From positions 1 through 64,000 of the forward strand of contig JAFGDS010000005.1 of NCBI GenBank assembly GCA_016931995.1: a stretch of 64,000 bases of DNA, read 5' to 3'. Below the pieces are notes generated by a model. The model searched no databases. It worked only from the letters and a program-made list of their open reading frames with translations, and had not been told where the DNA came from. The DNA is from Pirellulales bacterium (GTDB taxonomy: Bacteria > Planctomycetota > Planctomycetia > Pirellulales > Thermoguttaceae). The position numbers and the translations under genes were made by a program. Positions 1 to 64,000 of the stretch are shown in pieces (positions within the stretch are counted from its first letter, which is position 1; each line of letters starts with the position of its first letter).

Positions 1-237
1 AATCGCGGGTAAGGGCCATGGGACACCGGACTCATGCCTTGAAAATCCCCGGGCGAAGCCCGGCGTATTCTCGAGCCGGATGAGCCTCAATTAAGAGCCT
101 ATCCGAGAACCCTCGCCCAGACCGCGCGTCATCCTGAGCGCAGCGAAGGATCTCGTTGGCGTCAAAGGAGTTCAGATCCTTCGCTTCGCTCGGGATGACG
201 CGCGGCGCGCGGCAGTACCCGCGAACAGCATGGAGGA
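1..237. repeat. Intergenic repeats: family F arm and family A palindrome
   Basis: No gene is supported here. Bases about 15-82 are one arm of a dispersed element (family F here; core GGACACCGGACTCATGCCTT followed by AAAATCCCCGGGCGAAGCCCGG) that recurs at 17.6-17.8 and 19.8-20.0 kb. Bases about 124-203 are a long palindrome of the GTCATCCTGAGCGNAGCGAA type (family A) with both arms present and extended by GCGCGTC/GACGCGC. A short open frame across it is repeat sequence, not a gene. Confidence 0.75.
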
Positions 238-690
238 CTAGTCGTCGCCGTTGCGCCCTTCGAGAGCCTTGATCTTCTCGACGCGCCGCTGGTGCCGCCC
301 GCCCTCGAACTCGGTCGCAAGCCAGATCTCGATCAGGCGGTCGGCCAAACGCTCGCCGAGCACGTCGCCGGAGAGGCAAAGGACGTTTAGATCGTTGTTG
401 CGACGGCTCAGTTCGGCGGTAACGTAGTCGTGGCAGGGGGCGGCACGGACGCCGGGAAACTTATTGGCGACAATGGCCATGCCAATGCCCGTGCCGCAAA
501 TGAGAATTCCCCGCTCCACCTCGCCGCGACTGACCTGGCCGGCCACGCTGGCGGCGACGTCGGGGTAGTCGACGCTTTGCTGGCCGTTGGAGCCGACGTC
601 GATCACCTCCTGGCCGAGATTCCGCAACAGCTCGGCGATCTTCGAACGCATCTGGGCGCCGCGATGATCGCTTCCGATCGCAATCCGCAT
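238..690 (-). CDS. rpiB: Ribose-5-phosphate isomerase B
   Basis: Interconverts ribulose 5-phosphate and ribose 5-phosphate in the cytoplasmic pentose phosphate pathway. The 150-residue product has the family length. The N-terminus MRIAIGSDHRG places the conserved His at residue 9, and ILICGTGIGM places the catalytic-type Cys at residue 65. HDYVTAELSRRNNDLNVL is the typical phosphate/substrate-binding stretch. The ATG follows an AGGAGAGG-like ribosome-binding site. The gene stands alone and is divergent from its right neighbour. LacA/RpiB-family sugar isomerases of other specificity are the only real alternative. Confidence 0.95.
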   Translation of the reverse strand: MRIAIGSDHRGAQMRSKIAELLRNLGQEVIDVGSNGQQSVDYPDVAASVAGQVSRGEVERGILICGTGIGMAIVANKFPGVRAAPCHDYVTAELSRRNNDLNVLCLSGDVLGERLADRLIEIWLATEFEGGRHQRRVEKIKALEGRNGDD

Positions 691-1113
691 CGTACCGCCT
701 CTCCTGCCAGTTGCCCCGAGGACACAAGGCCCGTTGCTCCGGCTCGCGCCGTCGGACGATCGCCCGAGGGCCCAGTCGGGACAGGATCTCTTAAACCTTT
801 ACTTTACCCGCCGGCGAGCCCCATGCAAGGGGGGGGCGTGCGACGTTTCTTGGCAAAGGTCGTCGCCAGCTTATCACACAAGCGGCCGCAAGAAACTTGG
901 TTCCGATCAATTCAGGCGGGGTGACGCGCCCTTGTCACCGGGGGTCGTAGAATCCCCGGCGGACGGCCGCCCCGCCCGCCCCGCGAATACGTCGTGCTTT
1001 CTTCCGCGGGAGGGGTGGGGATCGGGCAGGCGGCTGGGTGTCGGGTCCGCTGGACGCGGACCGCCGGGTTGGCAGGATGACGCTTCGAGTCGGCAACACG
1101 CCCGGTACCGATC
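691..1113. other. Divergent intergenic region, no gene
   Basis: 423 bases between rpiB and the rightward GNAT-like gene. It must hold both promoters, but I see no convincing -35/-10 pair. A 6-bp inverted repeat GGTGAC-N8-GTCACC lies at about 919-938 and could be an operator or a chance palindrome. Longer open frames here lack recognisable protein character. Confidence 0.5.
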
Positions 1114-1851
1114 ATGTGTCTGGCAACGACGTTGGCGGAAACCCCGCCGCGGGCGCCGGTCGGGGGGGCTGGCCCTTCGCCAGCGGTGGACTACTACCCG
1201 GGCGAGCGATCGGCCATCATCCTGGCTGCCCGGCGGCTCTTCGGCCGGGAGTTGTCCTCGGAACAATGGGCCAATCTGGCCGGCGCTCCGGACGGCGGCG
1301 AGGTGGAGATCGGGGCATACCGCGAGGGGCTCTACCTCGAGCTGCGCGACCCGGCGACGCAGGGTTACCACGGCGCGTGGCGGGTGTCGCGTCGCGCCGG
1401 CGTGGTCGTGTTGTATCTCGACGCATTGTGCGTTCATTGGCCTCGGCGTCGCGGGCAGGGGCTGGGGTTGCGGATCTTCGCGCGGCAGGTTCGGGCGGCG
1501 ACCGACTTGGGGGTCGGTTGGATCCGCACGCTCGCAGGTCGGCGCAAGGACGAGAACGGATACTACACGTGGCCCCGGTTCGGCTTCGATAGCCCCCTAC
1601 CGGGTCACGTGCGCCGCGGACTCCCCGCCGCCTGCCAATTCGCCCGGTGCGTCTTGGACGTCATGGCAACCCAAACCGGCAGAGTCTGGTGGCGCGAGCG
1701 GGGCGTGTCACTGCCCCTGGCATTCGACCTCGCGCCGGCAAGCCGCTGCCAACTCGCGCTGGCGCGATACGTGCTGCAACGCGCCGACGCGACGTCCGCG
1801 CCTACGTGGACATGGGAACCAGCGACACGGGAAGCACCCTCGCACGCGTGA
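1114..1851 (+). CDS. GNAT-like acetyltransferase-fold protein
   Basis: A 245-residue protein with a probable GNAT core. A beta strand (VVLYLDALCVHW, about residues 100-111) is followed by RRRGQGLGLRIFARQV, which resembles the acetyl-CoA pyrophosphate-binding loop (Q/RxxGxG/A) and helix. GWIRTLAGR and GYYTWPRFGFDSPL resemble the downstream strand and aromatic segment of such folds. The N-terminal 100 residues and the C-terminal extension are unassigned. The substrate cannot be told. The stop codon TGA is the first three bases of a MITE-like element, so the native C-terminus may have been altered by insertion. The start is the first in-frame ATG; the Shine-Dalgarno is weak. Confidence 0.7.
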   Translation: MCLATTLAETPPRAPVGGAGPSPAVDYYPGERSAIILAARRLFGRELSSEQWANLAGAPDGGEVEIGAYREGLYLELRDPATQGYHGAWRVSRRAGVVVLYLDALCVHWPRRRGQGLGLRIFARQVRAATDLGVGWIRTLAGRRKDENGYYTWPRFGFDSPLPGHVRRGLPAACQFARCVLDVMATQTGRVWWRERGVSLPLAFDLAPASRCQLALARYVLQRADATSAPTWTWEPATREAPSHA

Positions 1852-1940
1852 GAACGTGTTTTGAAATTGGGCGCCACTGCTGGACAAGCCAGCAGTGGCG
1901 CCCCCAAAGCGGCCGCAACGCATTTCCAAACACGTTCTGA
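1849..1940. repeat. MITE-like element (family G) with nested palindrome (family B)
   Basis: A 92-bp element bounded by TGAGAACGTGTTTTGAAATT at the left and, read inward on the other strand, TCAGAACGTGTTTGGAAATG at the right. The interior at about 1874-1905 is a near-perfect hairpin, GCCACTGCTGG...CCAGCAGTGGC. The same two distinct ends bound a 144-bp copy at 18955-19098. No transposase is encoded, so any movement would need a helper. It lies between convergent genes and could also act as a terminator. Confidence 0.75.
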
Positions 1941-1955
1941 GGGCGTCTAGGGCCG

Positions 1956-3293
1956 TCAGCCCAACAATCCGGCCAGCCGGTCGATCTCCGCCTTGGTCCG
2001 CTTCTCGGTCACGGCCACCAGCAGGCAGTCGGCCAGATCGGGATACCACCGACCCAGCGGGATGCCGGCAAGGATGCCCTCGGCCGTGGCCTGCTGGAGG
2101 ATCGCGTCCACTTGGCCGTCGGCCACGCGGAGCGCGAACTCGTGGAAGAAGGGCGCCGAGAACGCCGTCGCGGTGGAGCCGGTCGCGCCGAACCGCTCGG
2201 CGGCGTAGTGAGCCTTTTTTGCGCACAACTCGGCCACCTGCCGCATTCCCCGTGGACCCATTGCCGCCAGATACACGGCCGCGCGCAGGGCAAACAACCC
2301 TTGGTTCGTGCAGATGTTGCTCGTGGCCTTTTCGCGGCGGATGTGCTGTTCGCGGGTTTGCAGGGTGAGCACCCAGCATTGCTTGCCGCGGCGGTCGGTC
2401 GTCTGGCCGACCAGCCGGCCGGGCATCCTCCGGACAAACGGCTCGCGGCAGGCGAGGATGCCCAGGTACGGCCCGCCAAAGGCCATGGGACTCCCCAACG
2501 ATTGGCCCTCGGCCACGACGATGTCCGCCCCGTATTCACCCGGCCGCGCCAGCACGCCCAGGCTGATCGGATTGACCACCACGACGAACAGCGCTCCGGC
2601 TTTGTGCGCCGCCTCGGCCAGTGCGCGGACGTCCTCGAGGCAGCCGAAGAAGTTCGGATGCTGGATGAGCACGCAGGCGGTCTGGTCGTCGAGAGATGTA
2701 TCGAGCGTTTCCGGCGCAATGACGCCCTCCGGCGCGTCGAGCGTCACGAGTTCCGTGCCGAGATTCGTCAGGTACGTGGCGAGCGTTTGGCGGTATTCGG
2801 GGTGAACGCCGGCGGTCGTGACCACGCGGCCCGATCGCCGCGTGGCGCTGGTGGCCATCAAAACGGCCTCGACGGCGGCGGTGGCGCCGTCATACATGCT
2901 GGCGTTGGAGACGTCCATGCCGGTCAGTTGCGTGATGAGCGTCTGGTACTCGAAGATGGCCTGGAGCGTGCCCTGGCTGGCTTCAGCCTGATAGGGCGTG
3001 TAGGCGGTGTAGAACTCGCCGCGGCCGGCGACCGCGTCGACCACGGCCGGGATGAAGTGGTCGTAGCTGCCGCCGCCGAGAAAGCAGACGTTGCGGCCGA
3101 CCGGCGCGCTGCGCCTCCCCAGTTCGCTCATGTGGGCGGACAGTTCAAGCTCGCCAAGCGCCGAGGGCAAGTCGAGTTCGCGCCCGAGCCGCAGTTCCTT
3201 CGGCACCATGGCGAACAACTCATCGAGCGAGCCGACGCCAATCGCCTCGAGCATCGCCTGCTGATCCTGGGGCGTGTTGGGCACGTAGGGCAT
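1956..3293 (-). CDS. gcvPA: Glycine dehydrogenase (decarboxylating) subunit 1
   Basis: N-terminal half of the split P-protein of the glycine cleavage system, which with subunit 2 decarboxylates glycine using PLP and passes the aminomethyl group to lipoyl-GcvH. The 445 residues match the family. Typical segments are YTPYQAEASQGTLQ, TGMDVSNASMYDGATA, AEGQSLGSPMAFGGPYLG and REQHIRREKATSNICTNQ. The PLP-binding lysine resides in subunit 2, which is not encoded beside it: downstream lies a MITE-like element and a convergent unrelated gene. It starts 3 bases after the gcvH stop, so gcvT-gcvH-gcvPA is one operon. Confidence 0.96.
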   Translation of the reverse strand: MPYVPNTPQDQQAMLEAIGVGSLDELFAMVPKELRLGRELDLPSALGELELSAHMSELGRRSAPVGRNVCFLGGGSYDHFIPAVVDAVAGRGEFYTAYTPYQAEASQGTLQAIFEYQTLITQLTGMDVSNASMYDGATAAVEAVLMATSATRRSGRVVTTAGVHPEYRQTLATYLTNLGTELVTLDAPEGVIAPETLDTSLDDQTACVLIQHPNFFGCLEDVRALAEAAHKAGALFVVVVNPISLGVLARPGEYGADIVVAEGQSLGSPMAFGGPYLGILACREPFVRRMPGRLVGQTTDRRGKQCWVLTLQTREQHIRREKATSNICTNQGLFALRAAVYLAAMGPRGMRQVAELCAKKAHYAAERFGATGSTATAFSAPFFHEFALRVADGQVDAILQQATAEGILAGIPLGRWYPDLADCLLVAVTEKRTKAEIDRLAGLLG

Positions 3294-3296
3294 GGC

Positions 3297-3695
3297 CTAG
3301 CCTTCCTCCGCGCAGTGCTTCTCGTAGATGGGGTGGTTCATCAAGCCGGCCAGGCCCGACTCGTCGGTCACGCGGATCTTCACCAGCCATCCGGCCGCGT
3401 ACGGGTCGGCCGCAAGACCTTCGAGGTTGTCGGCCAGGGCCTCGTTTGCCTCGACGACTTCGCCGTCCACCGGGCTGACCAGGTCGCTGACCGCCTTGAC
3501 CGACTCGATCTCGCCGAACGGCTCGCCGGCGCGGACCTGCCGGCCCAGCTCGGGCAACCCGAGGAAAACGAGATCCGTGAGGGCCTCCAGGGCGAATGTC
3601 GACAGTCCGACGGTGGCGATCTTCTCGCCCGCGGCGCCAGGCCGCACGTGAACCCACTCGTGGGTCTTGGCGTAGAGCAGTTCTTTCGGGTCCAC
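3297..3695 (-). CDS. gcvH: Glycine cleavage system H protein
   Basis: Lipoyl carrier of the glycine cleavage system, shuttling the aminomethyl group between P, T and L proteins. The 132-residue product contains the lipoylation motif EIESVKAVSDLVSPVDGEV with the modified Lys inside ESVKA, preceded by THEWVHV and IATVGLSTFALEALTDL typical of the family. The chosen start is GTG (VDPKELLYAKTHEW); its first G is the last base of the gcvT TAG stop, a 1-base overlap. AAAGGA sits about 9 bases upstream. No ATG exists near the family N-terminus, which explains why a longer frame starting inside gcvT can be misread as the gene. Confidence 0.93.
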   Translation of the reverse strand: MDPKELLYAKTHEWVHVRPGAAGEKIATVGLSTFALEALTDLVFLGLPELGRQVRAGEPFGEIESVKAVSDLVSPVDGEVVEANEALADNLEGLAADPYAAGWLVKIRVTDESGLAGLMNHPIYEKHCAEEG

Positions 3696-4858
3696 TAATC
3701 GGTTCCTTTCTTCTTTTTGCGGCTGTAGAAGGGGAGGTCGACCACGCGGGCGGGCTCGGCGTGGCCGCGGACGTCGAGCGTCACCTCGCGGCCCGGCTCG
3801 GCCAACGCCAGCGGCACGTAGCCCATCGCGATGGGCCGGCGGAGCGTCGGCGAGAAGCTGCCGCTGGTGACGTGGCCAACGGTTTGGCCGTCGACCAGGA
3901 TGGGCGTGCCCTCGCGGGGGACGCGCCCGCCGGAGGGTTCCAGGCCGACGCGCGTCCGCGCGAGCGGGCTTTTCTGGATCTCGACGAGTCGGTCGCGGCC
4001 CGGGTAATTGTAGCCGACCAGGTGGCATGCGAAGCCGAGCCCGGCCTCGAACGGGTTGATCTCTTCGGAAAGCTCGTGGCCGTAAAGCGGCATTCCCGCT
4101 TCGAGCCGCAACGTGTCTCGGCAGCCCAGGCCGGTGGGCAGGGCCCCCAGCGGTCCTCCCAGTTCGATCAGGGCCTCCCACACGGCCGGGGCCACGGTGG
4201 CCCCGACGCTTAACTCGAAGCCGTCCTCGCCCGTGTAGCCCGTGCGACTGATGATCCCACCTTGCCGCTTCGCGCGGGGATGCAGGATCTGCACCTGCTC
4301 GCCGCGGTAATACTTCATCGTGGCCAGATCGGCGTTGACCAAGGGCTGCAGCAGCTCGACGCTCTTGGGGCCCTGGATGGCGAACATGGCCCAAAGCCGG
4401 GTCACGTCGGTGAAAATGATCTCGTGGCCGGGTCGCTGGGCCCGCTCGGGCGGAAGGCGGTCGGCAATCCAACGGACGATCTTGTCCCGATTGCTCGCAT
4501 TGACCACCAGAACGTAGTACGGCTGCCCGTGGGAATTGTGGAAATAGCCCACCAGCACGTCGTCGAGGATGCCGCCCGCGTCGTTGGTCACCAGCGAATA
4601 GCGGATCTGCCCGAGGGCCATGTCGGCCACGCGGCGGGTGAGCGTTTCGGCGAGAAAGACGGCCGCGCCGGGCCCCTCGAAGCGGAGCCGGCCCATGTGG
4701 GAGATGTCGGTGACGCCGACAGCCGATCGGGTTGCGTTGTGCTCTTCGATGATGGACGAGTACTGGATGGGCATGGCCCAGCCGGCGAAGCCGACTATCC
4801 GCCCGCCACGGGACACGTGCCAGTCAAATAGAGGGGTTTTTGCCAAATCCGTGGTCAT
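3695..4858 (-). CDS. gcvT: Aminomethyltransferase (glycine cleavage T protein)
   Basis: Transfers the methylene group from aminomethyl-lipoyl GcvH to tetrahydrofolate, releasing ammonia. The 387-residue product shows T-protein landmarks: VGFAGWAMPIQY near the N-terminus, GVTDISHMGRLRFEGPGA, GIISRTGYTGEDGFEL and GLGCRDTLRLEAGMPLYGHE, followed by GFACHLVG in place of the usual acceptor segment. First gene of the leftward gcvT-gcvH-gcvPA operon. Its 5' region shares a 283-base divergent spacer with porin 1. I see no glycine riboswitch in that spacer. A TACAAT lies about 55 bases upstream of the start. Confidence 0.96.
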   Translation of the reverse strand: MTTDLAKTPLFDWHVSRGGRIVGFAGWAMPIQYSSIIEEHNATRSAVGVTDISHMGRLRFEGPGAAVFLAETLTRRVADMALGQIRYSLVTNDAGGILDDVLVGYFHNSHGQPYYVLVVNASNRDKIVRWIADRLPPERAQRPGHEIIFTDVTRLWAMFAIQGPKSVELLQPLVNADLATMKYYRGEQVQILHPRAKRQGGIISRTGYTGEDGFELSVGATVAPAVWEALIELGGPLGALPTGLGCRDTLRLEAGMPLYGHELSEEINPFEAGLGFACHLVGYNYPGRDRLVEIQKSPLARTRVGLEPSGGRVPREGTPILVDGQTVGHVTSGSFSPTLRRPIAMGYVPLALAEPGREVTLDVRGHAEPARVVDLPFYSRKKKKGTD

Positions 4859-4911
4859 GTTCCGTCTCGAATGCGCCGCAGCGTCGGGGGAGTGGGGCAG
4901 AGAAAAGAACC

Positions 4912-4917
4912 ATTGTA
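4912..4917 (-). promoter_or_regulatory. Possible -10 element for the gcv operon
   Basis: On the minus strand the hexamer reads TACAAT, 54 bases upstream of the gcvT ATG, with CTGGCC 17 bases further upstream as a poor -35. This is a pattern match only. The rest of the 283-base spacer between gcvT and porin 1 shows no recognisable regulator site or riboswitch. Confidence 0.3.
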
Positions 4918-5141
4918 GCCGTCCGGCGCTCGTTGGCCAGGGGCGGGCACCTCCATCAAGATTGCCCTAACCGTCAAAGCTTCGCGCCAAATCCCCCGGG
5001 TGAAGTAGCCCCGGGCTTTCCGGTTGTTCGGATTGTGCGGATGGCGCCGGTCGTTCCGCTCGATAACGACTTGTAGGATTTTGCCGCTTTTGCCGGCCGT
5101 CCGTGAAAACGCATCCAAACGCAGGTGAGGGGGGAAGGCGC

Positions 5142-6839
5142 ATGAGATCGCTTTTGTTCGTGGCGTCCGTTGCGTTGGCGTTCCTTGCGGCGCGCCCGTC
5201 GATCGCCGCCCAGCCGGCCGTCGACATCATCGTGGAACCGGAGTCGGTCATTGCCCCGAGCCCGCAAGGCGAGAGTGACGCGGGGGAAAGCCCCTTTTCC
5301 GCGGGCGCGACCGGCGGGACAATCGCTCCAGAGCGCGAGGCCGTCCCCACGTCGCATGGCGCGGGCGTCGTCCAGGTTGACTGGATCGTGTCGGAGCCTG
5401 GCCGGCTGCCCCCTGCCCCGACGCCCGCGTCGGTTATCGCGAGGAGCGCCTTGGCCGCCGACCCGGCCTATGGCGTCGCGGACGAACTGGCGGAAAGCCC
5501 GTTCGTGGAAGAGGAATCCGCGGCGCCGCCCGACGTGGTGGACGAGGCGCGCGGCGCGTGCGATCTGGAGGCCGCGGCACGTCCGGCGGTCTCCGGTCGC
5601 AGGCGCCTCCTCTTTGGCCGAACATCCGGTTGTCGTTGCCAGGGCGCGTCGTGCCGCGGCGCCTCGCGTTATGAAGGTTCGTGCGACGTGGACCCCTGCT
5701 GCTCGGCGTCGTGTTGGGCCGCGCCGGACGAAGGGCCCCGCCGGTTCTTCACGCCGGAGGCGTTCCAACGCCGCGACATCACGCTGGGCGGCTGGATCGA
5801 GCAGGGCATCAGCGTTGTCGGCAACAGTCCGGCCGATGGGTACAACGGGCCCGTCCCGTTCAACGATCGCGACGGCGAATACCAGATGAACCAGCTCTAC
5901 TTCTTCCTGGAACGCAAGGTGGACACCGGCGGATGCGGTTGGGACCTGGGCGGACGGATCGACTTCCTCTACGGCACCGACGCCCGCTTCGTCGAATGCG
6001 CCGAGGGGCTGGAGGCCAACTGGGATCAACGCGAACGCTTCTACCACGCCGCGTTGCCACAGTTCTGCCTCGACGTCGGTTGGAACGACTGGACCGTGCG
6101 GATGGGCCACTTCTACACCATCATGGGCTACGAAGTCCTGCCCGCCCCCGACAACTTCTTCTACTCCCACGCCTACACGATGCAGTACGGCGAGCCGTTT
6201 ACGCATACGGGCATGTTGGCCACGCGCCGTCTGTCCGATCGCGTGTCGCTCACCGGCGGATTCCACCGAGGCTGGGATCGATTCGACGACACGGACGGCG
6301 CGGACCACCTCAGTTTTCTAGGCGGCGCGAACTGGACCAGTCGCGACGGCCGCCGGGAACTCGCCTTCACCATCACCTCCGGCGAGCAGGGGCCCGACAA
6401 CAGCACCGTGATGTACAGCCTTGTCGGCAAGGTGCGCGCCGGCTCGCGCCTGCGATACGTCATCCAGCACGACTACGGCCAGAGCACCGGCAATCCCAAC
6501 GGCCCGCGCATGGCCGAATGGTTCGGGATCAATCAGTACGTTCTGTTCGACCTTTCGAAAACGTGGTCTCTCGGAACGCGGATCGAGTGGTTCCGCGACA
6601 AACAGGGCGTTCGCGTGCGCGGGGTGGGCGACGGCAACCTGGCCGTGGGACCCTACGCCGGCGACTTCTACGAAATATCGCTGGGGCTCAACTGGAAGCC
6701 GCGCCGAAACCTCACCGTGCGGCCCGAGGTCCGCTGGGACTGGTTCCACGGCCCGGCCGGGCCGGGCGGTCTGCCATACGACGCGGGCGACCGCGACCGG
6801 CAGTTCGTCTTCGGCTGCGACATGATCGTGCAGTTCTAG
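5142..6839 (+). CDS. Beta-barrel porin-like outer-membrane protein, paralogue 1
   Basis: Predicted outer-membrane beta-barrel of the planctomycete porin (BBP2-like) type. Start chosen at the ATG giving a signal peptide (MRSLLFVASVALAFLAARP, then SIAAQ), preceded by GGGGAAGG. A linker of about 150 residues ends in a cysteine-rich patch (CRCQGASCRG, CDVDPCCSASC). The barrel then begins GGWIEQGISVVGNSPADGYN and continues with DYQMNQL-type, GWDLGGRIDFLYGTDARF and FFYSHAYTMQYGEPFTHTG strands, ending in aromatic MIVQF as barrels do. The 565 residues are the longest of three adjacent paralogues. The transported solute is unknown. Confidence 0.85.
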   Translation: MRSLLFVASVALAFLAARPSIAAQPAVDIIVEPESVIAPSPQGESDAGESPFSAGATGGTIAPEREAVPTSHGAGVVQVDWIVSEPGRLPPAPTPASVIARSALAADPAYGVADELAESPFVEEESAAPPDVVDEARGACDLEAAARPAVSGRRRLLFGRTSGCRCQGASCRGASRYEGSCDVDPCCSASCWAAPDEGPRRFFTPEAFQRRDITLGGWIEQGISVVGNSPADGYNGPVPFNDRDGEYQMNQLYFFLERKVDTGGCGWDLGGRIDFLYGTDARFVECAEGLEANWDQRERFYHAALPQFCLDVGWNDWTVRMGHFYTIMGYEVLPAPDNFFYSHAYTMQYGEPFTHTGMLATRRLSDRVSLTGGFHRGWDRFDDTDGADHLSFLGGANWTSRDGRRELAFTITSGEQGPDNSTVMYSLVGKVRAGSRLRYVIQHDYGQSTGNPNGPRMAEWFGINQYVLFDLSKTWSLGTRIEWFRDKQGVRVRGVGDGNLAVGPYAGDFYEISLGLNWKPRRNLTVRPEVRWDWFHGPAGPGGLPYDAGDRDRQFVFGCDMIVQF

Positions 6840-7301
6840 GAACGCGTTTGGAGAGGGGCGCCGCGGGCTTGTCCAGCAGTGCTCCGCCCAGAGGATCCGC
6901 TTCACTCTGCTGGACAAGCTAGCAGCGGCACGTTTGCTCCCTCCTGCTCCCGACCATCCCGATTCTCCGTCATCCCGAGCGAAGCGAAGGATCGATCTCG
7001 CCGCGAGATCCTTCGCTTCGCTCGGGATGACGTGCCGCGACGCTCGGGATGATGCTCTTTGGGGGACGCCCAACCCGCAGGGTTTTCGCAATTGGCACGC
7101 CTTTCCAAGAAGCTGTGCCGAGATTGTCCAGATTGCCAGTTCTACGGTTTTTTCCATCAATCGGGTTTGGAGGGCGTTCCGATAGGATCACAAACCGGCC
7201 GGCGATTGCGCCGCGCGGGCTTGCGTTGGCCTGCACGCTGGAGGCCGCCGGTCCGCGCCGGCGAAGGCGCTTCCCGTTTGCCTGAATTGTGGAGAGTTGC
7301 C
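6840..7301. repeat. Porin 1-porin 2 spacer with families B/G and A repeats
   Basis: 462 bases without a gene. Bases about 6841-6945 hold a degenerate copy of the G/B composite: AACGCGTTTGGAGAGGGGCG at its edge, then two CTTGTCCAGCAGTG / CTGCTGGACAAGC arms. Bases 6969-7032 are a full family A palindrome (GTCATCCCGAGCGAAGCGAA and its inverse). The remaining 270 bases before porin 2 presumably contain its promoter; no clear -35/-10 pair is visible. GGAGAG at 7291 is the ribosome-binding site of porin 2. Confidence 0.75.
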
Positions 7302-8744
7302 ATGAGGACCATCCGAATCGCTTTGATAGCCCTTTCCCTCGCGGGGATAACAGGCAGCGCGATGGCCCAATGGTCGGAGCCGAACCTGCGGCAGCCGGCG
7401 TCCTACCAGCAGCCGGCTTACGAGCAATCCATGTACCAACGTTCCGTCCACCAGCAGACGGCCTATCAACCCCCGATCCAGCAACCCGGTTTCGCTCCGT
7501 CGCCGCAACAGCCGACAGGCCTCCGGGCGGCCAGCTTCATGACCAACGCGGCGCCGACCACGTGCCTCGATTCCTCGTGCGCGGCGCAGGACGTGGGATG
7601 CGTGCCCGGCTGTGGGCGGCATCGCTGTTGTGGCTTCAAGGTGGGCGGCTGGCTCGAGGGCGGCATCAGCGCCGCGGCCAACAGCCCGGTCGATCGCTAC
7701 AACGGCGTGGTGACCTTCAACGACCGCGACGGCGAAGCCCAGATGAACCAGATGTGGCTCTTCCTCGATCGCGAGGCGAACACGGGCGGATACGGCTGGG
7801 CCTGGGGCGGCCGCGTCGATTTTTTCTACGGCACCGACGCCCGATTCACCCAGGCCGTCGATGGGCTGGAGGCCAACTGGGATCAGCAAGAGCGGTTTTA
7901 CCAGTGCGCCTTGCCCCAGTTCTACTTCGACGTCGCCCTGAACAACCTGACCATCCGCACGGGCCACTTCTTCACGCCGCTGGGCTATGAAGTCGTGCCG
8001 GCCACCGGCAACTTCTTCTACTCCCATTCCTACACGCACCAATACGCCGAGCCGTTTACCCATACCGGCATCGTGGGCATCTACAAGTTCTCCGACCAGT
8101 GGAAGCTCACCACCGGCGTGCATCGCGGCATCGACCAGTTCGACGACACGGACGGACGCAACTCGCTCAACTGGCTCGGCCACCTGGCCTGGACCAGCCG
8201 CGACGAACGGCTGGGCCTCGCGCTGGGGATCAACGCCAGCGAGCAAAACAGTACGCCTCCCCTGGCCGGACTCGGCGCATCGGGCAACTACGACGCGAAC
8301 GTGTTCGATTACGCCCTGGTGGGCACCGTCAAGCTGACCGACCGGCTCACCTGGATCGTCCAGCACGACTGGTTCCAACGGACCTACTTGAACTATGGAG
8401 GGCACAACGTCGCGATCGACGGATACGGTCTGAACCAGTACTGGCTCTACACGATCAGCGACCGCTGGTCGGCCGGCATGAGACTGGAATGGTTCCGCGA
8501 TCACGACGGGGTCCTGGTTCGCGGCCTGGGGCGCGGCAACGCGGCCGCCGGGGGCGGATTCGCCGGCAACTTCTACGAAATCACCCTCGGCCTGAACTGG
8601 AAACCCTCGTCGCGGGTTCTGGTCCGGCCGGAAATCCGTTGGGACTGGTTCGACGCCTCGCGCGCCGGCGTGCCCCAGCCGTACGACGCCGGCGACAGCA
8701 ACGACCAATTTATGTTCGGCTGCGACTTCATTTTGACGTGGTAG
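7302..8744 (+). CDS. Beta-barrel porin-like outer-membrane protein, paralogue 2
   Basis: A 480-residue paralogue of the preceding protein. The start gives a clear signal peptide (MRTIRIALIALSLAGITGSA, cleaved near AMAQ) with GGAGAG upstream. Residues about 25-75 are Gln/Tyr/Pro-rich (QQPAYEQSMYQRSVHQQTAY). A cysteine-rich patch follows (CLDSSCAAQDVGCVPGCGRH, then RCCG), and then the barrel starting GGWLEGGISAAANSPVDRYN and ending DFILTW. NFFYSHSYTHQYAEPFTHTG and the FYEITLGLNWKPSSRVLVRP strand match the neighbours closely. Gene order and similarity indicate tandem duplication. Confidence 0.85.
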   Translation: MRTIRIALIALSLAGITGSAMAQWSEPNLRQPASYQQPAYEQSMYQRSVHQQTAYQPPIQQPGFAPSPQQPTGLRAASFMTNAAPTTCLDSSCAAQDVGCVPGCGRHRCCGFKVGGWLEGGISAAANSPVDRYNGVVTFNDRDGEAQMNQMWLFLDREANTGGYGWAWGGRVDFFYGTDARFTQAVDGLEANWDQQERFYQCALPQFYFDVALNNLTIRTGHFFTPLGYEVVPATGNFFYSHSYTHQYAEPFTHTGIVGIYKFSDQWKLTTGVHRGIDQFDDTDGRNSLNWLGHLAWTSRDERLGLALGINASEQNSTPPLAGLGASGNYDANVFDYALVGTVKLTDRLTWIVQHDWFQRTYLNYGGHNVAIDGYGLNQYWLYTISDRWSAGMRLEWFRDHDGVLVRGLGRGNAAAGGGFAGNFYEITLGLNWKPSSRVLVRPEIRWDWFDASRAGVPQPYDAGDSNDQFMFGCDFILTW

Positions 8745-8765
8745 CGCCACACTCGGAGGATCTCA

Positions 8766-10205
8766 ATGTACAAAACCATGACGGTTCTTGGATTGTTGTT
8801 GGCCGTAACGCTTTCGGCGTCGCTGGCGCAGGGCGACGCCGGCCCGCGGTTGCGTCAGCCTTTCGCTGCCCAAACCACGTCATTTGAGAACGAATCGCTC
8901 ACCGCGATGGCCGACCCGGCGTCCGATTCGCCCAGCGACGTCGTCGTTTCCCCGCCCGCCGAGACCTCGCCCGGCCACGCGGCAACCGAAGACTTCAGCC
9001 CGCGCCGGTGTAACCGCCGCTGCGGGCACGGCTGCGGCTGCGGGTGTTGCCTGGGCGAGCCGTGGACGCTGCCTCAGCCGTGCGGGCTCCAGCGGCTGGG
9101 CATCCGGATGGGCGGCTGGATCGAACAAGGCTTCACGGCCAACGCCGAGGACCCCAAGGATCGTTTCAACGGGCCCGTGGGTCTCAACACCCGCAGCGCC
9201 GACTACCAGATGAACCAGCTTTGGTTCTGGCTCGACCGGCCCACCGACGGCCACCGATACGGCTGGGACGTTGGCGGCCACGTCGACCTGGTCTACGGCA
9301 CGGACTGGCCCTACGGACTCGGCCACAACCTTGAAAATCACATCAACGGCATGGATCAGTTCTACGGCATGGTTCTGCCGCAGGCCTACGGCGAGGTGGC
9401 CGTGAGCAACCTCAAGGTCCGCGGCGGCCGGTTCGCCGGACTGCTCTCGTACGAACAGGTGCCTTCGGTGGGCAACTTCTTCTATTCCCACTCCTACACC
9501 ATGTGCTACACCGAGCCGCAGTTGGTCACCGGCGTCATGGCCGATTACCAGATCGCCGACGCGGTCTCCGTCCAGGGCGGCTTCCACCAGGGCTGGTTCA
9601 TGTGGGAAGACATCAACAAGTACAAGGACTTCATGGGCGGCGTCCGTTGGACCAGCCGCGATGGACAAACGAAGCTCTCGTACCATCTGACCAACGGCCG
9701 CCAGGACGGACTGGGTGGTTGGGCCACCAAGAACTGGTACGCCCATAGCATTGTGTTCCAGCGGCGGATCTCGCGCAGAACGCAGTACGTCCTGCAGCAC
9801 AACCTGGGCTATGCCGACGACCTCTACCTGCCCGGCCAGCCCGCCGCCGACGCCGAGTGGTACACGATCAACCAGTATTTGTTCTACCAGATCAACCCGC
9901 GATGGAAGGCCGGCCTTCGTTTCGAGTGGATGCGCGACGACGACGGCGTCCGCGTGGCGGGCCCGGCCGCAAACCCGATGTATCCCCAACTGCGGACGTG
10001 GGACGGCTGGGGCTACGCGGGCGACTTCTACGAACTGACCGCCGGCCTCAATTGGCGGCCCAACGCCAACTGGGTCATCCGACCCGAAGTCCGCTGGGAC
10101 TGGTACCACGGCCTGCGGAATCCCGTCAACCACTCGCGGCCGTTCGACGACGGCAACAGCGACGACCAGCTCACGTTCGCCGTGGACGCCATCGTGACGT
10201 TCTAG
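8766..10205 (+). CDS. Beta-barrel porin-like outer-membrane protein, paralogue 3
   Basis: Third tandem barrel protein, 479 residues, 21 bases after porin 2 with GGAGGATCTCA before the ATG, so probably co-transcribed with it. The signal peptide is MYKTMTVLGLLLAVTLSASL followed by AQG. It has the densest cysteine patch of the three (CNRRCGHGCGCGCCLGE), then GGWIEQGFTANAEDPKDRFN and the family strands. It differs most in the middle (FYGMVLPQAYGEVAVSNLKV), suggesting a different pore lining. It ends AIVTF with a terminal aromatic. Its TAG stop shares the palindrome CTAG with the stop of the convergent gene. Confidence 0.85.
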   Translation: MYKTMTVLGLLLAVTLSASLAQGDAGPRLRQPFAAQTTSFENESLTAMADPASDSPSDVVVSPPAETSPGHAATEDFSPRRCNRRCGHGCGCGCCLGEPWTLPQPCGLQRLGIRMGGWIEQGFTANAEDPKDRFNGPVGLNTRSADYQMNQLWFWLDRPTDGHRYGWDVGGHVDLVYGTDWPYGLGHNLENHINGMDQFYGMVLPQAYGEVAVSNLKVRGGRFAGLLSYEQVPSVGNFFYSHSYTMCYTEPQLVTGVMADYQIADAVSVQGGFHQGWFMWEDINKYKDFMGGVRWTSRDGQTKLSYHLTNGRQDGLGGWATKNWYAHSIVFQRRISRRTQYVLQHNLGYADDLYLPGQPAADAEWYTINQYLFYQINPRWKAGLRFEWMRDDDGVRVAGPAANPMYPQLRTWDGWGYAGDFYELTAGLNWRPNANWVIRPEVRWDWYHGLRNPVNHSRPFDDGNSDDQLTFAVDAIVTF

Positions 10206-12859
10206 CGTTCGGCGGTGAAGCGGTAATTGAGCTTGCGCACGCCGCCGATCTCCTGGGCGCGGATCCAGAGGGTCTTGCCCAGAAGCTGCTCGCCGTTGGG
10301 AAGATGATAGATCCGCACGCGGTTTCCTCGGGGCAGGTCGAGGACGCGGGTTTCTTGCCTGGGGTAGCCCGGCGCCGAAAGCTGACAACGGAAGCTCACG
10401 CGCTCGTCCGTCGCGTTGACGAAGTTCTGAACCACCTCGAGCTGGCCGAGGTGGTTCAGCGACGTGGCGGACTCGATCCAGACGCCGCCCAGCCCCACCT
10501 CGATCTGACGGTATACGCTGAAGTGGTAGAGCTGGTCGGCCTGCACCTCGAAATCCGCCCGGAACTCGTGGACGCCGTTGTTCGCGTCGTAGGGTAGCAG
10601 AATCTCGAACGGCACGCGGACCGACTCGCCGGCCGCCAGCCGGAAGGAGATCCGCCGCGGCGTGACGTTCCAGATATCGGGCACGACGAGATCGACCTGG
10701 CCTCCCGCGCCCCGCGGGAAGTGGTTGCGGATTTCGATCGCGTTTTGATGCTGCCGGCCAAAAATGCTCGGAATCCGGCTCTTTTCCAAGGCGAAGTCCA
10801 TCCGCCATTGCGCCACGGCCTTGTTGAGCCCCGTCACGAAAGACGGCGCCTTCCCCACGGGGACCACCTGCTGCCGTCCGTCGGTCGCGGGCGCGGTCGT
10901 CCGTCCCCAGACGTCGACTTGCCGCACGTTGTCGCCCAGATAGAGAGTCTCCTTGCAGGGTCGATCGTTCCAGACGACCATCACGGCGTCGTCGTGGCGC
11001 GCGAAGATCTCGTTGGAGCTTCCGTTGGGCATCACGATGCTGCCCAGGTGGCGGCTGCCGCCCAAAAGCATGGCCGCCGTCCGCCAAACGAGCAGCATCT
11101 CGCTGGGCGTGCCGTCGTCGTTCAGCAGGCCGCGGTGCGCGTGGAACGGATCGGACGAGAAGACGGCGTCCGCGCCGTCGATCTTCGCGGCCATCATCCG
11201 CCGCACCAGGTCCGTCGCCCGCACGTCCACCGAATACGACCGATCGTCCAACGGCTCCAGAACAACCCACCGGCGCATCCGCTCCTGGCCCAGCGTCCCA
11301 TCCGGCGGGTCGTTCGGCCGCGAGGCGATCAGATAGGTGGACAGCTCTTCGTGCGTCAGCGGCGGTTGGCTGGACAGGGCCAAGAAACGCAGCGACGTCT
11401 GGTTCGCGTCCGTCGGCGGCATCGCGTCGATCCAGTTCCACGCCACGCCCAAATTCACGTCCTCGCCGACGCGGTCCAGGGTCGCCTTGATCTGGGCAAG
11501 CTTCTCGCCGAGCTTCAAACACCCGACGAAGCTCGTGTCCGCGTCCCGCCCCAGTTGCCACCACTGCACCCGCGTCGAAAGCCGCGTGAGCACGGGCTCG
11601 ATGGATGGGTACCAGGCTTCCGGGTTGGCCGTGAAAATGTCCGCGGCCTCCAACAGTCGCGACCGTCCGAAGCGGGCGCGGATTTCGGGTGGAGGCTGGT
11701 CCAACACGCCGATCATCTCGATCCCCTCCGTGGCCAGACGCTCGCTGAATTGAATCAAGTCTTCAATCTCGGCTTCGGTCGTCTCCTTGCCGTACCAGAG
11801 CGGGTATTTCACCCAATGGATGCCCACGTGCCCCAGCAATCGCCCCAACGTCGGCAGCGACAATGGGCCGGCGCCCCGGGGCAGGCTCCAACCGAACTCG
11901 CCACCCAATGGGCTGGGCCACGGCTCGATGATCGCAAAATGGATGACCCGCACGCAGGTCGATCCGTCCTTGCTCCCCAGCAGCTCCGCGCGAACGCGGT
12001 AGAAACCCGGCTCCTTCAACGGCGGCTTCCACGTCACCTGCCCCGATTGGCCGCTCGGGTCGTCCGTGAACCGATCCAGCGACCACTCGGCGCCGCCGGC
12101 CACGCGCCGCACGGCGAGCGGCCGCTCGCTCCGGGCCAGCACGTCGCCGTGGACGCCTTCCAGTTGGAACGAGACGAGGGGCCTTTGCTGTGGAAAACCC
12201 GACGCGCGACACTGAATCTCCACCTCGCCCGGCTTCGTGAAGATGTTGTGCGCAAGCGCCGTGGATAGATTCATCCTCGGCAGACGGCCCAGCCATATGT
12301 CGTTGAACACCGCGGCGCCGGTCAGGTCGCCGCGCGTCCGCGGCTCCAAATGAAGACCGATGACCGCCGTGCGCACGCCCTCCTCCGGCGGCTCCACGGG
12401 ACCCAAACGATACTTCGTCCACCGCTCGACCGTGCAAACGGCCGGCGTCGTGAAACGCGCAAGCGCCTTGTTCTTCTCGTCAAGAAACGTCAGCGAAAAG
12501 AAAGCCCGGTCATGTTTGAGACCCTCCGTTTTCATCTGCCCCTCGAGGACGTACGCGTAAAGCGCCGTCACGTCGATCGGCGGACTATAGGCGACCGCCC
12601 CCCCGCCGTCCAACTCGATCCGGAGGCACCGATTTCCCACGGGCGACGGCTCGTCGCTCATCAAGATCTCGACGTAGTGGGGGAATCCTGGCCCCTGACG
12701 CCGCGTCCAGTGGTCCGGCCAACCATCGAAATTCACGTCCCACGCCTGGCCGAAATCGCATTCGAAGACCGGTTTGGCGCCGGGATAACGGGCGTCCAAG
12801 GGCGCGCTCGGCCCCGCCGTCAGAATCCCCAAGGTCAGAATTGCGGCTATCGTCGCCAT
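10202..12859 (-). CDS. Large secreted glycosidase-like protein
   Basis: An 885-residue protein with a short hydrophobic N-terminus (ATIAAILTLGILTAG), so probably exported. Residues about 30-200 look like a carbohydrate-binding beta-sandwich (FDGWPDHWTRRQGPGFPHYV onward). The middle, from about residue 325, resembles a TIM-barrel glycoside hydrolase: GIHWVKYPLWYGKETTEAEI, EGIEMIGVLDQPPP and a later VQWWQLGRDAD segment. The C-terminal 250 residues look like beta-rich accessory domains. No family can be named with confidence and catalytic acids are not assigned. It is convergent with porin 3, sharing the 4-base CTAG, and divergent from the signal peptidase paralogue. Confidence 0.75.
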   Translation of the reverse strand: MATIAAILTLGILTAGPSAPLDARYPGAKPVFECDFGQAWDVNFDGWPDHWTRRQGPGFPHYVEILMSDEPSPVGNRCLRIELDGGGAVAYSPPIDVTALYAYVLEGQMKTEGLKHDRAFFSLTFLDEKNKALARFTTPAVCTVERWTKYRLGPVEPPEEGVRTAVIGLHLEPRTRGDLTGAAVFNDIWLGRLPRMNLSTALAHNIFTKPGEVEIQCRASGFPQQRPLVSFQLEGVHGDVLARSERPLAVRRVAGGAEWSLDRFTDDPSGQSGQVTWKPPLKEPGFYRVRAELLGSKDGSTCVRVIHFAIIEPWPSPLGGEFGWSLPRGAGPLSLPTLGRLLGHVGIHWVKYPLWYGKETTEAEIEDLIQFSERLATEGIEMIGVLDQPPPEIRARFGRSRLLEAADIFTANPEAWYPSIEPVLTRLSTRVQWWQLGRDADTSFVGCLKLGEKLAQIKATLDRVGEDVNLGVAWNWIDAMPPTDANQTSLRFLALSSQPPLTHEELSTYLIASRPNDPPDGTLGQERMRRWVVLEPLDDRSYSVDVRATDLVRRMMAAKIDGADAVFSSDPFHAHRGLLNDDGTPSEMLLVWRTAAMLLGGSRHLGSIVMPNGSSNEIFARHDDAVMVVWNDRPCKETLYLGDNVRQVDVWGRTTAPATDGRQQVVPVGKAPSFVTGLNKAVAQWRMDFALEKSRIPSIFGRQHQNAIEIRNHFPRGAGGQVDLVVPDIWNVTPRRISFRLAAGESVRVPFEILLPYDANNGVHEFRADFEVQADQLYHFSVYRQIEVGLGGVWIESATSLNHLGQLEVVQNFVNATDERVSFRCQLSAPGYPRQETRVLDLPRGNRVRIYHLPNGEQLLGKTLWIRAQEIGGVRKLNYRFTAER

Positions 12860-12957
12860 GCGTGCCCCCGAGGGACTATCGCCCCCGCAGGTGTCCTGGT
12901 TTTCGCCCCTTCCGCACTTTATCCTATGGGAAGGGTATCACACGTTCGGTCCAGGCG

Positions 12958-14496
12958 ATGCCCGCCACGAAGCCAGTACCCGTTTTCCACAAACCTTGCG
13001 TTGTCGTACTAAACCGGCGTCGCGACGCGGGCGGATGGATGGGGGCCGCGACCACGCTCTTGCCAGCACGTGCCGTGTTTCCGCAACAACCCACAGACTC
13101 GATACCATCGATTCCTCCGCGCCGATGGAGGCGATCGCGCCGGGCGGCCCAGGGTCTCCTACTCGGGCTCGTCGTGCTGCTGGTGACGGAGACCTGGCTG
13201 GTTGACGGGATTGCCCCGCCCTTGGACGTCTCGGGTGGGTCGATGGCCGAAACGATCCTCGGCCCCCACCGGGTGATCGTTTGCCGCGACTGTGGGCGCC
13301 GCTTCCGCTGCGACACCCGAGACGCTCACCCCGGGCGGCCTGCCACGTGTCCCAACTGCGGCTTCGGCCGCAATCCCGCGGCCGATGCGCGGGAGTTGCC
13401 CGGCGATCGGATCCTGATGGATCGCGCGACGTGGCGGGTGTTCCCCCCGACGCGCTGGGAAGTGGCTGCCTTCCGCGACCCCCGCGCGCCCGGACGAATC
13501 GCGGTCAAGCGGATCGTCGGTCTGCCGGGTGAGTCGGTCGAGATCCGCCGCGGCGACGTATTCATCGACGGGCGGATCCAGCGCAAGCCGCTGGCGCGCC
13601 AGCGGGCCATGGCCGTGTTGGTCCACGACGCGGATCATCCCTCGCGAGCCCCCGACGCGCCGGAGTCGCGCTGGCGGCCCGAACCGGCCGACGTGCCCTG
13701 GGGCTCGGCCGGCGGGCGATTCGCCCATCCCGCGCGGCCCGATGCCAAGCGGGTCGATTGGCTCGTTTACCATCACGCCATCCGACTTGGCGATTGCTTT
13801 TCGGCAGGGCCCGTCACGGACGACGATACGTATAACCTGGCGCGACCGCGACGCGCGGAGGAGGTCTCCACGGTGACCGACCTGCTGTTGGGCTTCGAGG
13901 TGCGGCGCCACTACGGCCGCGGCAGGCTTCTGGTCCGCGCCACCGACGGCGGCGAGGTTTTCGAGGTGGGCATCGACCCCGGCCGAGAGCGGTTCGAGGT
14001 CCTCCGCGGCGGACGCCCCATCCCGGTGGCCGAAGGGTCGCTGCCGGGACTTGGGCCGACGTTCCTGGTCGAGGTCTCTCTGTTTGACGCGGCGTTGACC
14101 TTGGCGATCGACGGGCGGGAGGTGGCCTCCGTGGCCTACGAACCCAACCCCAAGCGCCGGCCCGACGACCGGCCCTGGGCCCTCGGCGCGAAGGAGTTGG
14201 GCGTGGAGCTGGGGTCGGTTCGGGTGTATCGGGACGTGTATTACACCCACCCCCTCGGGCCGCTCGCCCGCTGGGCGGTGGACCGCCCCGTGGCACTCGG
14301 CCCGGACGAATTCTTCGTCTTGGGCGACAACAGCCCGATCTCCGAAGACAGCCGCACCTGGCCCGACGGACCTGGCCTAGACGCTAAGTTCCTGATTGGC
14401 AAGCCCTTAGCGGTCCATATTCCATCCGACGAGGCGCGGCTGGGTCCCTGGCACATCCGCGTTCCGGCGGTCGGACGGATCCGGTATATTCGCTGA
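12958..14496 (+). CDS. Signal peptidase I paralogue with zinc ribbon and beta-sandwich insert
   Basis: Serine-lysine leader peptidase (S26) predicted to sit in the inner membrane with its active site outside. A TM segment (GLLLGLVVLLVTETWLVDGI) precedes SGGSMAETI (Ser95) and RIAVKRIVGLPGE (Lys184), with the C-terminal box FFVLGDNSPISEDSRTW intact. Two features are unusual: a zinc-ribbon-like CRDCGRRFRC...CPNCGFG between the Ser and Lys boxes, and a roughly 200-residue beta-rich insertion ending VYRDVYYTHP before the last box. Start is uncertain: this ATG gives 512 residues and a second ATG at 13039 gives 485. Paired with lepB next door; possibly a specialised paralogue. Confidence 0.85.
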   Translation: MPATKPVPVFHKPCVVVLNRRRDAGGWMGAATTLLPARAVFPQQPTDSIPSIPPRRWRRSRRAAQGLLLGLVVLLVTETWLVDGIAPPLDVSGGSMAETILGPHRVIVCRDCGRRFRCDTRDAHPGRPATCPNCGFGRNPAADARELPGDRILMDRATWRVFPPTRWEVAAFRDPRAPGRIAVKRIVGLPGESVEIRRGDVFIDGRIQRKPLARQRAMAVLVHDADHPSRAPDAPESRWRPEPADVPWGSAGGRFAHPARPDAKRVDWLVYHHAIRLGDCFSAGPVTDDDTYNLARPRRAEEVSTVTDLLLGFEVRRHYGRGRLLVRATDGGEVFEVGIDPGRERFEVLRGGRPIPVAEGSLPGLGPTFLVEVSLFDAALTLAIDGREVASVAYEPNPKRRPDDRPWALGAKELGVELGSVRVYRDVYYTHPLGPLARWAVDRPVALGPDEFFVLGDNSPISEDSRTWPDGPGLDAKFLIGKPLAVHIPSDEARLGPWHIRVPAVGRIRYIR

Positions 14497-14513
14497 CTTG
14501 GCCGGAACGCCGG

Positions 14514-14519
14514 TACAAT
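14514..14519 (+). promoter_or_regulatory. Possible -10 element before lepB
   Basis: TACAAT, 165 bases upstream of the lepB ATG and just after the stop of its paralogue. No acceptable -35 lies at the right distance, so the match is weak. Confidence 0.25.
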
Positions 14520-14541
14520 ACGCTTTGGCGGCCGGCGCCAC

Positions 14542-14667
14542 GATCTCCCCTCGGTCCACTTGCGGGAGGGGGCTGAGCGTGAGGGGTTTTGGATCGATAA
14601 CACGTAAGGGGTATTCACCACTTCGCACCGCCCTCACCCTAACCCTCTCCCGGAGGGAGAGGGGACG
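14542..14667. repeat. Family E palindromic repeats (two arms)
   Basis: The left arm carries CTTGCGGGAGGGGGCTGAGC and GTGAGGGG; the right arm is CCCTCACCCTAACCCTCTCC followed by CGGAGGGAGAGGGG, itself a hairpin. Together they fill the spacer between the two signal peptidase genes and stop about 5 bases before the GAAGGA ribosome-binding site of lepB. Confidence 0.75.
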
Positions 14668-14683
14668 GTGAAGGAAATCCTTC

Positions 14684-16528
14684 ATGGCCAAAAAGAAACG
14701 CGACCGAAAGCCCGCTCCCGTCCCCCCCGCCGACGACCGGCAGCGCCAGGGCAAAGCCGTGTCTCCGGCGCCGACCCCCACCCCCGGCGCCCGGGCCCAG
14801 GCGATCACCCGCGAGCTGGTCGAGATGATCGTCACGGCGTTCGTCCTGGCGTTTCTGTTTCGCACGTTCGAGGCCGAGGCGTTTGTGATTCCCACTGGGT
14901 CGATGGCCACGACGCTGATGGGCCGGCACAAGGACGTGGAGTGCCCGATGTGCCACTATCCCTACCAAGTCAGCGCTAGCGAGGAGGTCAACAGCGAAAC
15001 GGGAGCCCCCGCCCGCGACGAGGATGGATACCCCATCAAGGTGACCGACGGCACGTGCCCGATGTGTCACTACGAAATGCGGCTCGCCCAAGAGGACTCG
15101 TACAACGGCGACCGCATTCTCGTCAACAAGTTTGCCTATCAATTTTCCGATCCCGAGCGGTTTGACGTGGCCGTGTTCCATTGTCCAGACGAGGCGCGGA
15201 CGAACTACGTCAAGCGGATCACGGGCTTGCCCGGCGAGACGATTCGGATTCGCAACGGCGACCTTTTCGTGAGGAAGGACGGCCAGAGCGGATTCGAAAT
15301 CGCCCGAAAGCCACCGGGCAAGTTTCTGGCGATGCTCCGCACCGTGTACGACAACGACCGCGTGCTGCCCGAAAAGCTCCTGGCGCGCGGGTGGCCGGCC
15401 CGATGGCAGGCCGCCGACTCGACCGGCGGGTGGCGAGTCTCCGAGGATCACCGGTCGTTCGCCGCGGACGGCAAGCAGCCGGGCGAGGCGTGGCTCCGCT
15501 ACCACCACTACCTGCCCAATCCGGGCATTTGGAAACGCCTGGAGCGGGGCGAGCCCTTGACGGCCGACGTATTGCCCAAACCACGTCTGGTGGCCGACGA
15601 TTGCCAGTACAACTCGACCGTCACCATTGCGGTCCATCGGAAAAAGGAGGAGTTCAAGGCGGATCAAAAGGCGCAGTGGGAGCAGCAGCGCCGGATGGGA
15701 TTCCGCGCGCCCGCCGCGTCCGACAGCGTTTTCCCGCGGGACTGGGAAGACAACGGCCTGGGCTTGCACTGGGTCGGCGATCTGGCCGTGGCCTGTACGC
15801 TCGCCGTCCGCGGAGAGTCCGGCTCGGTCCTCTTCGAGCTGGTCGAGGGCGTGCGCACGATGCGATGCCGGCTCGACGCGGCCACCGGCCAGGCGACGCT
15901 CTCGATCTCCGGTCCCGAGGGGCTCGCGTGGACCGGGCAAACCCGCATCCGAGGGCCGGGCGAGTACGAGATTCTCTTCGCCAACGTGGACGACGAGCTG
16001 CGTCTGTCGGTCGATGGACGTTGGATCACGTTCGACAGGCCAACGGCCCACCCGCCGTTGGGAAACGATTCGCCCACCGACGCGGATCTCTCGCCGGTGG
16101 GCATCGCCTCGGTCGGGGCGGACGTCGAAGTCCACCACCTCCGCATCCTGCGCGATACGTACTACATCGCCGACAAGGACAACCACGGCCCCGTGTCGGA
16201 TTTCGAGGATCCGACGTTGTTGTACCGAGACGACCTGCCCGCGACGATCGCCGGCGTCATGTCCTCGCCGAAAACGTACGCCCGGGCCAAGCGGCGGCAC
16301 GTTGATTTTACCCTCGAGAAGGACCAGTTCCTCGCCCTGGGCGACAACAGCGCCCGGAGTAAGGACAGCCGGCTTTGGGCGGGCGTGCATTACGTCGACC
16401 GGGAACTCTTGATCGGCCAGGCCCTGTGCATCTACTGGCCCCATTCGTGGGACGAGATCCGCCTGGGCGACTGGAAGATCCCATTCCCCTTCTTCCCCAA
16501 TTTTGCGAAGATGGGGTTCGTGCGGTAG
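14684..16528 (+). CDS. lepB: Signal peptidase I with large insertions
   Basis: Inner-membrane leader peptidase that cleaves Sec and Tat signal peptides. TM segment EMIVTAFVLAFLFRTFEAEA (about residues 47-66), IPTGSMATTLMG with catalytic Ser73, NYVKRITGLPGETIRI with Lys177, and C-terminal FLALGDNSARSKDSR are all intact. At 614 residues it is about twice the usual length. Cys87/90 (CPMCHYPY) and Cys125/128 (CPMCHYE) form a split zinc ribbon between the Ser and Lys boxes. A roughly 300-residue insertion before the last box includes a charged helical part and a beta-sandwich-like part ending ILRDTYYIAD. GAAGGA precedes the ATG. An upstream paralogue shares this architecture. Confidence 0.93.
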   Translation: MAKKKRDRKPAPVPPADDRQRQGKAVSPAPTPTPGARAQAITRELVEMIVTAFVLAFLFRTFEAEAFVIPTGSMATTLMGRHKDVECPMCHYPYQVSASEEVNSETGAPARDEDGYPIKVTDGTCPMCHYEMRLAQEDSYNGDRILVNKFAYQFSDPERFDVAVFHCPDEARTNYVKRITGLPGETIRIRNGDLFVRKDGQSGFEIARKPPGKFLAMLRTVYDNDRVLPEKLLARGWPARWQAADSTGGWRVSEDHRSFAADGKQPGEAWLRYHHYLPNPGIWKRLERGEPLTADVLPKPRLVADDCQYNSTVTIAVHRKKEEFKADQKAQWEQQRRMGFRAPAASDSVFPRDWEDNGLGLHWVGDLAVACTLAVRGESGSVLFELVEGVRTMRCRLDAATGQATLSISGPEGLAWTGQTRIRGPGEYEILFANVDDELRLSVDGRWITFDRPTAHPPLGNDSPTDADLSPVGIASVGADVEVHHLRILRDTYYIADKDNHGPVSDFEDPTLLYRDDLPATIAGVMSSPKTYARAKRRHVDFTLEKDQFLALGDNSARSKDSRLWAGVHYVDRELLIGQALCIYWPHSWDEIRLGDWKIPFPFFPNFAKMGFVR

Positions 16529-16559
16529 GACGGCAACTTGTAGGGTAAGCGTTCGCAGG

Positions 16560-16684
16560 CCGGGGACTGGTGCATTTTCGGCCACTTGGCCTACCACTTG
16601 CGGACGACACGCAAGCCGAAAAGATGCACCTGTCCCCTTTGGTGGCGCACCCCCGGCCCCTTTCCCGCTTTCCGGGAGAGGGGA
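16560..16684. repeat. Repeat pair before the LptB-type gene (families H and E)
   Basis: GGGGACTGGTGCATTTTCGG at the left and its inverse CCGAAAAGATGCACCTGTCC at about 16617-16636 form widely separated arms. These are followed by a family E hairpin, CCCCTTTCCCGCTTTCCGGG then AGAGGGGAG, ending about 30 bases before the start codon of the ABC ATPase. Confidence 0.65.
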
Positions 16685-16714
16685 GAAGAATTCGACAAAC
16701 ACGGACGTGCCGCG

Positions 16715-17518
16715 ATGCCCATGCTGGAAGTGACAGGGTTGGTCAAGGTCTACGGCGCCCGCCGGGTGGTCGATGGCGTCGATTTCGTCGTCGAGCGGGG
16801 CGAGATCGTCGGCCTTTTGGGCCCCAACGGCGCCGGCAAGACGACCAGCTTCCGCATGACCTGCGGCATGATCGAGCCCAACGCCGGCCGCGTCGTCCTG
16901 GGCGGCAAGGACGTCACCAACTGGCCCATGTATCGCCGGGCGCTCGAGGGCCACATGGGCTATCTCGCCCAGGAGTCGAGCGTCTTCCGCAAGCTCTCGG
17001 TCGAAAAGAACCTGCTGGGCGTCATGGAGATGCTCGGCCGGCACGACCGCAAGGCCCGGCGACGCCGCTGCGACGAGCTCCTGGAGCAATTCGACATCAC
17101 GCGGCTCCGCAAGAGCCTGGCCATGTCCCTGTCCGGCGGCGAGCGGCGCCGGCTCGAGATCGCCCGGGCGCTGGTGTCCGATCCCGAGATCATCTTGCTG
17201 GACGAGCCCTTCACGGGCATCGACCCGGTGACCATCGCCAGCATCCAGCGGATCATCCGCCGGTTGCGGAGCGAGGGCATCGCCATTCTCGTCACGGACC
17301 ATCAGGTTCGCGAGACGCTCGAAATCACCAACCGCAGCTACGTGATCCGCGCCGGCAAGGTGCTCTGCCACGGCACGCCGGAACAAGTGCTGGCCAATCC
17401 CGAGGCGCGGAAATACTACTTCGGCGAGGACATGGAGATTGGCCGGTCCGTCCCCCGTCCCCACCGCCCCGAAGACCACCAGGCCGCCCCGCCCGCCCGC
17501 GTCATCCGCCGCGTGTGA
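16715..17518 (+). CDS. lptB: ABC transporter ATP-binding protein, LptB type
   Basis: ATPase expected to drive lipopolysaccharide extraction by the LptBFG complex. Walker A GLLGPNGAGKTTSF, LptB-like YLAQESSVFRKLSVEKNLLG, signature LSGGERRRLEIARAL, Walker B IILLDEPFTGIDP and switch His in VTDHQVRETLEITNRSYVI all match LptB closely. The 267 residues include a Pro/Arg-rich tail of about 25 residues beyond the usual end. The start (MPMLEVTGLVKVYGARRV) has a choice of two adjacent ATGs and no strong Shine-Dalgarno. The partner LptF/G/A/C genes are not in the window. A branched-chain-type ABC ATPase is the less likely alternative. Confidence 0.88.
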   Translation: MPMLEVTGLVKVYGARRVVDGVDFVVERGEIVGLLGPNGAGKTTSFRMTCGMIEPNAGRVVLGGKDVTNWPMYRRALEGHMGYLAQESSVFRKLSVEKNLLGVMEMLGRHDRKARRRRCDELLEQFDITRLRKSLAMSLSGGERRRLEIARALVSDPEIILLDEPFTGIDPVTIASIQRIIRRLRSEGIAILVTDHQVRETLEITNRSYVIRAGKVLCHGTPEQVLANPEARKYYFGEDMEIGRSVPRPHRPEDHQAAPPARVIRRV

Positions 17519-17986
17519 CGCGCCATGGGGACCATCCCTATTTTCGCGCACGGGGACTGTCCCGATTTTCGCGCAGCGAAAAGGGGACTGTTCCCTTTGG
17601 CCCTGCCATCCGACTGCGGGATGCGCGCAGCCAAGATGCGACCCAGGTGCGGCTTCGCCGCCGGATTTTCCAAGGCATGGCTCGGGTGTCCAACGGCGAG
17701 AAGAAAGAGCGGCCCCGAGTCGCATAGGCGCTAGCCCGCCTGATGTGCCAATGGCACACGCTTGACGCAAACACCATTGGACACCCGAGCCATGCCTCAA
17801 AAATCCCGGGCCGAAGGCCCGCCCATTCTTGAGCCAGACAAATGCTACTCGTTGCGCCGACGAGATCTTTCGCTGCGCTCAGGATGACGGCTGGGTACCA
17901 TGGCCACGCTTGCTTAGCCATGTATCGTGTTTCTCGGGAGAACATGCCCACGGCGAGCGTGGGCATGGCGCCCCCAAACCCTACAT
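17519..17986. repeat. Repeat-filled intergenic region (families H, F, A, D)
   Basis: 468 bases with no gene. About 17525-17600 contains the GGGGACTGTCCC-type motif three times (family H). About 17630-17842 is a large inverted repeat: one arm, GGACACCCGAGCCATGCCTT (read on the minus strand) at 17660-17695, faces a second, GGACACCCGAGCCATGCCTC, at 17779-17798, each followed outward by AAAATCC and a CG-rich hairpin (family F). A half family A copy lies at 17861-17890 and a family D palindrome, CATGCCCACGGCGAGCGTGG, ends at about 17975, just past the DMT permease stop. Confidence 0.75.
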
Positions 17987-18895
17987 CTATCCGTGAAGCA
18001 CTCTTGGCTGGCGTGCGGCCAAGACGACGTACCGCAGCACGAGCCCGACGAGAATGAGCCCCGCCCCCGCCACGGTCCACCAAGCCGGGGTCTCACCCCA
18101 AACGAGGAACACCCAAAGGGGCAGCACCACGGGCTCGACGAGGCCAATGCCGGCGGCCTCTTGGCTCGTGATCGCCCGCAGACCGTGCAGCATCAAGAGA
18201 TACGGCAGGGCCATCTGGATCACCCCGAATCCGACCAGCACGAGCAGTTGCCAGGCCGACGGCCACACGCCCAGCCAAACGACACACGGGGCCAACGCGG
18301 TGGCGGACGCGAGATGGCACGCGGCCACGAGCCAGAACGGGTTTTCCCCACGGAGCCGGCGCAAGCACACGATCACGCCGGCGTAGCTCACCCCGGCGAC
18401 GAGCCCGCACAACACTCCGGCCGTGCTTCCCGCCTGGCCCGAAGTGAGCTCGAAGCCCAGGATGAGCCCCACGCCCGCCGCGCCGAACGCCAGCGGCACG
18501 AGATCCCGCCGGGCGACCGGCTCGCGGACGACCAGCGTGGACAAGACGAACACCCACCACGGCGCCGTCGCCTGAAGCCAGGTCGTGTTGGCCGCGGTCG
18601 ATAGCGACATGGCCGACAGGAACGTGACGTTCATCACGACGAAGCAGACGCCCAGCGGAACGAGACCCGCTCGCCACCGCACGCCGCGCACGGCGGGCAG
18701 GAGCACCATCGCGGCGAATCCCGCCCGCCAGAACGCCAAGAGCAGCCCCCGTTGCGCCTCCGGCCAATCCGCGAAGAGCGGCGCCTTGGCGAACAGTCCG
18801 CTGGAGCTCCACAACAGCGCCGCCCCGACGACGCACAGGCGGCCGACGACCACGCGCTTGCGGGACGGGGAGTTCGGAGAATCAGGCGACAGCAT
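17987..18895 (-). CDS. EamA/DMT-superfamily permease
   Basis: Ten-helix drug/metabolite transporter of the inner membrane, exporting an unknown small metabolite. The 302 residues contain two EamA halves: the first begins RLCVVGAALLWSSSGLFAKA and the second near STAGVLCGLVAGVSYAGVIV. The re-entry SQEAAGIGLVEPVVLPLWVF segment and the helix VAGAGLILVGLVLRYVVLAA are typical. Start MLSPDSPNSPSRKR is chosen because the frame upstream runs into a MITE-like element; an alternative ATG lies 30 bases upstream (18925). No convincing Shine-Dalgarno is visible for either. Confidence 0.9.
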   Translation of the reverse strand: MLSPDSPNSPSRKRVVVGRLCVVGAALLWSSSGLFAKAPLFADWPEAQRGLLLAFWRAGFAAMVLLPAVRGVRWRAGLVPLGVCFVVMNVTFLSAMSLSTAANTTWLQATAPWWVFVLSTLVVREPVARRDLVPLAFGAAGVGLILGFELTSGQAGSTAGVLCGLVAGVSYAGVIVCLRRLRGENPFWLVAACHLASATALAPCVVWLGVWPSAWQLLVLVGFGVIQMALPYLLMLHGLRAITSQEAAGIGLVEPVVLPLWVFLVWGETPAWWTVAGAGLILVGLVLRYVVLAARQPRVLHG

Positions 18896-18954
18896 TGCCA
18901 CGGGGTATGATTTTCCAGAGAACATTTCAGGATCGCAATGGTCGCCGGAGCGTC

Positions 18955-19098
18955 TCAGAACGTGTTTGGAAATTGAGGAAGCCGCCCCAGCACGTCCCGG
19001 AGGCGAGGACGCCCCGTCGTTAGCCCCAACGGGGCGCAACAACACACTCCGCCCGTCGAGGAGCCGCATGCGGCGCCCAATTTCAAAACACGGTCTCA
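18955..19098. repeat. MITE-like element (family G), longer copy
   Basis: A 144-bp element with the same two ends as the copy at 1849-1940: TCAGAACGTGTTTGGAAATT at one side and, on the opposite strand, TGAGACCGTGTTTTGAAATT then GGGCGCC at the other. The interior differs from the short copy and contains its own palindrome around ACGGGGCG/CGCCCCGT and a GCATGC centre. It sits immediately upstream of the DMT gene and downstream of a decayed gene. Confidence 0.75.
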
Positions 19099-19103
19099 GG
19101 CGT

Positions 19104-19763
19104 TTATGACCTGGGCTTCCCTTTCGTCGCCGACCCGCGACGCGTCCCTCGGCTCCCAGATGCCTTTTCAACTAGCGTTCCCTCGATAGTGCCCACCCGT
19201 TTTGCCAGATCTCCCACCGCTGATGTCAACCGTTGAATCTCCAAGTCAATAATCTCGGCGGCTGACATCAGCGCCGTATTCATGACACTCAGCGGAGTCG
19301 CCCAAGAGACACCCAATCCTGCGCTGCAATCCTCGATTAGATGTCCGTCATGTTGTAGTCTCCGAATCTCGACTTGACGAAAGTCCGGCGGACGACGTTG
19401 ACCGTCACCGCGAACTTCGCTCCAACAACGCAATATCAATGGAATCAAACCCAAGAGCGAAGCGATTGAGCCAGCAATCTAAAGAATCTCAAGGCCAGTT
19501 TCGTGCTCAACAACAATTACTTTCGTTTTTGACTGTTCGACAAGATAGCCGTTCCCCTGGAAGTTCCCTTGCACATCTTGTGATTGGATGCCTGCCTCCC
19601 GCTCCAATTCGCGCAGAAGGACATGGTAATCATGATAGCCACCTACGTTCTCCCTAATCTTGAGCGACACCAACTGCTCGGGCGCGACACCCAAGTGGGT
19701 GGCGGCGTCTGCGAACTTCGTTTTGAATACATTCTCCCGATCGTTTATTTCACTTGCTCCCGC
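19104..19763 (-). pseudogene. Decayed low-GC gene with in-frame amber codon
   Basis: A continuous reading frame of about 220 codons interrupted by a single TAG at 19479-19481. Upstream of it reads FKTKFADAATHLGVAPEQLV and YHDYHVLLRELEREAG; downstream a hydrophobic segment IAGSIASLLGLIPLILRCW follows directly, then a soluble C-terminal part with AEIIDLEIQRLTSAVGDLAK. No ATG, GTG or TTG lies between the next upstream stop (TGA at 19764-19766) and TTG at 19694, although that part also looks coding. Base composition is visibly lower in GC than its neighbours. This fits a horizontally acquired, inactivated membrane protein gene of unknown family. Alternatives: two small genes (19104-19454 and 19479-19694), or a sequencing error at the amber codon. 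Confidence 0.55.
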
Positions 19764-19831
19764 TCACTGTGTACTCATTCGAATTCACCAACAAATGAAG
19801 GTTCATTCGACGGAAGGGCGCGCAGCCACGA

Positions 19832-20010
19832 GTCGTGACGCCGGTGCGGCTTTCGACGCGGGATTTTTTTAGGCATGGCTCCGGTGTCCAATGGGTGCGC
19901 CAAGAGGCCGAGCAATCCGCTTCCCGTCACAAGTTCCATTGGACACCGGAGTTATGCCTGCGAAAATCCCGGGGGTCCGGGGGCAGCGCCCCCGCGCACT
20001 CTTGTATCGG
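19832..20010. repeat. Family F inverted-repeat element
   Basis: Two facing arms, the left read on the minus strand as TGGACACCGGAGCCATGCCT and the right as TGGACACCGGAGTTATGCCT, are separated by about 40 bases. Each continues outward through AAAATCCC or its equivalent, and the right arm then has a GGGGGCAGCGCCCCC hairpin. The arrangement matches that at 17630-17842. Confidence 0.7.
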
Positions 20011-20034
20011 ATGAACCCAAATGAATATACCCTC

Positions 20035-20652
20035 TCATCCCCCCGCGACGAGCCGTTTGGCGATCTCGGCCACGTGGCGGCCTTGGAATCGGGCGATGGC
20101 CAGCTCGTTTTCGCTGGGCAGACGCGAGCCGTCGGCGTCGGCCAGGGTGGTCGCGCCGTAGGGCGAACCGCCGGTGATCTCGGTCATATTCACAAGATCC
20201 TTGCACGAGTACGGCACGCCGACCACGATCATGCCGTGGTGCAGGAGCGTGGTGTGGATGTTCGAGATCGTCGTCTCTTGTCCGCCGTGCTGCGACGCGG
20301 TCGAGACAAACACGCTGCCCACCTTGCCGATCAACCCGCCGGCCAGCCAAAGCTTGGTTGTTTGGTCCCACATCCGCGCCATCGCCGCGGCCATGTTGCC
20401 GAACCGCGTCGGCGTGCCGAACAGGATGGCGTCGGCCTCGGCCAGTTGCTCCGGCTGGATCACCGGCACGTGCGCGAACTGCTTCTGGGCCACATCCGCG
20501 CCCCGTTTCTTGAGTTCCTCGTCGGAGGCTATTTCCGCGACTCGCCAGAGCCGCACGTCGGCGCCGACGACTTGACTTGCTCCCTCGGCCACGGCCTCGG
20601 CCAGCCGCCACACGTGGCCGTACATGCTATAGAAAACGACGTAGACCTTCAT
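20035..20652 (-). CDS. wrbA: NAD(P)H:quinone oxidoreductase, WrbA type
   Basis: FMN flavodoxin-like enzyme reducing quinones by two electrons, thought to protect against oxidative stress. The 205 residues match WrbA: N-terminal phosphate loop [38 protein letters not shown] and the characteristic [16 protein letters not shown], followed by [12 protein letters not shown] and [14 protein letters not shown]. It starts 3 bases after the apbE stop with an excellent AAGGAGG lying inside the end of apbE, so the two are co-transcribed. Pairing with an FMN transferase suggests shared flavin physiology, but that link is inferred. Confidence 0.95.
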
Positions 20653-20655
20653 GGT

Positions 20656-21804
20656 TCAATCCTCCTTCGGAGAATCATGCCCTTCCTCCCCTCTCCCGCT
20701 CTCGGGAGAGGGGTCGGGGGTGAGGGATTCCACGCACCGGGGACTGTCTCGATTCCCACCTTCATCGCGTTCATTCTGTCCATTTCCCTCGTTTCGTCGA
20801 GCAACCATCACCTTCCACCGCTTCGACTCGTACGTCTCCAATTTCCCCCTCGGCGCCCGCAAGACCAGCGCGGCCGCGCCGGGCGTCCGGTCGACCAGCG
20901 CCAACCCCTTTTCCGGCCCGAGCACGCTCACGGCCGAGGCCAGGGCGTCGGCTGTCGTCGCGTCCGAGGCAATCACCGTGACGTTGCTGTGGTCGGTTAG
21001 CCCCACGCCCGTGCGGGGATCGACCAGATGGGAATAACGCTTACCGTTGATTTCGACGGACTGCCAGGTGTCGCCCGAGGTGGCGATGGCGCGGTGGGCC
21101 AGGACCACGTAGTGCTGGGGCGGTCCGTTGGCTTCGAGCCGGATGACGCCGATCCGCCAGCCGGGCTTGTCCGGCGGCGCAGCGCCCAGGCCGATGTCGC
21201 CGCCCGCGTCGATCAGGGCTCGATCGACCCCCACGGCGGCCATTGCCTTGAGGGCCTCGTCCACGGCGTAGCCCTTGGCGATCCCGCCGAGGTCCAGCCG
21301 CATCCCCGGCGCGGCCAACCGCACGGCCCGACGCTTCTCGTCCAGTTCGATCAGCTCCCAGCCGACGGCACGACGGGCGGCGGCCAGTTGGACGGGTTTG
21401 GGGAGCTCGTGCTGACGCCTTGCCCGTCGCCAGAGCCGCACGACGGGTCCCACCGTGACGTCGAACGCCCCGTCCGACTGCCGCGAGAACTCCCGCGAGG
21501 CGGCCAACACCCGCCAGAGGTCCTCACCGACCGGGTGGAACTGGCCATCACCCGAGAGGTCCCCGAGCTTGCGCAACTCGCTCTGGGCGTCATAATCGCT
21601 CATGATGGCGTTAAGCTGGCGAAACCTGGAAAAAGCGGTTTCGGCGGCCCTGTTTGCAGTCGCCTCGTCGGGAGCATAAAATAGGAGCCGCACGGGGACG
21701 GCCATCTCCAGACCGGTCCGCTCAAAGCGGGTTGGCTGTGGCCCGTCCGCCGAGGCAGACGCCGCCGTCCCCAAAACCACCCACACGATTGCCAGCTTGG
21801 CCAT
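20656..21804 (-). CDS. apbE: FAD:protein FMN transferase (ApbE)
   Basis: Exported enzyme that covalently attaches FMN from FAD to a Thr/Ser of target redox proteins such as Nqr/Rnf subunits. Start MAKLAIVWVVLGTAASASAD gives a signal peptide. Diagnostic segments are DLGGIAKGYAVDEALK, ALIDAGGDIGLGAA, RAIATSGDTWQ, YSHLVDPRTG and the metal-binding SDATTADALASAVSVLG. At 382 residues it is slightly long: the last 40 residues (from about NERDEGGNRD) fall outside the family, and SLTPDPSPESGRGEE is the translation of a family E repeat. No Nqr/Rnf target is encoded in the window. Confidence 0.93.
   Translation of the reverse strand: MAKLAIVWVVLGTAASASADGPQPTRFERTGLEMAVPVRLLFYAPDEATANRAAETAFSRFRQLNAIMSDYDAQSELRKLGDLSGDGQFHPVGEDLWRVLAASREFSRQSDGAFDVTVGPVVRLWRRARRQHELPKPVQLAAARRAVGWELIELDEKRRAVRLAAPGMRLDLGGIAKGYAVDEALKAMAAVGVDRALIDAGGDIGLGAAPPDKPGWRIGVIRLEANGPPQHYVVLAHRAIATSGDTWQSVEINGKRYSHLVDPRTGVGLTDHSNVTVIASDATTADALASAVSVLGPEKGLALVDRTPGAAALVLRAPRGKLETYESKRWKVMVARRNEGNGQNERDEGGNRDSPRCVESLTPDPSPESGRGEEGHDSPKED
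20685..20728. repeat. Family E repeat inside the 3' end of apbE
   Basis: CCCTCTCCCGCTCTCGGGAG begins a hairpin copy of family E, continuing GAGGGGTCGGGGGTGAGGGA. On the minus strand it is translated as part of the ApbE tail, showing that a repeat has extended or replaced the original C-terminus. Confidence 0.75.
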
Positions 21805-21897
21805 GGCCGGTTGGTCCCTCCCGACGGGTCCGCGAATTGCCGAAGCGGGGATTCGCATACATTCTAACGCACACAGGTAGGAAACGAGGTCTCTTGA

Positions 21898-23070
21898 ATG
21901 CCTAGCGTACATGTTCCACGGCGCGTGCTGCAAGTTGTGTGGCCCCTGGTGGGGTTGGCGGCGGTTGGACTGTGCGTGGTTCCGGTCTTCTCCGCGCCGC
22001 GCGCGGACGAGGCGAAGACGGACGCCGCGAAGCCGATGGACCCAACGGCCGAGCCCACGGTGAATTGGCTGCCCAAGGCCCGACCGGTGGCCGATGCCGA
22101 CGCCCAAACCGAGAAGGAGATGAAACCCTACACGGAAGAGATCCCCGGGACGGACGCGAAGTTCGACATGGTGCCGATCCCCGGCGGGCAGTTCGTGATG
22201 GGGAGCCCCAAGGACGAGGAGGGCCGCAACGACGACGAGGGCCCGCGGCACAAAGTGGCCGTCGAGCCCTTCTGGATGGGCAAGTGCGAGGTGACCTGGG
22301 ACGAGTACGAGCAGTGGAGCATGGGCCTGGACGTGGCGCGGCGCAAGGCGCGGAAGATCGAACCGGACGCCTACGACAACCTGGCCGACGCGGTCGCCCG
22401 GCCCACCATGCCCTACAGCGACATGACCTTCGGCATGGGCAAGGAGGGCTTTCCGGCCATCTGCATGACGCAGCTCTCGGCCAAGATGTACTGCAAGTGG
22501 CTCAGCGCCAAGACCGGCCGGTACTACCGATTGCCCACCGAGGCCGAATGGGAATACGCATGCCGGGCGGGCACCACGACGGCCTACTCGTTCGGCGACG
22601 ACGTGGACCAGCTCGACGACTACGCCTGGTATTTCGACAACAGCGACGACCGCTATCAGAAGGTCGGCAAGAAAAAGCCCAATCCCTGGGGTCTGTACGA
22701 CATGCACGGCAACGTGTGCGAGTGGGTGCTCGATCAGTACGTGCCGGATCTCTACGGCAAGTCGAAGGTGGAGATCGTGAAGAACCCCCTGGCCGTGCCC
22801 AAGACGCTCGATCCGCGCTGCGTCCGCGGCGGCTCGTGGGACGACGATCCCGAGGCCCTGCGCAGCGCCGCCCGGCGCGGCTCGACCAAGGACTGGAAGA
22901 TGCAGGATCCGCAGATCCCGCAGAGCATCTGGTATCTGACGGACGCGGTGTTTCTGGGCTTCCGCGTGGTCCGGCCGCTGACCGTGCCCGACGCCGAGAA
23001 AGCCAAGCTCTACGAACCCGAGTACGACATGGTCAAGGAGTACAAGGAAGCCCACGCGGGCAAGCAATAG
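21898..23070 (+). CDS. SUMF1/FGE-fold protein lacking the catalytic cysteines
   Basis: A 390-residue exported protein with an N-terminal hydrophobic segment ([20 protein letters not shown]) and a formylglycine-generating-enzyme fold. [85 protein letters not shown] and a final [10 protein letters not shown] are the usual landmarks. In active FGE two cysteines lie between the RGGS motif and the final GFR; here that stretch has none, so sulfatase activation is unlikely and a structural or binding role is likelier. The C-terminal tail after VVRPL is charged. No sulfatase gene is nearby. Confidence 0.88.
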
Positions 23071-23100
23071 ACGACCTTCCCAGGAGACCCAACATGAAGG

Positions 23101-23190
23101 GCGCCATGGCCACGCTTGCGTGGCCATGCGCTTGCCACGGTGTCCGAATCGTTGACGAACATGCCCACGACAAGCGTGGGCATGGCACCC
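23101..23190. repeat. Family D palindromic repeat
   Basis: Two hairpins in tandem, GCCATGGCCACGCTTGCGTG-GCCATG and CATGCCCACGACAAGCGTGG-GCATGGC, joined by GTGTCCGAATCGTTGACGAA. The same order occurs at 17898-17975, and a partial copy lies at 27715-27746. It lies between the SUMF1-like and Gfo/Idh/MocA genes. Confidence 0.75.
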
Positions 23191-23228
23191 GGCCCTCCCC
23201 GCCCCGTTCCCTCTTTCCGGAGACCTCG

Positions 23229-24548
23229 ATGATGAACAAGCCAGGCTATCCCACGCGGCGCGATTTCCTCAAGACGTCCTCGGCGGTTCTGGCCGGCGCG
23301 ACGCTGGCCGGCCAGCTCGGTCTCGCGCGCGGCGCGCACGCGGCCGAAGGCGACGCGGCTCTCAAGGTGGCCCTGATCGGCTGCGGCGGGCGGGGTAACG
23401 GGGCCGCGCACGACTGTCTGGGCAGTTGCCCCAACACGAAGCTCGTGGCCGTGGCCGACGCCTTCGCCGACAACGCCCAGAATTCGGCCAAGGGGCTCAA
23501 GGAAGCGTTCGGCGATCGCGTGGATCTGCCGTCGGAGCGCGTCTTCTCCGGCTTCGACGCCTACCAGAAGGCCATCGACTGCGGCGTGGACATGGTTCTC
23601 CTGGCCACTCCGCCGGGCTTCCGGCCGATCCACTACAAGGCCGCCATCGAGGCCGGCAAGCACGTCTTCATGGAGAAGCCTTGCTGCGTCGACGCGCCCG
23701 GCTTCCGCTCGCTCATGGACACGAACAAGCTGGCCGACGAGAAGAGCCTGAAGGTGGGCGTCGGCCTGCAACGCCACCACCAGCAGTCCTACATCGAGAC
23801 CCTCAAGCGGATCCAGGACGGCGCGATCGGCGACATCGGGTTCTTCCGCGTCTACTGGAACGGCGGCGGCCTTTGGAATAACCGGCGCCAGCCCAACCAG
23901 ACCGAAATGGAATACCAGATGCGCAACTGGTACTACTTCGTCTGGCTCTGCGGCGACCACATCTGCGAGCAACACGTCCACAACATGGACATCGCCAACT
24001 GGGTCAAGGGCGCCCACCCCGTCGAAGCCAACGGCATGGGCGGCCGCGAGGTCCGCAAGTTCGGACCCGACGGCGACTTCGGCCAGATTTACGACCATCA
24101 CGTCGTCGAGTTCACCTACGCCGACGGCACGAAGATGTTTAGCCAGTGCCGGCACATCAACAACGCCTGGTCCGAGGTCCGCGAGTTCGCCCACGGCACG
24201 AAGGGCCTGGCCGACTGCTCCGGCCGGATCGAGGGCGAAAACAAGTGGCGTTTCCGCAAGGAAGGCTCCAATCCCTACACCCAAGAACACGTCGACCTGA
24301 TGGACGCCATCCTCAACAACAAGAAGTACAACGAGGGCTACCACGGCGCGACCAGCAGCATGACGGCCGTGCTGGGGCGCATGGCGACGTACTCCGGCAA
24401 GATCGTCAAGTGGGACGACGCCGTGGCCAAGGGTCCCGACGAAATGCCCAAGACGTACGCTTGGGACGCCAATCCGCCGGTCCTGCCCGACGAAAAGGGC
24501 TCCTACGAGCACGCGGTGCCCGTGCCCGGCATCTACCAGCCGTATTGA
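23229..24548 (+). CDS. Gfo/Idh/MocA-family oxidoreductase with Tat signal
   Basis: NAD(P)-dependent sugar- or inositol-type oxidoreductase predicted to be exported folded. Twin-arginine signal TRRDFLKTSSAVLAGATLAG opens the 439 residues; the Rossmann motif ALIGCGGRGNGAAHDCLG follows, with EAGKHVFMEKPCCVD as the family EKP motif. DHICEQHVHNMDIANWVKGA carries the likely catalytic His region. Two adjacent ATGs are possible; GGAG lies upstream. Such exported members are abundant in planctomycetes and are thought to act on complex-polysaccharide products, but the substrate is unknown here. A strong hairpin follows the gene. Confidence 0.92.
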   Translation: MMNKPGYPTRRDFLKTSSAVLAGATLAGQLGLARGAHAAEGDAALKVALIGCGGRGNGAAHDCLGSCPNTKLVAVADAFADNAQNSAKGLKEAFGDRVDLPSERVFSGFDAYQKAIDCGVDMVLLATPPGFRPIHYKAAIEAGKHVFMEKPCCVDAPGFRSLMDTNKLADEKSLKVGVGLQRHHQQSYIETLKRIQDGAIGDIGFFRVYWNGGGLWNNRRQPNQTEMEYQMRNWYYFVWLCGDHICEQHVHNMDIANWVKGAHPVEANGMGGREVRKFGPDGDFGQIYDHHVVEFTYADGTKMFSQCRHINNAWSEVREFAHGTKGLADCSGRIEGENKWRFRKEGSNPYTQEHVDLMDAILNNKKYNEGYHGATSSMTAVLGRMATYSGKIVKWDDAVAKGPDEMPKTYAWDANPPVLPDEKGSYEHAVPVPGIYQPY

Positions 24549-24606
24549 CCCCCCTTGGAGTACGGCGGTTTGCCGCCGCTTTTCTCCACGCTTGATTGTC
24601 CGGCGA

Positions 24607-24643
24607 GGCGGCGTGTCCACGTTCGCGTGGACATGCCGCCTTT
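24607..24643 (+). terminator. Hairpin terminator after the oxidoreductase
   Basis: A 15-bp stem, GGCGGCGTGTCCACG against CGTGGACATGCCGCC with one G-T pair, closes on a TTCG tetraloop and is followed by TTT. It stands between the oxidoreductase stop and the regulator promoter. The T-run is short, so it may also be a repeat-derived hairpin. Confidence 0.55.
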
Positions 24644-24705
24644 CGCGTTCTTTGCCGCCCCGGCGATACGTCTTCCTTCCCGGCCCTTGCCACCGTGGCC
24701 CTTGG

Positions 24706-24722
24706 GTAATAAAAAGTAATAA
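24706..24722 (+). promoter_or_regulatory. Tandem heptad, possible operator of the metal-import operon
   Basis: Two direct copies of GTAATAA at 24706-24712 and 24716-24722, a 10-base period or about one helical turn, in an otherwise GC-rich region 26 bases before the start codon of the ribbon-helix-helix gene. Direct repeats at one-turn spacing are a common operator form for ribbon-helix-helix dimers. Autoregulation is inferred. The AT-rich stretch could instead simply be promoter sequence. Confidence 0.5.
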
Positions 24723-24747
24723 GCAAACCGCGAAAGGCACGACGACC

Positions 24748-25023
24748 ATGACCGAACGCAAAAAGGAAGAAATCGTCACCTTCAAGGTGGACCAGACGCT
24801 TTGGGACGCCCTGCGGGGCATCCCCAACCGGTCGCAATTCATCCGCTCGGCCTTGCGGATCGCGCTGGACAGCGTGTGCCCCTTGTGCCAGGGAACCGGT
24901 ACTCTGACGCCGGACCAACGAAAGCACTGGCAACGGTTTGCCGAGCGCCACGCGCTGCGGAAATGCGACCAATGTCGCGCCGTTCACCTTGTTTGCGCGG
25001 CCGACGTGGCCAAGGAGACGTGA
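24748..25023 (+). CDS. Small ribbon-helix-helix plus zinc-ribbon protein, probable metal-responsive regulator
   Basis: A 91-residue protein. Residues 7-42 (EEIVTFKVDQTLWDAL, then PNRSQFIRSALRIALD) fit a CopG/Arc ribbon-helix-helix DNA-binding domain. Residues 44-83 hold CPLC, CDQC and a fifth Cys, with His60, His68 and His80 nearby, which fits a zinc-binding ribbon. The start ATG removes an unrelated upstream extension. The gene ends one base before the substrate-binding protein of a metal importer, so it heads that operon. This suggests a NikR-like logic with a different metal-sensing domain; the regulator role is inferred from architecture and context. Confidence 0.75.
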   Translation: MTERKKEEIVTFKVDQTLWDALRGIPNRSQFIRSALRIALDSVCPLCQGTGTLTPDQRKHWQRFAERHALRKCDQCRAVHLVCAADVAKET

Positions 25024-25024
25024 G

Positions 25025-25942
25025 ATGGATGCCCTGCATGGTTCCCTCTCCCAAAGGCTGAGGGGAGAGACGCGATTCCGCGCCGTGGCGCGCTGCGCTT
25101 TCGTTGTGTTTGCTTGGCTGCTTCCGATCGCCGCCACGGCGGCCGAGTCCATCCGGGCCATGGCGAGCATTCCACCGGTGGCGACGATCGTCCAGCGGAT
25201 CGGCGGTGAACACGTCGCGGTGGAATCGCTTGTCGAGACCAGCCAGGACCCCCACACGTTCGAGCCGGCGCCGCGCAAGGTCGCCGCGATGGCGAAAGCG
25301 CACTTCTTTTTTACCGTCGGGTTTCCCTTCGAGGCCCAACTGCTCGGGCGCGTCGAGAAGGACCTGCGCGAGACAACCATCGTCGACGCCACCCGGGGGT
25401 TCGCCCGGTACAAGAACCCCCATCACGAGCATGCCCCCGGCCACGACTGCGGCGCGGACGACCCCCACGTCTGGCTTTCGCCCGAGGCTCTTTCCATCAT
25501 GGCGACGAACGTGGCCGACGTGCTGCAAAAGGCCGACCCCGAGCACCGCGCGGTTTTCGAGGAGAACCTCAAAACGCTTCGCCAGGAAATTAATGCATTG
25601 GATGCTCGGCTTGCCGCGCGACTCAAGCCTTGGCGAGGGCGGACCATCTACGTCTATCATCCCGCTCTGGGCTACTTTTGCGCCCAATACGGACTCGCGC
25701 AAAAGGCCGTCGAGATCGGCGGTCGAGGACCTGCTCCGCGGCAGCTTCGCGTGTTGATCCAGCAGGCCCGGTCGGAAGGCGTCAAGGTGATCTTCGTCCA
25801 GAAGCAATTCGACAGCCGCGCCGCCGAGACCGTGGCTCGTGCAATCGGCGGCCGCGTGGTCCCGATGGATCCGTTGGACGCCGACGTGGTGAGCCAGCTC
25901 GACGCGCTTTCGGTAGCCATTGACGGGGCCATGCGGGAGTGA
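25025..25942 (+). CDS. znuA: Metal ABC transporter substrate-binding protein (ZnuA-like)
   Basis: Periplasmic cluster A-I solute-binding protein for zinc or manganese. Of 305 residues, RCAFVVFAWLLPIAATAAE forms the signal peptide; IPPVATIVQRIGGEHVAVE, SQDPHTFEPAPRKV (first metal His), DDPHVWLSPEA (second) and YHPALGYFCAQYGL (third) are family landmarks. The His/Asp-rich loop HHEHAPGHDCGADD is short, as in many zinc binders. One base separates it from the regulator gene. The first dozen residues (GSLSQRLRGETR) are encoded by a family E repeat, giving an odd n-region; a start downstream of the repeat cannot be excluded. Confidence 0.92.
   Translation: MDALHGSLSQRLRGETRFRAVARCAFVVFAWLLPIAATAAESIRAMASIPPVATIVQRIGGEHVAVESLVETSQDPHTFEPAPRKVAAMAKAHFFFTVGFPFEAQLLGRVEKDLRETTIVDATRGFARYKNPHHEHAPGHDCGADDPHVWLSPEALSIMATNVADVLQKADPEHRAVFEENLKTLRQEINALDARLAARLKPWRGRTIYVYHPALGYFCAQYGLAQKAVEIGGRGPAPRQLRVLIQQARSEGVKVIFVQKQFDSRAAETVARAIGGRVVPMDPLDADVVSQLDALSVAIDGAMRE
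25044..25069. repeat. Family E repeat inside the 5' end of znuA
   Basis: CCCTCTCCCAAAGGCTGAGG then GGAGAG, a degenerate family E copy lying between the ATG and the hydrophobic core of the ZnuA signal peptide, thus translated. Confidence 0.65.
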
Positions 25943-25945
25943 TCC

Positions 25946-26752
25946 ATGCAGCGATCTGACGAGTTCCGGACCGAGGCGATGAGCCTGCCACCCGCGGTCG
26001 AGCTGCGGGACGTGCGCTTCACCTACCCCGGCCAGTCGGCGCCGACGGTCGAGGACGTTTCGTTTCGCGTCGCGCGGGGCGAGTCGGTCTCGATGATCGG
26101 CCCCAACGGCGGCGGCAAGACGACACTGTTACGGCTGATGCTGGGCCTTCTGCACCCCACCGCCGGCGAGGTTCGCGTGCTGGGCGAACGGCCCGAGCGG
26201 GCCCGGCTCCGCATCGGCTACATGCCCCAGTACACCCGGCACGATCTTCAGTTCCCGGTGAACGTGATGGACGTCGCGTTGATGGGTCGGCTGGGCGCCG
26301 GCGGGACCGCGCGGTGGCTGGGGTGGTACGGCCGGGCCGACCGTCGCGCGGTTGCCGAGGCCCTGGACCGCGTCGCGATGGGCCCCTTGGCGCGGCGGCC
26401 GTACGCGGCCCTTTCCGGCGGGCAGCGCCAACGCGTGCTCATCGCCCGGGCGCTGTGCGCCCGGCCGGACGTGCTCCTTCTGGACGAGCCCACGGCCAAC
26501 GTGGACGCCGTGGTCGAGACCCAACTGCTCGACGTCCTGCGCGAACTCGCCCGGAGCATGACCATCGTCATGGTCTCGCACGATCTCGGCTTTGTCAGCG
26601 ACATGGCCCAGCGGGTGCTGTGCGTCAACCGCCGTGTCGTGGCCCATCCCACCAGCCGCCTGACGGGCGAGTCCATCCAGGAAGTGTACCAGCGGAGTCT
26701 GTGCCTCGTCCACCACGCCGAGCGCGTTGCCCAGGAGCCCGAGCAACCATGA
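25946..26752 (+). CDS. znuC: Metal ABC transporter ATP-binding protein (ZnuC-like)
   Basis: Cytoplasmic ATPase powering zinc/manganese import. Walker A MIGPNGGGKTTLLRLMLG, metal-transporter Q-loop region YMPQYTRHDLQFPVNVMDVA, signature LSGGQRQRVLIARAL, Walker B VLLLDEPTANVD and switch His in IVMVSHDLGF are all present in 268 residues. It begins 3 bases after znuA, and its stop overlaps the permease start as ATGA, so the products are translationally coupled. A second in-frame ATG (MSLPPAVELRDVRF) 33 bases downstream is a possible alternative start. Confidence 0.94.
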   Translation: MQRSDEFRTEAMSLPPAVELRDVRFTYPGQSAPTVEDVSFRVARGESVSMIGPNGGGKTTLLRLMLGLLHPTAGEVRVLGERPERARLRIGYMPQYTRHDLQFPVNVMDVALMGRLGAGGTARWLGWYGRADRRAVAEALDRVAMGPLARRPYAALSGGQRQRVLIARALCARPDVLLLDEPTANVDAVVETQLLDVLRELARSMTIVMVSHDLGFVSDMAQRVLCVNRRVVAHPTSRLTGESIQEVYQRSLCLVHHAERVAQEPEQP

Positions 26753-27621
26753 GCGAGTTCCTCGATGCCCTGGCCGAATTCTCGTTTCTGCGCTACGCGC
26801 TTGTGTCGGGCCTCTTGGCCAGCGTGGCCTTCGGGATCATCGGCACGTACGTCGTCACGCGGCGGATCAGCTATCTGGCCGGGGCCATCTCGCACAGCGT
26901 ATTGGGCGGGATCGGCGCCGGCGTGTACTGCCAGGAGGTCCACGGCTGGACGTGGTTCGACCCGATGCTTGGCGCCGTGATCGCCGCGCTGGTCTCGGCG
27001 CTGGCGATCGGATTGGTGAGTCTCTACGCGGCCGAGCGCGAAGACACGGTGATCGGCGCGATCTGGGCGATCGGGATGGCCGTGGGTATTCTCTTCTTCT
27101 TCAGCCCGCGGATTCCCGGCTACGTCGATCCGATGAGCTACCTGTTCGGCAACATCCTGCTCTTGTCGCGCGGGGATCTGTGGCTCGTGGCGGGGCTGGA
27201 TCTCGTCGTGGTCGCGCTGGCCGTGGTGTTCCACAACAAGTTTCTGGCCGTCTCGTTCGACGAGGAGTTCGCCCGGCTGCGGGGTATTCGCGCCCGGGCG
27301 TACTACCTGCTGCTGTTGTGCCTCACGGCCCTGACCGTGGTGCTGCTGATCCGCGTGGTGGGGATCGTCATGGTGATCGCCCTCTTGACGCTGCCGGCGG
27401 CCGTGGCCGGCCAGTTTGCCCGGCGGCTCTGGCAGATGATGGTTCTGGCCGTCCTGTTCTCGATGCTCTTCATGGTGGCCGGGCTGGGCACGAGCTATGC
27501 GCACGACCTGCCGACCGGCCCAACGATCATCCTCATCGCCGGCGTCGTCTACCTCGTCACCGCCGCCGGCGGCCGCGCCCTGCGTTGGGCCCGAGCCCTC
27601 GCCTTCGGCCCGCGACGGTAG
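26749..27621 (+). CDS. znuB: Metal ABC transporter permease (ZnuB-like)
   Basis: Inner-membrane ABC-3 family permease with about eight to nine helices in 290 residues. ISYLAGAISHSVLGGIGAGV carries the typical SH motif near the metal path, followed by GAIWAIGMAVGILFFF, YLFGNILLLSRGDLWLVAGL and VVGIVMVIALLTLPAAVAGQ. The start overlaps the ATPase stop by 4 bases. The final residues ALRWARALAFGPRR are basic and cytosolic. With its neighbours it completes an importer whose metal is zinc or manganese; the sequence does not decide which. Confidence 0.94.
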   Translation: MSEFLDALAEFSFLRYALVSGLLASVAFGIIGTYVVTRRISYLAGAISHSVLGGIGAGVYCQEVHGWTWFDPMLGAVIAALVSALAIGLVSLYAAEREDTVIGAIWAIGMAVGILFFFSPRIPGYVDPMSYLFGNILLLSRGDLWLVAGLDLVVVALAVVFHNKFLAVSFDEEFARLRGIRARAYYLLLLCLTALTVVLLIRVVGIVMVIALLTLPAAVAGQFARRLWQMMVLAVLFSMLFMVAGLGTSYAHDLPTGPTIILIAGVVYLVTAAGGRALRWARALAFGPRR

Positions 27622-27632
27622 GGTCGCGCCGT

Positions 27633-27746
27633 GTGCCGCTGGCTTCGCCAGTGCGGAGTGATCCGAGATTGCATGGAAATCGGAAGGGCCATGCGGCGGT
27701 TGTCCCGAAAAACACATGCCCACGACAAGCGTGGGCATGGCACCCC
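27633..27746. repeat. Family C and D repeats downstream of znuB
   Basis: GTGCCGCTGGCTTCGCCAGT at about 27633-27652 is a family C hairpin. CATGCCCACGACAAGCGTGG followed by GCATGGC at 27715-27744 is family D, preceded by GTTGTCCCGAAAAACA as in the other copies. They separate convergent genes and could terminate transcription. Confidence 0.7.
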
Positions 27747-27784
27747 AGCCACCCAGCGATTGAGGACTCGCCGCGCCAGGACTC

Positions 27785-28702
27785 TCACGCCTCGAAGCTG
27801 TCCACCTCGGCGTAGGCGTTGATGAGGGCCTTTTCGCCGTCGGCGCCACCGCCGGCGACGCCGTGCTCCATGCCGACGATGCCTTGGTAGCCCTTGGCGT
27901 GCAGGTGCTTGAAGACGTTCTTGAAGTTGATTTCCCCGGTGGTCGGCTCGTTGCGGCCGGGATTGTCGCCCACCTGGAAGTAGGCGATCTCGGACCAGGC
28001 CCGATCGAGGTTCGGAATGAGATTTCCCTCGCTGATCTGCTGATGATAGAGATCGTCGAGGATCTTGCACGAGGGGCTGCCGACCGCCTTGCAGATCAGA
28101 TACGCCTGCGGGATTTCCGAAAGGAACAGGCCCGGGTGATCGGACCAGTGGTTCAGCGGCTCGAGCACCATGACCAGGCCCGAGGGCTCGCAGATCGCGG
28201 CGCATCGCTTCAGGAGTTCGACGACGTTGGCCGTTTGGTAATCTTTTTGCAGGTGGATGTCGAACGCGCCGGGCACGACGGTGCACCACTTGGCGCGGAC
28301 GCGTTTGGCCACCTCGACGGCGGCGCGCATATCGGCGAGCACTTTGTCGGCCATGCCCGAATCACCCGAGGCGAACGTGGGCCGCCCGAAGTCGCCCGTG
28401 GCGACGAACACACCCATCTCCATGTCCAGCCGCTCCATCGTCGCGGCGATCTTCTTCTGCAACTCGACGGGCCGGCCGGCCATGCCGTTGTCTTCCAGGG
28501 CCGTGAAACCGACGTCGGCCATGAACTTCAGCTCGTCGATCGGGTCGTCGCCGGCCAGGTTGCGAAACATGCCGAAGTGGGGCGCGTACTTCAATTTGAA
28601 TTGATGCTTGGCGGGCTTGGCGTCGGTGGTTTGACCGGAGGCGAGCGCGGCCGCGGCCGTGGCGGCCAGACCCGTGGCAAGAAAATCGCGACGGTGCATC
28701 AT
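27785..28702 (-). CDS. Sugar phosphate isomerase/epimerase, hydroxypyruvate isomerase-like, with Tat signal
   Basis: TIM-barrel protein of the xylose-isomerase-like superfamily with an exported signature: MMHRRDFLATGLAATAAAAL is a twin-arginine signal, so the longer upstream frame is rejected. The barrel shows VMVLEPLNHWSDHPGLFLSE with the metal-binding Glu, CKILDDLYHQQISEGNLIPN with Asp/His ligands, FQVGDNPGRNEPTTGEINFK, and GIVGMEHGVAG with the last Glu. These match hydroxypyruvate isomerase/OtnI-like members. Length 305 residues. Physiological substrate is unknown; periplasmic sugar processing alongside the Gfo/Idh protein is plausible but inferred. Confidence 0.88.
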   Translation of the reverse strand: MMHRRDFLATGLAATAAAALASGQTTDAKPAKHQFKLKYAPHFGMFRNLAGDDPIDELKFMADVGFTALEDNGMAGRPVELQKKIAATMERLDMEMGVFVATGDFGRPTFASGDSGMADKVLADMRAAVEVAKRVRAKWCTVVPGAFDIHLQKDYQTANVVELLKRCAAICEPSGLVMVLEPLNHWSDHPGLFLSEIPQAYLICKAVGSPSCKILDDLYHQQISEGNLIPNLDRAWSEIAYFQVGDNPGRNEPTTGEINFKNVFKHLHAKGYQGIVGMEHGVAGGGADGEKALINAYAEVDSFEA

Positions 28703-28963
28703 GGCGGGACTCCCGTAAGGTGAGGGGTGTTTTGGTGAAAATGGTATCGTGTCGGTGGTCGCCGGCGCGACCCCCACAGCATAGCCGAACCCCGCCGGCG
28801 ACGAAAAGCCCCGCCTTGACCCGCGGCGGGAGACTGATACGCTTGTCGTGGGGGTGGCTGTGCCACGGGGCAAATTGGGACGGACGAATCGCGGAACATG
28901 CGATAGCCCTGGGGCGACCCTACACTTCCCTACACGCTTTCACGTCGAACACGATCCCGCGCC

Positions 28964-30052
28964 ATGCCCCACGCCGACTACACCGCCGCCGATTTTGCCC
29001 GAAACCCCCTCATGTTCTACTACGAGGTCACGCTGGCCTGCGACCTCGTCTGCAAGCACTGCCGCGCGTCGGCCCAGGAAGGCGCCGATCCGGACGAACT
29101 CGTCACCGAGCAGGCGATGTCGCTGGTGGACCAGGTCGCCACGTTTCCCCGCCGGCCGATGCTCGTGTTCACCGGCGGCGACCCGCTGAAACGGGCGGAC
29201 CTGTGCGATCTCGCGCGCCGCGCCGTGTCCGTCGGACTCGAGGTGGCCCTGACGCCCTCGGCCACGCCGCTGGCCAAGGCCGAGGCGTTTGCCCAGGTCC
29301 GCGAGGCCGGCGTCCGCCGGCTGGGCATCAGCCTCGACGGCGCGGACGCGGCGACGCACGATGCCTTTCGCGGCTGGGAAGGCAGCTTCGCGCGGACGAT
29401 GCGGATGCTCGCCGACGCCCGCGAGCTGGGCTTGGCCGTCCAGGTGAACACGACGATCACGCGGCGCAACTTCCACCAGATCGACGCCATCGCCGAGCTG
29501 TTGGCCGAGCAGGGCATCGCCATGTGGGCGGCGTTCTTCCTCGTGCCGGTGGGACGCGGCGTGGAAGAACAGCGGATCGCGCCCGAGCAATATGAAGAGG
29601 CCTTCGAGCGGCTCTGGCATCATTCGCGGACGAAACCGTACGCCGTCAAGACAACCGAAGCCCCGCACTACCGCCGTTTTGTGCTCGAGCGCGGCGGCGA
29701 CCCGCTGGCCGGGCCGGGCGACGCATCGGGCAGGCCCGCGGCACATCGCGCCCCGTTGGGCGTGACCGACGGCAAGGGCGTGATGTTCGTCAACCACCGG
29801 GGCGAGATCTACCCCGCCGGATTTCTGCCTCTACTCTGTGGTCGTTTCCCGCACGATTCCGTCGTGGACGTCTACCAGAGCCATCCCACGTTTCGCGCGC
29901 TACGGGACCCCGACCGGTTCCAGGGCAACTGCGGGGCGTGCGAGTATCGCCACGTCTGCGGCGGCAGTCGCGCCCGGGCGTACGCCGTGACCGGCGACCC
30001 CCTGGCCAGCGAGCCCGACTGCGTCTACGTGCCCAAAAGCCGTAGGCAATGA
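28964..30052 (+). CDS. Radical SAM/SPASM-type protein
   Basis: A 362-residue radical SAM enzyme. Cys26, Cys30 and Cys33 form the CxxxCxxC cluster motif in EVTLACDLVCKHCRASA, and FTGGDPLKRADL and LGISLDGADAATHD are typical core segments. A C-terminal cysteine set (NCGACEYRHVCGGSRARAYA, then a late EPDC) fits a SPASM-like auxiliary cluster. It is close in style to the AhbD/NirJ/MoaA-like group and the TIGR04053-type proteins. No peptide precursor or heme-pathway gene lies next to it, so the reaction remains unknown. Confidence 0.9.
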   Translation: MPHADYTAADFARNPLMFYYEVTLACDLVCKHCRASAQEGADPDELVTEQAMSLVDQVATFPRRPMLVFTGGDPLKRADLCDLARRAVSVGLEVALTPSATPLAKAEAFAQVREAGVRRLGISLDGADAATHDAFRGWEGSFARTMRMLADARELGLAVQVNTTITRRNFHQIDAIAELLAEQGIAMWAAFFLVPVGRGVEEQRIAPEQYEEAFERLWHHSRTKPYAVKTTEAPHYRRFVLERGGDPLAGPGDASGRPAAHRAPLGVTDGKGVMFVNHRGEIYPAGFLPLLCGRFPHDSVVDVYQSHPTFRALRDPDRFQGNCGACEYRHVCGGSRARAYAVTGDPLASEPDCVYVPKSRRQ

Positions 30053-30120
30053 CAAGACGTCGGGCGGGCTGAACGTATGATGGGTCGAGCGCGGCGAGCC
30101 CCACCAATCAGATGCCCCGT

Positions 30121-30243
30121 GTGCCACTGGCTCCGCCAGTGCAGAATCGGGCATTTCCCGCGCACTGGCGGAGCCAGTGGCACACCCAACGTCCAACCTG
30201 CCATCGCCCTGCCCCGCGCCCTCTCCCAACGGGAGAGGGGAGA
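30121..30243. repeat. Family C palindrome and family E hairpin
   Basis: GTGCCACTGGCTCCGCCAGT at 30121-30140 pairs with the inverse ACTGGCGGAGCCAGTGGCAC ending at 30183, a 63-bp palindrome of two hairpins. CGCCCTCTCCCAACGGGAGA then GGGG at about 30218-30241 is family E and touches the stop codon of the PEP-CTERM gene. Confidence 0.75.
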
Positions 30244-30251
30244 CACGAGGC

Positions 30252-31154
30252 TCACTCCTCGCCGTCCCAATGGGTCCAGCGGCGGCGGAAGGCCAGACGC
30301 CACGACCCGCCGGCGAAGCTCAGGCCGAGCACCGACCAGATCAAGAGCGAGGCCGGCTCGGGCACTTCGCCCGTCGGCGTGCGAAGCGGGATCGTCTCGT
30401 AGATCACGTCGTTGGCGCAACTGACCGTGAAGCCGATCGTGAGGCTGTCGAGATACAACGAGGCGAACGTGCCGTTGGTGAAGTCGAAGATGCTCTGGCC
30501 GGCGTTGTCGTCCGTCCCGTCGAACGACTCGTGCGTGAACGCGTACGGGTCCTGCCAGCCGGAGAAATAGATCGTGCCCACGTCGTGGGCGTTACCCAGG
30601 GCGAGCTGGGCATCGAGCCAATCCTGGTCGATCGCCCAGGGGTGATAACCCCGCACGCTGCCGGGCCAATTCCCGCCCGATCGGGTCTTGGAATAGGCGG
30701 CCAACATGTACTGCCCGCTGTTGGCCAGGGGAATGTCCGTGTCGAACTTGTACACGGTCCACTGCCCGGCGGCCAGAACGCCACCGACGGCCTGGTACGG
30801 GTGGCACGGCGACGGAACCGGAGCCACGGGCGAGCGAACGATGTAGTCCCAACCCGGCACGTCGTCCGTGTCGAGCATCAAGTCGCCGGGCCGCAAGTGC
30901 TTCCAAAGATTCGTGTACAGATTGCCCCGTTCATAATTGAACAGAACGGACAAGAGCTGGTTGTTCGCCTCGTTGACCTCAACCACCCCGGCGGCGCTGT
31001 TGAGGAAGATCGGCACGCCGTTCTCGTCCTGGCTCATCCCGGAGTAGCCGGGCCAGTTGACGGACGTATCTCCGAACTGATAACCCGCCACGGCCCCCGA
31101 CGCCGCCAGGGCCGCAATCGCCAAACTCAGAACGAGTATCCCGCTTCGCATCAT
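30252..31154 (-). CDS. PEP-CTERM sorted surface protein
   Basis: A 300-residue secreted protein of unknown function. The signal peptide MMRSGILVLSLAIAALAASG sets the start; two adjacent ATGs are possible. The C-terminus has the full exosortase-recognition tripartite signal: VPEPASLLI, a hydrophobic helix (WSVLGLSFAGGSWRLAF) and RRRW. The ectodomain is rich in Gly, Trp, Asp and Tyr with no recognised domain. An exosortase and polysaccharide locus would be expected elsewhere in the genome. An odd feature is the family E repeat directly after the stop. Confidence 0.85.
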   Translation of the reverse strand: MMRSGILVLSLAIAALAASGAVAGYQFGDTSVNWPGYSGMSQDENGVPIFLNSAAGVVEVNEANNQLLSVLFNYERGNLYTNLWKHLRPGDLMLDTDDVPGWDYIVRSPVAPVPSPCHPYQAVGGVLAAGQWTVYKFDTDIPLANSGQYMLAAYSKTRSGGNWPGSVRGYHPWAIDQDWLDAQLALGNAHDVGTIYFSGWQDPYAFTHESFDGTDDNAGQSIFDFTNGTFASLYLDSLTIGFTVSCANDVIYETIPLRTPTGEVPEPASLLIWSVLGLSFAGGSWRLAFRRRWTHWDGEE

Positions 31155-31570
31155 TGTTGTTCCCGTCAATCGAGGTCCGAAGTCCATGGGGGGCATAGAC
31201 ATACCGTTCTCCCCTCTCCCTTATGTTTGCCTTTGGGTTCCCCCTCCTGACACAAAAACGATTCGGATTGCATGCTTTCGGAGACCACGGGCACGCAATA
31301 GGCCCCTCAATGGGGGCGCAACATGCACCTCGTTGGGATCCAGGCGGAACGCAAGTCCTTCCGCGCCAACGAGATCCTTCGCTGCGCTCAGGATCACCCA
31401 AGGAAGGAGAAGCCAGGAGGATGACGGGCTGTATGGGGTATGGACAGGCTAACCGATGAAATACCCCGAAGGACGGGGTAATCGCGTTCCGTCTGCGGAG
31501 TCGCGACGGACCATGGCTGTCCAGCTACTTTGTTTGGGTGGTCTGTGCGCGTTTTCGTGCTTTCCGTCTT
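31155..31570. other. Intergenic region with a family A half-repeat and a hairpin
   Basis: 416 bases without a gene between the PEP-CTERM start and the permease stop. A family A half copy (GAGATCCTTCGCTGCGCTCA) lies at 31371-31390, and a hairpin that may terminate the permease transcript at 31462-31480. No convincing promoter for the PEP-CTERM gene is visible. Confidence 0.6.
31462..31480 (-). terminator. Possible terminator downstream of the NCS1 permease
   Basis: Perfect 7-bp stem TACCCCG/CGGGGTA with a 5-base loop. On the transcribed (minus) strand it is followed by TTTCATC. It lies 90 bases past the permease stop codon. The T-run is short, so function is uncertain. Confidence 0.45.
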
Positions 31571-33016
31571 TCACCGCGAGGTGTGCATCCCCGGCGGCAT
31601 CTCGAGCGTCTTGCTCTGGAGGCCGGCCTTGGCCAACACGAAGTAGAGCACCAGGCCCACCACGAAGGCCGCCATGGGCGGGCAGGGGTTGTAGGCAGCC
31701 ATGCCGGGGATCAGATTCGCGCCGACCACGAAGCCCGCCGCCCACGAGATCCACCCGGCCAGGTTGAAGCCCGCCCGGGGACCGGGCCATTTCCGTCCGG
31801 CCAGCAGGTAATCGGCCATCATCGCCCCACAGATTGGCCCGAACGACGCCCCGATGATGCCAAACACCGCCTTTGCGTCGCCCGCCTTGGCCGACACCAC
31901 CAACCCAATCGACGCCAACGTGCCGATCCCGCAGGAGATGAACGGATGCACCTTCGGCAGGGTCGTCTTGAAGCTGTTGGCGGCGATGAACGACGAGAAG
32001 CACGCCGGCGGAAACGCGGCCACGGCCAAGAGGATCGTGAAGACCTTGGCCGTGCCGGCGCCCACTAAGTCGGGCATGAGATCAATGGGATTCAACACGG
32101 CCAAGTTCGCGGCCTTCCCGCTGCCCAGGGCGCCGGCCGTGATGAGCAGGGCCAGGACACCGGTGAAGATCGTCGCGCCGGCGATGCCGACCAAGCCGCC
32201 CAGTTGCACGTCCTTCGCGTCGCGGTTGTTCATGCCGAAGTCCGTGCCCGCCGCGCCCGCGGTGGCGAAGAAGCCAACGATGTAGCTGCAAAGCAACGCG
32301 ATGACCGAGAACGTGTCTAACGTCTCTGTCGCCTTGAAGACTTTACCGTCTTTGTTGACCAACTCGGCGAGGGCACCAGCATCAACAACTGCCTGATTGT
32401 CGAACTGGCCGACGCCGCCGATCGTGGTGACCAGCAGGATGATGAGGATCACGAGAGGAATGAGCGGCAGGAACGTGGCCACTGCAGCCACGTAGCGGAC
32501 GCCCTTGAGCCCGACCACGGCGGCCACAACGGCCCAGGCGACACCGATGGCCATGTGCAACGTTCCGTTGACCGGCTGACCAAAGGTGCTCGCGAGGAGC
32601 TTGGCCGAGAAGTAGGCGTTCACCCCGAGCCAGCCGAACTGGAGCACGCCCATCAGAAAGCCGGGCATGAGCAGCCCGCCATGGACGCCGTAGGTGGACG
32701 TGCCCACCACGTAAAGCGGCAGACCGGTCTTCATGCCGAGCATGCCAGGCACAAGATAGAAGAGGAAATGGCAAATGAGCGCGGCCAACACAACAGCGAC
32801 GACGGCGGGCAACAAGCCCTGCGCCAACGTCCCACCCCGGAACGCGCTGTATCCCGAGCCCTCAAGCAGGATCTGACCGACGGGAATCTCATGCCAGAAC
32901 ACGAACCAGAGCATGATCCCGGCGTAGGTCTGGGCGGTGCTGCGGAACCACGCGATGCGGTTGGCCTGCGGCACGCTTTGGGCCGAGGCGACGTAATCCG
33001 GCAAGTTCGACGCCAT
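31571..33016 (-). CDS. NCS1-family (cytosine/purine/hydantoin-type) permease
   Basis: A 481-residue inner-membrane transporter with about 12 helices, related to nucleobase:cation symporters. FRSTAQTYAGIMLWFVFWHE early on, GVHGGLLMPGFLMGVLQFGW, GFFATAGAAGTDFGMNNRDA and ASFGPICGAMMADYLLAGRK are the recognisable segments; the last is the NCS1 consensus near helix 10. Start MASNLPDYVASAQSVPQANR follows AGGAGA. Substrate unknown: cytosine, allantoin and hydantoin are the family range, and no catabolic genes flank it to decide. Confidence 0.88.
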   Translation of the reverse strand: MASNLPDYVASAQSVPQANRIAWFRSTAQTYAGIMLWFVFWHEIPVGQILLEGSGYSAFRGGTLAQGLLPAVVAVVLAALICHFLFYLVPGMLGMKTGLPLYVVGTSTYGVHGGLLMPGFLMGVLQFGWLGVNAYFSAKLLASTFGQPVNGTLHMAIGVAWAVVAAVVGLKGVRYVAAVATFLPLIPLVILIILLVTTIGGVGQFDNQAVVDAGALAELVNKDGKVFKATETLDTFSVIALLCSYIVGFFATAGAAGTDFGMNNRDAKDVQLGGLVGIAGATIFTGVLALLITAGALGSGKAANLAVLNPIDLMPDLVGAGTAKVFTILLAVAAFPPACFSSFIAANSFKTTLPKVHPFISCGIGTLASIGLVVSAKAGDAKAVFGIIGASFGPICGAMMADYLLAGRKWPGPRAGFNLAGWISWAAGFVVGANLIPGMAAYNPCPPMAAFVVGLVLYFVLAKAGLQSKTLEMPPGMHTSR

Positions 33017-33538
33017 GGGATTTCTCCTGAAAACCTTGTTTTGATGGGGAACAGCTCCGCAAACCCGTCCACAACCGGAACCCGCCCGGTCATGCTGAGC
33101 GATGCGAAGCATCTCGTTGGCGGCCGGCGAGATCCTTCGCTGCGCTCAGGATGACGGGGTTGGACGCGAGAGTCTCAAGATGACGGGGTTGGACACGCGG
33201 GTTTTGGGACACGCTCCAAGCCCGAAATATACCCCGCTGGGGCCATGGGAGTAAACCATCCCGTCGTCCAGAAGCTGGGGGCATAAGAGCCGCGCGACAA
33301 AACTTCCCTCAATACCCCATCTTCGCGCGGTGGCAATGACTTCCCTTGACCCTCGAGGCTAGTCCGAAGTACCATATCTCGCCCTCTTTGCCGACCGAGC
33401 CGGGCGGAGGTCAACCCGGCAAGATGCGAGGGCGCCACTGCTGGCTCGTCCAGCAGTGAATGGGGCACTGCTGGACGAGCCAGCAGTGGCGCCCCTGGGG
33501 CACAACCAGCGTGATGGACCGCGCGAAGGCAATCGACC
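33017..33538. repeat. Intergenic region with family A and B palindromes and a promoter-like pair
   Basis: 522 bases without a supported gene. Family A arms occupy about 33089-33156 (one arm degenerate, GTCATGCTGAGCGATGCGAA). GATGACGGGGTTGGAC is repeated directly just after. Two family B hairpins back to back, GGCGCCACTGCTGGCTCGTC and CACTGCTGGACGAGCCAGCA, run from 33431 to 33494, ending 44 bases before the glycosyltransferase gene. A 124-codon frame across the region on the minus strand is built mostly of repeats. Confidence 0.7.
33346..33375 (+). promoter_or_regulatory. Promoter-like sequence for the glycosyltransferase gene
   Basis: TTGACC, 18 bases, then TACCAT, which matches sigma-70-type elements moderately. 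It lies about 165 bases before the start codon, with the family B hairpins in between, so the transcript leader would contain them. Confidence 0.35.
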
Positions 33539-34792
33539 ATGAAGGCCACCGGACGGCTTCTTCTGCTCCTCTTGTGCGCGGCGCTGGCGCTGCGCGCCGG
33601 CGCGGCCGTTTGGTGGCAGCACCGGCTCGGCGAGGGTTTTGCCTTCGGCGACAGCGAGAGCTACTGGTCGCTCGCGCGATCCCTGGCCGCGGGCCAACCG
33701 TATCGATACGGGGCGGCCGACAGCGAGGTCTTTCGCGCGCCGGGCTACCCGACGATTCTTGCCGGGGTGTTTCTCATCGGCGGCGACCATCCTCCGGTTC
33801 TCTGGGGACGACTGGTCGGGGCCCTGTGCGGCACGGCGGCCGTGGGAGCAGTGTGGTGGTTGGGACGGACGCTCTTTCATCCCGAGGCGGGTTGGTTGGC
33901 CGGCGCGATCACCGCCGCGTATCCCGGGGCCATCGCCACGAGCGTGCTCGTCCTGAGCGAGGCGGCCTTCTGCCCCGTGATGCTTCTGCAATTGGCCTTG
34001 TGGATACAGGCGTGGCGAGCCCAAACGACCCGGGCGGCGGCCGGTTGGGCCATTGCGGCGGGTCTGGCCGCCGGCGCGGCCACGCTCATCCGGCCGAGCT
34101 GGCTCCTGTTTGTGCCCTTCGCGGCCGCGATCGGCGTCGTGGTTGGGCCCGACCGACGGCGCCACCTCGCCTTGGCCGGAGCGATGCTGGTTGTGCTGGT
34201 TGCGGTAATGACACCGTGGGTGCTGCGCAACCAGCGGGCCGTGGGTCGCCCCGTGCTGACCACGACGCAATTGGGCGCGAGTCTTTACGACGGGCTGAAT
34301 CCCGAGGCGGACGGGTCGAGCCGGATGGATTTCGAGCGGCGTTTCATCGAGGAGGAACGGGTCGCGCCGAGCGCCGCCGACGAGCCGCTCGAGTGCCGCC
34401 TGGACCGGCGGATGCGCGCGGCCGCGCTCGACTGGGCGGCGTTGCATCCGACCGAAGTCGCCCGGCTGGCCGGCGTGAAATTCCTTCGGATGTGGAACGT
34501 TTGGCCCAACGAGCCGAGCCTGTCGGCGTGGCCGGTCCGCGCGGCGGTGGCCGGGACGTATCTGCCGGTGCTGGTGTTGGGCGCGGTTGGCGCCGTGGGA
34601 ATGATCCGGCGGGGTTGGCCTTTTGTGTTGTGTTGGCTGCCCGCGGCATACCTGACGCTGGTGCACGTGGTGTTCGTCAGTTCAATCCGGTATCGCCAGC
34701 CGGCCATGCTCGGGCTGATCGTGCTGGCGGCCGGCGCGGCGACGGGGTTGGGAAAGAGGAATGAGGCAGGAAGCGTGCCAAGGCAGGCATGA
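33539..34792 (+). CDS. GT39/ArnT-like membrane glycosyltransferase
   Basis: A 417-residue polytopic protein of the GT-C fold, which transfers a sugar from a polyprenyl phosphate at the outer face of the inner membrane. FAFGDSESYWSLARSLAAGQ in the first loop holds the acidic motif, and EVFRAPGYPTILAGVFLI matches the RxPGYP segment of PMT_2-type proteins. About ten helices follow, and a soluble C-terminal part begins near VLTTTQLGASLYDGLNP. It is shorter than typical ArnT. Acceptor and donor are unknown. The last residues are soluble and basic. Confidence 0.82.
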   Translation: MKATGRLLLLLLCAALALRAGAAVWWQHRLGEGFAFGDSESYWSLARSLAAGQPYRYGAADSEVFRAPGYPTILAGVFLIGGDHPPVLWGRLVGALCGTAAVGAVWWLGRTLFHPEAGWLAGAITAAYPGAIATSVLVLSEAAFCPVMLLQLALWIQAWRAQTTRAAAGWAIAAGLAAGAATLIRPSWLLFVPFAAAIGVVVGPDRRRHLALAGAMLVVLVAVMTPWVLRNQRAVGRPVLTTTQLGASLYDGLNPEADGSSRMDFERRFIEEERVAPSAADEPLECRLDRRMRAAALDWAALHPTEVARLAGVKFLRMWNVWPNEPSLSAWPVRAAVAGTYLPVLVLGAVGAVGMIRRGWPFVLCWLPAAYLTLVHVVFVSSIRYRQPAMLGLIVLAAGAATGLGKRNEAGSVPRQA

Positions 34793-34821
34793 GATCTTGG
34801 ATGAAACGGGTAACACATTGA

Positions 34822-34980
34822 GTGCCACTGGCTTTGCCAGTGCCTTTCCGGGATATCCGGACTCGCGCACTGGCGGAGCCAGTGGCACGCGGTGGCGCAC
34901 GGAGATCGGTGGTGCGGAATGACCGGATAGGCAACGTCCCCTCACCCCCGGCCCCTCTCCCGCAAGCGGGAGAGGGGAGG
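34822..34980. repeat. Family C palindrome and family E hairpin before the AsmA-like gene
   Basis: GTGCCACTGGCTTTGCCAGT and the inverse ACTGGCGGAGCCAGTGGCAC bound a 67-bp palindrome (34822-34888). Family E, CCCTCACCCCCGGCCCCTCT with CCCGCAAGCGGGAGAGGGGA, covers about 34940-34980 and ends some 10 bases before an AAAGGA. Confidence 0.8.
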
Positions 34981-35083
34981 AAACGCGGAAAGGAACATCC
35001 TCATCGTTAGCGCGCTAGTCCGTTTTTGTTGGTTCCTCGTCAAGTGGGGACTGCTGCCCGGCGCGATCGCCACGATCGTTGCG

Positions 35084-38000
35084 TTGCCGTACGTCTACCG
35101 CGAGGTGGACGAGGGCATCCGCGCGCGGATCGCCGCCGAGATCGGCTGGCACTACAAGGATCTTCGCGTTCTCGTCCGCTCGGCCGCGAGGGTGGAGGGG
35201 CGGGGGATCGAGATCCGAGGGTTGTCGATCGTCGAGCCCGGCGTGGAGGATCCCCGCGAGGCCATGGTCCATCTCGAAGAGGTCTTCCTTTGTTGCACGA
35301 CAGACCTGGCCGACCTCTTGACGGAGGAAGTCGCGGTCGGGCGGATCGCCATCCGCCGGCCGACGTTGCGGCTGATTCGCCGACCGGACGGAACGTGGAA
35401 CGCCCAGGGGCTGTTGCCCCTTCCCAAGCTGGGCCGCCGGGCGCCCGAGGTGACGATCGAAAACGGGACCATCGAGCTGTTGGACCCGACGCGCGACCCA
35501 CCCGCGCGGTACGTGCTGCGCGACGCGAACCTGACTATTGCGCCGGCCGAGGGCGCGGCGGGCGCCTCGGGTGCGCGCACGATCCGCGGCACGCTCACGG
35601 GCGACCATCTGCACCATATCGAGTTCGAGGGCACAATCGATCCGGAGCGCGGGACGTGGCAGATCGCGGGGTTGATCGAGGACCTGGCCATCTCGCCCGA
35701 CTTGTGCGATGCGCTGCCGGCGCCCGTGGCGGCGGCCGCGGCCGATTTCCGGGGTTTGCGCGGGCGCGCCGAGGCGACGTTTCGCCTGAGCAACGCGCCG
35801 GCGCCGGGCGAACCATGCCGCTTCGCCGTAACCGCCAGCCTGACGCAAGGACGCGTCGACGACCCGCGACTACCCTACCCGCTGACCGGTATTCTGGCCA
35901 CGATCCACGCCAACAACGACGGCTTCGCGATCCGCAACCTCTCGGCGCAGGGCGGCGAGGGATCGCTTTGGCTCGACGGCCGCCGGGCGGGCTACGCGCC
36001 CGATGCGCCCTGGGCGCTCGAGGCCGAGCTGCGCCGGCTCGAACTGAACCCACAACTGCTCGAAGTCTTGCCCGAGAAACTGCAAACGCTGTGGAGGAAA
36101 TATTGGCCCAGCGGGCTGATCGACGCCCACCTGAAGCTGGCTTCCGACGGGCAGCATCTTCGGCCCGAGGCGACGGAGATCGTGGTCCGCTGCCTGGACG
36201 TGGCCTTCACGTACCACAAGTTTCCCTACCGCGTGGAGCGAGCGCAAGGGACGCTCGTGCTGAAAAACGACGAGGTCGCGGTCGACGATCTCCTGGCGTA
36301 CACGGGGGACCGGCCGATCCGGATGTCCGCGCGCGTGCGGCAGCTGTTTTCCGGACCGTCCGGCTGGTTCGAGGCCCGGGGCGAGGCCATTCCGATCGAT
36401 CAGAAGGCGCTCGACGCGCTGCAACCGGACAGCCGGCGGGTGGTCGATTCGCTCCGTCCGCGCGGCACGTGCGACGCGTGGCTCCGGGTCGAGCAACCCC
36501 GGCCCGGCGTCCCGCCCACGCAGCACTACGTGCTCACCCTCAACGGCTGCTCCATCTGCTTTGACGGTTTCCCCTATCCGCTGGAAAACGTCCACGGGCG
36601 GCTCGAGCGATTTCCCGACCGGAGCTGGGCGTTCACTAATCTGGTCGGCGCGAACGACGCGGGTCGGATCACGTGCGAGGGCAACATGGTCGAATCGGCC
36701 GAGGGTAAGGTGCTCACCCTCGCGTTCACGGGAACGAACGTCCGGCTGGAGGAGGAGCTGCGCGACGCCCTGCGCCCCGCCATGCGCCAGGTGTGGAACG
36801 ATCTGAAACCCCGCGGCGCGGTCAACCTCGACGCGGAGCTTCAGTGGCTCGTGGATCGGAAGAAGCTTAATCTCACGGTGAGCGCCGTTCCGCAAACCGA
36901 GAACTCGTCCATCGAACCCAAGGCCTTCCCCTACCGGCTGGAGAAGCTCCACGGAAAACTGGTCTACCGCGACGGCCACGTTTCGGTGGACCGATTCCAG
37001 GCGGAGCACGGCCAAGTGACCGTCTCGTGCAACGGCTCGTGCGACTTCCTGCCCGATGGAAGCTGGCACGTTCGCCTCGGCGACGTCGCCGTCGACCACC
37101 TGCGGCTGGACCGCGAGTTGATCCAGGCGCTGCCGGCGCGGCTTCGCAAGGGCCTCGTGCGGCTCGATCCGCGAGGACCCGCCGATCTACACCGCGGCAC
37201 GTTCGACTTCTGGCACTCCGGGCGATCGGGCGAGCCCGTGCGCGCCGCGTGGGACCTCGCCATCGGCTTCCAGCAGGTCTCGGTCGAGTGCGGCGTGCTC
37301 CTGGAGAACATGTACGGCGACCTGACGCTCACCGGCGGGTTTGACGGGCAGCGATTCCAGTCGCGCGGCGAGCTGAACGTCGAATCGCTCACGTTCAAGG
37401 GATTTCAATTCACGCAGGTCATGGGGCCATTCTGGATCGACGACGGTCGGGTGCTGTTCGGGTCCTGGGTGGACCGGCCGGAGGGCGGCGTCGTCAAACC
37501 AGGCGCGACTGACGCCCCGGCGCCGCGGTCCGTCACGGCCCGGCTCTTCGACGGAACCATCGAGGGCGACGCCTGGATTGCCCTGGAACAGGTCCCCCGT
37601 TATGCGCTCACCGCGCGGTTGGCGCAGGCCGACTTGAGCCTCTTCGCAAAGGAAACCCTGGCCGGACAACAGGACCTGCGAGGGCGAGTTGGCGCGGAGG
37701 TCGAGCTGCGCGGCCAGGGCGCGACGGTCCACGGGCTGGGCGGACGTGGCCGCGTCTGGCTCCGCGAGGCCGACGTCTATCAACTGCCGGTGATGGTCGC
37801 CCTGCTCAAGATCCTCAGTATCCGCGAGCCGGACCGGTCGGCCTTCAGCAGCGCGGACATTCGATTCGGCATCAGCGGGCCGCACGTGTATCTCCGCCCC
37901 ATCAATTTCAACGGCGACGCGATCAGCCTGCTGGGCCAAGGGCAAATGGATTTCGACACGAACATCGACCTGGCGTTTCACGCCGTGGTGGGCCGCGACG

Positions 38001-38215
38001 CCTTCCGACTGCCCATCGTCAGCCCCTTGATGGGCGAAGCCAGCCGTCAGACGATGACGATCAAAATCACCGGATCGCTCCACAATCCCCAGACAAGCCG
38101 GCAGGTTCTGCCCGGCGTCAAGGAAGCCCTGGCGCGCTTGCAGGCCGACCTGCAGCCGCACCCCATGGGGCAACCTCCGACCAGCGACCAGGGGCTGCCG
38201 CTCCTGCGACGATAA
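35084..38215 (+). CDS. Large AsmA-like envelope protein
   Basis: At least 1,043 residues, rich in beta structure, of the AsmA/TamB-like group, thought to bridge the envelope and move lipids or aid outer-membrane assembly. Repeated motifs of AsmA type occur: IRRPTLRLIRRPDGTWNAQG near the N-terminus, several FPYRLEKLHGKLVYRDGHV-like segments (also at FPYPLENVHGRLERFPD and FPYRVERAQGTLVLKND), and a final GLGGRGRVWLREADVYQLPV region of AsmA_2 style. The listed TTG start lacks the membrane anchor: the frame continues upstream as FCWFLVKWGLLPGAIATIVA with no ATG, GTG or TTG, so the real start is probably further upstream (an ATC at 35003, 8 bases after AAAGGA, or a CTG at 35051/35054). Confidence 0.82.
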   Translation: MPYVYREVDEGIRARIAAEIGWHYKDLRVLVRSAARVEGRGIEIRGLSIVEPGVEDPREAMVHLEEVFLCCTTDLADLLTEEVAVGRIAIRRPTLRLIRRPDGTWNAQGLLPLPKLGRRAPEVTIENGTIELLDPTRDPPARYVLRDANLTIAPAEGAAGASGARTIRGTLTGDHLHHIEFEGTIDPERGTWQIAGLIEDLAISPDLCDALPAPVAAAAADFRGLRGRAEATFRLSNAPAPGEPCRFAVTASLTQGRVDDPRLPYPLTGILATIHANNDGFAIRNLSAQGGEGSLWLDGRRAGYAPDAPWALEAELRRLELNPQLLEVLPEKLQTLWRKYWPSGLIDAHLKLASDGQHLRPEATEIVVRCLDVAFTYHKFPYRVERAQGTLVLKNDEVAVDDLLAYTGDRPIRMSARVRQLFSGPSGWFEARGEAIPIDQKALDALQPDSRRVVDSLRPRGTCDAWLRVEQPRPGVPPTQHYVLTLNGCSICFDGFPYPLENVHGRLERFPDRSWAFTNLVGANDAGRITCEGNMVESAEGKVLTLAFTGTNVRLEEELRDALRPAMRQVWNDLKPRGAVNLDAELQWLVDRKKLNLTVSAVPQTENSSIEPKAFPYRLEKLHGKLVYRDGHVSVDRFQAEHGQVTVSCNGSCDFLPDGSWHVRLGDVAVDHLRLDRELIQALPARLRKGLVRLDPRGPADLHRGTFDFWHSGRSGEPVRAAWDLAIGFQQVSVECGVLLENMYGDLTLTGGFDGQRFQSRGELNVESLTFKGFQFTQVMGPFWIDDGRVLFGSWVDRPEGGVVKPGATDAPAPRSVTARLFDGTIEGDAWIALEQVPRYALTARLAQADLSLFAKETLAGQQDLRGRVGAEVELRGQGATVHGLGGRGRVWLREADVYQLPVMVALLKILSIREPDRSAFSSADIRFGISGPHVYLRPINFNGDAISLLGQGQMDFDTNIDLAFHAVVGRDAFRLPIVSPLMGEASRQTMTIKITGSLHNPQTSRQVLPGVKEALARLQADLQPHPMGQPPTSDQGLPLLRR

Positions 38216-38300
38216 CGCGGGCTACACTTGAGAGGGAGGCCATCGACCGAAACCAGCCCGGGGACTGTTCTCCTGTCGCCCGGCGCAAGGGAGGTGTCTG

Positions 38301-38627
38301 ATGAGCGTGGGACCTCTAGGAGGTCTAGGCGCGGCCGGCGCGCCTTTGGCCCAAACGAGCGGCTCGGAGGTGGAGCGGGCGCGGCAGGACGCCGCCGCGC
38401 AGCAACGCCAGATACAAACCGGCCAGAAGGCCGACGCGGCCGCCGGCATCGGCGAGACCGACGGCCAGGACCACGAGACCGAAGAGCGCGACGCCGACGG
38501 CCGGCGACCGTGGGAGATACCCGCGGGCGAGACGAACCAATCCGACGACGCGTCCGCCGCGCCGGACGCTCGCCGAGGCAAAGACGCCTCCGGCCAACGC
38601 GGCAATCTTTTGGACCTGAGCGGGTGA
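38301..38627 (+). CDS. Small hydrophilic planctomycete protein
   Basis: A 108-residue protein beginning MSVGPLGGLGAAGAPLAQTS, then a Gln/Asp/Glu-rich polar stretch (EVERARQDAAAQQRQIQTGQ), and ending GNLLDLSG. GGGAGGTG lies 6 bases before the ATG, the best ribosome-binding site nearby. The layout of a hydrophobic Gly/Ala head, a polar body and a conserved-looking LLDLSG tail resembles a hypothetical family I associate with planctomycetes; no function is known. The reverse strand has an open frame of similar length and membrane character, but it lacks a good start. It follows the AsmA-like gene by 85 bases and may share its transcript. Confidence 0.65.
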   Translation: MSVGPLGGLGAAGAPLAQTSGSEVERARQDAAAQQRQIQTGQKADAAAGIGETDGQDHETEERDADGRRPWEIPAGETNQSDDASAAPDARRGKDASGQRGNLLDLSG

Positions 38628-38653
38628 CAAGTCGCGTCATCCTGGACGGAACC

Positions 38654-38779
38654 GTCATCCCGAACGAAGCGAAGGATCTCGCGCGGTAATCCCCCTGCGA
38701 AGCCGCAAGCGGCATGTGCCACTGGCTTCGCCAGTGTGTGCGTCGCGGCATCGTGGGGCACTGGCAGAGCCAGTGGCAC
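38654..38779. repeat. Family A half-repeat and family C palindrome
   Basis: GTCATCCCGAACGAAGCGAA at 38654-38673 is a family A arm. GTGCCACTGGCTTCGCCAGT at 38716-38735 and ACTGGCAGAGCCAGTGGCAC ending at 38779 form family C. They lie between convergent genes. Confidence 0.75.
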
Positions 38780-38797
38780 TCGGCGTGTGCCGCTAGG

Positions 38798-41700
38798 TCA
38801 CGCCGGGGCGGTCGAGCGCGGTTGGCCGGCCGCTGTCGTGACCGCCTCGACGACCTGGAAGAGTTCGTCGGGCCGAATCGGCTTGCAAATGTATCCGTCC
38901 ATCCCCACCGCGAGACACCGGTCCTGGAATCCCTTGAGCACGTGCGCCGTCATGGCCACGATGGGCGTGCGCGACGGCGCGTCCCGCTCCATCTCGCGGA
39001 TCGCGATGGTCGCGGCCAGGCCGTCCATTTCGGGCATTTCGACGTCCATGAGGAGGAGGTCGTATTGCCTCGCGCGGAACGCCTCGACGGCCTGCCGGCC
39101 GTTATCGACGGTCTCGACCGCGTGTCCGCGGAGTTGAAGCAGCCCGGCGGCGACCTCCTGATTGACGGGACTGTCGTCCGCCACGAGCACGCGCAACGAG
39201 CGGGGCGCGGGGCCCGACGCGCCGGGCCCCGCGCCGGTCGAGGTCTCGCGGGTTTCGATCGCGGCCGCGGCGGCGGCGATAAGTTCCGCGGCCTTGACGG
39301 GCTTGGCGAGGCAACGCGAGATGCCCATGCGACGGCAACGTTCGGCCGCCTCGATTTGCCCAGGCGGGAGCAATACCACCAGCGGAAGCCTCCGCGAGGC
39401 GGCGTCGTGGATCTGTTCGGCCAGGTCCAAACCCCGCGGGTTGGCGGCGGCCACGTCGATCAGGGCCAACGTTGGCGGCTCGGCGACGAACGACGGCGAC
39501 GCGAGCGCGGCCAAGGCGGCCGCGGCGTCATCGACGTCGTGAACCGACATGCCGGACGTGGAGAGAATCTCGGCAAGGGCGCGCCGCGCATTGCGATTCT
39601 CGCTCACCAGCAGGGCGTTGCCCGATAGACGCGGCGTCGACGCCCCCGCCTCCTCGCACCGTTCGCGATCCAGCGGCACGACGAATTGGAAGGCGCTGCC
39701 TTTCTCGGGTTGGCTTTCCACCCAGATTTTTCCGCCCATCAGGGCGACCAGTTGCGCCGAGATGGCCAGACCAAGGCCGGTGCCGCCGAATCGCCGCGTC
39801 ATCGAGCTGTCGCTCTGGCGGAACGCCTCGAAGATGCACTGTTGTTTGTCTTCCGGGATGCCGATGCCCGTGTCGCGCACGGCGAATCGCACGCGCGCCT
39901 GGGTCTCGGTGCTCGATTCCAACCACACGTTGACGAAGACCTCGCCCTGGGGGGTGAACTTGACGGCGTTGCCGACCAGATTGACGAGAACCTGGCGGAG
40001 CCGGTTGGCGTCGGCAACGAGTTGTTCGGGCACGTCCGGCGCGATGCGGCAGAGGAGCTCGATCCCTTTTTGGGCCGCCGGAACGGCCAGGAGGCGCAGG
40101 GCGCCCATGACGACCTCGGGCAACGAGAACGCGACGCTTTCGAGTTCCATCCTTCCCGCTTCGATCTTGGAGAAATCCAGCGTGTCGTTCAGAATTGCCA
40201 AGAGCGCGTCGGCGGAGTCCCGCGCGATGGTGATGTAGTCGCGCTGCTGGTCGGTCAACGACGTGTTCAGCACCAGGCCGGTCATCCCCAGGATCCCGTT
40301 CATGGGCGTGCGGATTTCGTGGCTCATGGTGGCCAGGAAGCGGCTTTTCGCCTGGTTGGCGGCCTCGGCGGCCTGTTTGGCGACGCGGAGCTCCTCCTGG
40401 GCGGCGCGGAGCTCGTTGGCGGTGCGTTCGAGTTCGCGCGCGCGGGCTTCCGCCGCCGCGGTCCGGTTGGCGACGCGTTTCTCGAGCGTTTGGTTCAATT
40501 GCTGCAATTCGGCGAAGCCCTCGGCGTTTTCCAAAGCCGCGCCGGCGATCGTGGCGATGAAGTCGGCCAGGCGCTCCTCGTCGGGGCCGAAAAGGCCGTG
40601 CACGTGCTCGTGGGTGACGTAGAGGCAAGCCACGGCGCGGCCGCGGACGAGCAGCGGCACGCACAAGGCGGACCGTTTCGCGGAGGAGGCGGCCCGGTCG
40701 CTCGTGTTCGCGCATACGTCCTCGACCGAAGCCACGGCCTGCCCTTTATCGAGCGCGCGGCGGAGAATCGCGTCCTCGAAATCACCGTCCTTGCCGTCAT
40801 CCAGGGGCGCGAACTGATACGCGTCGCCCGATTGGGTCACGCCGACCACCCGGCACGTCTCGCCGCGCAGCAATCGTTGGGCGGCGTCGCGGACTTGGTC
40901 AAAGACGGCGTCGGGCAACAAGGCGGAGGCGATTTTCCGGCCGGCATCGAGCACCGTCTCGAAGCGGTCCGCCAAGGAGAGCGTGATGGACGGGCCTACC
41001 CCCGGCGCGCGGTGGGAGGCGCCGTCGCTTGCGGCGGTCGCCTCGCGCAGGCGGCGTTGGGCGGCGCGGATCCGCTCTTCCGAACGCGGCCAACCAAGCT
41101 CGCGCCCGAGCTGGCCGCACGCCAGAAGCGTTTGGGCGAACTCGTGCCGCGCGCCATGGCGCCGCGCCACAACGAGGCTCACCCGCAGCAAACGACGCAG
41201 CCGGCGCGTCTTGCCGCGCAGCGCGCGGATCAGGGCGAGCTCGCGCAGCGCGTGGGGCAGATCGTTTTGGAGACGTTGGGCAACGCGGACGGCCCGGCGT
41301 GCCACCCGCTCGGCGCGACGCAGCAATCGGGCGCGTCGAGCGGGCAAGACGTCCGACAGCGCCTCGGCCTGACGCCGCAGCGCCGTGGCGAGCCACGGCA
41401 AGCTCGGCGCGACGTAGGCGCTCACCAATCCGAGGCGGCGCCCCACCTTCTGCGCGCGTTGAAAGACCGCCACGGCCTGCTCGTGTTGCCCGGCCGCGGA
41501 AAGCTGCACGCCCTGGGCAACAAGGACCTGCACGACGCCTTGGGCGTCGGGTCGCGCGCGATCGAGCTCCCGGCGAAGCGCGTCCTCTGGGACCCTGCCG
41601 CCCGATGCCAGCGACCAGATATCCAGGCTGATCCCGGAAGCCTGCTCGTCGCCGAGCTCCAGGCCGGACAGATGCATGCGGCGGGCTTCCGCCACGGCGG

Positions 41701-44700
41701 CCTGCATGTCGCCCAGCCGGTACAGCGCGGCCGCGATCTGATATTGGGCAATGTGCATCTCCCAGTAGTCGCCCATGCGTCCCAGCAACCGGACCGCTTC
41801 GCGGCATTTCGCGATGCACTGCTCGAATTGCGAGGCGGCGTACAGCGCGACCCCCCAGAAGCTCAACGATTGACCCTGCCCCCAAAGATCGTCCAGCGCG
41901 CGGCGGATTTCGAGCGACTTTTGGGCGTAGGCCACGCCGCGCCCGTACCAACCCACCAAGGTCAACGCCACGGCGTGTTCGGAGTACACTTGCGCCATCT
42001 CCACGGTTGGCGCGAATTGTTCGGCCAGGTTCATTCCGTGCAGATGCACCCAAAAGTTTCTCGCCCGGCCCCGCGTATAGAAGTAGCAGTAGGCCAATCG
42101 ACTGAGCAGCCGGAGCCCCAGCCGTTCCGCCTCCGAGGGCCGGCGCCGCCAGCCGACGAACACGCGGGGAAGCAACGTGTGGAGCAGTTGGACGAAGATT
42201 TCCCAGGGCAAGAGCAGCGTCAGGGCGAGAGAGACGGGCGCGGCCGATATTCCCACCAGACGCAACGCGGTCTCAAACGCCCTGTTCGCGCTTTCCATGT
42301 CGCCCTGTTTGAAGTCCAACTCGCCGAGTTTGCCCGTGATCTGGGCTCGCGCGAGTTTGCCCTCGGCCAGGCCCTCCGCTTCCTGGAGGACGTGCTTCGC
42401 CTCCGCGTACTGGCCGCGCAGCATCAGCACTTCGCCCAATCCCTCGCGGATGGCGTATCGCGTGGCGTTGTCCGTGGCGGCTTCCCCGCGCCGCGCGATG
42501 CGGTATTGCTGTTCGGCCACTTCCAGGGCGTGCCGCGACCGCGCCTGCTCCGCGGCCGCCAGCGCGTACGGAAGCGCCCTGGCGCTTTCGCCGGCGGCGT
42601 CGAAGTGGTAAGCCAGCTCGAATATGCGGTGCCGCGCGTGTTGCGCAAGATGGCGCGCGACGCGGGCGTGCAGCATGCGCTGCCGCTCCGCCGACATCCG
42701 CTCGAGCAGCGCGGCGCGAATCCTGTCATGCACGAACGCGCACTCGCTTGCGCCCGAGCGCATCCAGATGAAGTGTCGCTGGCTGGCTTCCTCCAGCGCG
42801 GCCGTCGCCTGTTCCGGGGAAAGCCCCTCGATCTGGGCGGCAAGGTGGAGATCGAACTCCTTGCCCAACACGGCGCCCACCGTCAACAGTTCGATGGTGG
42901 CCTGCGGCAACAGCTCGACCCGGCGAGCGAGGAACGCCGCCGCTTGGCTGGACGACTGGAGATTCGCCAGGGCCAACGGCTCGATCCGCCAGCCGTCGGC
43001 TGCGGCCTGCAACACGCCGGACTCCACCATCCCTCGCAAGAGAGCCGACGCCATGAACGGGCTGCCCTCGGATAGCCGGCCGATCACCTCCTCGGCCTCG
43101 GCGGGCAACGGGCCCGCCATCGATTCCAGGAGCCACCGCGTTTCGTCGGCGCCCAGTGGAGCGAGCCGCACGTGCACCGTGGGACGCGTCTTCCGCAGCG
43201 CGTGGTCCGCCGGGACCTCCTCGGTGCGGAAGGAGGCCAGCAACAGCACGCGGGAAGCCGGTCGCGACGCTCCTCCGCGAATCCGGCTCCAGTGCCCAAT
43301 GAGTTTGACCGACATCTCGTCGGCCCACTGGCAGTCGTCCAAGGCGACGAGGACCGGCCGCGGTCCCGAGCCCAAGGCGTCCAGAAACGCCGACAGCGCT
43401 TGCACGCTTCGCGCCTCGCCGAAGACTTCCGGACCCAACGTGCCCGAGGTTTCCCAACCAAACGCGTTTGCCAGATCCGGCAGGGCGGCGCACACGGCGT
43501 CCAGGTGTTCGCCCAACAGCGATCGGAGCGTCTCGGGCGCCGTGGGGTCGGCGATGGCGGCCGCGATCAGATCGTCGACAATTCCCTCGAAAACCTGGAA
43601 CGGCCGCGCGCCGATCTGCGCCAACGCGTGACCGCGTAGAATCCACATCCCGGCCTGGATGCCCCGGGTCGCCAACTCCGTCAGGAGCCGCGTCTTTCCT
43701 CCGCCGGAAAGAGCCTCGACGAACACCGTGGCGAAACCGCCCGCGACCACGCGGCCGATCTGTTCGTCAAGCCGCGCCAACTCGAGCCGGCGGCCGACCA
43801 GGGCGGGCTCGGTCAACGTCAGGCGACGGTCGTGCAGCCCCACCACCACGGGCGATGGTTCCGCCCCGTCCCGCGCCGCCGCGGCAATGTCCTCGAGATC
43901 CGCCAGAACCGCGCCCGCCGTTTGATAGCGGTCGCGAGGGTCCTTGTGCAGAAGCCGCCGAAGCAGCTCATCCAACGCCCTGGGGACGTCCAGCCCCATG
44001 GCTCGGAGCTCGGGAACGCGAGACGTCATTTGCCGAACGAGCACTCTTCCCACGGTGTCGCCGCCAAACGGCGGACTGCCCGCCAGGCACTCGAACAACA
44101 CGATGCCCGCCGAATACAAATCCGACGCGGCGCCGACCTCGCAATCCAACGCGCCGGCGCGTTCGGGCGACTGGTACAAGGCGGCTTCGATGGATTCCTC
44201 GCCGGTCCATTGGCTGCTGTTGGGGCAGCACCCGAAATTGAAGCCCGTCAACACGGCGGCGCCAAGGGGCGACGCCTCGTCGACGACGACGTTCGTCGGC
44301 CGGACGTCGCCGTGGAGCGCGCCTTCGGCGTGAACGTCGGCAAGCGCCGCGAACAAGCGGCAGCCAACCGTCAACGCGTCCGTCAAGTCGAGCGGCCCGC
44401 GGAGCAATCGCCGCGCCAGCGTGATCCCCGGCACGTGCGCCCGCACGACGTAGAACCGATTCGCCTCGCGCGCGAACGCCAGTACGGGCGCGAGCCACGG
44501 TCCGTGCAGTTTTTGCAGGATCGCCGCCCCGCGTTCCAGAGGGAGCGATTCCTCCTCCGAGGCGCCGGCCAACGTGACGAGTTCGACGACAACCTGCTCC
44601 CCGGTGACGAGGTCCGCGGCCAACAGCGTTTCGCCGGCCCGCGTCCTCTGGAGCGTCTTGACAACCTGATACCTGTTGCCCAGGCGCGTCGCGCCGGCGG

Positions 44701-44761
44701 GCAACAAGGACGGCGGCTCGGCCGGCCTCGCGGGCGTGTTGGATAAATCAGTGTGCTCCAT
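38798..44761 (-). CDS. Hybrid signalling protein: pseudokinase, AAA ATPase, helical repeats, GAF, histidine kinase, two receivers
   Basis: A 1,987-residue multidomain sensor. Residues about 30-290 form a Ser/Thr-kinase fold with HGDVRPTNV, but the VAIK lysine is replaced ([10 protein letters not shown]) and the DFG site reads TGFNFG, so it is probably a pseudokinase. An AAA-type ATPase follows with Walker [13 protein letters not shown] at about 350, then TPR-like helices to about 1280. A GAF domain spans about 1290-1420, and HisKA has [15 protein letters not shown] (His about 1481) with HATPase to about 1690. A first receiver appears degenerate; the second has [11 protein letters not shown] and [13 protein letters not shown] (Asp about 1904). 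Start [13 protein letters not shown] was chosen over an upstream frame without protein character. The input signal is unknown. Confidence 0.9.
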
Positions 44762-45037
44762 ACCTGAAAGCGTAGCCCCTGGCGGGGTATTCCCGCGGCC
44801 ACGTGCCAAAAAAGGGGGCTGCGCCGGACCGCCCCGCACGGGGTGGAGCCGCGCCGAATGTGACGATTGTATGGAGCGCCCGCGTCTGCGTCGGTCCGAA
44901 CGACGCGCCGAAACGGCGATCGCTGCCGGAATCATCTCGGCGCCGGAGGGATCGTGGCCGCTTGCACGCGCCGCGGACGGTGGCTAGATTATTGGGCGAG
45001 TCCCCCCACATCGTCCCGCCTTCACAAGGAGCCCGCC

Positions 45038-46855
45038 ATGCGATGCTCGCCTCTGGTCATTCTTCTGGCCTCAATCTGCATGTCCGACAGCGCCTCGGCT
45101 GAAGAGAGTCTTGTTCTTGCCGAACAGGGCAAGTCCGTCTACGCGATCGTGCTTCCCGACGAGCCAACCCTGTCGGAGAAGACGGCCGCCGCCGAACTTC
45201 AATCCCATCTGGAGAAGGCAACCGGCGCAAAGCTCGAGGTTTTATCCGAGGGTCAAGCCCCCGCCGAGCGGCCGGCGATCCTCGTCGGCGCGACCCAGCG
45301 GCTTGCGCGACTCTTGCCCGACGTGGACCTGGCCAAGCTCGGTTACGACGGCATCGTGCTCAAGACGGTCGGCAACGACGTGATCTTGGCCGGTCAAGGC
45401 AAGCGAGGCACGCTCTATGCCGTGTACACGTTCCTGGAGGACGTGGTAGGCTGCCGCTGGTGGACCTCGACGGAGTCGTTCATTCCCACGCGACCGACCC
45501 TTGCGATCGCAAGACTCGATCGCGTCTACGCGCCGAAGCTGCGGATCCGCGAGGCATTCTACCGCGACGCCTTCGACGGCGTCTTTGCCGCGAGGATGAA
45601 GTGCAATGGGCACAGCGACGCCGTGCCGGAGGAGTACGGCGGGCACGAGCACTTCGCCGGGTTCGTGCACACGTTCTTCCCCCTGCTGCCGCCGGACAAG
45701 TACTTCGCCGAGCACCCCGATTGGTACAGCGAGATTGACGGCAAACGCGTCCACCGCTACGCGCAGCTATGCCTGACCAACGACGCGATGCGCGAGGAGC
45801 TGACCAGAAACGCCCTGGCCCGTCTCCGGTCGGACCCGACCGCCAGCGTGATCTCCATCAGCCAGAACGACTGGCACGGGCGCTGCCAATGCGCGAAGTG
45901 CAAGGCCGTCGAGGAGGTAGAGGGTTCGCCCTCCGGTCCACTTCTGCGGTTTGTCAACGCGGTGGCCGAGGGCATCGAGAAGGAGTTTCCCGACGTGCTG
46001 GTAGAGACGCTGGCCTATCAATACACGCGGACGCCGCCGCGGCTCGTGCGTCCCCGGCGCAACGTCGTCGTGCGGCTCTGCTCGATCGAGTGCTCGTTTG
46101 TCCAGCCGCTGGCCGACGGTCCGCAAAATGCCCCGTTTCGCGCGGATCTGGAAGGCTGGAGCAAGGTGGCGCCGAAGCTGTACGTCTGGGACTACGTGAC
46201 GAACTTCTCGAACTACATTCTGCCGCACCCCAATCCGCCGGTGCTCGCGCCCAACATCCGCACGTTCGTCGATCACAACGTGATCGCCCTGTTCGAGCAG
46301 GGCGACGCGGGCAGCACGGTTGGCGACTTCGTGCGGCTCCGGGCGTGGCTCATCGCGCACCTGATGTGGGATCCCTCGCGGGACGACAAGGCGCTGGTCA
46401 AGGAGTTTCTCGAAGGCTACTATGGCCCCGCCGCGCCGCATCTGGCTGCCTATCTTGACGTGATCCAAGAGGCGGGCAAGCGGTCCGGCGCGTACGTGCG
46501 GTGCTTCATGCCCGACACGTCCGCCTGGCTCGCGCTGGACGACCTGAACGCCGCGGCGCGCCACTTCCAAAAGGCCGAAGCCGCCGTGGCCGACAATCCC
46601 GAGCTGGCCCGGCGGGTCCGACGCGAACGGCTCCCGCTCGATCACGCCTGGCTGCAACGCCACAAGGAACTGAAACAGGCCGCCCAAGCCGCCGGCAAGG
46701 AATTCCTCGGGCCGGCCGACCCCGTGGCCGCGTGCGAGGAGTTTATCCGCCTGGCCAACGAGCACCAGGTCGGCCAGTGCCGCGAGGGCGTCCCCTTCTC
46801 GGCCTACGAAGAGCAACTTCGCCAAAAGGCCCGCGAGGCGGCGACGTCGCCTTGA
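45038..46855 (+). CDS. Secreted DUF4838-type glycosidase-like protein
   Basis: A 605-residue exported protein: MRCSPLVILLASICMSDSAS with cleavage near SAEES, and AAGGAG before the ATG. Residues about 30-150 form an alpha/beta domain of the GH20/GH67 N-terminal type (TAAAELQSHLEKATGAKLEV, KRGTLYAVYTFLEDVVGCRWW). The following region (HTFFPLLPPDKYFAEHPDWY, then SQNDWHGRCQCAKCKAVEE) is characteristic of DUF4838 and resembles a GH67-like barrel. Substrate and activity are unknown. It is divergent from the hybrid kinase by 276 bases with no clear promoter pair between them. Confidence 0.88.
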   Translation: MRCSPLVILLASICMSDSASAEESLVLAEQGKSVYAIVLPDEPTLSEKTAAAELQSHLEKATGAKLEVLSEGQAPAERPAILVGATQRLARLLPDVDLAKLGYDGIVLKTVGNDVILAGQGKRGTLYAVYTFLEDVVGCRWWTSTESFIPTRPTLAIARLDRVYAPKLRIREAFYRDAFDGVFAARMKCNGHSDAVPEEYGGHEHFAGFVHTFFPLLPPDKYFAEHPDWYSEIDGKRVHRYAQLCLTNDAMREELTRNALARLRSDPTASVISISQNDWHGRCQCAKCKAVEEVEGSPSGPLLRFVNAVAEGIEKEFPDVLVETLAYQYTRTPPRLVRPRRNVVVRLCSIECSFVQPLADGPQNAPFRADLEGWSKVAPKLYVWDYVTNFSNYILPHPNPPVLAPNIRTFVDHNVIALFEQGDAGSTVGDFVRLRAWLIAHLMWDPSRDDKALVKEFLEGYYGPAAPHLAAYLDVIQEAGKRSGAYVRCFMPDTSAWLALDDLNAAARHFQKAEAAVADNPELARRVRRERLPLDHAWLQRHKELKQAAQAAGKEFLGPADPVAACEEFIRLANEHQVGQCREGVPFSAYEEQLRQKAREAATSP

Positions 46856-47151
46856 CAATGGCGCGTCCCCCATCGGCGTCAGTGGCCCCGAGTGACGAGG
46901 CCGGGGAACACCTCGCGAATACGGGGGGTAATTCTCGGGCCTTCTGGTTCCCCAGTTGCAGGCGGGTTCATCTCATCTATAATGATGGGAAGTTGGCTCC
47001 AGTCCGATGGGGATGATCGTCCCGGGAGATCGCGGGGCCGGGCAACGACACCGCTCCTTGGCTGAGGAGAATCGCAAGGGGAGGTGTTTTCTCCAGGCGT
47101 ATCGTCGAGTGGGAGCTCGGTTTTGCGCAAGGCGGCCGGTCGGGAGGCTGC
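46856..47151. other. Leader region of the kinase-nSTAND1 gene
   Basis: 296 bases with no gene. The left half contains nothing recognisable; a good promoter begins at 46956. The presumed untranslated leader is about 160 bases and ends with GGGAGG, 4 and 7 bases before two tandem GTG codons. Confidence 0.5.
46956..46983 (+). promoter_or_regulatory. Sigma-70-type promoter of the kinase-nSTAND1 gene
   Basis: TTGCAG and TATAAT separated by 16 bases, with the -10 matching consensus exactly in a GC-rich background. Its orientation and distance (about 170 bases) suit the downstream gene. Confidence 0.55.
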
Positions 47152-50100
47152 GTGGTGACCCAGCAACGTCTTGACAATGGCGACGCGCCGTCGCCCGCCC
47201 AATCGCAACGGATAGGGCGAATCGCCGAGCGGTTCGAGGCGGCGTGGAAAGCGGGTCGGCGGCCGAGTATCGAGGAGCATCTTCGCGACGCGGCGGCGGA
47301 CGACTACGTCCCGCTGCTGGCGCGGCTTCTGGCGGTCGACGTCGCGCAGCGCCGAGGCCACGACGATCGGCCGACGGCGGAAGACTACCGGGCTCGGTTC
47401 GCGACGCACGAGGAACTGATCGAAGCCGCCTTGCGCCTTGCGGCCGTCCCTTTCGAGAAATCGGAGGAGTCGACCTATCCGGGAACCCGCTCGCTCGAGC
47501 GGCGCGCTTCGGGCGACTTGTCGGCGACGGTGCCGTTCTCGTCGAAGTCGCCTCCGGCTTCGCCTCCGGCTTCGCCTCCGGCGGCCATGCCGTCCCGGCT
47601 CGGCCGCTATTCCGTGCGAGGGCAGTTGGGCGAGGGCGGATTCGGCGCCGTCTATCTCGCCCAGGACGACGAGCTTCAGCGCCTGGTGGCCATCAAGGTG
47701 CCGCACGCCGATCGATTCCGGTCGAGTTCGGACGTGGACGCGTTCCTGGAGGAGGCCCGCACGGTGGCCAAGCTGAGTCACCCCGCGATCGTGCCGGTGC
47801 ACGACTTCGGGCGCGAGGAGGACGGGACGTGTTTCGTCGTGATGCGGTACGTCGAGGGGCGATCGTTGGCCAACCTGATCCGATCGGAGCGGATTGGGCC
47901 GGCGCAGGCGGCAAGGTTGATAATTCCCATCGCCGAAGCGCTGCACTACGCCCATCAGCAAGGCATCGTTCATCGCGACGTCAAGCCGGGCAACATCCTT
48001 ATCGACGCGGCGGGCAGGGCGCTCGTGGCGGACTTCGGCCTGGCTCTTTCCGAGGAAGATTTCGGCAAGGGGAAACACTCGGTCGGAACTCCCGCGTACA
48101 TGAGCCCGGAGCAGGCTCGCGGCGAGGGGCACCTGGTGGATGGGCGGTCGGACATTTTCAGCCTTGGGGTGGTCCTGTACGAGTTGCTCACCGGCGTCCG
48201 TCCGTTCCGCGGCGGCAGCATGCAAGAGACTCTGGATCGCGTTCGCTCGCTCGAGGTCCGTCCTCCAAGACAGTACGACGACACCATCCCGAGGGAGTTG
48301 GAACGGATCTGTCTGAAGGCGTTGTGCAAGCGCGCGTCGGATCGCTACAACACGGCGGGAGACATGGCCCAGGACCTTCGCCAATGGACCGTCGAGGCGG
48401 AGACCGCGCCGGCGCGGACCTCGTCGGTCGAGGCGGCGGCGCCGGCCCCCCGGCTGGCCCAGGTGGTTCCCAAGGGTTTGCGATCGTTTGACGAAAACGA
48501 CGCCGACTTCTTCCTTCGGCTCTTGCCGGGGCCGTACGACCGGGACGGCCTGCCGGCGACGATCCGTTTCTGGAAAGCGGCGGTCGAGCAGACCGATCCC
48601 GACAAGACGTTTCGCGTGGGCATGCTTTACGGCCCCAGCGGTTGCGGCAAGTCGTCGCTGGTGCGGGCTGGCCTGCTGCCCTTGTTGGCCGACCACGTCG
48701 TGGTCCTGTACGTCGAGGCGACGCGCGACGACACGGAGATGCGGCTTGCGCGCGGTCTGGCGAAACGGTTTCCGGGTTTCGCGGACGGCCAGAGCCTGGT
48801 CGACGGGCTGACGAGGTTGCGGCGCGGAGAGGGAATCCCGCCGGGCAAGAAGCTGCTAATTGTATTGGATCAGTTCGAGCAGTGGCTCCACACGCGCAAC
48901 GACTACGCGGAGCAACCGCTGGTGCGGGCCTTGCGGCAATGCGACGGGGGCCGGATCCAATGCATCGCGACCGTCCGCGACGATTTCTGGATGGCCGCCA
49001 CGCGGTTCATGCACGACCTGGAAATCCCCCTGCTCGAATCCCACAACAGCGCGGCGGTCGATCTGTTCAACGTGCCCCACGCCCAAAAGGTGCTCGCGGA
49101 CTTCGGACGCGCGTTCGGGCAACTGCCGCCCGAGCCGATGCCGCTCTCCAAGGACCAGTCGCAGTTCATCGCGAACGCCGTCGACGGCCTCGCGCAGGAC
49201 GACCGCGTCATCTCCGTCCGGCTGAGCCTGTTTGCCGAGATGGTCAAGGGCAAATCCTGGACCCCCGCCACGCTCAAGGAGCTCGGCGGCGCCGAGGGGA
49301 TCGGCCTGAAGTTTCTCGAGGAGACCTTCAACGCCACCCATGCGCCGCTCGAGCAACGCCTGCACCAGAAGGCCATCCGCGCCGTGCTCGCCGCGTTGCT
49401 GCCCGAGCCGGGAAGCGATTTGAAAGGCGCGATGCGGTCGCGACACGACCTGATGCAGGCCGCGGGCTACGCGGATCGGCCAGCGGATTTCGACGCCGTG
49501 GTGCGGATCCTGGATGAGCTTCATCTCGTGACGCCCACGGACCCGAAGCAGCTCTCCCTGGACGATTCGGTGTCGCGGGACGAGCCAGCCGCGGACGAGA
49601 CGTATTATCAGCTCACGCACGACTACCTGGTGCCGTCGCTTTTTGAATGGCTCAACCAAAAACGCCGCGAAACCCGCCGGGGGCGCGCCGAATTGCTGCT
49701 GGAGGAGCGCACCCAGCAGTGGACGCAGTCGCGGCACGATCGGCTGTTGCCGTCGCTACGGGAGTCGCTGCTCGCGGCGATCTTCACGCGCCGCCGCGGG
49801 CGGACGCCCGCGCAGCGGAAGACGCTCCGCCGCGCGTTTCTCGTCCACGGGCGGAGGCTACGACATATCCAGATACTCCAGATAGGCTTTCTGCACTTCC
49901 AGCGCGACCAACTGGTATGCCAGCTTCCGTTCGTAAGACGCCCGGGCCTGATCGCACTGCGCCTGCCGCTGTCGCGCGCCGCGGCGCCCCCCCGTGAAGA
50001 TCGGGATCCCCAGGTTCACGCCCACCGACCATTCCTGTCGGTCGTTCGGATTCAGGTAGCCGCCGTCGTCGTCGATGGTCGCCATCCGGCCGAACAGACT

Positions 50101-50439
50101 CAAATCCGGAAAATAGTCCGCCCTGGCCAGCTTGCGCTCCAGGTCGGCAATCTGAACGCCGATCCGCGCCTTGGCCAGCTCCGGACGTTGGACCATGGCC
50201 TCGCCGAGGATGGCGGGCAATTCCACGTCCCGCCGGTGGGCGACCAGCCGGCCGTCGGCGATGTCAAACTCCGTTGCCGCGTCCATTCCCATTGCCTGCC
50301 GCAGGGCTTCGTGGGCCAGCACGGCGGCCTGCCGCGCGCCGACCCGCTCGCTCTCGGCCATGTACCGGATGGCCTGCACCCGATGCAGGTCGACGGTCGT
50401 GACGTACCGATCGCCCTGGTCCAGCAGGGCGCGGATTAG
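47152..50439 (+). CDS. Ser/Thr protein kinase-nSTAND1 ATPase, apparently 3'-truncated
   Basis: Open frame of 1,095 codons starting GTG (GGGAGG upstream). Residues about 150-410 are a complete PknB-like kinase: LGEGGFGAVYLAQ, VAIKVPH, IVHRDVKPGNI, DFGLAL, GTPAYMSPEQARG. An nSTAND1-type ATPase follows, with P-loop MLYGPSGCGKSSLVRAGLLP at about 494 and LLIVLDQFEQWLH. Family resemblance stops near residue 895 (TPAQRKTLRRAF), where homologues usually continue into a membrane helix and WD40 or FGE domains. Beyond it the frame is merely the antisense of the convergent tolC-type gene for about 580 bases. The true product is probably a C-terminally truncated kinase with a junk tail. Confidence 0.82.
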   Translation: MVTQQRLDNGDAPSPAQSQRIGRIAERFEAAWKAGRRPSIEEHLRDAAADDYVPLLARLLAVDVAQRRGHDDRPTAEDYRARFATHEELIEAALRLAAVPFEKSEESTYPGTRSLERRASGDLSATVPFSSKSPPASPPASPPAAMPSRLGRYSVRGQLGEGGFGAVYLAQDDELQRLVAIKVPHADRFRSSSDVDAFLEEARTVAKLSHPAIVPVHDFGREEDGTCFVVMRYVEGRSLANLIRSERIGPAQAARLIIPIAEALHYAHQQGIVHRDVKPGNILIDAAGRALVADFGLALSEEDFGKGKHSVGTPAYMSPEQARGEGHLVDGRSDIFSLGVVLYELLTGVRPFRGGSMQETLDRVRSLEVRPPRQYDDTIPRELERICLKALCKRASDRYNTAGDMAQDLRQWTVEAETAPARTSSVEAAAPAPRLAQVVPKGLRSFDENDADFFLRLLPGPYDRDGLPATIRFWKAAVEQTDPDKTFRVGMLYGPSGCGKSSLVRAGLLPLLADHVVVLYVEATRDDTEMRLARGLAKRFPGFADGQSLVDGLTRLRRGEGIPPGKKLLIVLDQFEQWLHTRNDYAEQPLVRALRQCDGGRIQCIATVRDDFWMAATRFMHDLEIPLLESHNSAAVDLFNVPHAQKVLADFGRAFGQLPPEPMPLSKDQSQFIANAVDGLAQDDRVISVRLSLFAEMVKGKSWTPATLKELGGAEGIGLKFLEETFNATHAPLEQRLHQKAIRAVLAALLPEPGSDLKGAMRSRHDLMQAAGYADRPADFDAVVRILDELHLVTPTDPKQLSLDDSVSRDEPAADETYYQLTHDYLVPSLFEWLNQKRRETRRGRAELLLEERTQQWTQSRHDRLLPSLRESLLAAIFTRRRGRTPAQRKTLRRAFLVHGRRLRHIQILQIGFLHFQRDQLVCQLPFVRRPGLIALRLPLSRAAAPPREDRDPQVHAHRPFLSVVRIQVAAVVVDGRHPAEQTQIRKIVRPGQLALQVGNLNADPRLGQLRTLDHGLAEDGGQFHVPPVGDQPAVGDVKLRCRVHSHCLPQGFVGQHGGLPRADPLALGHVPDGLHPMQVDGRDVPIALVQQGAD
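47550..47582 (+). repeat. 12-bp in-frame tandem repeat in the kinase gene
   Basis: GCCTCCGGCTTC repeated 2.7 times, encoding a flexible SPPASPPASPPA linker between the N-terminal region and the kinase domain. Length variation between strains would change only linker length. Confidence 0.7.
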
Positions 50440-51183
50440 GCGTTCGATCGCGCTCAATTGGCCGACCGCGTCGTCCATGACCAACGTCAGCTCCCGCGCC
50501 AGTTGCACGCCGAGGTACGCCTGCGTCACGTCGAAGGCCGTCTGCTGCTTCGATTTCGCAACGTCGGCGCTGGCGGCCCGAACGCCCAGCTGCGCCTGCC
50601 GGTAGCGGCCGTCGATCTTGCCGCCGGTCCACAACGGCTGGACCATCATCAACTCCGTCGAGAGGCTGTTCTCGCCCAGCAGGCCGACGCGGAACTTGTC
50701 GGGCAGCGCGTCCAGCGCCGCCTGCTTCACCACGCTGAAAGGCGGAACGTTGGGGTTGTCCAGCGCGGCGGCCGCCGCGGCGCTGCCCGCCTGGCGGGCA
50801 ATGCCAAAATACGCCGCCGCGTCGGAGAAGACGTCTCCCACCTCGCCGGTGAACGGGCTGGGAAAGTCAACCGACCGCGGCTGGTCCAGATGGGCGTACC
50901 GAGCCCCGAATCCGATCTGAGGGAGGTAATACGATCTCGCGACGTCGCGCTGCCCAGCCGCCGCCCCCAATGCCGAGGACCGCGCGCGGATGGCAGGCTG
51001 ATTGCGAAGCGCCACGTCGATGCACTCGTCGAGCGTGAAGGTATACGTCGGCGGGCCGGCCGGTACCGGCGCCGGCGGCATCTGCGCCGAAAGCCGTTGC
51101 GGCGCCGCCAGTATGCAGAGGAAGACGACAGGCACAACGACCGCATCCTGCCGAACGCGCCGCGGACGAGGCGATGGGAACAT
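49858..51183 (-). CDS. TolC-family outer-membrane efflux protein, apparently C-terminally truncated
   Basis: A 441-residue outer-membrane factor precursor: signal region AVVVPVVFLCILAAPQRLSA, then TFTLDECIDVALRNQPAIRA, the standard TolC opening, and helical-hairpin segments QTAFDVTQAYLGVQLAREL and VTTVDLHRVQAIRYMAESER. The second repeat starts normally (EWSVGVNLGIPIFTGGRRGA) and reaches LALEVQKAYLEY-like helix sequence, but stops at EYLDMS. Relatives usually have roughly 100 further residues completing the last hairpin. AAAGGGG precedes the ATG. Its 3' end meets the truncated end of the convergent kinase gene, so both may have been cut by one event. Function as a pore is doubtful. Confidence 0.8.
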   Translation of the reverse strand: MFPSPRPRRVRQDAVVVPVVFLCILAAPQRLSAQMPPAPVPAGPPTYTFTLDECIDVALRNQPAIRARSSALGAAAGQRDVARSYYLPQIGFGARYAHLDQPRSVDFPSPFTGEVGDVFSDAAAYFGIARQAGSAAAAAALDNPNVPPFSVVKQAALDALPDKFRVGLLGENSLSTELMMVQPLWTGGKIDGRYRQAQLGVRAASADVAKSKQQTAFDVTQAYLGVQLARELTLVMDDAVGQLSAIERLIRALLDQGDRYVTTVDLHRVQAIRYMAESERVGARQAAVLAHEALRQAMGMDAATEFDIADGRLVAHRRDVELPAILGEAMVQRPELAKARIGVQIADLERKLARADYFPDLSLFGRMATIDDDGGYLNPNDRQEWSVGVNLGIPIFTGGRRGARQRQAQCDQARASYERKLAYQLVALEVQKAYLEYLDMS

Positions 51184-51384
51184 CGTCGGTGAACCCCTTT
51201 CGTTTCGGTGTGAGGCAACCCATGCCTACTACCCCAACGCTCACTATCGGCCGTTACAATGCGGACAATCAGGATTCGCCACACAATCGTTTAACTTCGC
51301 GCTGCTTCTCCAGTTTATCTCGTCTTTGGACGAAGGTGGCGTCGAAGGTGGGCGTCGGCGGCACGAGGTTCTTGCCGGAACCGA

Positions 51385-52185
51385 TCACTTGGCCGCGAGC
51401 CGATCGGGAAGGAACTGGTGATCGGCGTTGAACAACCGGCGGTAGCCCAGCAGGACGACGCCCGCCGTGCCGAGGGTGCTCGCGGCCGCGATGAAGAACA
51501 TGATGGCCACCTGGTAGCGGACGGCCATGTTCGGGTCGACGCCCGAGAGGAGCTGGCCGGTCATCATGCCGGGCAGGCTCACGATGCCCATCACGGTCAT
51601 TGCGTTGATCGTCGGGATGAGGCCCGTGCGGATGGACTGCTGGACGATCTCGCGGGCGGCCTCCCAGCGCGTCGCGCCCAGGGCCAGCAGGGTTTCGATC
51701 TCGGTTCGCCGTTGGGCCATTTCGCCGCAGAACCGGTTCAGCCCGAGCGACACGCCGTTGAGCGTGTTGTGCAGGATCATGCCGAGCATGGGGATGGCGT
51801 ATTGGGCGCGGTACCACGGGTCGGGGCGCACCACGGCCGCCAGCGCCACGCCGGTCACCAGCCAGGAGCACGCCCAAATGGCCACCACGCTGTCCAGCCC
51901 CATGCCTGGATAGCGCCGCTCGCCGCGGCCCATGGCCACGACGCCGGCGATCACGGTCATGGCCATGGCCAGGCTGAAGATGACGTACCACGCCCTGTCT
52001 GGCGCAAAGACCCACTTCAACACCATGCCGATCAGGAGCAATTGCACGACGCACCGCAGCGACGCCCACAAGAGCCGGCCGTGGAGCCCCAGACGTAGCA
52101 CGATGGACAGCAAGGCGCTGGCGACGATCAGCGTCGTGGCCACGCCTAGTTGCCCAAGCGACAGTTCGATCAGATCGCCGTTCAT
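51385..52185 (-). CDS. fetB: FetB/UPF0014-type ABC permease
   Basis: Inner-membrane permease of 266 residues, the membrane half of a FetAB-type transporter, which in E. coli is linked to iron homeostasis and peroxide resistance. CVVQLLLIGMVLKWVF, MAMTVIAGVVAMGRGERRYP, IPMLGMILHNTLNGVSLGLN and EIETLLALGATRWEAAREIV are family signatures, followed by MTGQLLSGVDPNMAVRYQVA. The start overlaps the fetA stop by 4 bases (ATGA), so a longer frame reaching into fetA is rejected. Physiological substrate uncertain. Confidence 0.9.
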   Translation of the reverse strand: MNGDLIELSLGQLGVATTLIVASALLSIVLRLGLHGRLLWASLRCVVQLLLIGMVLKWVFAPDRAWYVIFSLAMAMTVIAGVVAMGRGERRYPGMGLDSVVAIWACSWLVTGVALAAVVRPDPWYRAQYAIPMLGMILHNTLNGVSLGLNRFCGEMAQRRTEIETLLALGATRWEAAREIVQQSIRTGLIPTINAMTVMGIVSLPGMMTGQLLSGVDPNMAVRYQVAIMFFIAAASTLGTAGVVLLGYRRLFNADHQFLPDRLAAK

Positions 52186-52859
52186 GTTTCGTCTCCCGCC
52201 GAGAGCCGGCCCGCGCACATCCGCCATGGCGCGATACCCAGCCGCTCGACCTGGGCGGCGTCGTGGCTCACCCAAACGATCGCCCTGCCGTCGGGCGCCG
52301 CGGCGATCCAATCCACGAGCCACCGCTCGACCGCTTGGGCGGTTGCCGGGTCCAAAGCGGACGTCGGTTCGTCCAGGAGCAACACCGTCGGATCGAGCGC
52401 CGCGGTCCGCACCAGCGCCGCTATCTGGGCCTCTCCGCCGGAGAGATCGCCCGTCTTTTTGTCCAGAAACCCAGTGTCCCGACCCAACGTCTGGAACATC
52501 GCCTCCGCGCGGTTGGTGTCGAACCGCTGCCCTCGCCGCAGCGCAATCGCGTACGGCCGGGCCAGCGCCTCGCGGACCGTCTGGCCCAACAGCGCCGGCC
52601 GCTGGTGGAGGTAAGCGACCTGGCTACGGAAGCCGGGCACGCGGTCGCGCCGGGCGGGCTCGCCGCGCAGACGGACCTCGCCGGCGTCCACTGGGTCCAA
52701 CATCGCCATCGCCCGCAACAGCAGCGTCTTGCCCGAGCCCGACGGACCCGACACGCCGATGATCCGCCCGGCCGGCACCGCCAACGAGACGTGGTCCACA
52801 AGCCACGCCTCCGCCCGCGGCGCGCGCCGCGCGATCCCCACGGCTTCCAGAAGCGGCAT
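52182..52859 (-). CDS. fetA: FetA-type ABC ATPase
   Basis: A 225-residue ATPase paired with the FetB-like permease. Walker A VSGPSGSGKTLLLRAM, Q-loop region RSQVAYLHQRPALLGQTVRE, signature LSGGEAQIAALVRT, Walker B VLLLDEPTSALDP and switch IVWVSHDAAQ are intact. The signature LSGGEAQ instead of LSGGQ matches FetA-type members. Start MPLLEAVGIARRAPRAEA is taken over an upstream ATG that would add 12 residues. First gene of the two-gene leftward operon, divergent from the efflux operon by 176 bases. Confidence 0.9.
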   Translation of the reverse strand: MPLLEAVGIARRAPRAEAWLVDHVSLAVPAGRIIGVSGPSGSGKTLLLRAMAMLDPVDAGEVRLRGEPARRDRVPGFRSQVAYLHQRPALLGQTVREALARPYAIALRRGQRFDTNRAEAMFQTLGRDTGFLDKKTGDLSGGEAQIAALVRTAALDPTVLLLDEPTSALDPATAQAVERWLVDWIAAAPDGRAIVWVSHDAAQVERLGIAPWRMCAGRLSAGDET

Positions 52860-52987
52860 GATGTTTTCTCTCTTCAACGCACGATAGGGTGGCACGGCCT
52901 TCGCTGCGTTCAGGCCGTGCCACCGAAACCGCTCCCCTTGACCCCGTTTCGCCCGAAAAAAACCTCGTTTTCGGTCCGTCCGTTCCT

Positions 52988-52996
52988 TGGTATAAT
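52988..52996 (+). promoter_or_regulatory. Extended -10 promoter of the efflux operon
   Basis: TGGTATAAT combines the extended-10 TG motif with a perfect TATAAT, 40 bases before the membrane-fusion gene. The -35 region (TTTTCG at 17 bases) is poor, as is usual with extended -10 promoters. Confidence 0.55.
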
Positions 52997-53035
52997 AAGA
53001 GAATCGGCTTCTCGGGTACAGAGAGTGGGCCCGCC

Positions 53036-54310
53036 ATGAGGACTTTTCTGATTGCGATTGTTTTGGCCGTCGTCGGCGGATTGGGCACGGTGGGCGTGCT
53101 CAAAATCCGCGACTTCTGGCGCGAGCGGCACAAGCCCACGTTCCACGAGGCCAAGGTCGCCCGCGGCGAGATCGTGGCCGTCGTGAACTCCACCGGCACG
53201 GTGCAGCCGGTGATCAAGGTGCCCGTGGGGACATTCGTCTCGGGACCGATCAAAGAACTCTTGGCTGATTTCAACGATCACGTCAAGGAAAAGCAGTTGA
53301 TGGCCCAGATCGACCCGCGGATCTACAAGGCCGCGGTTGCCCGCGACGAGGCTTCGCTGGCCACGGCCCGGGCGGAGCTCGCGCGGGTGACGGCGCTGCG
53401 TCAGCAGGCGATCAACGACGAGCGCCGGGCCGAGCAGCTCCGCAAGATCAATCCGGACTACCTGGCCGAGTCGGCCATGGACCAATACCGCTTTGCCCGG
53501 CAATCGTACGACGCGCAGCTCGATGTGGCCCACGCGGCGATCAAGCAGGCCGAGGCCATGCTGGAGAACTCGGAGGCCAACCTCGAATACACGAACATCC
53601 GCTCGCCGGTGGACGGGATCGTCATTGCCCGGAGGATCGACGAAGGCCAGACGTTGGCCGCGCAGTTTGCCACGCCGGAGCTGTTCATCGTCGCGCCCAG
53701 GATGGAGGAGGAGATGTACGTGTACGCCTCGGTGGACGAGGCCGACATCGGCATGATCCGCGAGGCGCAGCGTCAAGACGCCCCGGTCGAGTTCACCGTC
53801 GACACCTGTCCGGAGGACCTTTTCAAGGGACGCATCGCGCAGGTCAGGATGGACCCCACCGTGCTGGAGAACGTCGTGACCTACCCCGTCGTCGTCACAA
53901 CGCCGAATCCTGACCTGAAGTTGATGCCCGGCATGACGGCGAGCATCTCGTTTCGCGTGGGCCAGAAGTCCAACGTGTTAAAAATTCCCAACGCGGCGCT
54001 GCGATTTTACCCCAAGCCCGAGTTCGTCCATCCCGACGACAAGGACATCCTCGAAGGCGCCTCGGACGACGAGAAGGTGGCGGATAACGAAGAAGAAGGT
54101 CAAGACGAAGACGCGAAGAACCGCCGCTCCGCCTCGCAGAAGGCCGACGCCGGCCGCAAACGCCACCAGCGACACGTCTGGGTCCTCGAAGACAACTTGC
54201 TAAGGGCCGTGCCCGTCACTATCGGCCTGAGCGACAACGAATACACCGAACTCGTCAAGGGCGACCTGAAGGAAGGCCAGGCCCTCGTGACGAGGGTGGA
54301 AGAACCGTAG
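53036..54310 (+). CDS. macA: MacA-type membrane fusion protein
   Basis: Periplasmic adaptor of an ABC efflux pump, 424 residues, anchored by an N-terminal helix (FLIAIVLAVVGGLGTVGVL). VARGEIVAVVNSTGTVQPVI and KVPVGTFVSGPIKELLADFN open the barrel-sandwich; a coiled-coil hairpin spans about residues 85-175; YTNIRSPVDGIVIARRIDEG closes the lipoyl domain, and LMPGMTASISFRVG lies in the barrel. An acidic low-complexity insertion (DDEKVADNEEEGQDEDAKNR, about residues 345-365) separates the barrel from the last domain. First gene of macA-macB-macB-tolC, 4 bases before the permease. Confidence 0.9.
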   Translation: MRTFLIAIVLAVVGGLGTVGVLKIRDFWRERHKPTFHEAKVARGEIVAVVNSTGTVQPVIKVPVGTFVSGPIKELLADFNDHVKEKQLMAQIDPRIYKAAVARDEASLATARAELARVTALRQQAINDERRAEQLRKINPDYLAESAMDQYRFARQSYDAQLDVAHAAIKQAEAMLENSEANLEYTNIRSPVDGIVIARRIDEGQTLAAQFATPELFIVAPRMEEEMYVYASVDEADIGMIREAQRQDAPVEFTVDTCPEDLFKGRIAQVRMDPTVLENVVTYPVVVTTPNPDLKLMPGMTASISFRVGQKSNVLKIPNAALRFYPKPEFVHPDDKDILEGASDDEKVADNEEEGQDEDAKNRRSASQKADAGRKRHQRHVWVLEDNLLRAVPVTIGLSDNEYTELVKGDLKEGQALVTRVEEP

Positions 54311-54314
54311 AACC

Positions 54315-55562
54315 ATGCACCTCCTCATCACCCTCCGAATCGCCCTGCGGGCTTTGCGTAAGAACAAGCTCCGCGCCACGCTGACGATCCTCGGCGTCGT
54401 CATCGGCATCGCCGCGGTGACGGCCATGGTTTCCATCGGCCAAAGCGCCAGCGATCTGGTCCAAGGACAGTTCGAGGCCCTGGGCACCAACGTGATCGTG
54501 ATCTTCTCCAGCGGTCACCGCCGCGGACCGGTCCAGCAGGGCCAGGGCGCCATGCCCAAGCTCACCGCCAGCGACAGCGAGGCCATCGCCACCGAGTGCC
54601 CCGCCGTGCTGGCCGCCTCGCCCATCGTGGGTTTTGGCGGGCAAGTGGTCTACGGCAATTCCAACTGGCGGCCACGCGAGATGGTCGGCGTTGGGATCGA
54701 CTACCTCACCGTGCGCAACTGGTCGCTCCGGCACGGCGGCTTCTTCACCGACCGCGACATCACGTCGGCCGCCAAGGTTTGCGTCATCGGCCGGACGATC
54801 GTCGCCAAGCTCTTCCAGACGACCAATCCACTGGGCGAAACCATCCGCATCCGCAACATCCCCTTCCGCATCATCGGCATCCTCGAAACCAAGGGCGCCA
54901 ACCTGGTCGGCGAGGATCAAGACAACGTCATCATGATGCCGCACACCACGGTGGCCAAGCGGTTGCGGCACACGTCGTTCGAGGCGGTCGACGTCATCCT
55001 CGTCTCCGCCCGGGCGAACGACCGCATGTCGGAGGCGGAAAACGAGATCCGCCAGCTTCTGTTCGAGCGGCACAACATCCCGCCGGGCGAGCCCGCCGAC
55101 TTCGAAGTGAAGAACACGACCGAGATCGCCAAGGTGCTCGACATCATCACCGGCACCATGACCCTCTTGCTCTCGTCCATCGCCGGCATCTCGCTCGTGG
55201 TCGGCGGCGTGGGCATTATGAACATCATGCTCGTCTCGGTGACCGAGCGCACCCGCGAGATCGGCGTCCGCATGGCCGTCGGCGCCCGCGGGGGCGACAT
55301 CCTCCGGCAGTTCCTCATCGAGTCGGTGCTCCTGGCGATGATCGGCGGATTGATGGGCTTCGCGCTGGGCGTGGGCCTGTCCGTCGGACTGACGGCCATC
55401 ATCAACACCTTCATGAACTCCGTGAAATGGCCCACCGTTATCTCGATACCCGCCGCCGTGCTGGCGATCGTCTTCTCCAGCGCGGTGGGCATCGTTTTCG
55501 GATTCTACCCCGCTTGGCGCGCCTCGAAGCTCGACCCGATCGAGGCGTTGCGATACGAGTAG
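54315..55562 (+). CDS. MacB-type ABC transporter permease
   Basis: A 415-residue permease with four helices: one near the N-terminus (ATLTILGVVIGIAAVTAMVS), a large periplasmic MacB_PCD domain, and three near the C-terminus in the FtsX-like domain. SIAGISLVVGGVGIMNIMLV, SVTERTREIGVRMAVGARGG and the ending YPAWRASKLDPIEALRYE are classic for MacB. Unlike E. coli MacB the ATPase is a separate gene downstream. Exports an unknown substrate, together with the adaptor and the TolC-type protein of this operon. Confidence 0.94.
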   Translation: MHLLITLRIALRALRKNKLRATLTILGVVIGIAAVTAMVSIGQSASDLVQGQFEALGTNVIVIFSSGHRRGPVQQGQGAMPKLTASDSEAIATECPAVLAASPIVGFGGQVVYGNSNWRPREMVGVGIDYLTVRNWSLRHGGFFTDRDITSAAKVCVIGRTIVAKLFQTTNPLGETIRIRNIPFRIIGILETKGANLVGEDQDNVIMMPHTTVAKRLRHTSFEAVDVILVSARANDRMSEAENEIRQLLFERHNIPPGEPADFEVKNTTEIAKVLDIITGTMTLLLSSIAGISLVVGGVGIMNIMLVSVTERTREIGVRMAVGARGGDILRQFLIESVLLAMIGGLMGFALGVGLSVGLTAIINTFMNSVKWPTVISIPAAVLAIVFSSAVGIVFGFYPAWRASKLDPIEALRYE

Positions 55563-55723
55563 TCATCCTGAGCGAAGCGGAGGATCTCCGTCGCGTCGAA
55601 GGACCTTCCAGATCCTTCGCTTCGCTCAGGATGACGAGGAAACGGCCTTTTGCCCAGAGCATCAGCGATTGTCCTTCCACACAACACCCATCTTGTTAAT
55701 CCTGTCAATCCTGTCCAATTGAA
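55562..55723. repeat. Family A palindrome and TTAATCCTGTCAATCCTGTC spacer
   Basis: GTCATCCTGAGCGAAGCGGA with its facing arm GATCCTTCGCTTCGCTCAGG forms a 75-bp palindrome from the permease stop to about 55635. TTAATCCTGTCAATCCTGTC then leads almost directly to the ATPase start. The latter sequence resembles a spacer repeat I have seen in other bacteria, but I find only this copy in the window. Confidence 0.7.
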
Positions 55724-55724
55724 T

Positions 55725-56516
55725 ATGCCCCTAATCGAGCTCTCTGACGTCTGGAAAGTCTACGACCTCGGCGAGGTCCAGGTCGAGGCTCTGCGCGGCG
55801 TGTCGGTGTCGATCGAGCGGGGCGAGTACGTGGCGCTGATGGGCCCCTCCGGCTCGGGCAAGTCCACGCTGATGAACACGCTGGGCTGTCTCGACCGACC
55901 CAGCCGCGGAAGCTATCTGCTCGACGGCGAGGAGGTCTGCGACATGTCGCTGGCCGCCCGGGCGAGGCTGCGCAACCGGCGGATCGGCTTCGTCTTCCAG
56001 AACTTCAACCTTTTGGCCCGCACCAGCGCGCTGGAAAACGTCGAGTTGCCGCTGCTGTATTCCCGGGGCGTCTCCGCCCGGCAACGCCGCCGTCGCGCGG
56101 CCGAGATGCTCGAGAAGGTCGGGCTGGGCGATCGGATGGACCATCATCCCGGCCAGCTCTCCGGTGGCCAGCAGCAGCGCGTGGCCATCGCTCGGGCTCT
56201 CGTGAACGCCCCCTCCATCCTCATGGCCGACGAGCCCACCGGAAACCTCGATTCCCAGACCAGCCGCGAGGTAATCCAGATCCTTCGCGAGCTGAACACC
56301 CAGGCCGCCATCACGATCATCCTGGTAACCCACGACCAAGCCATCGGCCGCCACGCCCGGCGGACGCTCGTCCTGCGCGACGGGACGATCGTCGAGGACA
56401 CGGCGGACTTCGCCCGGGCGCTGGCCGCGCTGCATGCCGAGGGCGATGGGGACGGGGAAGCCCACGTGGTGCCGCCACCCCACCTGCCGGTCGGGCAGGT
56501 GCAACAGCCGCGTTGA
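55725..56516 (+). CDS. MacB/LolD-type ABC transporter ATPase
   Basis: A 263-residue ATPase for the adjacent permease. LRGVSVSIERGEYVALMGPS and GSGKSTLMNTLGCLDRP (Walker A), IGFVFQNFNLLARTSALENV (Q-loop), LSGGQQQRVAIARALVN (signature), ILMADEPTGNLDSQTS (Walker B) and LVTHDQAIGRHARRT (switch) are all intact. The C-terminal 25 residues (from about EGDGDGEAHVV) are an unusual extension beyond the domain. No clear Shine-Dalgarno precedes the ATG, because the spacer is made of repeats; polar coupling to the permease may be weak. Confidence 0.93.
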   Translation: MPLIELSDVWKVYDLGEVQVEALRGVSVSIERGEYVALMGPSGSGKSTLMNTLGCLDRPSRGSYLLDGEEVCDMSLAARARLRNRRIGFVFQNFNLLARTSALENVELPLLYSRGVSARQRRRRAAEMLEKVGLGDRMDHHPGQLSGGQQQRVAIARALVNAPSILMADEPTGNLDSQTSREVIQILRELNTQAAITIILVTHDQAIGRHARRTLVLRDGTIVEDTADFARALAALHAEGDGDGEAHVVPPPHLPVGQVQQPR

Positions 56517-56637
56517 CTTTAACGGTTGCGGGGATTCCGCGGACCGTATCGGTCGAAACGGCCGGTCGAGGCGGCGCGTGCCGTTTCTGCCGTTTGTAGG
56601 GCACTTTTCCAGGTCCGATCGTGCCGAATACACCAGT

Positions 56638-58605
56638 ATGACTGGTTGTAACCGCGCGCTGGGTCGTATCGTATTGTGGGGTTGGCTGGCCCTTGCGGCC
56701 GCGCTGGCCGCGCCGGCGGCCGAGCCCTGGCACGTCATCCTGCCCGAGCAGCGGAACATGGAGATCCGCGATCCCGCGCGGATCACGCCCGTGCGCCTGC
56801 CGCCACTACCCACTCCGCCGACCGTCTCCGAACTCCAGCCGCCGGACGCCGCGGCCGTGTGGAACCTCTCGCTGGACGAAGCCATCCGGATCGGCCTGGC
56901 CAATTCCGAGGTGATCCGCGTGTTGGGCGGCTCGAGCGGCCGGACGATCTACGACCCGGCGGTCACGAACACGCAGATCGACCAGGCCCGGGGCACGTTC
57001 GACCCCAACCTGGAACTCGACAACAACTTCTACCGCGGCGAGACGCCCAGCGAGGCGCTCGACCCGACCGACCCTTCGGGCGTGCGGATCGGCGGGATTG
57101 GCACGAACGACTATGCGATGCGGATGGGCATGTCGAAGCGAGGGCCCACCGGCGCCACGGCCGGCGTCCACGTCAACGCCAACCCGCGGCAATACAACGT
57201 GCCTGGCTTCCCGCTTAATCCGCGCTCGCCCTCGTCGGTCGACTTGAGCCTGACGCAGCCGCTCTTGCGGGGCGGCGGCTGGGCGGCTAACCTCGCGCCG
57301 ATCGAGATCGCCCGGATCGACACCGAGCGGTCGTTTTTCCAGATGAAGGACGCCGTGCAGGAGATGGTCCGCGGCGTGATCCAGGGCTACTGGGCCCTGG
57401 TGGCCGCGAGGACGGACGTTTGGGCCCGTCAACAACAAGTCAAACAAACCACCGAAGCTTTGAAGTACGCCCAAGCGCGGCTTCAGACGGGCTCGGCCAA
57501 CCTGCAGGACGTGGCCCAGGCCAGCTCGGCCTTGGCCGACTTCCGCGCGGCCTTGATCACGGCCGAGGCGACCGTGCTGGTGCGCGAGGCGGCTTTGCGC
57601 AACATCCTCGGGCTGCCTCCGTCGGTGCCGTCGCGGATCGTGCCTGTTAGTCCGCCCTCGGCCGAGCGACTCGACGTAAGCTGGCCGTCGATCCTGGAGG
57701 TGGCTTCCGTGCGGCGACCCGATCTGGTCGAGCTGAAGCTCGTTCTGGAAGCCGACGAGCAGCGCCATCTGCTGCGACGCAATGAGGCCCTGCCGCGGGT
57801 GGACGCCGTGGCGCTGTACCGCTGGAACGGACTGGAGGGCCGCACGCCCGACCGCGAACTGATCGCGACCCGACCGGGCGAGTTCACCGAATGGCAGTTG
57901 GGCGTGAATTTCTCCGTGCCGCTGGGCTTGCGGGCGCCGCGGGCGGCGCTGCGTCAGCAGGAGCTGGTCATCCGGCGGGATCGGGCCAACATCGATCAGG
58001 GACTGCATAACGCCGCGCACCGGCTGGCCGACAACTACCGCAACCTTGCCCAATACTACGATCAGTATCGGGCGTACCAGGAGAGCCGCGCCGCGTCGCA
58101 GGTGAACCTGGACATGCAGACGGCCGTGTACTCGGTCGGCCAGGCCCGCCAAGGCGAACAGGCCATCTTCCTCAACGTGCTTCAGGCGATCACCTCCTGG
58201 GGCAACGCGGTCAGCGCCGAGGCCCAGGCCCTCACGGCGTACAACACGGAGCTGGCCAATCTGGAGCGCGAGTCGGGCATCATTCTCGAGGCGCACGGCG
58301 TCCGGTTCGTCGAGGAGCGCTACGCCTCGATCGGTCCGTTGGGTCGCCTGTTCGCCGAGCGGTGCTACCCTCGCGACTTCCACCCCTGTCCCAACGCACC
58401 GCGCTATTCCGACTCGGGCCAGCCGGCCGAGAACGCGTTCAATCTGCAAGACCCTCTCGAGCCGATGCGGCAACCTCGGCAGGGCGGCGCAAGCCCTCCG
58501 CCGCAGGGCAGTCTCCCGCCGGCGCGAAGCGACATCGAGCTTCGCGTGCCCGAGCGGGTTCCTCCGCCCGCGCCGCTGCCCACGACGGAGCCGCCGGGGC
58601 GGTAG
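56638..58605 (+). CDS. TolC-family outer-membrane efflux protein
   Basis: Outer-membrane factor completing the efflux operon, 655 residues. The signal region RIVLWGWLALAAALAAPAA supports this start over a longer frame. NLSLDEAIRIGLANSEVIRV, YDPAVTNTQIDQARGTFDPN, SVDLSLTQPLLRGGGWAANL and ALKYAQARLQTGSANLQDVA are typical, and the second repeat is complete, ending ALTAYNTELANLERESGIIL. A Pro-rich tail of about 100 residues follows the fold (RYASIGPLGRLFAERCYPRD onward). Unlike the TolC-type gene at 49.9-51.2 kb it is full length, so it is the likely partner of MacAB. Confidence 0.9.
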   Translation: MTGCNRALGRIVLWGWLALAAALAAPAAEPWHVILPEQRNMEIRDPARITPVRLPPLPTPPTVSELQPPDAAAVWNLSLDEAIRIGLANSEVIRVLGGSSGRTIYDPAVTNTQIDQARGTFDPNLELDNNFYRGETPSEALDPTDPSGVRIGGIGTNDYAMRMGMSKRGPTGATAGVHVNANPRQYNVPGFPLNPRSPSSVDLSLTQPLLRGGGWAANLAPIEIARIDTERSFFQMKDAVQEMVRGVIQGYWALVAARTDVWARQQQVKQTTEALKYAQARLQTGSANLQDVAQASSALADFRAALITAEATVLVREAALRNILGLPPSVPSRIVPVSPPSAERLDVSWPSILEVASVRRPDLVELKLVLEADEQRHLLRRNEALPRVDAVALYRWNGLEGRTPDRELIATRPGEFTEWQLGVNFSVPLGLRAPRAALRQQELVIRRDRANIDQGLHNAAHRLADNYRNLAQYYDQYRAYQESRAASQVNLDMQTAVYSVGQARQGEQAIFLNVLQAITSWGNAVSAEAQALTAYNTELANLERESGIILEAHGVRFVEERYASIGPLGRLFAERCYPRDFHPCPNAPRYSDSGQPAENAFNLQDPLEPMRQPRQGGASPPPQGSLPPARSDIELRVPERVPPPAPLPTTEPPGR

Positions 58606-58615
58606 GGCAGCGGGT

Positions 58616-60415
58616 TCAGACTTCTCTCTGCTTTACGGGAATCCCGGCAGAATCCTGAGCGAATGGATTTGTTGGCATCTGTTCGTCGTCTGGTCGCGTG
58701 GGTGGCGCGCCGGGCGGTGCCGGAAAGAATGGGTTCTGTGGAATCGATTCGCGCCGCGGCAACCTCGCCCAGTCAAGTTGTATGTGGATCTTGGCCTCAG
58801 GCTCTTGGAACACCGTGATCGGCCCGAGATCCAGCCGATAGGCGAATTGGCGGATATCTTGAACGCCGCTGACGACAAACTCCCACGTGTCGAAATCCGA
58901 TCGGCTCGATGTTCCAATGACGCCGGTTGACCCGACCGCGCGAAAGATGTGATCGAGAATCGGATCACAATCGCTCTCGTACAGTATGCCCTCGACGGAC
59001 ACGGACACGCGTCCGGGACCTTTTCCGCTGTCGTTCATTGCCGCGAAGCGTTTGTCGCGATTCGCGGGTGGCTCGGGCGGTGGAGGCGCGCTCCAGCCGT
59101 AGGGAATCCACGACGTAAAGCTTGGGGGAGGCGTTGAGGGAGGCTCCTTGCGGTTTTTTTCGGCAAAAGGAGCGAGAACGTCCACGCCGATCGCCGCGCG
59201 TACGTCGTCTGCTTGTGCGAGAAGACGCCTTTGAAGGTCGTCCGAACGAATCCGAAAGACCCCCTGGTTCAGCGTTAAAATCAAGCACCCCTCGTCCAAA
59301 ACGTCCGTTGTGTACACCAGGACAAAATCGCAGCCGCGACCGCTAATTTTTTTCATGGGTATGCCCCAAAACGCGACGGCTCCCCACGAGCGGACGTCGC
59401 GCGCGGCGGATGCCTGCTCGGGCGAATTCTGTGCGAACGCCTCTATTGCGTCCCAATTTGGCGGCGGTCCCTTGTATGTCTCAAGGTATTGATGGAAGAT
59501 CTCTCCGAGAGTGTAGAGGGGTTTATATTGCTTCCGATAATGCTCCCGCGATTGCTCGATCCTCGGCGCGAGTGATTCCCGGTAGCCGTCGGCCAGCGAG
59601 GCCAAATCGTGGCACAGCTCCGGTCCGTCGGGCGCGTCCGGCAGCCAAGCGGCGACCCCGCGCATCCGCTCCGCGAATTCCGCAGTGGCCTGGTCCAGCG
59701 TCCGGCCATCGGGCAATCGCGCGGATGCGGCATCGGGCATGTGGTCCACCGTCTTGAGCATGCTCGAATACATCCTCGCGACCTCTGACCGCACCGATTC
59801 CAGAGCGTTCTCGTCCCGGGCCGATTCGAGCCGCGCGGGCATCTGGGTCAACTGCACGGAAAGGTCGTCTCGCATCTCCTCCGGTGTTCGCGAGTCGGGC
59901 CGGACCGCGAACACCAGACCCAGGAGCATCAGGGCTCCCACCGCCGCACCCGCGGCCACAGAGAGATTGTGCCGACAGGAGAAGACAACCCCTCCTGTTC
60001 CGACCAGGACACACAACACGGCAACGGCCGTACTCGCCGGGCCAATAAGACCAACGAGCGGAAAGAGAATCAGCAAGATCACGCCGACGGTCGCGACGGC
60101 TATTCCACCTCCAAGGAACACCCCGTCATTGCCGTGCGTCTTCCGACCCCGGCGGTTCTTGCGACGGGGCGCGAGCGCGGGCCCGGCCGCCGTGAAGTCA
60201 AACCCCAAACCGTCGCTTCCGGCAGATGCGTCAGCCGCGGTTTCGCTAAATGGGATCTCGCTCGCCACAAGTGGCGTGGAGACATTGTTTTGCCCTGGGC
60301 GTTGTGTTGCTTCAAAGACGTGATTACAGCGTTTGCATCGAACCTTGCGACCCATCAACTCCTGACGAAGGGAATAGGACTGTTGACAATTCGGGCATTC
60401 GATTGACAGGTTCAT
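58616..60415 (-). CDS. MJ0042 zinc-ribbon membrane protein of unknown function
   Basis: A 599-residue protein. Residues about 5-35 are an MJ0042-type zinc finger, IECPNCQQSYSLRQELMGRK then CKRCNHVF, with four cysteines. A polar linker precedes three hydrophobic helices (GGGIAVATVGVILLILFPLV, PASTAVAVLCVLVGTGGVVF, LSVAAGAAVGALMLLGLVFA). The remainder is soluble, with a Pro-rich linker (STPPPSFTSWIPYGWSAPPP) and no recognised domain. ATG start with no strong Shine-Dalgarno; an upstream TTG adds 5 residues. It is convergent with the TolC gene with 10 bases between stops. Confidence 0.8.
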   Translation of the reverse strand: MNLSIECPNCQQSYSLRQELMGRKVRCKRCNHVFEATQRPGQNNVSTPLVASEIPFSETAADASAGSDGLGFDFTAAGPALAPRRKNRRGRKTHGNDGVFLGGGIAVATVGVILLILFPLVGLIGPASTAVAVLCVLVGTGGVVFSCRHNLSVAAGAAVGALMLLGLVFAVRPDSRTPEEMRDDLSVQLTQMPARLESARDENALESVRSEVARMYSSMLKTVDHMPDAASARLPDGRTLDQATAEFAERMRGVAAWLPDAPDGPELCHDLASLADGYRESLAPRIEQSREHYRKQYKPLYTLGEIFHQYLETYKGPPPNWDAIEAFAQNSPEQASAARDVRSWGAVAFWGIPMKKISGRGCDFVLVYTTDVLDEGCLILTLNQGVFRIRSDDLQRRLLAQADDVRAAIGVDVLAPFAEKNRKEPPSTPPPSFTSWIPYGWSAPPPPEPPANRDKRFAAMNDSGKGPGRVSVSVEGILYESDCDPILDHIFRAVGSTGVIGTSSRSDFDTWEFVVSGVQDIRQFAYRLDLGPITVFQEPEAKIHIQLDWARLPRRESIPQNPFFPAPPGAPPTRPDDEQMPTNPFAQDSAGIPVKQREV

Positions 60416-60799
60416 GGCGACATTGACCAAGGGACAATGTTGTTGACGATCAAGCGTTCACACCGACATCGCTTTGGGCAGAATGTCCATGTTATCAAAC
60501 TCGAATCGGATCGTATCAGCCCCGCCTCTCGCCGTCAATCCACGCTGCCGGCACGGCAAGGCAACGACGGCGACAAATTGCCGAAAAGGGGTTTCACCAC
60601 CGAGACACGGGCGGCAGGGAGGAGGCATGACGAGAGAAACGGACGAGACGAAGGCACCGCAGATGAATGCGGATCGACGCAGATGAGACGAAGGCAAAGG
60701 ACGAGGAGCCAAGGTTGAGTCCGTCATTCCGAGTCCCGAGCCCCATCCGTGGTTCCCTCCAGTTCATCTCCTCCGTGGCACGCGGCCTGAGTCGGCGGG
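60416..60799. other. Intergenic region with degenerate dispersed repeats
   Basis: 384 bases with no gene. GGTTTCACCACCGAGACACG at about 60590 and GCAGATGAATGCGGATCGAC at about 60660 resemble short dispersed sequences I know from several bacterial groups; each occurs only once here. No promoter for the MJ0042 gene is evident. Confidence 0.5.
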
Positions 60800-61183
60800 C
60801 TAGGGCGTCGGCATTTGCGGCATGGGGATCTGGGGCATTTGCATCTGGGGCATGTTCTTCATCATGTCGCCCATCGCGCCGGTGGCCTTCTTCATCATGG
60901 CCTCGGTGAGGCGGCGGCTGGCCTTCTCGACTTGATCCTTGTACTTCTCGATCAGGGCCTTCTTCTCGGCGTCGGAAAGCTTCAGGGCGTCGAGGGCTTC
61001 GCCGGTCTTGGCCAGCTCGTCGGTGAGTTTCTTGATTTCCGCCTCCGACGCGCCGGCTTCGATCGCGTCGGCGGTCTTGTTCATGCCGGCGATCTGCTTC
61101 TCCAGCAGCGACTCCGCCCGACTGCCGCAGCCGACCACCGCCGCGAGAGTCAACAACGCAAGGCCCAGACACGTCCGTTTCAT
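60800..61183 (-). CDS. Small lipoprotein with coiled coil and Met/Pro-rich tail
   Basis: A 127-residue lipoprotein: MKRTCLGLALLTLAAVVGCG has a lipobox (VVGC) with Cys19 as the lipidation site. Residues about 25-95 are charged and helical (EIKKLTDELAKTGEALDALK and following), likely a coiled coil. The tail repeats MPQ/P-type triplets (MPQMQMPQIPMPQMPTP), encoded by an imperfect GGCATNTG-type repeat on the plus strand. GAAAGGAGAA precedes the ATG. Function unknown; it stands alone between the MJ0042 gene and the terminal kinase. Confidence 0.8.
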   Translation of the reverse strand: MKRTCLGLALLTLAAVVGCGSRAESLLEKQIAGMNKTADAIEAGASEAEIKKLTDELAKTGEALDALKLSDAEKKALIEKYKDQVEKASRRLTEAMMKKATGAMGDMMKNMPQMQMPQIPMPQMPTP

Positions 61184-61285
61184 GGTTTTCTCCTTTCGAG
61201 AGGGATGTTCCGCGCATTGTACGACCGATCCGCTGGAAAGGCTATTCGCCCGGCCGGGAAAAATCTTGGGGCCCCGACACGCGGC

Positions 61286-64000
61286 CTACCGCGCGGGGAC
61301 TGGCGGGTTCCAGGGCGCGTCGGGCGGAGGGAGGGGGGGCAGGCGGTCGAGGAGGAAGCCGATATCGGCGCCGTCGGCGGCGGTGCCGCGGGCCCAGTTT
61401 TCCACCGAATCGCTCAGGACGTAGTCGGAGGGCATCTGGTCGCTGGTGGGCCGGCCGGCCTCGGGCAGGCGGCGGAAGTCCACGCGTTCCCAACGCGAAT
61501 AGCCCTCGTGTTCCGGCGCCCAGCGGGTTTGCCACGTCTCGAACTCGACGGTCTGACGCGGCTCGGCGCTCTCGACGTCCTCGAACGTCCAGAAGACGAA
61601 GAAGCCGTGATAAAGGTTGCGGTCCCCGCTCCAATGAAACGACACTTCGTCGCGCAGGGCGTCGCGCCGGCCCGTCTGCTCGATGAGCGAGGCGTCGGGC
61701 TGGGCGATCACGATGGTGTCGGCGCAGTCGACATAAAGGGGCAATTGGTAGCGGGCCTGGCGGCTGCCGTCCAAGCGGCACAATCCGCGCGCGACCGCGG
61801 CCGTGAGGTGCTTGAGGCTCAACTGGATGGTCTCGCCGGACGGCGGCGTTTGGTCGCCCCCGCGAGCCCAAAGGAGCCGTTCGCCGGTGGAGAGCAACCC
61901 GTTGGTCCAGGTCAGATGCACCGGCTGAAGCGGATCCGTATCGACCACGACGGCATCACCCCGGACAATGCAGTCGACCAGGTCGATCCTGGCGGCCGGG
62001 CCGGCCGTTGCCGCGGCAGCCAGCCCGGCGACGGCGCCGCCCGCCGGGGCGCGAACGCGGAGAAAAGACGTTTGCCGCGGGTAGGCGTCGCGGATGGTGA
62101 GCGAGCACTTTTCCAGGTGCAGCGACTCGCCCCGGCCGAGTTCCAGCAACGTCCAATGGTCGGCGGGCACGCCGCGAGGGATATCCAGCTCGAAGGCGAC
62201 GTTGACCAGGCTCAGCTCGCTGCCCGTCAACGCGAGCATCGCGCGCGGGCACTTCACCGGATCCGGTTCGTCGGGCTGAAACACGACCACGGGGCGAAAC
62301 CCTTGGGCGCCGCGGATGGTCAGCTTGGCGTTGGGGAGGGTCGTCGGTTTTTCGACGCGGTGGCCGCTGTAGCGGAGTTCGACGACGTCGCCTGGCGCGG
62401 CCGCGCCGAGCGCCGCGGCCAGACTCGGGAAGTGGCGACTTCCTCCGCGGGGAGCGCCCACAATGAGCACGCCGGTGGACGGGCCCGTCGGCGCCGCCTC
62501 GTCCGGCAGCGGCGCCGGGGGCAGCGCCAACGCCGACATCGCCGAGCCCAACGCGTCGGCATCGAGCGGCATGGGCCACACCGAGTCGTAGTCCAACGGC
62601 GAGAGAAGGCTGGATTGGCTTGGGCTGTTGCCGCCGACCGCGCCGGGCAAATCGCCAGGCGAGATGGCCGCGGGCGGCGTTGCCGGGCTCGGAGGATCGA
62701 CCGCCGGGGCTGCCCCGTTGGCCGTCCCCTTTGGCGGCTCCGCGACGGCCGGGTTGGGCACGGCCGGCGCCGCGGGCTGCGCGACGGTCGAGTCGCCAGG
62801 CGGCTTCACGGACTTCGCCGGCTCGGCGTCGGCCGCGCGATGCGCGGCCGGCTGCTTTGCCGGCGCGGCCAGCGCCGCGGGCTGCTCGCCTGGCGGCGCG
62901 GGCGCGGACCAAAGGAAATCCAAAAGCAGGACGATGCCCAGCAGGGCCGCCACGGACGCCATCCACGGAAGGTGCGGCTGGAGGAAGGACGCGCGCGGGC
63001 GCGCCGGCGCCGTCCAGACGTATCGGGCGGGGCCCACCTGGCGGAGCCCCAACTGGCTGGCCAGGTTTTGAAGCCGCTCGACGAGCTCCCCTGGCGTTTG
63101 GAAGCGGTCGGCCGGATTTTTAGCCAGCATTTTCTGAAGGATCGGGATCACCTCGACCGGCAGTTCGGGTCGGAGACGCCGCACGTCAGGCGGCTCGTCC
63201 CCTTGATGCTGGAGCAGCTTTTGCAGCACCGTCCCTTCCGGAAACGGCGGCTGGCCGACCAGCATGTAGAAGAACGTGCAGCCCAGCGAGTAGATATCGC
63301 TACGGACGTCGGCGCCGCGGGGATCCCGCGCCTGCTCGGGCGAAATGTAGTCGAACGTGCCCAGCGTCACCCCGCTGGCCGTCAGATCGCTGCTTCCGTT
63401 GTTCTCGTCGCGGACCCGCGCCAAACCCAGGTCGATCACCTTGGCGCGGCCGTCTTTCGTGACGAGGACGTTCGACGGCTTGATGTCGCGATGAACGACG
63501 TTGCGGCTGGCGGCATGGGCCAGCGCGTCGGCCACCTGGAGCGTGTAGACGATCGCCTCGCCCAACGGCAAGGGGCCGCGTTGCTCGACCAGCTTCCGGA
63601 TGGTTGTCCCCTCGACAAACTCGAAGACGAGGTACGAGAGCCCGTTGTCCTCGCCCATGCCGTATACCCGGGCGAAGCTCTCGTGGTCCAGCCGGGCGGC
63701 GGAGCGGGCTTCGTTGCGGAATCGCTGGAGCGTTTCGGCGTCGGCGGTTTGTTCCCACGCAAGGACCTTCAGCGCCACGATCCGCGAAAGCTGCGGATCC
63801 AAGGCGCGGTACACGTGGCCCATCCCCCCGCCACCGACGTACTCCACCACCTCATAGGGGCCCAGCCGCTCGCCCGGAGAAAACGGCCCGCGCTCGGCCT
63901 CGATGTCGAGGCATCCGGGGGGCGCGACGGGCGGCCGGTTCGAGATGATCGTTTCCTGGTCGTCGCGGAGCGGGAAGTGCCCATCCAGCCCCAGACTGGC
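61286..64000 (-). CDS. Ser/Thr protein kinase with beta-helix-like C-terminal domain (partial)
   Basis: The gene enters from the right edge, so its N-terminus is missing; the frame is open to the last base and the first Met at 63850 is internal. Kinase landmarks: GGGGMGHVYRA, RIVALKVLAW (the VAIK-like Lys), NVVHRDIKPSNVLV, KVIDLGLARV and GTFDYISPEQARDP. One TM helix (MASVAALLGIVLLLDFLW) lies about 300 residues downstream. After an Ala/Pro-rich linker, the C-terminal 400 residues (LIVGAPRGGSRHFPSLAAAL, HRVEKPTTLPNAKLTIRGAQ, DIPRGVPADHWTLLELGRGE) look like a right-handed parallel beta-helix. The kinase motifs are otherwise typical and the protein should be active; target and ligand are unknown. 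Confidence 0.87.
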   Translation of the reverse strand, partial: ASLGLDGHFPLRDDQETIISNRPPVAPPGCLDIEAERGPFSPGERLGPYEVVEYVGGGGMGHVYRALDPQLSRIVALKVLAWEQTADAETLQRFRNEARSAARLDHESFARVYGMGEDNGLSYLVFEFVEGTTIRKLVEQRGPLPLGEAIVYTLQVADALAHAASRNVVHRDIKPSNVLVTKDGRAKVIDLGLARVRDENNGSSDLTASGVTLGTFDYISPEQARDPRGADVRSDIYSLGCTFFYMLVGQPPFPEGTVLQKLLQHQGDEPPDVRRLRPELPVEVIPILQKMLAKNPADRFQTPGELVERLQNLASQLGLRQVGPARYVWTAPARPRASFLQPHLPWMASVAALLGIVLLLDFLWSAPAPPGEQPAALAAPAKQPAAHRAADAEPAKSVKPPGDSTVAQPAAPAVPNPAVAEPPKGTANGAAPAVDPPSPATPPAAISPGDLPGAVGGNSPSQSSLLSPLDYDSVWPMPLDADALGSAMSALALPPAPLPDEAAPTGPSTGVLIVGAPRGGSRHFPSLAAALGAAAPGDVVELRYSGHRVEKPTTLPNAKLTIRGAQGFRPVVVFQPDEPDPVKCPRAMLALTGSELSLVNVAFELDIPRGVPADHWTLLELGRGESLHLEKCSLTIRDAYPRQTSFLRVRAPAGGAVAGLAAAATAGPAARIDLVDCIVRGDAVVVDTDPLQPVHLTWTNGLLSTGERLLWARGGDQTPPSGETIQLSLKHLTAAVARGLCRLDGSRQARYQLPLYVDCADTIVIAQPDASLIEQTGRRDALRDEVSFHWSGDRNLYHGFFVFWTFEDVESAEPRQTVEFETWQTRWAPEHEGYSRWERVDFRRLPEAGRPTSDQMPSDYVLSDSVENWARGTAADGADIGFLLDRLPPLPPPDAPWNPPVPAR

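Follow-up and report, generated by a model that had tools for sequence, protein, structure and literature searches.

What are two adjacent, enlarged signal peptidase-like proteins doing in a planctomycete genome, and why are there two of them? Signal peptidase I, a drug target, is indispensable to most bacteria. A 64,000-nucleotide stretch from a Pirellulales bacterium (contig JAFGDS010000005.1 of GenBank assembly GCA_016931995.1; hereafter the window) carries two neighbouring open reading frames on the forward strand, here named A and B, each of which had been predicted from the letters of the DNA to encode a signal peptidase with a cysteine ribbon and a large β-rich insert. Here, we combine profile searches, phylogenetics, structure prediction and gene-neighbourhood surveys to establish the identity of this pair, the nature and origin of its additional parts and its distribution among Planctomycetota.

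Materials and Methods

Conservation was counted on a 113-row set, with groups of 43 A-type proteins, 37 B-type proteins and 32 proteins from other classes. A profile built from 18 sequences, B-type and related, was aligned to the crystal chains of E. coli LepB, and positions of the S1 and S3 pockets were taken from SpsB peptide complexes (PMC4704075). AlphaFold2 models were built from shallow alignments (14 sequences for A, 18 for B) and Foldseek was also run on both models. Insert profiles were compared using hhalign with DUF1080 and LamG domains, leaving out domains containing stops. Genes in the fetched loci are open reading frames called in GC-rich DNA; for lptB, the profile match in the frame 16586–17518 suggested a start at 16715. 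As a control for the Peptidase_S26 search, matches were obtained in 13 of 14 control genomes, archaeal genomes included.

Results

A tandem pair of long-form signal peptidases

Both proteins matched the Peptidase_S26 profile (A, E 1.5e-18; B, E 3e-31) and scored above the cut-offs of TIGR02227 (signal peptidase I; 57.9 and 104.4 bits against 47) and PF10502 (67.8 and 109.1 bits against 22.9), while alignment to E. coli LepB placed the Ser, Lys and GDN of A and B in register. These scores and this alignment confirm the original prediction of tandem S26 paralogues retaining Ser, Lys and GDNS boxes (Table 1). The Ser/Lys dyad is kept in 112/112 long-form rows (including 32/32 from other classes) and GDN is nearly invariant among the 43 A-type proteins. 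On profile and alignment evidence, A and B are S26 signal peptidases I (S26A, LepB); chance resemblance or misannotation is ruled out by the profile scores and conservation.

A predicted anchor helix precedes the Ser box in each protein; this single membrane helix contrasts with the two of E. coli LepB. Otherwise, boxes B to E, the Ser/Lys dyad and the GDN box are common to A, B and E. coli LepB (MEROPS S26A; PDB 1b12, 1t7d). The Gram-positive enzymes SpsB and SipS (PDB 4wvh, 4nv4) resemble A and B in combining a catalytic core with a single anchor, but have a minimal cap and no ribbon.

Table 1. Positions in the window of genes A, B and lptB and of features within the two peptidases.
Feature	Position	Strand	Basis or remark
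Gene A (512 aa): fast-evolving paralogue of long-form signal peptidase I	12958..14496	+	S26 and TIGR02227 matches; A clade 100/100
A single N-terminal membrane helix, residues 55-82	13120..13203	+	AlphaFold2, modest confidence
A catalytic Ser95, GGSM box	13240..13242	+	Invariant, 43/43 A-type
A Cys4 ribbon, C109-x2-C112 ... C131-x2-C134	13282..13359	+	Invariant in 14-row alignment; 41/43 A-type
A catalytic Lys184, VKRIVGLPGE box	13507..13509	+	43/43 A-type
A concanavalin A-like insert, ~residues 212-430, ends RDVYY (YRDVYYT)	13591..14247	+	Predicted fold
A GDNS box (box E)	14323..14334	+	
Gene B (614 aa): long-form signal peptidase I, probably the housekeeping LepB	14684..16528	+	Canonical pocket; B clade 100/100
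B single N-terminal membrane helix, residues 34-62	14783..14869	+	AlphaFold2, modest confidence
B catalytic Ser73, IPTGSM box	14900..14902	+	37/37 B-type
B Cys4 ribbon, C87-x2-C90 ... C125-x2-C128	14942..15067	+	35/37 B-type
B catalytic Lys177, YVKRITGLPGE box	15212..15214	+	37/37 B-type
B concanavalin A-like insert, ~residues 211-494, ends RDTYY (LRDTYYI)	15314..16165	+	Predicted fold
B GDNS box (box E)	16340..16351	+	
lptB, LPS export ATPase, third gene of conserved cluster	16715..17518	+	TIGR04406 318 bits, cut-off 240

A predicted lectin-fold cap in the slot of LepB domain II

The large insert described in the original prediction lies downstream of the Lys box and ahead of the GDNS box in both proteins. 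Three blocks aligned with LepB: IPxGSMxPTLL, then GDxILVxKF through VGLPG, and finally GDN through box E; in this profile alignment the insert fell between residues 83 and 177 of 1t7d_A, the slot of LepB domain II. Domain II is a non-catalytic cap without conserved motifs whose size differs from one signal peptidase to another (PMC4049620; see also PMC4704075), and the insert thus falls at a site already known to vary. E. coli LepB carries its own non-catalytic domain in this slot between box D and box E, but its cap measures ~93 residues, against ~220–280 residues of predicted concanavalin A-like fold in A and B.

Structure prediction yielded a sandwich in both proteins (mean pLDDT 72.7 for A and 74.7 for B, with most of the sandwich at 85–96). 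The best match to the modelled insert of A was 8aa2_E, from a levan utilisation machinery (Z 15.2, rmsd 2.8, 154 residues), followed by ERGIC-53 (Z 14.8) and CBM66 (4azz_A, Z 14.5); that of B matched galactocerebrosidase (4ccc_A; Z 14.1, rmsd 3.8, 166 residues), CBM66 (4azz_A, Z 13.7) and ERGIC-53 (Z 13.6). The Bacillus subtilis CBM66 (PDB 4azz, 4b1m), a carbohydrate-binding module of concanavalin A-like fold, superposed on A with an rmsd of 2.9 Å over 148 residues and on B with 3.2 Å over 153, at ~10% identity. Both inserts are predicted to be concanavalin A-like lectin/glucanase sandwiches.

Sequence methods weakly support this fold. No Pfam concanavalin A, lectin, LamG or DUF1080 model matched any of 32 aligned members, and Pfam assignment of the insert to Laminin_G_3 (LamG) or PF06439 (DUF1080) was rejected on this basis. 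In hhalign comparisons, insert profiles aligned with the DUF1080 domains of the window's own genome at 45–89% probability (E 2e-6 to 2e-4, single comparisons) and with Laminin_G_3 at 1–44%; reversed controls gave 0.1–0.4% overall and 0.1–0.2% in the DUF1080 comparisons. The insert profiles thus resemble PF06439, the 3-keto-disaccharide hydrolase family, more than Laminin_G_3 of the same concanavalin A-like superfamily; this remote profile–profile similarity does not imply enzymatic function. The LamG-like character first proposed for the insert thus stands at the level of the superfamily but not of the LamG family.

The inserts of A, B and outside proteins are homologous to each other (hhalign 99.8–100%). 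Their best-kept residues are a YN pair and the terminal RDxYY, in which R and D are retained by 42/43 A-type, 37/37 B-type and at least 28/32 other proteins.

A putative metal-binding loop

The CxxC...CxxC pattern foreseen between Ser and Lys occurs in both proteins and is widely conserved, all four Cys being kept in 23/32 other-class proteins as well as in most A-type and B-type proteins (Table 1); in the absences examined, all four were missing together. Because some homologues without the ribbon keep the dyad, it is not needed for catalysis. In the profile alignment the ribbon falls between residues 23 and 25 of the 1t7d_A chain. This loop after the Ser box, together with a downstream lptB, further sets A and B apart from E. 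coli LepB. In both AlphaFold2 models, strands flank the cysteines and the two CxxC knuckles preserve the ribbon pattern; the ribbon of A has a pLDDT of 64–77 and the models contain no metal. Curated zinc-ribbon profiles gave no match above cut-off, and several zinc-ribbon Pfam models matched A-type members weakly, below threshold. The loop is consistent with a zinc-ribbon-like, putative metal site. Two proteins of one family (from loci L141 and L145) carry six CxxC pairs.

Distribution among Planctomycetota

B had matches in 233/246 Planctomycetota genomes; the genome collection yielded relatives of B in at least 573 stretches, and 80/80 kept loci carried planctomycete titles. Judged by these matches, the long form is the standard signal peptidase I of Planctomycetota, and its phylum-wide occurrence rules out an innovation confined to this genome.

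In ten single-contig genomes (G024, G048, G069, G105, G152, G181, G238, G252, G256 and G262), all listed Peptidase_S26 matches fell in two long frames each (541–655 aa), with no short S26 enzyme among them; in the single-contig genome G217, the listed matches fell in one frame of 505 aa. From this absence we infer that the long forms perform general signal peptide cleavage in the ten complete genomes, and, with no other such enzyme found in many planctomycetes, the long form probably carries out an essential function. We found no published description of the planctomycete architecture in the open-access literature, subscription papers lying outside the scope of the search. A large LepB is also known from chlamydiae. 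The phylum-wide spread, and the status of the long form as the sole signal peptidase I detected in many genomes, had escaped the original prediction.

An ancient duplication and a divergent paralogue

A careful tree of 60 proteins recovered an A clade and a B clade, each supported at 100/100 and each holding the window's order together with other orders of the class; a larger quick tree agreed, except for two long A branches. As each clade spans more than one order, the duplication predates the split of the orders: by this phylogeny it lies at the base of Planctomycetia, and a recent local duplication is ruled out.

The two lineages differ in pace and in pocket. A-to-A distances exceeded B-to-B distances in 350/351 locus pairs, with a median A/B ratio of 1.74. 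The equivalents of E. coli F84, I86, P87 and Y/F143 are nearly invariant in B and outside proteins (P87, 37/37 B-type and 31/32 others; Tyr or Phe at the Y143 position in 37/37 B-type). Among A-type proteins, F84 and P87 are each retained in 2/43 and Tyr occupies the Y143 position in 18/43, while changes at I86 and I144 are mostly conservative, to Val. With its canonical pocket, B would be expected to cleave AxA-type signal peptides; the pocket of A is changed.

A conserved lepB–lptB cluster

The long form sits in a lepB–lptB, sometimes lepA–lepB–lptB, cluster. In 84/95 B loci there is a gene for the LPS export ATPase LptB, which almost without exception comes immediately after B in the same orientation; lptB also adjoins the long S26 gene in 12/20 loci fetched from other families of the phylum. 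In L141 and L143, lepA lies upstream, an arrangement shared with E. coli, where lepA and lepB form an operon.

Discussion

Taken jointly, the evidence makes it likely that A and B represent a Planctomycetota signal peptidase I with a sandwich cap and a Cys4 loop, B being the housekeeping enzyme and A a specialised one. Each protein would be anchored by one membrane helix, with the Ser/Lys domain on the outer face of the inner membrane, where it would remove signal peptides from proteins being exported. A sandwich of concanavalin A-like fold, with distant similarity to DUF1080, would replace LepB domain II beside the cleavage site, and the zinc-ribbon-like loop, right after the Ser box, would lie close to both the membrane and the groove that binds the peptide. 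A would have arisen by duplication before Planctomycetia split into orders and, with the dyad retained and the substrate pocket changed, probably acts on a narrower or different set of substrates. If so, a phylum whose cell biology is unusual depends on a much enlarged, lectin-fold-capped form, which would revise the view of its secretion and envelope assembly; the enlargement may also affect the efficacy of arylomycins and other LepB inhibitors in Planctomycetota.

For the cap, we favour a putative role mainly as a platform for protein docking or shielding over that of a sugar-binding lectin. The substrate selection or envelope tethering originally proposed for the insert would be plausible. 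A working lectin might bind an envelope glycan or LPS and so hold the peptidase at sites of envelope growth or select glycosylated or envelope-bound cargo, and would agree with the top structural matches to carbohydrate-binding modules and lectins, with the conserved YN and RDxYY motifs and with the linkage to lptB, which it would explain. However, a shared fold is no proof of function, since many concanavalin A-like domains bind no sugar; lectin family models found no match in the 32 members and the link to lptB may simply reflect a gene order passed down together with lepA. We regard this reading as unlikely. Its most elaborate version, in which a lectin-type cap senses a glycan of the envelope or an LPS intermediate and, by way of the lepB–lptB cluster, links signal peptide cleavage to the assembly of the outer membrane, with A serving separate cargo, strikes us as very unlikely. 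As for the ribbon, the four cysteines might instead form disulfides that stabilise a loop outside the cytoplasm, where the predicted topology puts it, and the metal-free models would suit this; CPxC knuckles and weak matches to several zinc-ribbon Pfam models speak against it, while the joint loss of all four cysteines fits either reading. We consider disulfides possible but doubtful, and a zinc site the better candidate.

The division of labour between the paralogues must be weighed in the same way. The window's genome also holds one short canonical LepB of 222 aa, its best scorer against Peptidase_S26, which could be the housekeeping enzyme here and leave both long forms specialised. That assignment seems highly improbable given the long forms alone in the ten complete relatives, and given that the short gene has a radical SAM/SPASM maturase homologue as its neighbour. 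Its closest relatives in G205 and G266 have such a neighbour too, and the short LepB is therefore likelier to be dedicated to that locus. A, for its part, could be a decaying duplicate: it evolves faster, its pocket has drifted, its ribbon is missing in some copies and several B loci have no A beside them. Pocket drift could also reflect relaxed selection, but Ser and Lys are still present in 43/43 A-type proteins and GDN in nearly all of them, a retention that spans the entire age of the class and makes decay improbable. A probably specialised A is the reading we retain, as it keeps the dyad with a changed pocket while evolving 1.7 times faster; the division of labour originally suggested for the pair is consistent with the ancient duplication and with these properties of A. 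With this ancient pair, the possible sorting of cargo by signal peptidases in bacteria could be studied directly. Other families have tandem copies of their own (f76, f21, f10 and f27).

Variation of the ribbon

In two B-type signal peptidases from order-mates of the window's bacterium (loci L036 and L037), all four cysteines of the ribbon between the catalytic Ser and Lys are gone, while the loop and the Ser/Lys dyad are retained, making these enzymes natural test cases for the role of the ribbon. The signal peptidases of L141 and L145 each carry six CxxC pairs, apparently forming three ribbons, one of which directly precedes the Lys box.

In the planctomycete family f21 (L135, L136 and L137), S26 frames stand in tandem and reach as many as about 1250 codons; several have an additional CxxC pair. 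Part of their length may be mere open frame in GC-rich DNA; the long N-terminal extension in L137, the one f21 frame examined, had no match to NCBIfam or Pfam.

Neighbouring genes

The large gene at 10202-12859 of the window has a 50% identical counterpart in L055, which likewise lies upstream of genes A and B, on the opposite strand. Next to the short canonical LepB lies a radical SAM protein similar to PapB-type SPASM peptide maturases. This pairing, common to three genera (53–54% identity), may be the locus of a peptide natural product, equipped with a dedicated signal peptidase.

Coordinates of the features discussed
Feature	Locus	Positions	Strand	Remark
Putative beta-barrel porin, BBP2 family	window	8766-10205		E 4.2e-70
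Large protein	window	10202-12859	minus	weak NPCBM-associated domain match
Short LepB/radical SAM pair	L001	28-2022		G000:C39, about 43039-45033
Short LepB/radical SAM pair	L201	3462-5645		
Short LepB/radical SAM pair	L202	3361-5298		
B-type, ribbon Cys absent	L036	4609-6624		
B-type, ribbon Cys absent	L037	5317-7167		
Six CxxC pairs	L141	3311-4900		
Six CxxC pairs	L145	3289-4905

Follow-up and report, generated by a model that had tools for sequence, protein, structure and literature searches.

Two convergent genes, kinase-nSTAND1 and tolC, truncated at one shared breakpoint in a draft Pirellulales genome

Pairs of pseudogenes that arise in bacteria through deletion or rearrangement between convergent genes are a known general phenomenon. 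The locus described here likewise consists of two genes cut at one breakpoint and shows nothing unusual in comparison: one encodes a Ser/Thr protein kinase fused to an nSTAND1 NTPase, the other a TolC-type outer membrane efflux protein. Proteins in which nSTAND1 is combined with an FGE/C-lectin-fold domain at the C-terminus are proposed sensors of conflict systems, with sensing assigned to the FGE domain (PMC10907252). The window, i.e., the whole stretch of DNA analyzed, comprises the first 64 kb of the 84,211-base contig C66, which belongs to a draft assembly of 5.43 Mb in 153 contigs with a completeness of 99.13%. The genus itself yielded no genome for comparison, so that the intact ancestral gene order was not seen. 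The features around the junction are the following:

45080..46855, + strand, DUF4838/GH67N-type protein of the left flank (Pfam PF16126)
47152..49848, + strand, 5' part of the gene for the Ser/Thr protein kinase with nSTAND1 NTPase, homologous to relatives over about 899 residues
49849..49866, no strand, breakpoint interval GGGCGGAGGCTACGACAT, with kinase homology ending on its left and TolC homology on its right in alignments to full-length relatives
49849..50439, + strand, extension of the kinase frame, antisense to tolC, without homology (no Pfam match past residue 863)
49858..51183, - strand, truncated TolC-type outer membrane efflux protein of 441 aa, lacking the end of its second OEP repeat
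51385..52877, - strand, FetB-like permease (UPF0014; Pfam PF03649) and FetA-like ATPase of the right flank

The kinase protein of the window matches Pkinase (PF00069) at residues 153-401 (E 5e-49) and nSTAND1 (PF20703) at residues 441-863 (E 1e-21) in a Pfam scan, its kinase and Walker (NTPase) motifs are intact, and its relatives, sought among 60 related genomes, are 40-60% identical to it. Through residue 899 it shares the domain order of Ser/Thr kinase - nSTAND1 - TM - FGE-sulfatase proteins (PF00069, PF20703, PF03781), but it lacks their TM helix, spacer and FGE/C-lectin-fold domain; past residue 863 neither a Pfam match in general nor a TM helix or FGE-sulfatase domain match was obtained. 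Homology stops at residue 897-899, the last shared stretch reading TLRRAFLVHG and residue 899 being the histidine encoded at 49846-49848. The first-pass annotation, made from the sequence alone, had thus recognized a true end of homology, placing it near 49838, slightly too far left. It had also expected relatives to continue into a membrane helix and further domains, and this is what they do: aligned relatives from five genomes have a hydrophobic helix directly after the homologous stretch and then a long tail, which ends in an FGE-sulfatase (C-lectin-fold) domain in all three relatives scanned. Open frames of 1208-2078 aa were found in each of the 12 listed genomic matches from the 60 related genomes that reach at least query residue 894, and among the close relatives aligned none ends at the residue where the homology of the window copy stops.

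The TolC protein retains a complete first OEP repeat (PF02321) and most of the second, which is covered only at positions 6-117 of 187, so that compared with other TolC/OEP proteins the last ∼70 model positions of repeat 2 are missing. Its three closest relatives, all from one genus of another family in the same class, show 38-39% identity, have open frames of 559-639 aa and share with it the motif LxALEVQKxYxEYL(D/E). Homology runs to EYLD (last base 49867) and is followed in the window by two residues and a TAG stop (49858-49860), whereas the relatives extend 75-81 aa further; the truncation proposed earlier therefore stands, with this shorter length in place of the ∼100 residues then expected after EYLDMS. 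None of the aligned relatives ends at the last homologous residue of the window copy, and no significant hidden continuation was detected past its stop. Genomes of the same family yielded only weak tolC matches, which stay under 30% along most of the gene, and scanning of named species genomes for close relatives gave a single remote match. Judged from these comparisons, the gene may have arrived by transfer or have undergone widespread loss. Since close relatives from its own family are missing among the genomes searched, kinase and tolC were maybe not long-standing neighbors. In that other family we observed two loci (L092, 5987-11857, and L091, 2991-6704) at which a PhnD-like gene comes after an intact tolC and a convergent gene comes next; the product of the latter is a kinase protein in L092, perhaps carrying WD40 repeats, and a WD40-like protein in L091. 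This arrangement resembles the kinase-tolC convergence of the window, but the kinase is a different one.

Beyond the breakpoint the kinase frame and tolC are exactly codon-opposed; the first-pass annotation had already described this part, some 580 bases, as mere antisense. Only the tolC codons TTA, CTA and TCA can stop the kinase frame, and together they account for 54 of the 22,763 codons on the contig (0.24%). From the codon frequencies of the contig, the chance that 195 codons stay open is 0.63, and the length of the antisense frame is therefore without meaning. A selected coding sequence in this tail was ruled out, as it is open by chance and contains no domain.

The two frames converge at about 49.85 kb, where 18 bases separate the ends of homology while the relatives of both proteins run on. 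Both genes are thus truncated at one shared point. Two unrelated endings at such a distance call for one event, in line with the single deletion or recombination joining the middles of two genes that had been put forward from the sequence. That both short forms are natural functional variants which end at the same place by coincidence would fit their uninterrupted frames and the intact kinase and NTPase motifs, but neither residue is an endpoint in any close relative, TolC is deprived of part of a structural repeat and the kinase frame terminates in nothing but the antisense of tolC; we strongly disfavor this explanation and give it hardly any probability. Neither fragment shows decay beyond the truncation, which indicates either a recent event or an assembly error; under the former reading the intact frames suggest that the event is recent. 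A search at the junction for repeats or ends of mobile elements found only short imperfect repeats, and intrinsic terminators were not found there at the convergent ends.

We looked in the genome itself for the lost 3' ends, using the 697-aa tail taken from the best kinase relative and a profile of six kinase tails on one side, and the OEP family and a profile of TolC tails on the other. Within the limits set by a draft assembly of 153 contigs and 99% completeness, neither profile nor single sequence revealed an orphan kinase tail or TolC tail, and a relaxed search of the whole of contig C66 gave no relics of them. All matches to the kinase tail fall in its FGE part (profile positions of at least 416), the best one, at 22168, lying in a separate FGE open reading frame of 390 aa. 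In G027, a genome of the same family, an orthologue of this gene (70%) is located between orthologues of its neighbors in the window, and because of this conserved setting it is not the lost piece of the kinase; as a complete gene, it was ruled out as a displaced tail. The sole match to the TolC tail is inside another TolC-family gene (contig C77) that has both OEP repeats.

The absence of both tails bears on the main rival explanation, an inversion with breakpoints in tolC and the kinase gene whose reciprocal junction was later lost, has diverged or falls into an assembly gap. An inversion in its balanced form keeps both tails, but neither was found in the assembly or on the contig, and a loss of DNA is therefore needed in any case.

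A draft genome of 153 contigs, together with two open fragments free of decay, would also be compatible with an assembly artefact, in which either the contig is a chimera, an alternative that the first-pass annotation had itself raised, or two places of one genome were wrongly joined. Signs of a chimera (sides of different origin, repeat-mediated misjoining) were looked for but not seen. Each side carries a gene with only one full-length orthologue in the genome, GcvPA (1959-3293) to the left and RarA (78908-80233) to the right; their best matches, at 74% and 82-83% identity, respectively, come from genomes of the same family. Composition is uniform across the junction, tetranucleotide correlations between its two sides (0.71-0.81) being normal in that they fall within the range of 18 other contigs, whose mean is 0.78 and whose minimum is 0.65. 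A genome search able to show repeats from a few tens of bases upward gave no further copy of the DNA of the junction region, and a repeat-driven misjoin within the genome is therefore unlikely. Nor were the tails left over on other contigs, which also speaks against an artefact.

The strongest evidence for a real junction is synteny. In G013, which belongs to a different genus of the same family, FetA-FetB and the DUF4838 protein are encoded within 3 kb of each other on one contig, with identities to the window of 70% for FetB and 72% for the DUF4838 protein; two PEP-CTERM-like proteins, as read from the sequence, lie between them. In G027 the DUF4838 gene is upstream of and adjoins an ApbE-FGE-oxidoreductase set, which in the window is found at 20.6-24.5 kb and lies 20-25 kb upstream of DUF4838. 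From the synteny in these two genomes we conclude that a gene of the left flank and genes of the right flank form one neighborhood in the family. A contig chimera is thus disfavored by flanking genes that are neighbors in a relative, by single-copy genes of the same family on either side and by a junction without repeat, and we regard it as unlikely. A suspected chimera of this kind can be checked by synteny in relatives where reads are missing. The window holds DUF4838, FetAB and ApbE-FGE-oxidoreductase, all in changed order and orientation relative to G013 and G027. On the left side, the minus strand at 38798-44935 encodes a 2045-aa protein whose N-terminus reads as Ser/Thr kinase-like and which would combine it with a large ATPase region, a histidine kinase and response-regulator-like domains.

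In G013 DUF4838 and FetAB share one orientation, but in the window they face each other, and the neighborhood has therefore been rearranged. This flip makes inversion with loss a serious alternative to a plain deletion, as does the position of DUF4838 relative to ApbE-FGE-oxidoreductase, upstream in G027 and 20-25 kb downstream in the window; we nevertheless consider the inversion rather improbable. A junction of deletion type is preferred, and with reasonable though not full confidence we interpret it as a genuine chromosomal junction produced by one illegitimate recombination event that truncated both kinase and tolC. Such an event would have fused a kinase-nSTAND1-(TM-FGE) gene, cut in its middle, to the convergent tolC, likewise cut in its middle, at the cost of ∼430-700 kinase codons (for the TM helix, the spacer and the FGE/C-lectin-fold domain), ∼75-80 codons of tolC and the DNA between the two genes. 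While the truncations, their common breakpoint and the missing tails are directly visible in this assembly, we infer that a single event, of deletion nature, caused them and that function was lost.

For annotation, the 1095-aa kinase open reading frame should not be taken as a natural fusion and the TolC protein of the window should carry a truncated label. With its second repeat incomplete, this TolC is probably non-functional. An HlyD - MacB-like permease - ATPase - TolC set is encoded just right of it (53063-58605), and the tolC of this set (56674-58605) carries both OEP repeats. The loss of the truncated tolC could have been made tolerable by this neighboring gene. The kinase, judged by its domains, is probably left as a fragment that is soluble and has no sensor, its antisense tail being meaningless; that, free of membrane anchor and FGE sensor, it would still be expressed and act as a deregulated, soluble conflict kinase whose new tail derives from antisense sequence seems to us most doubtful. 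The junction is ordinary gene decay, a commonplace breakage of an already known kind.
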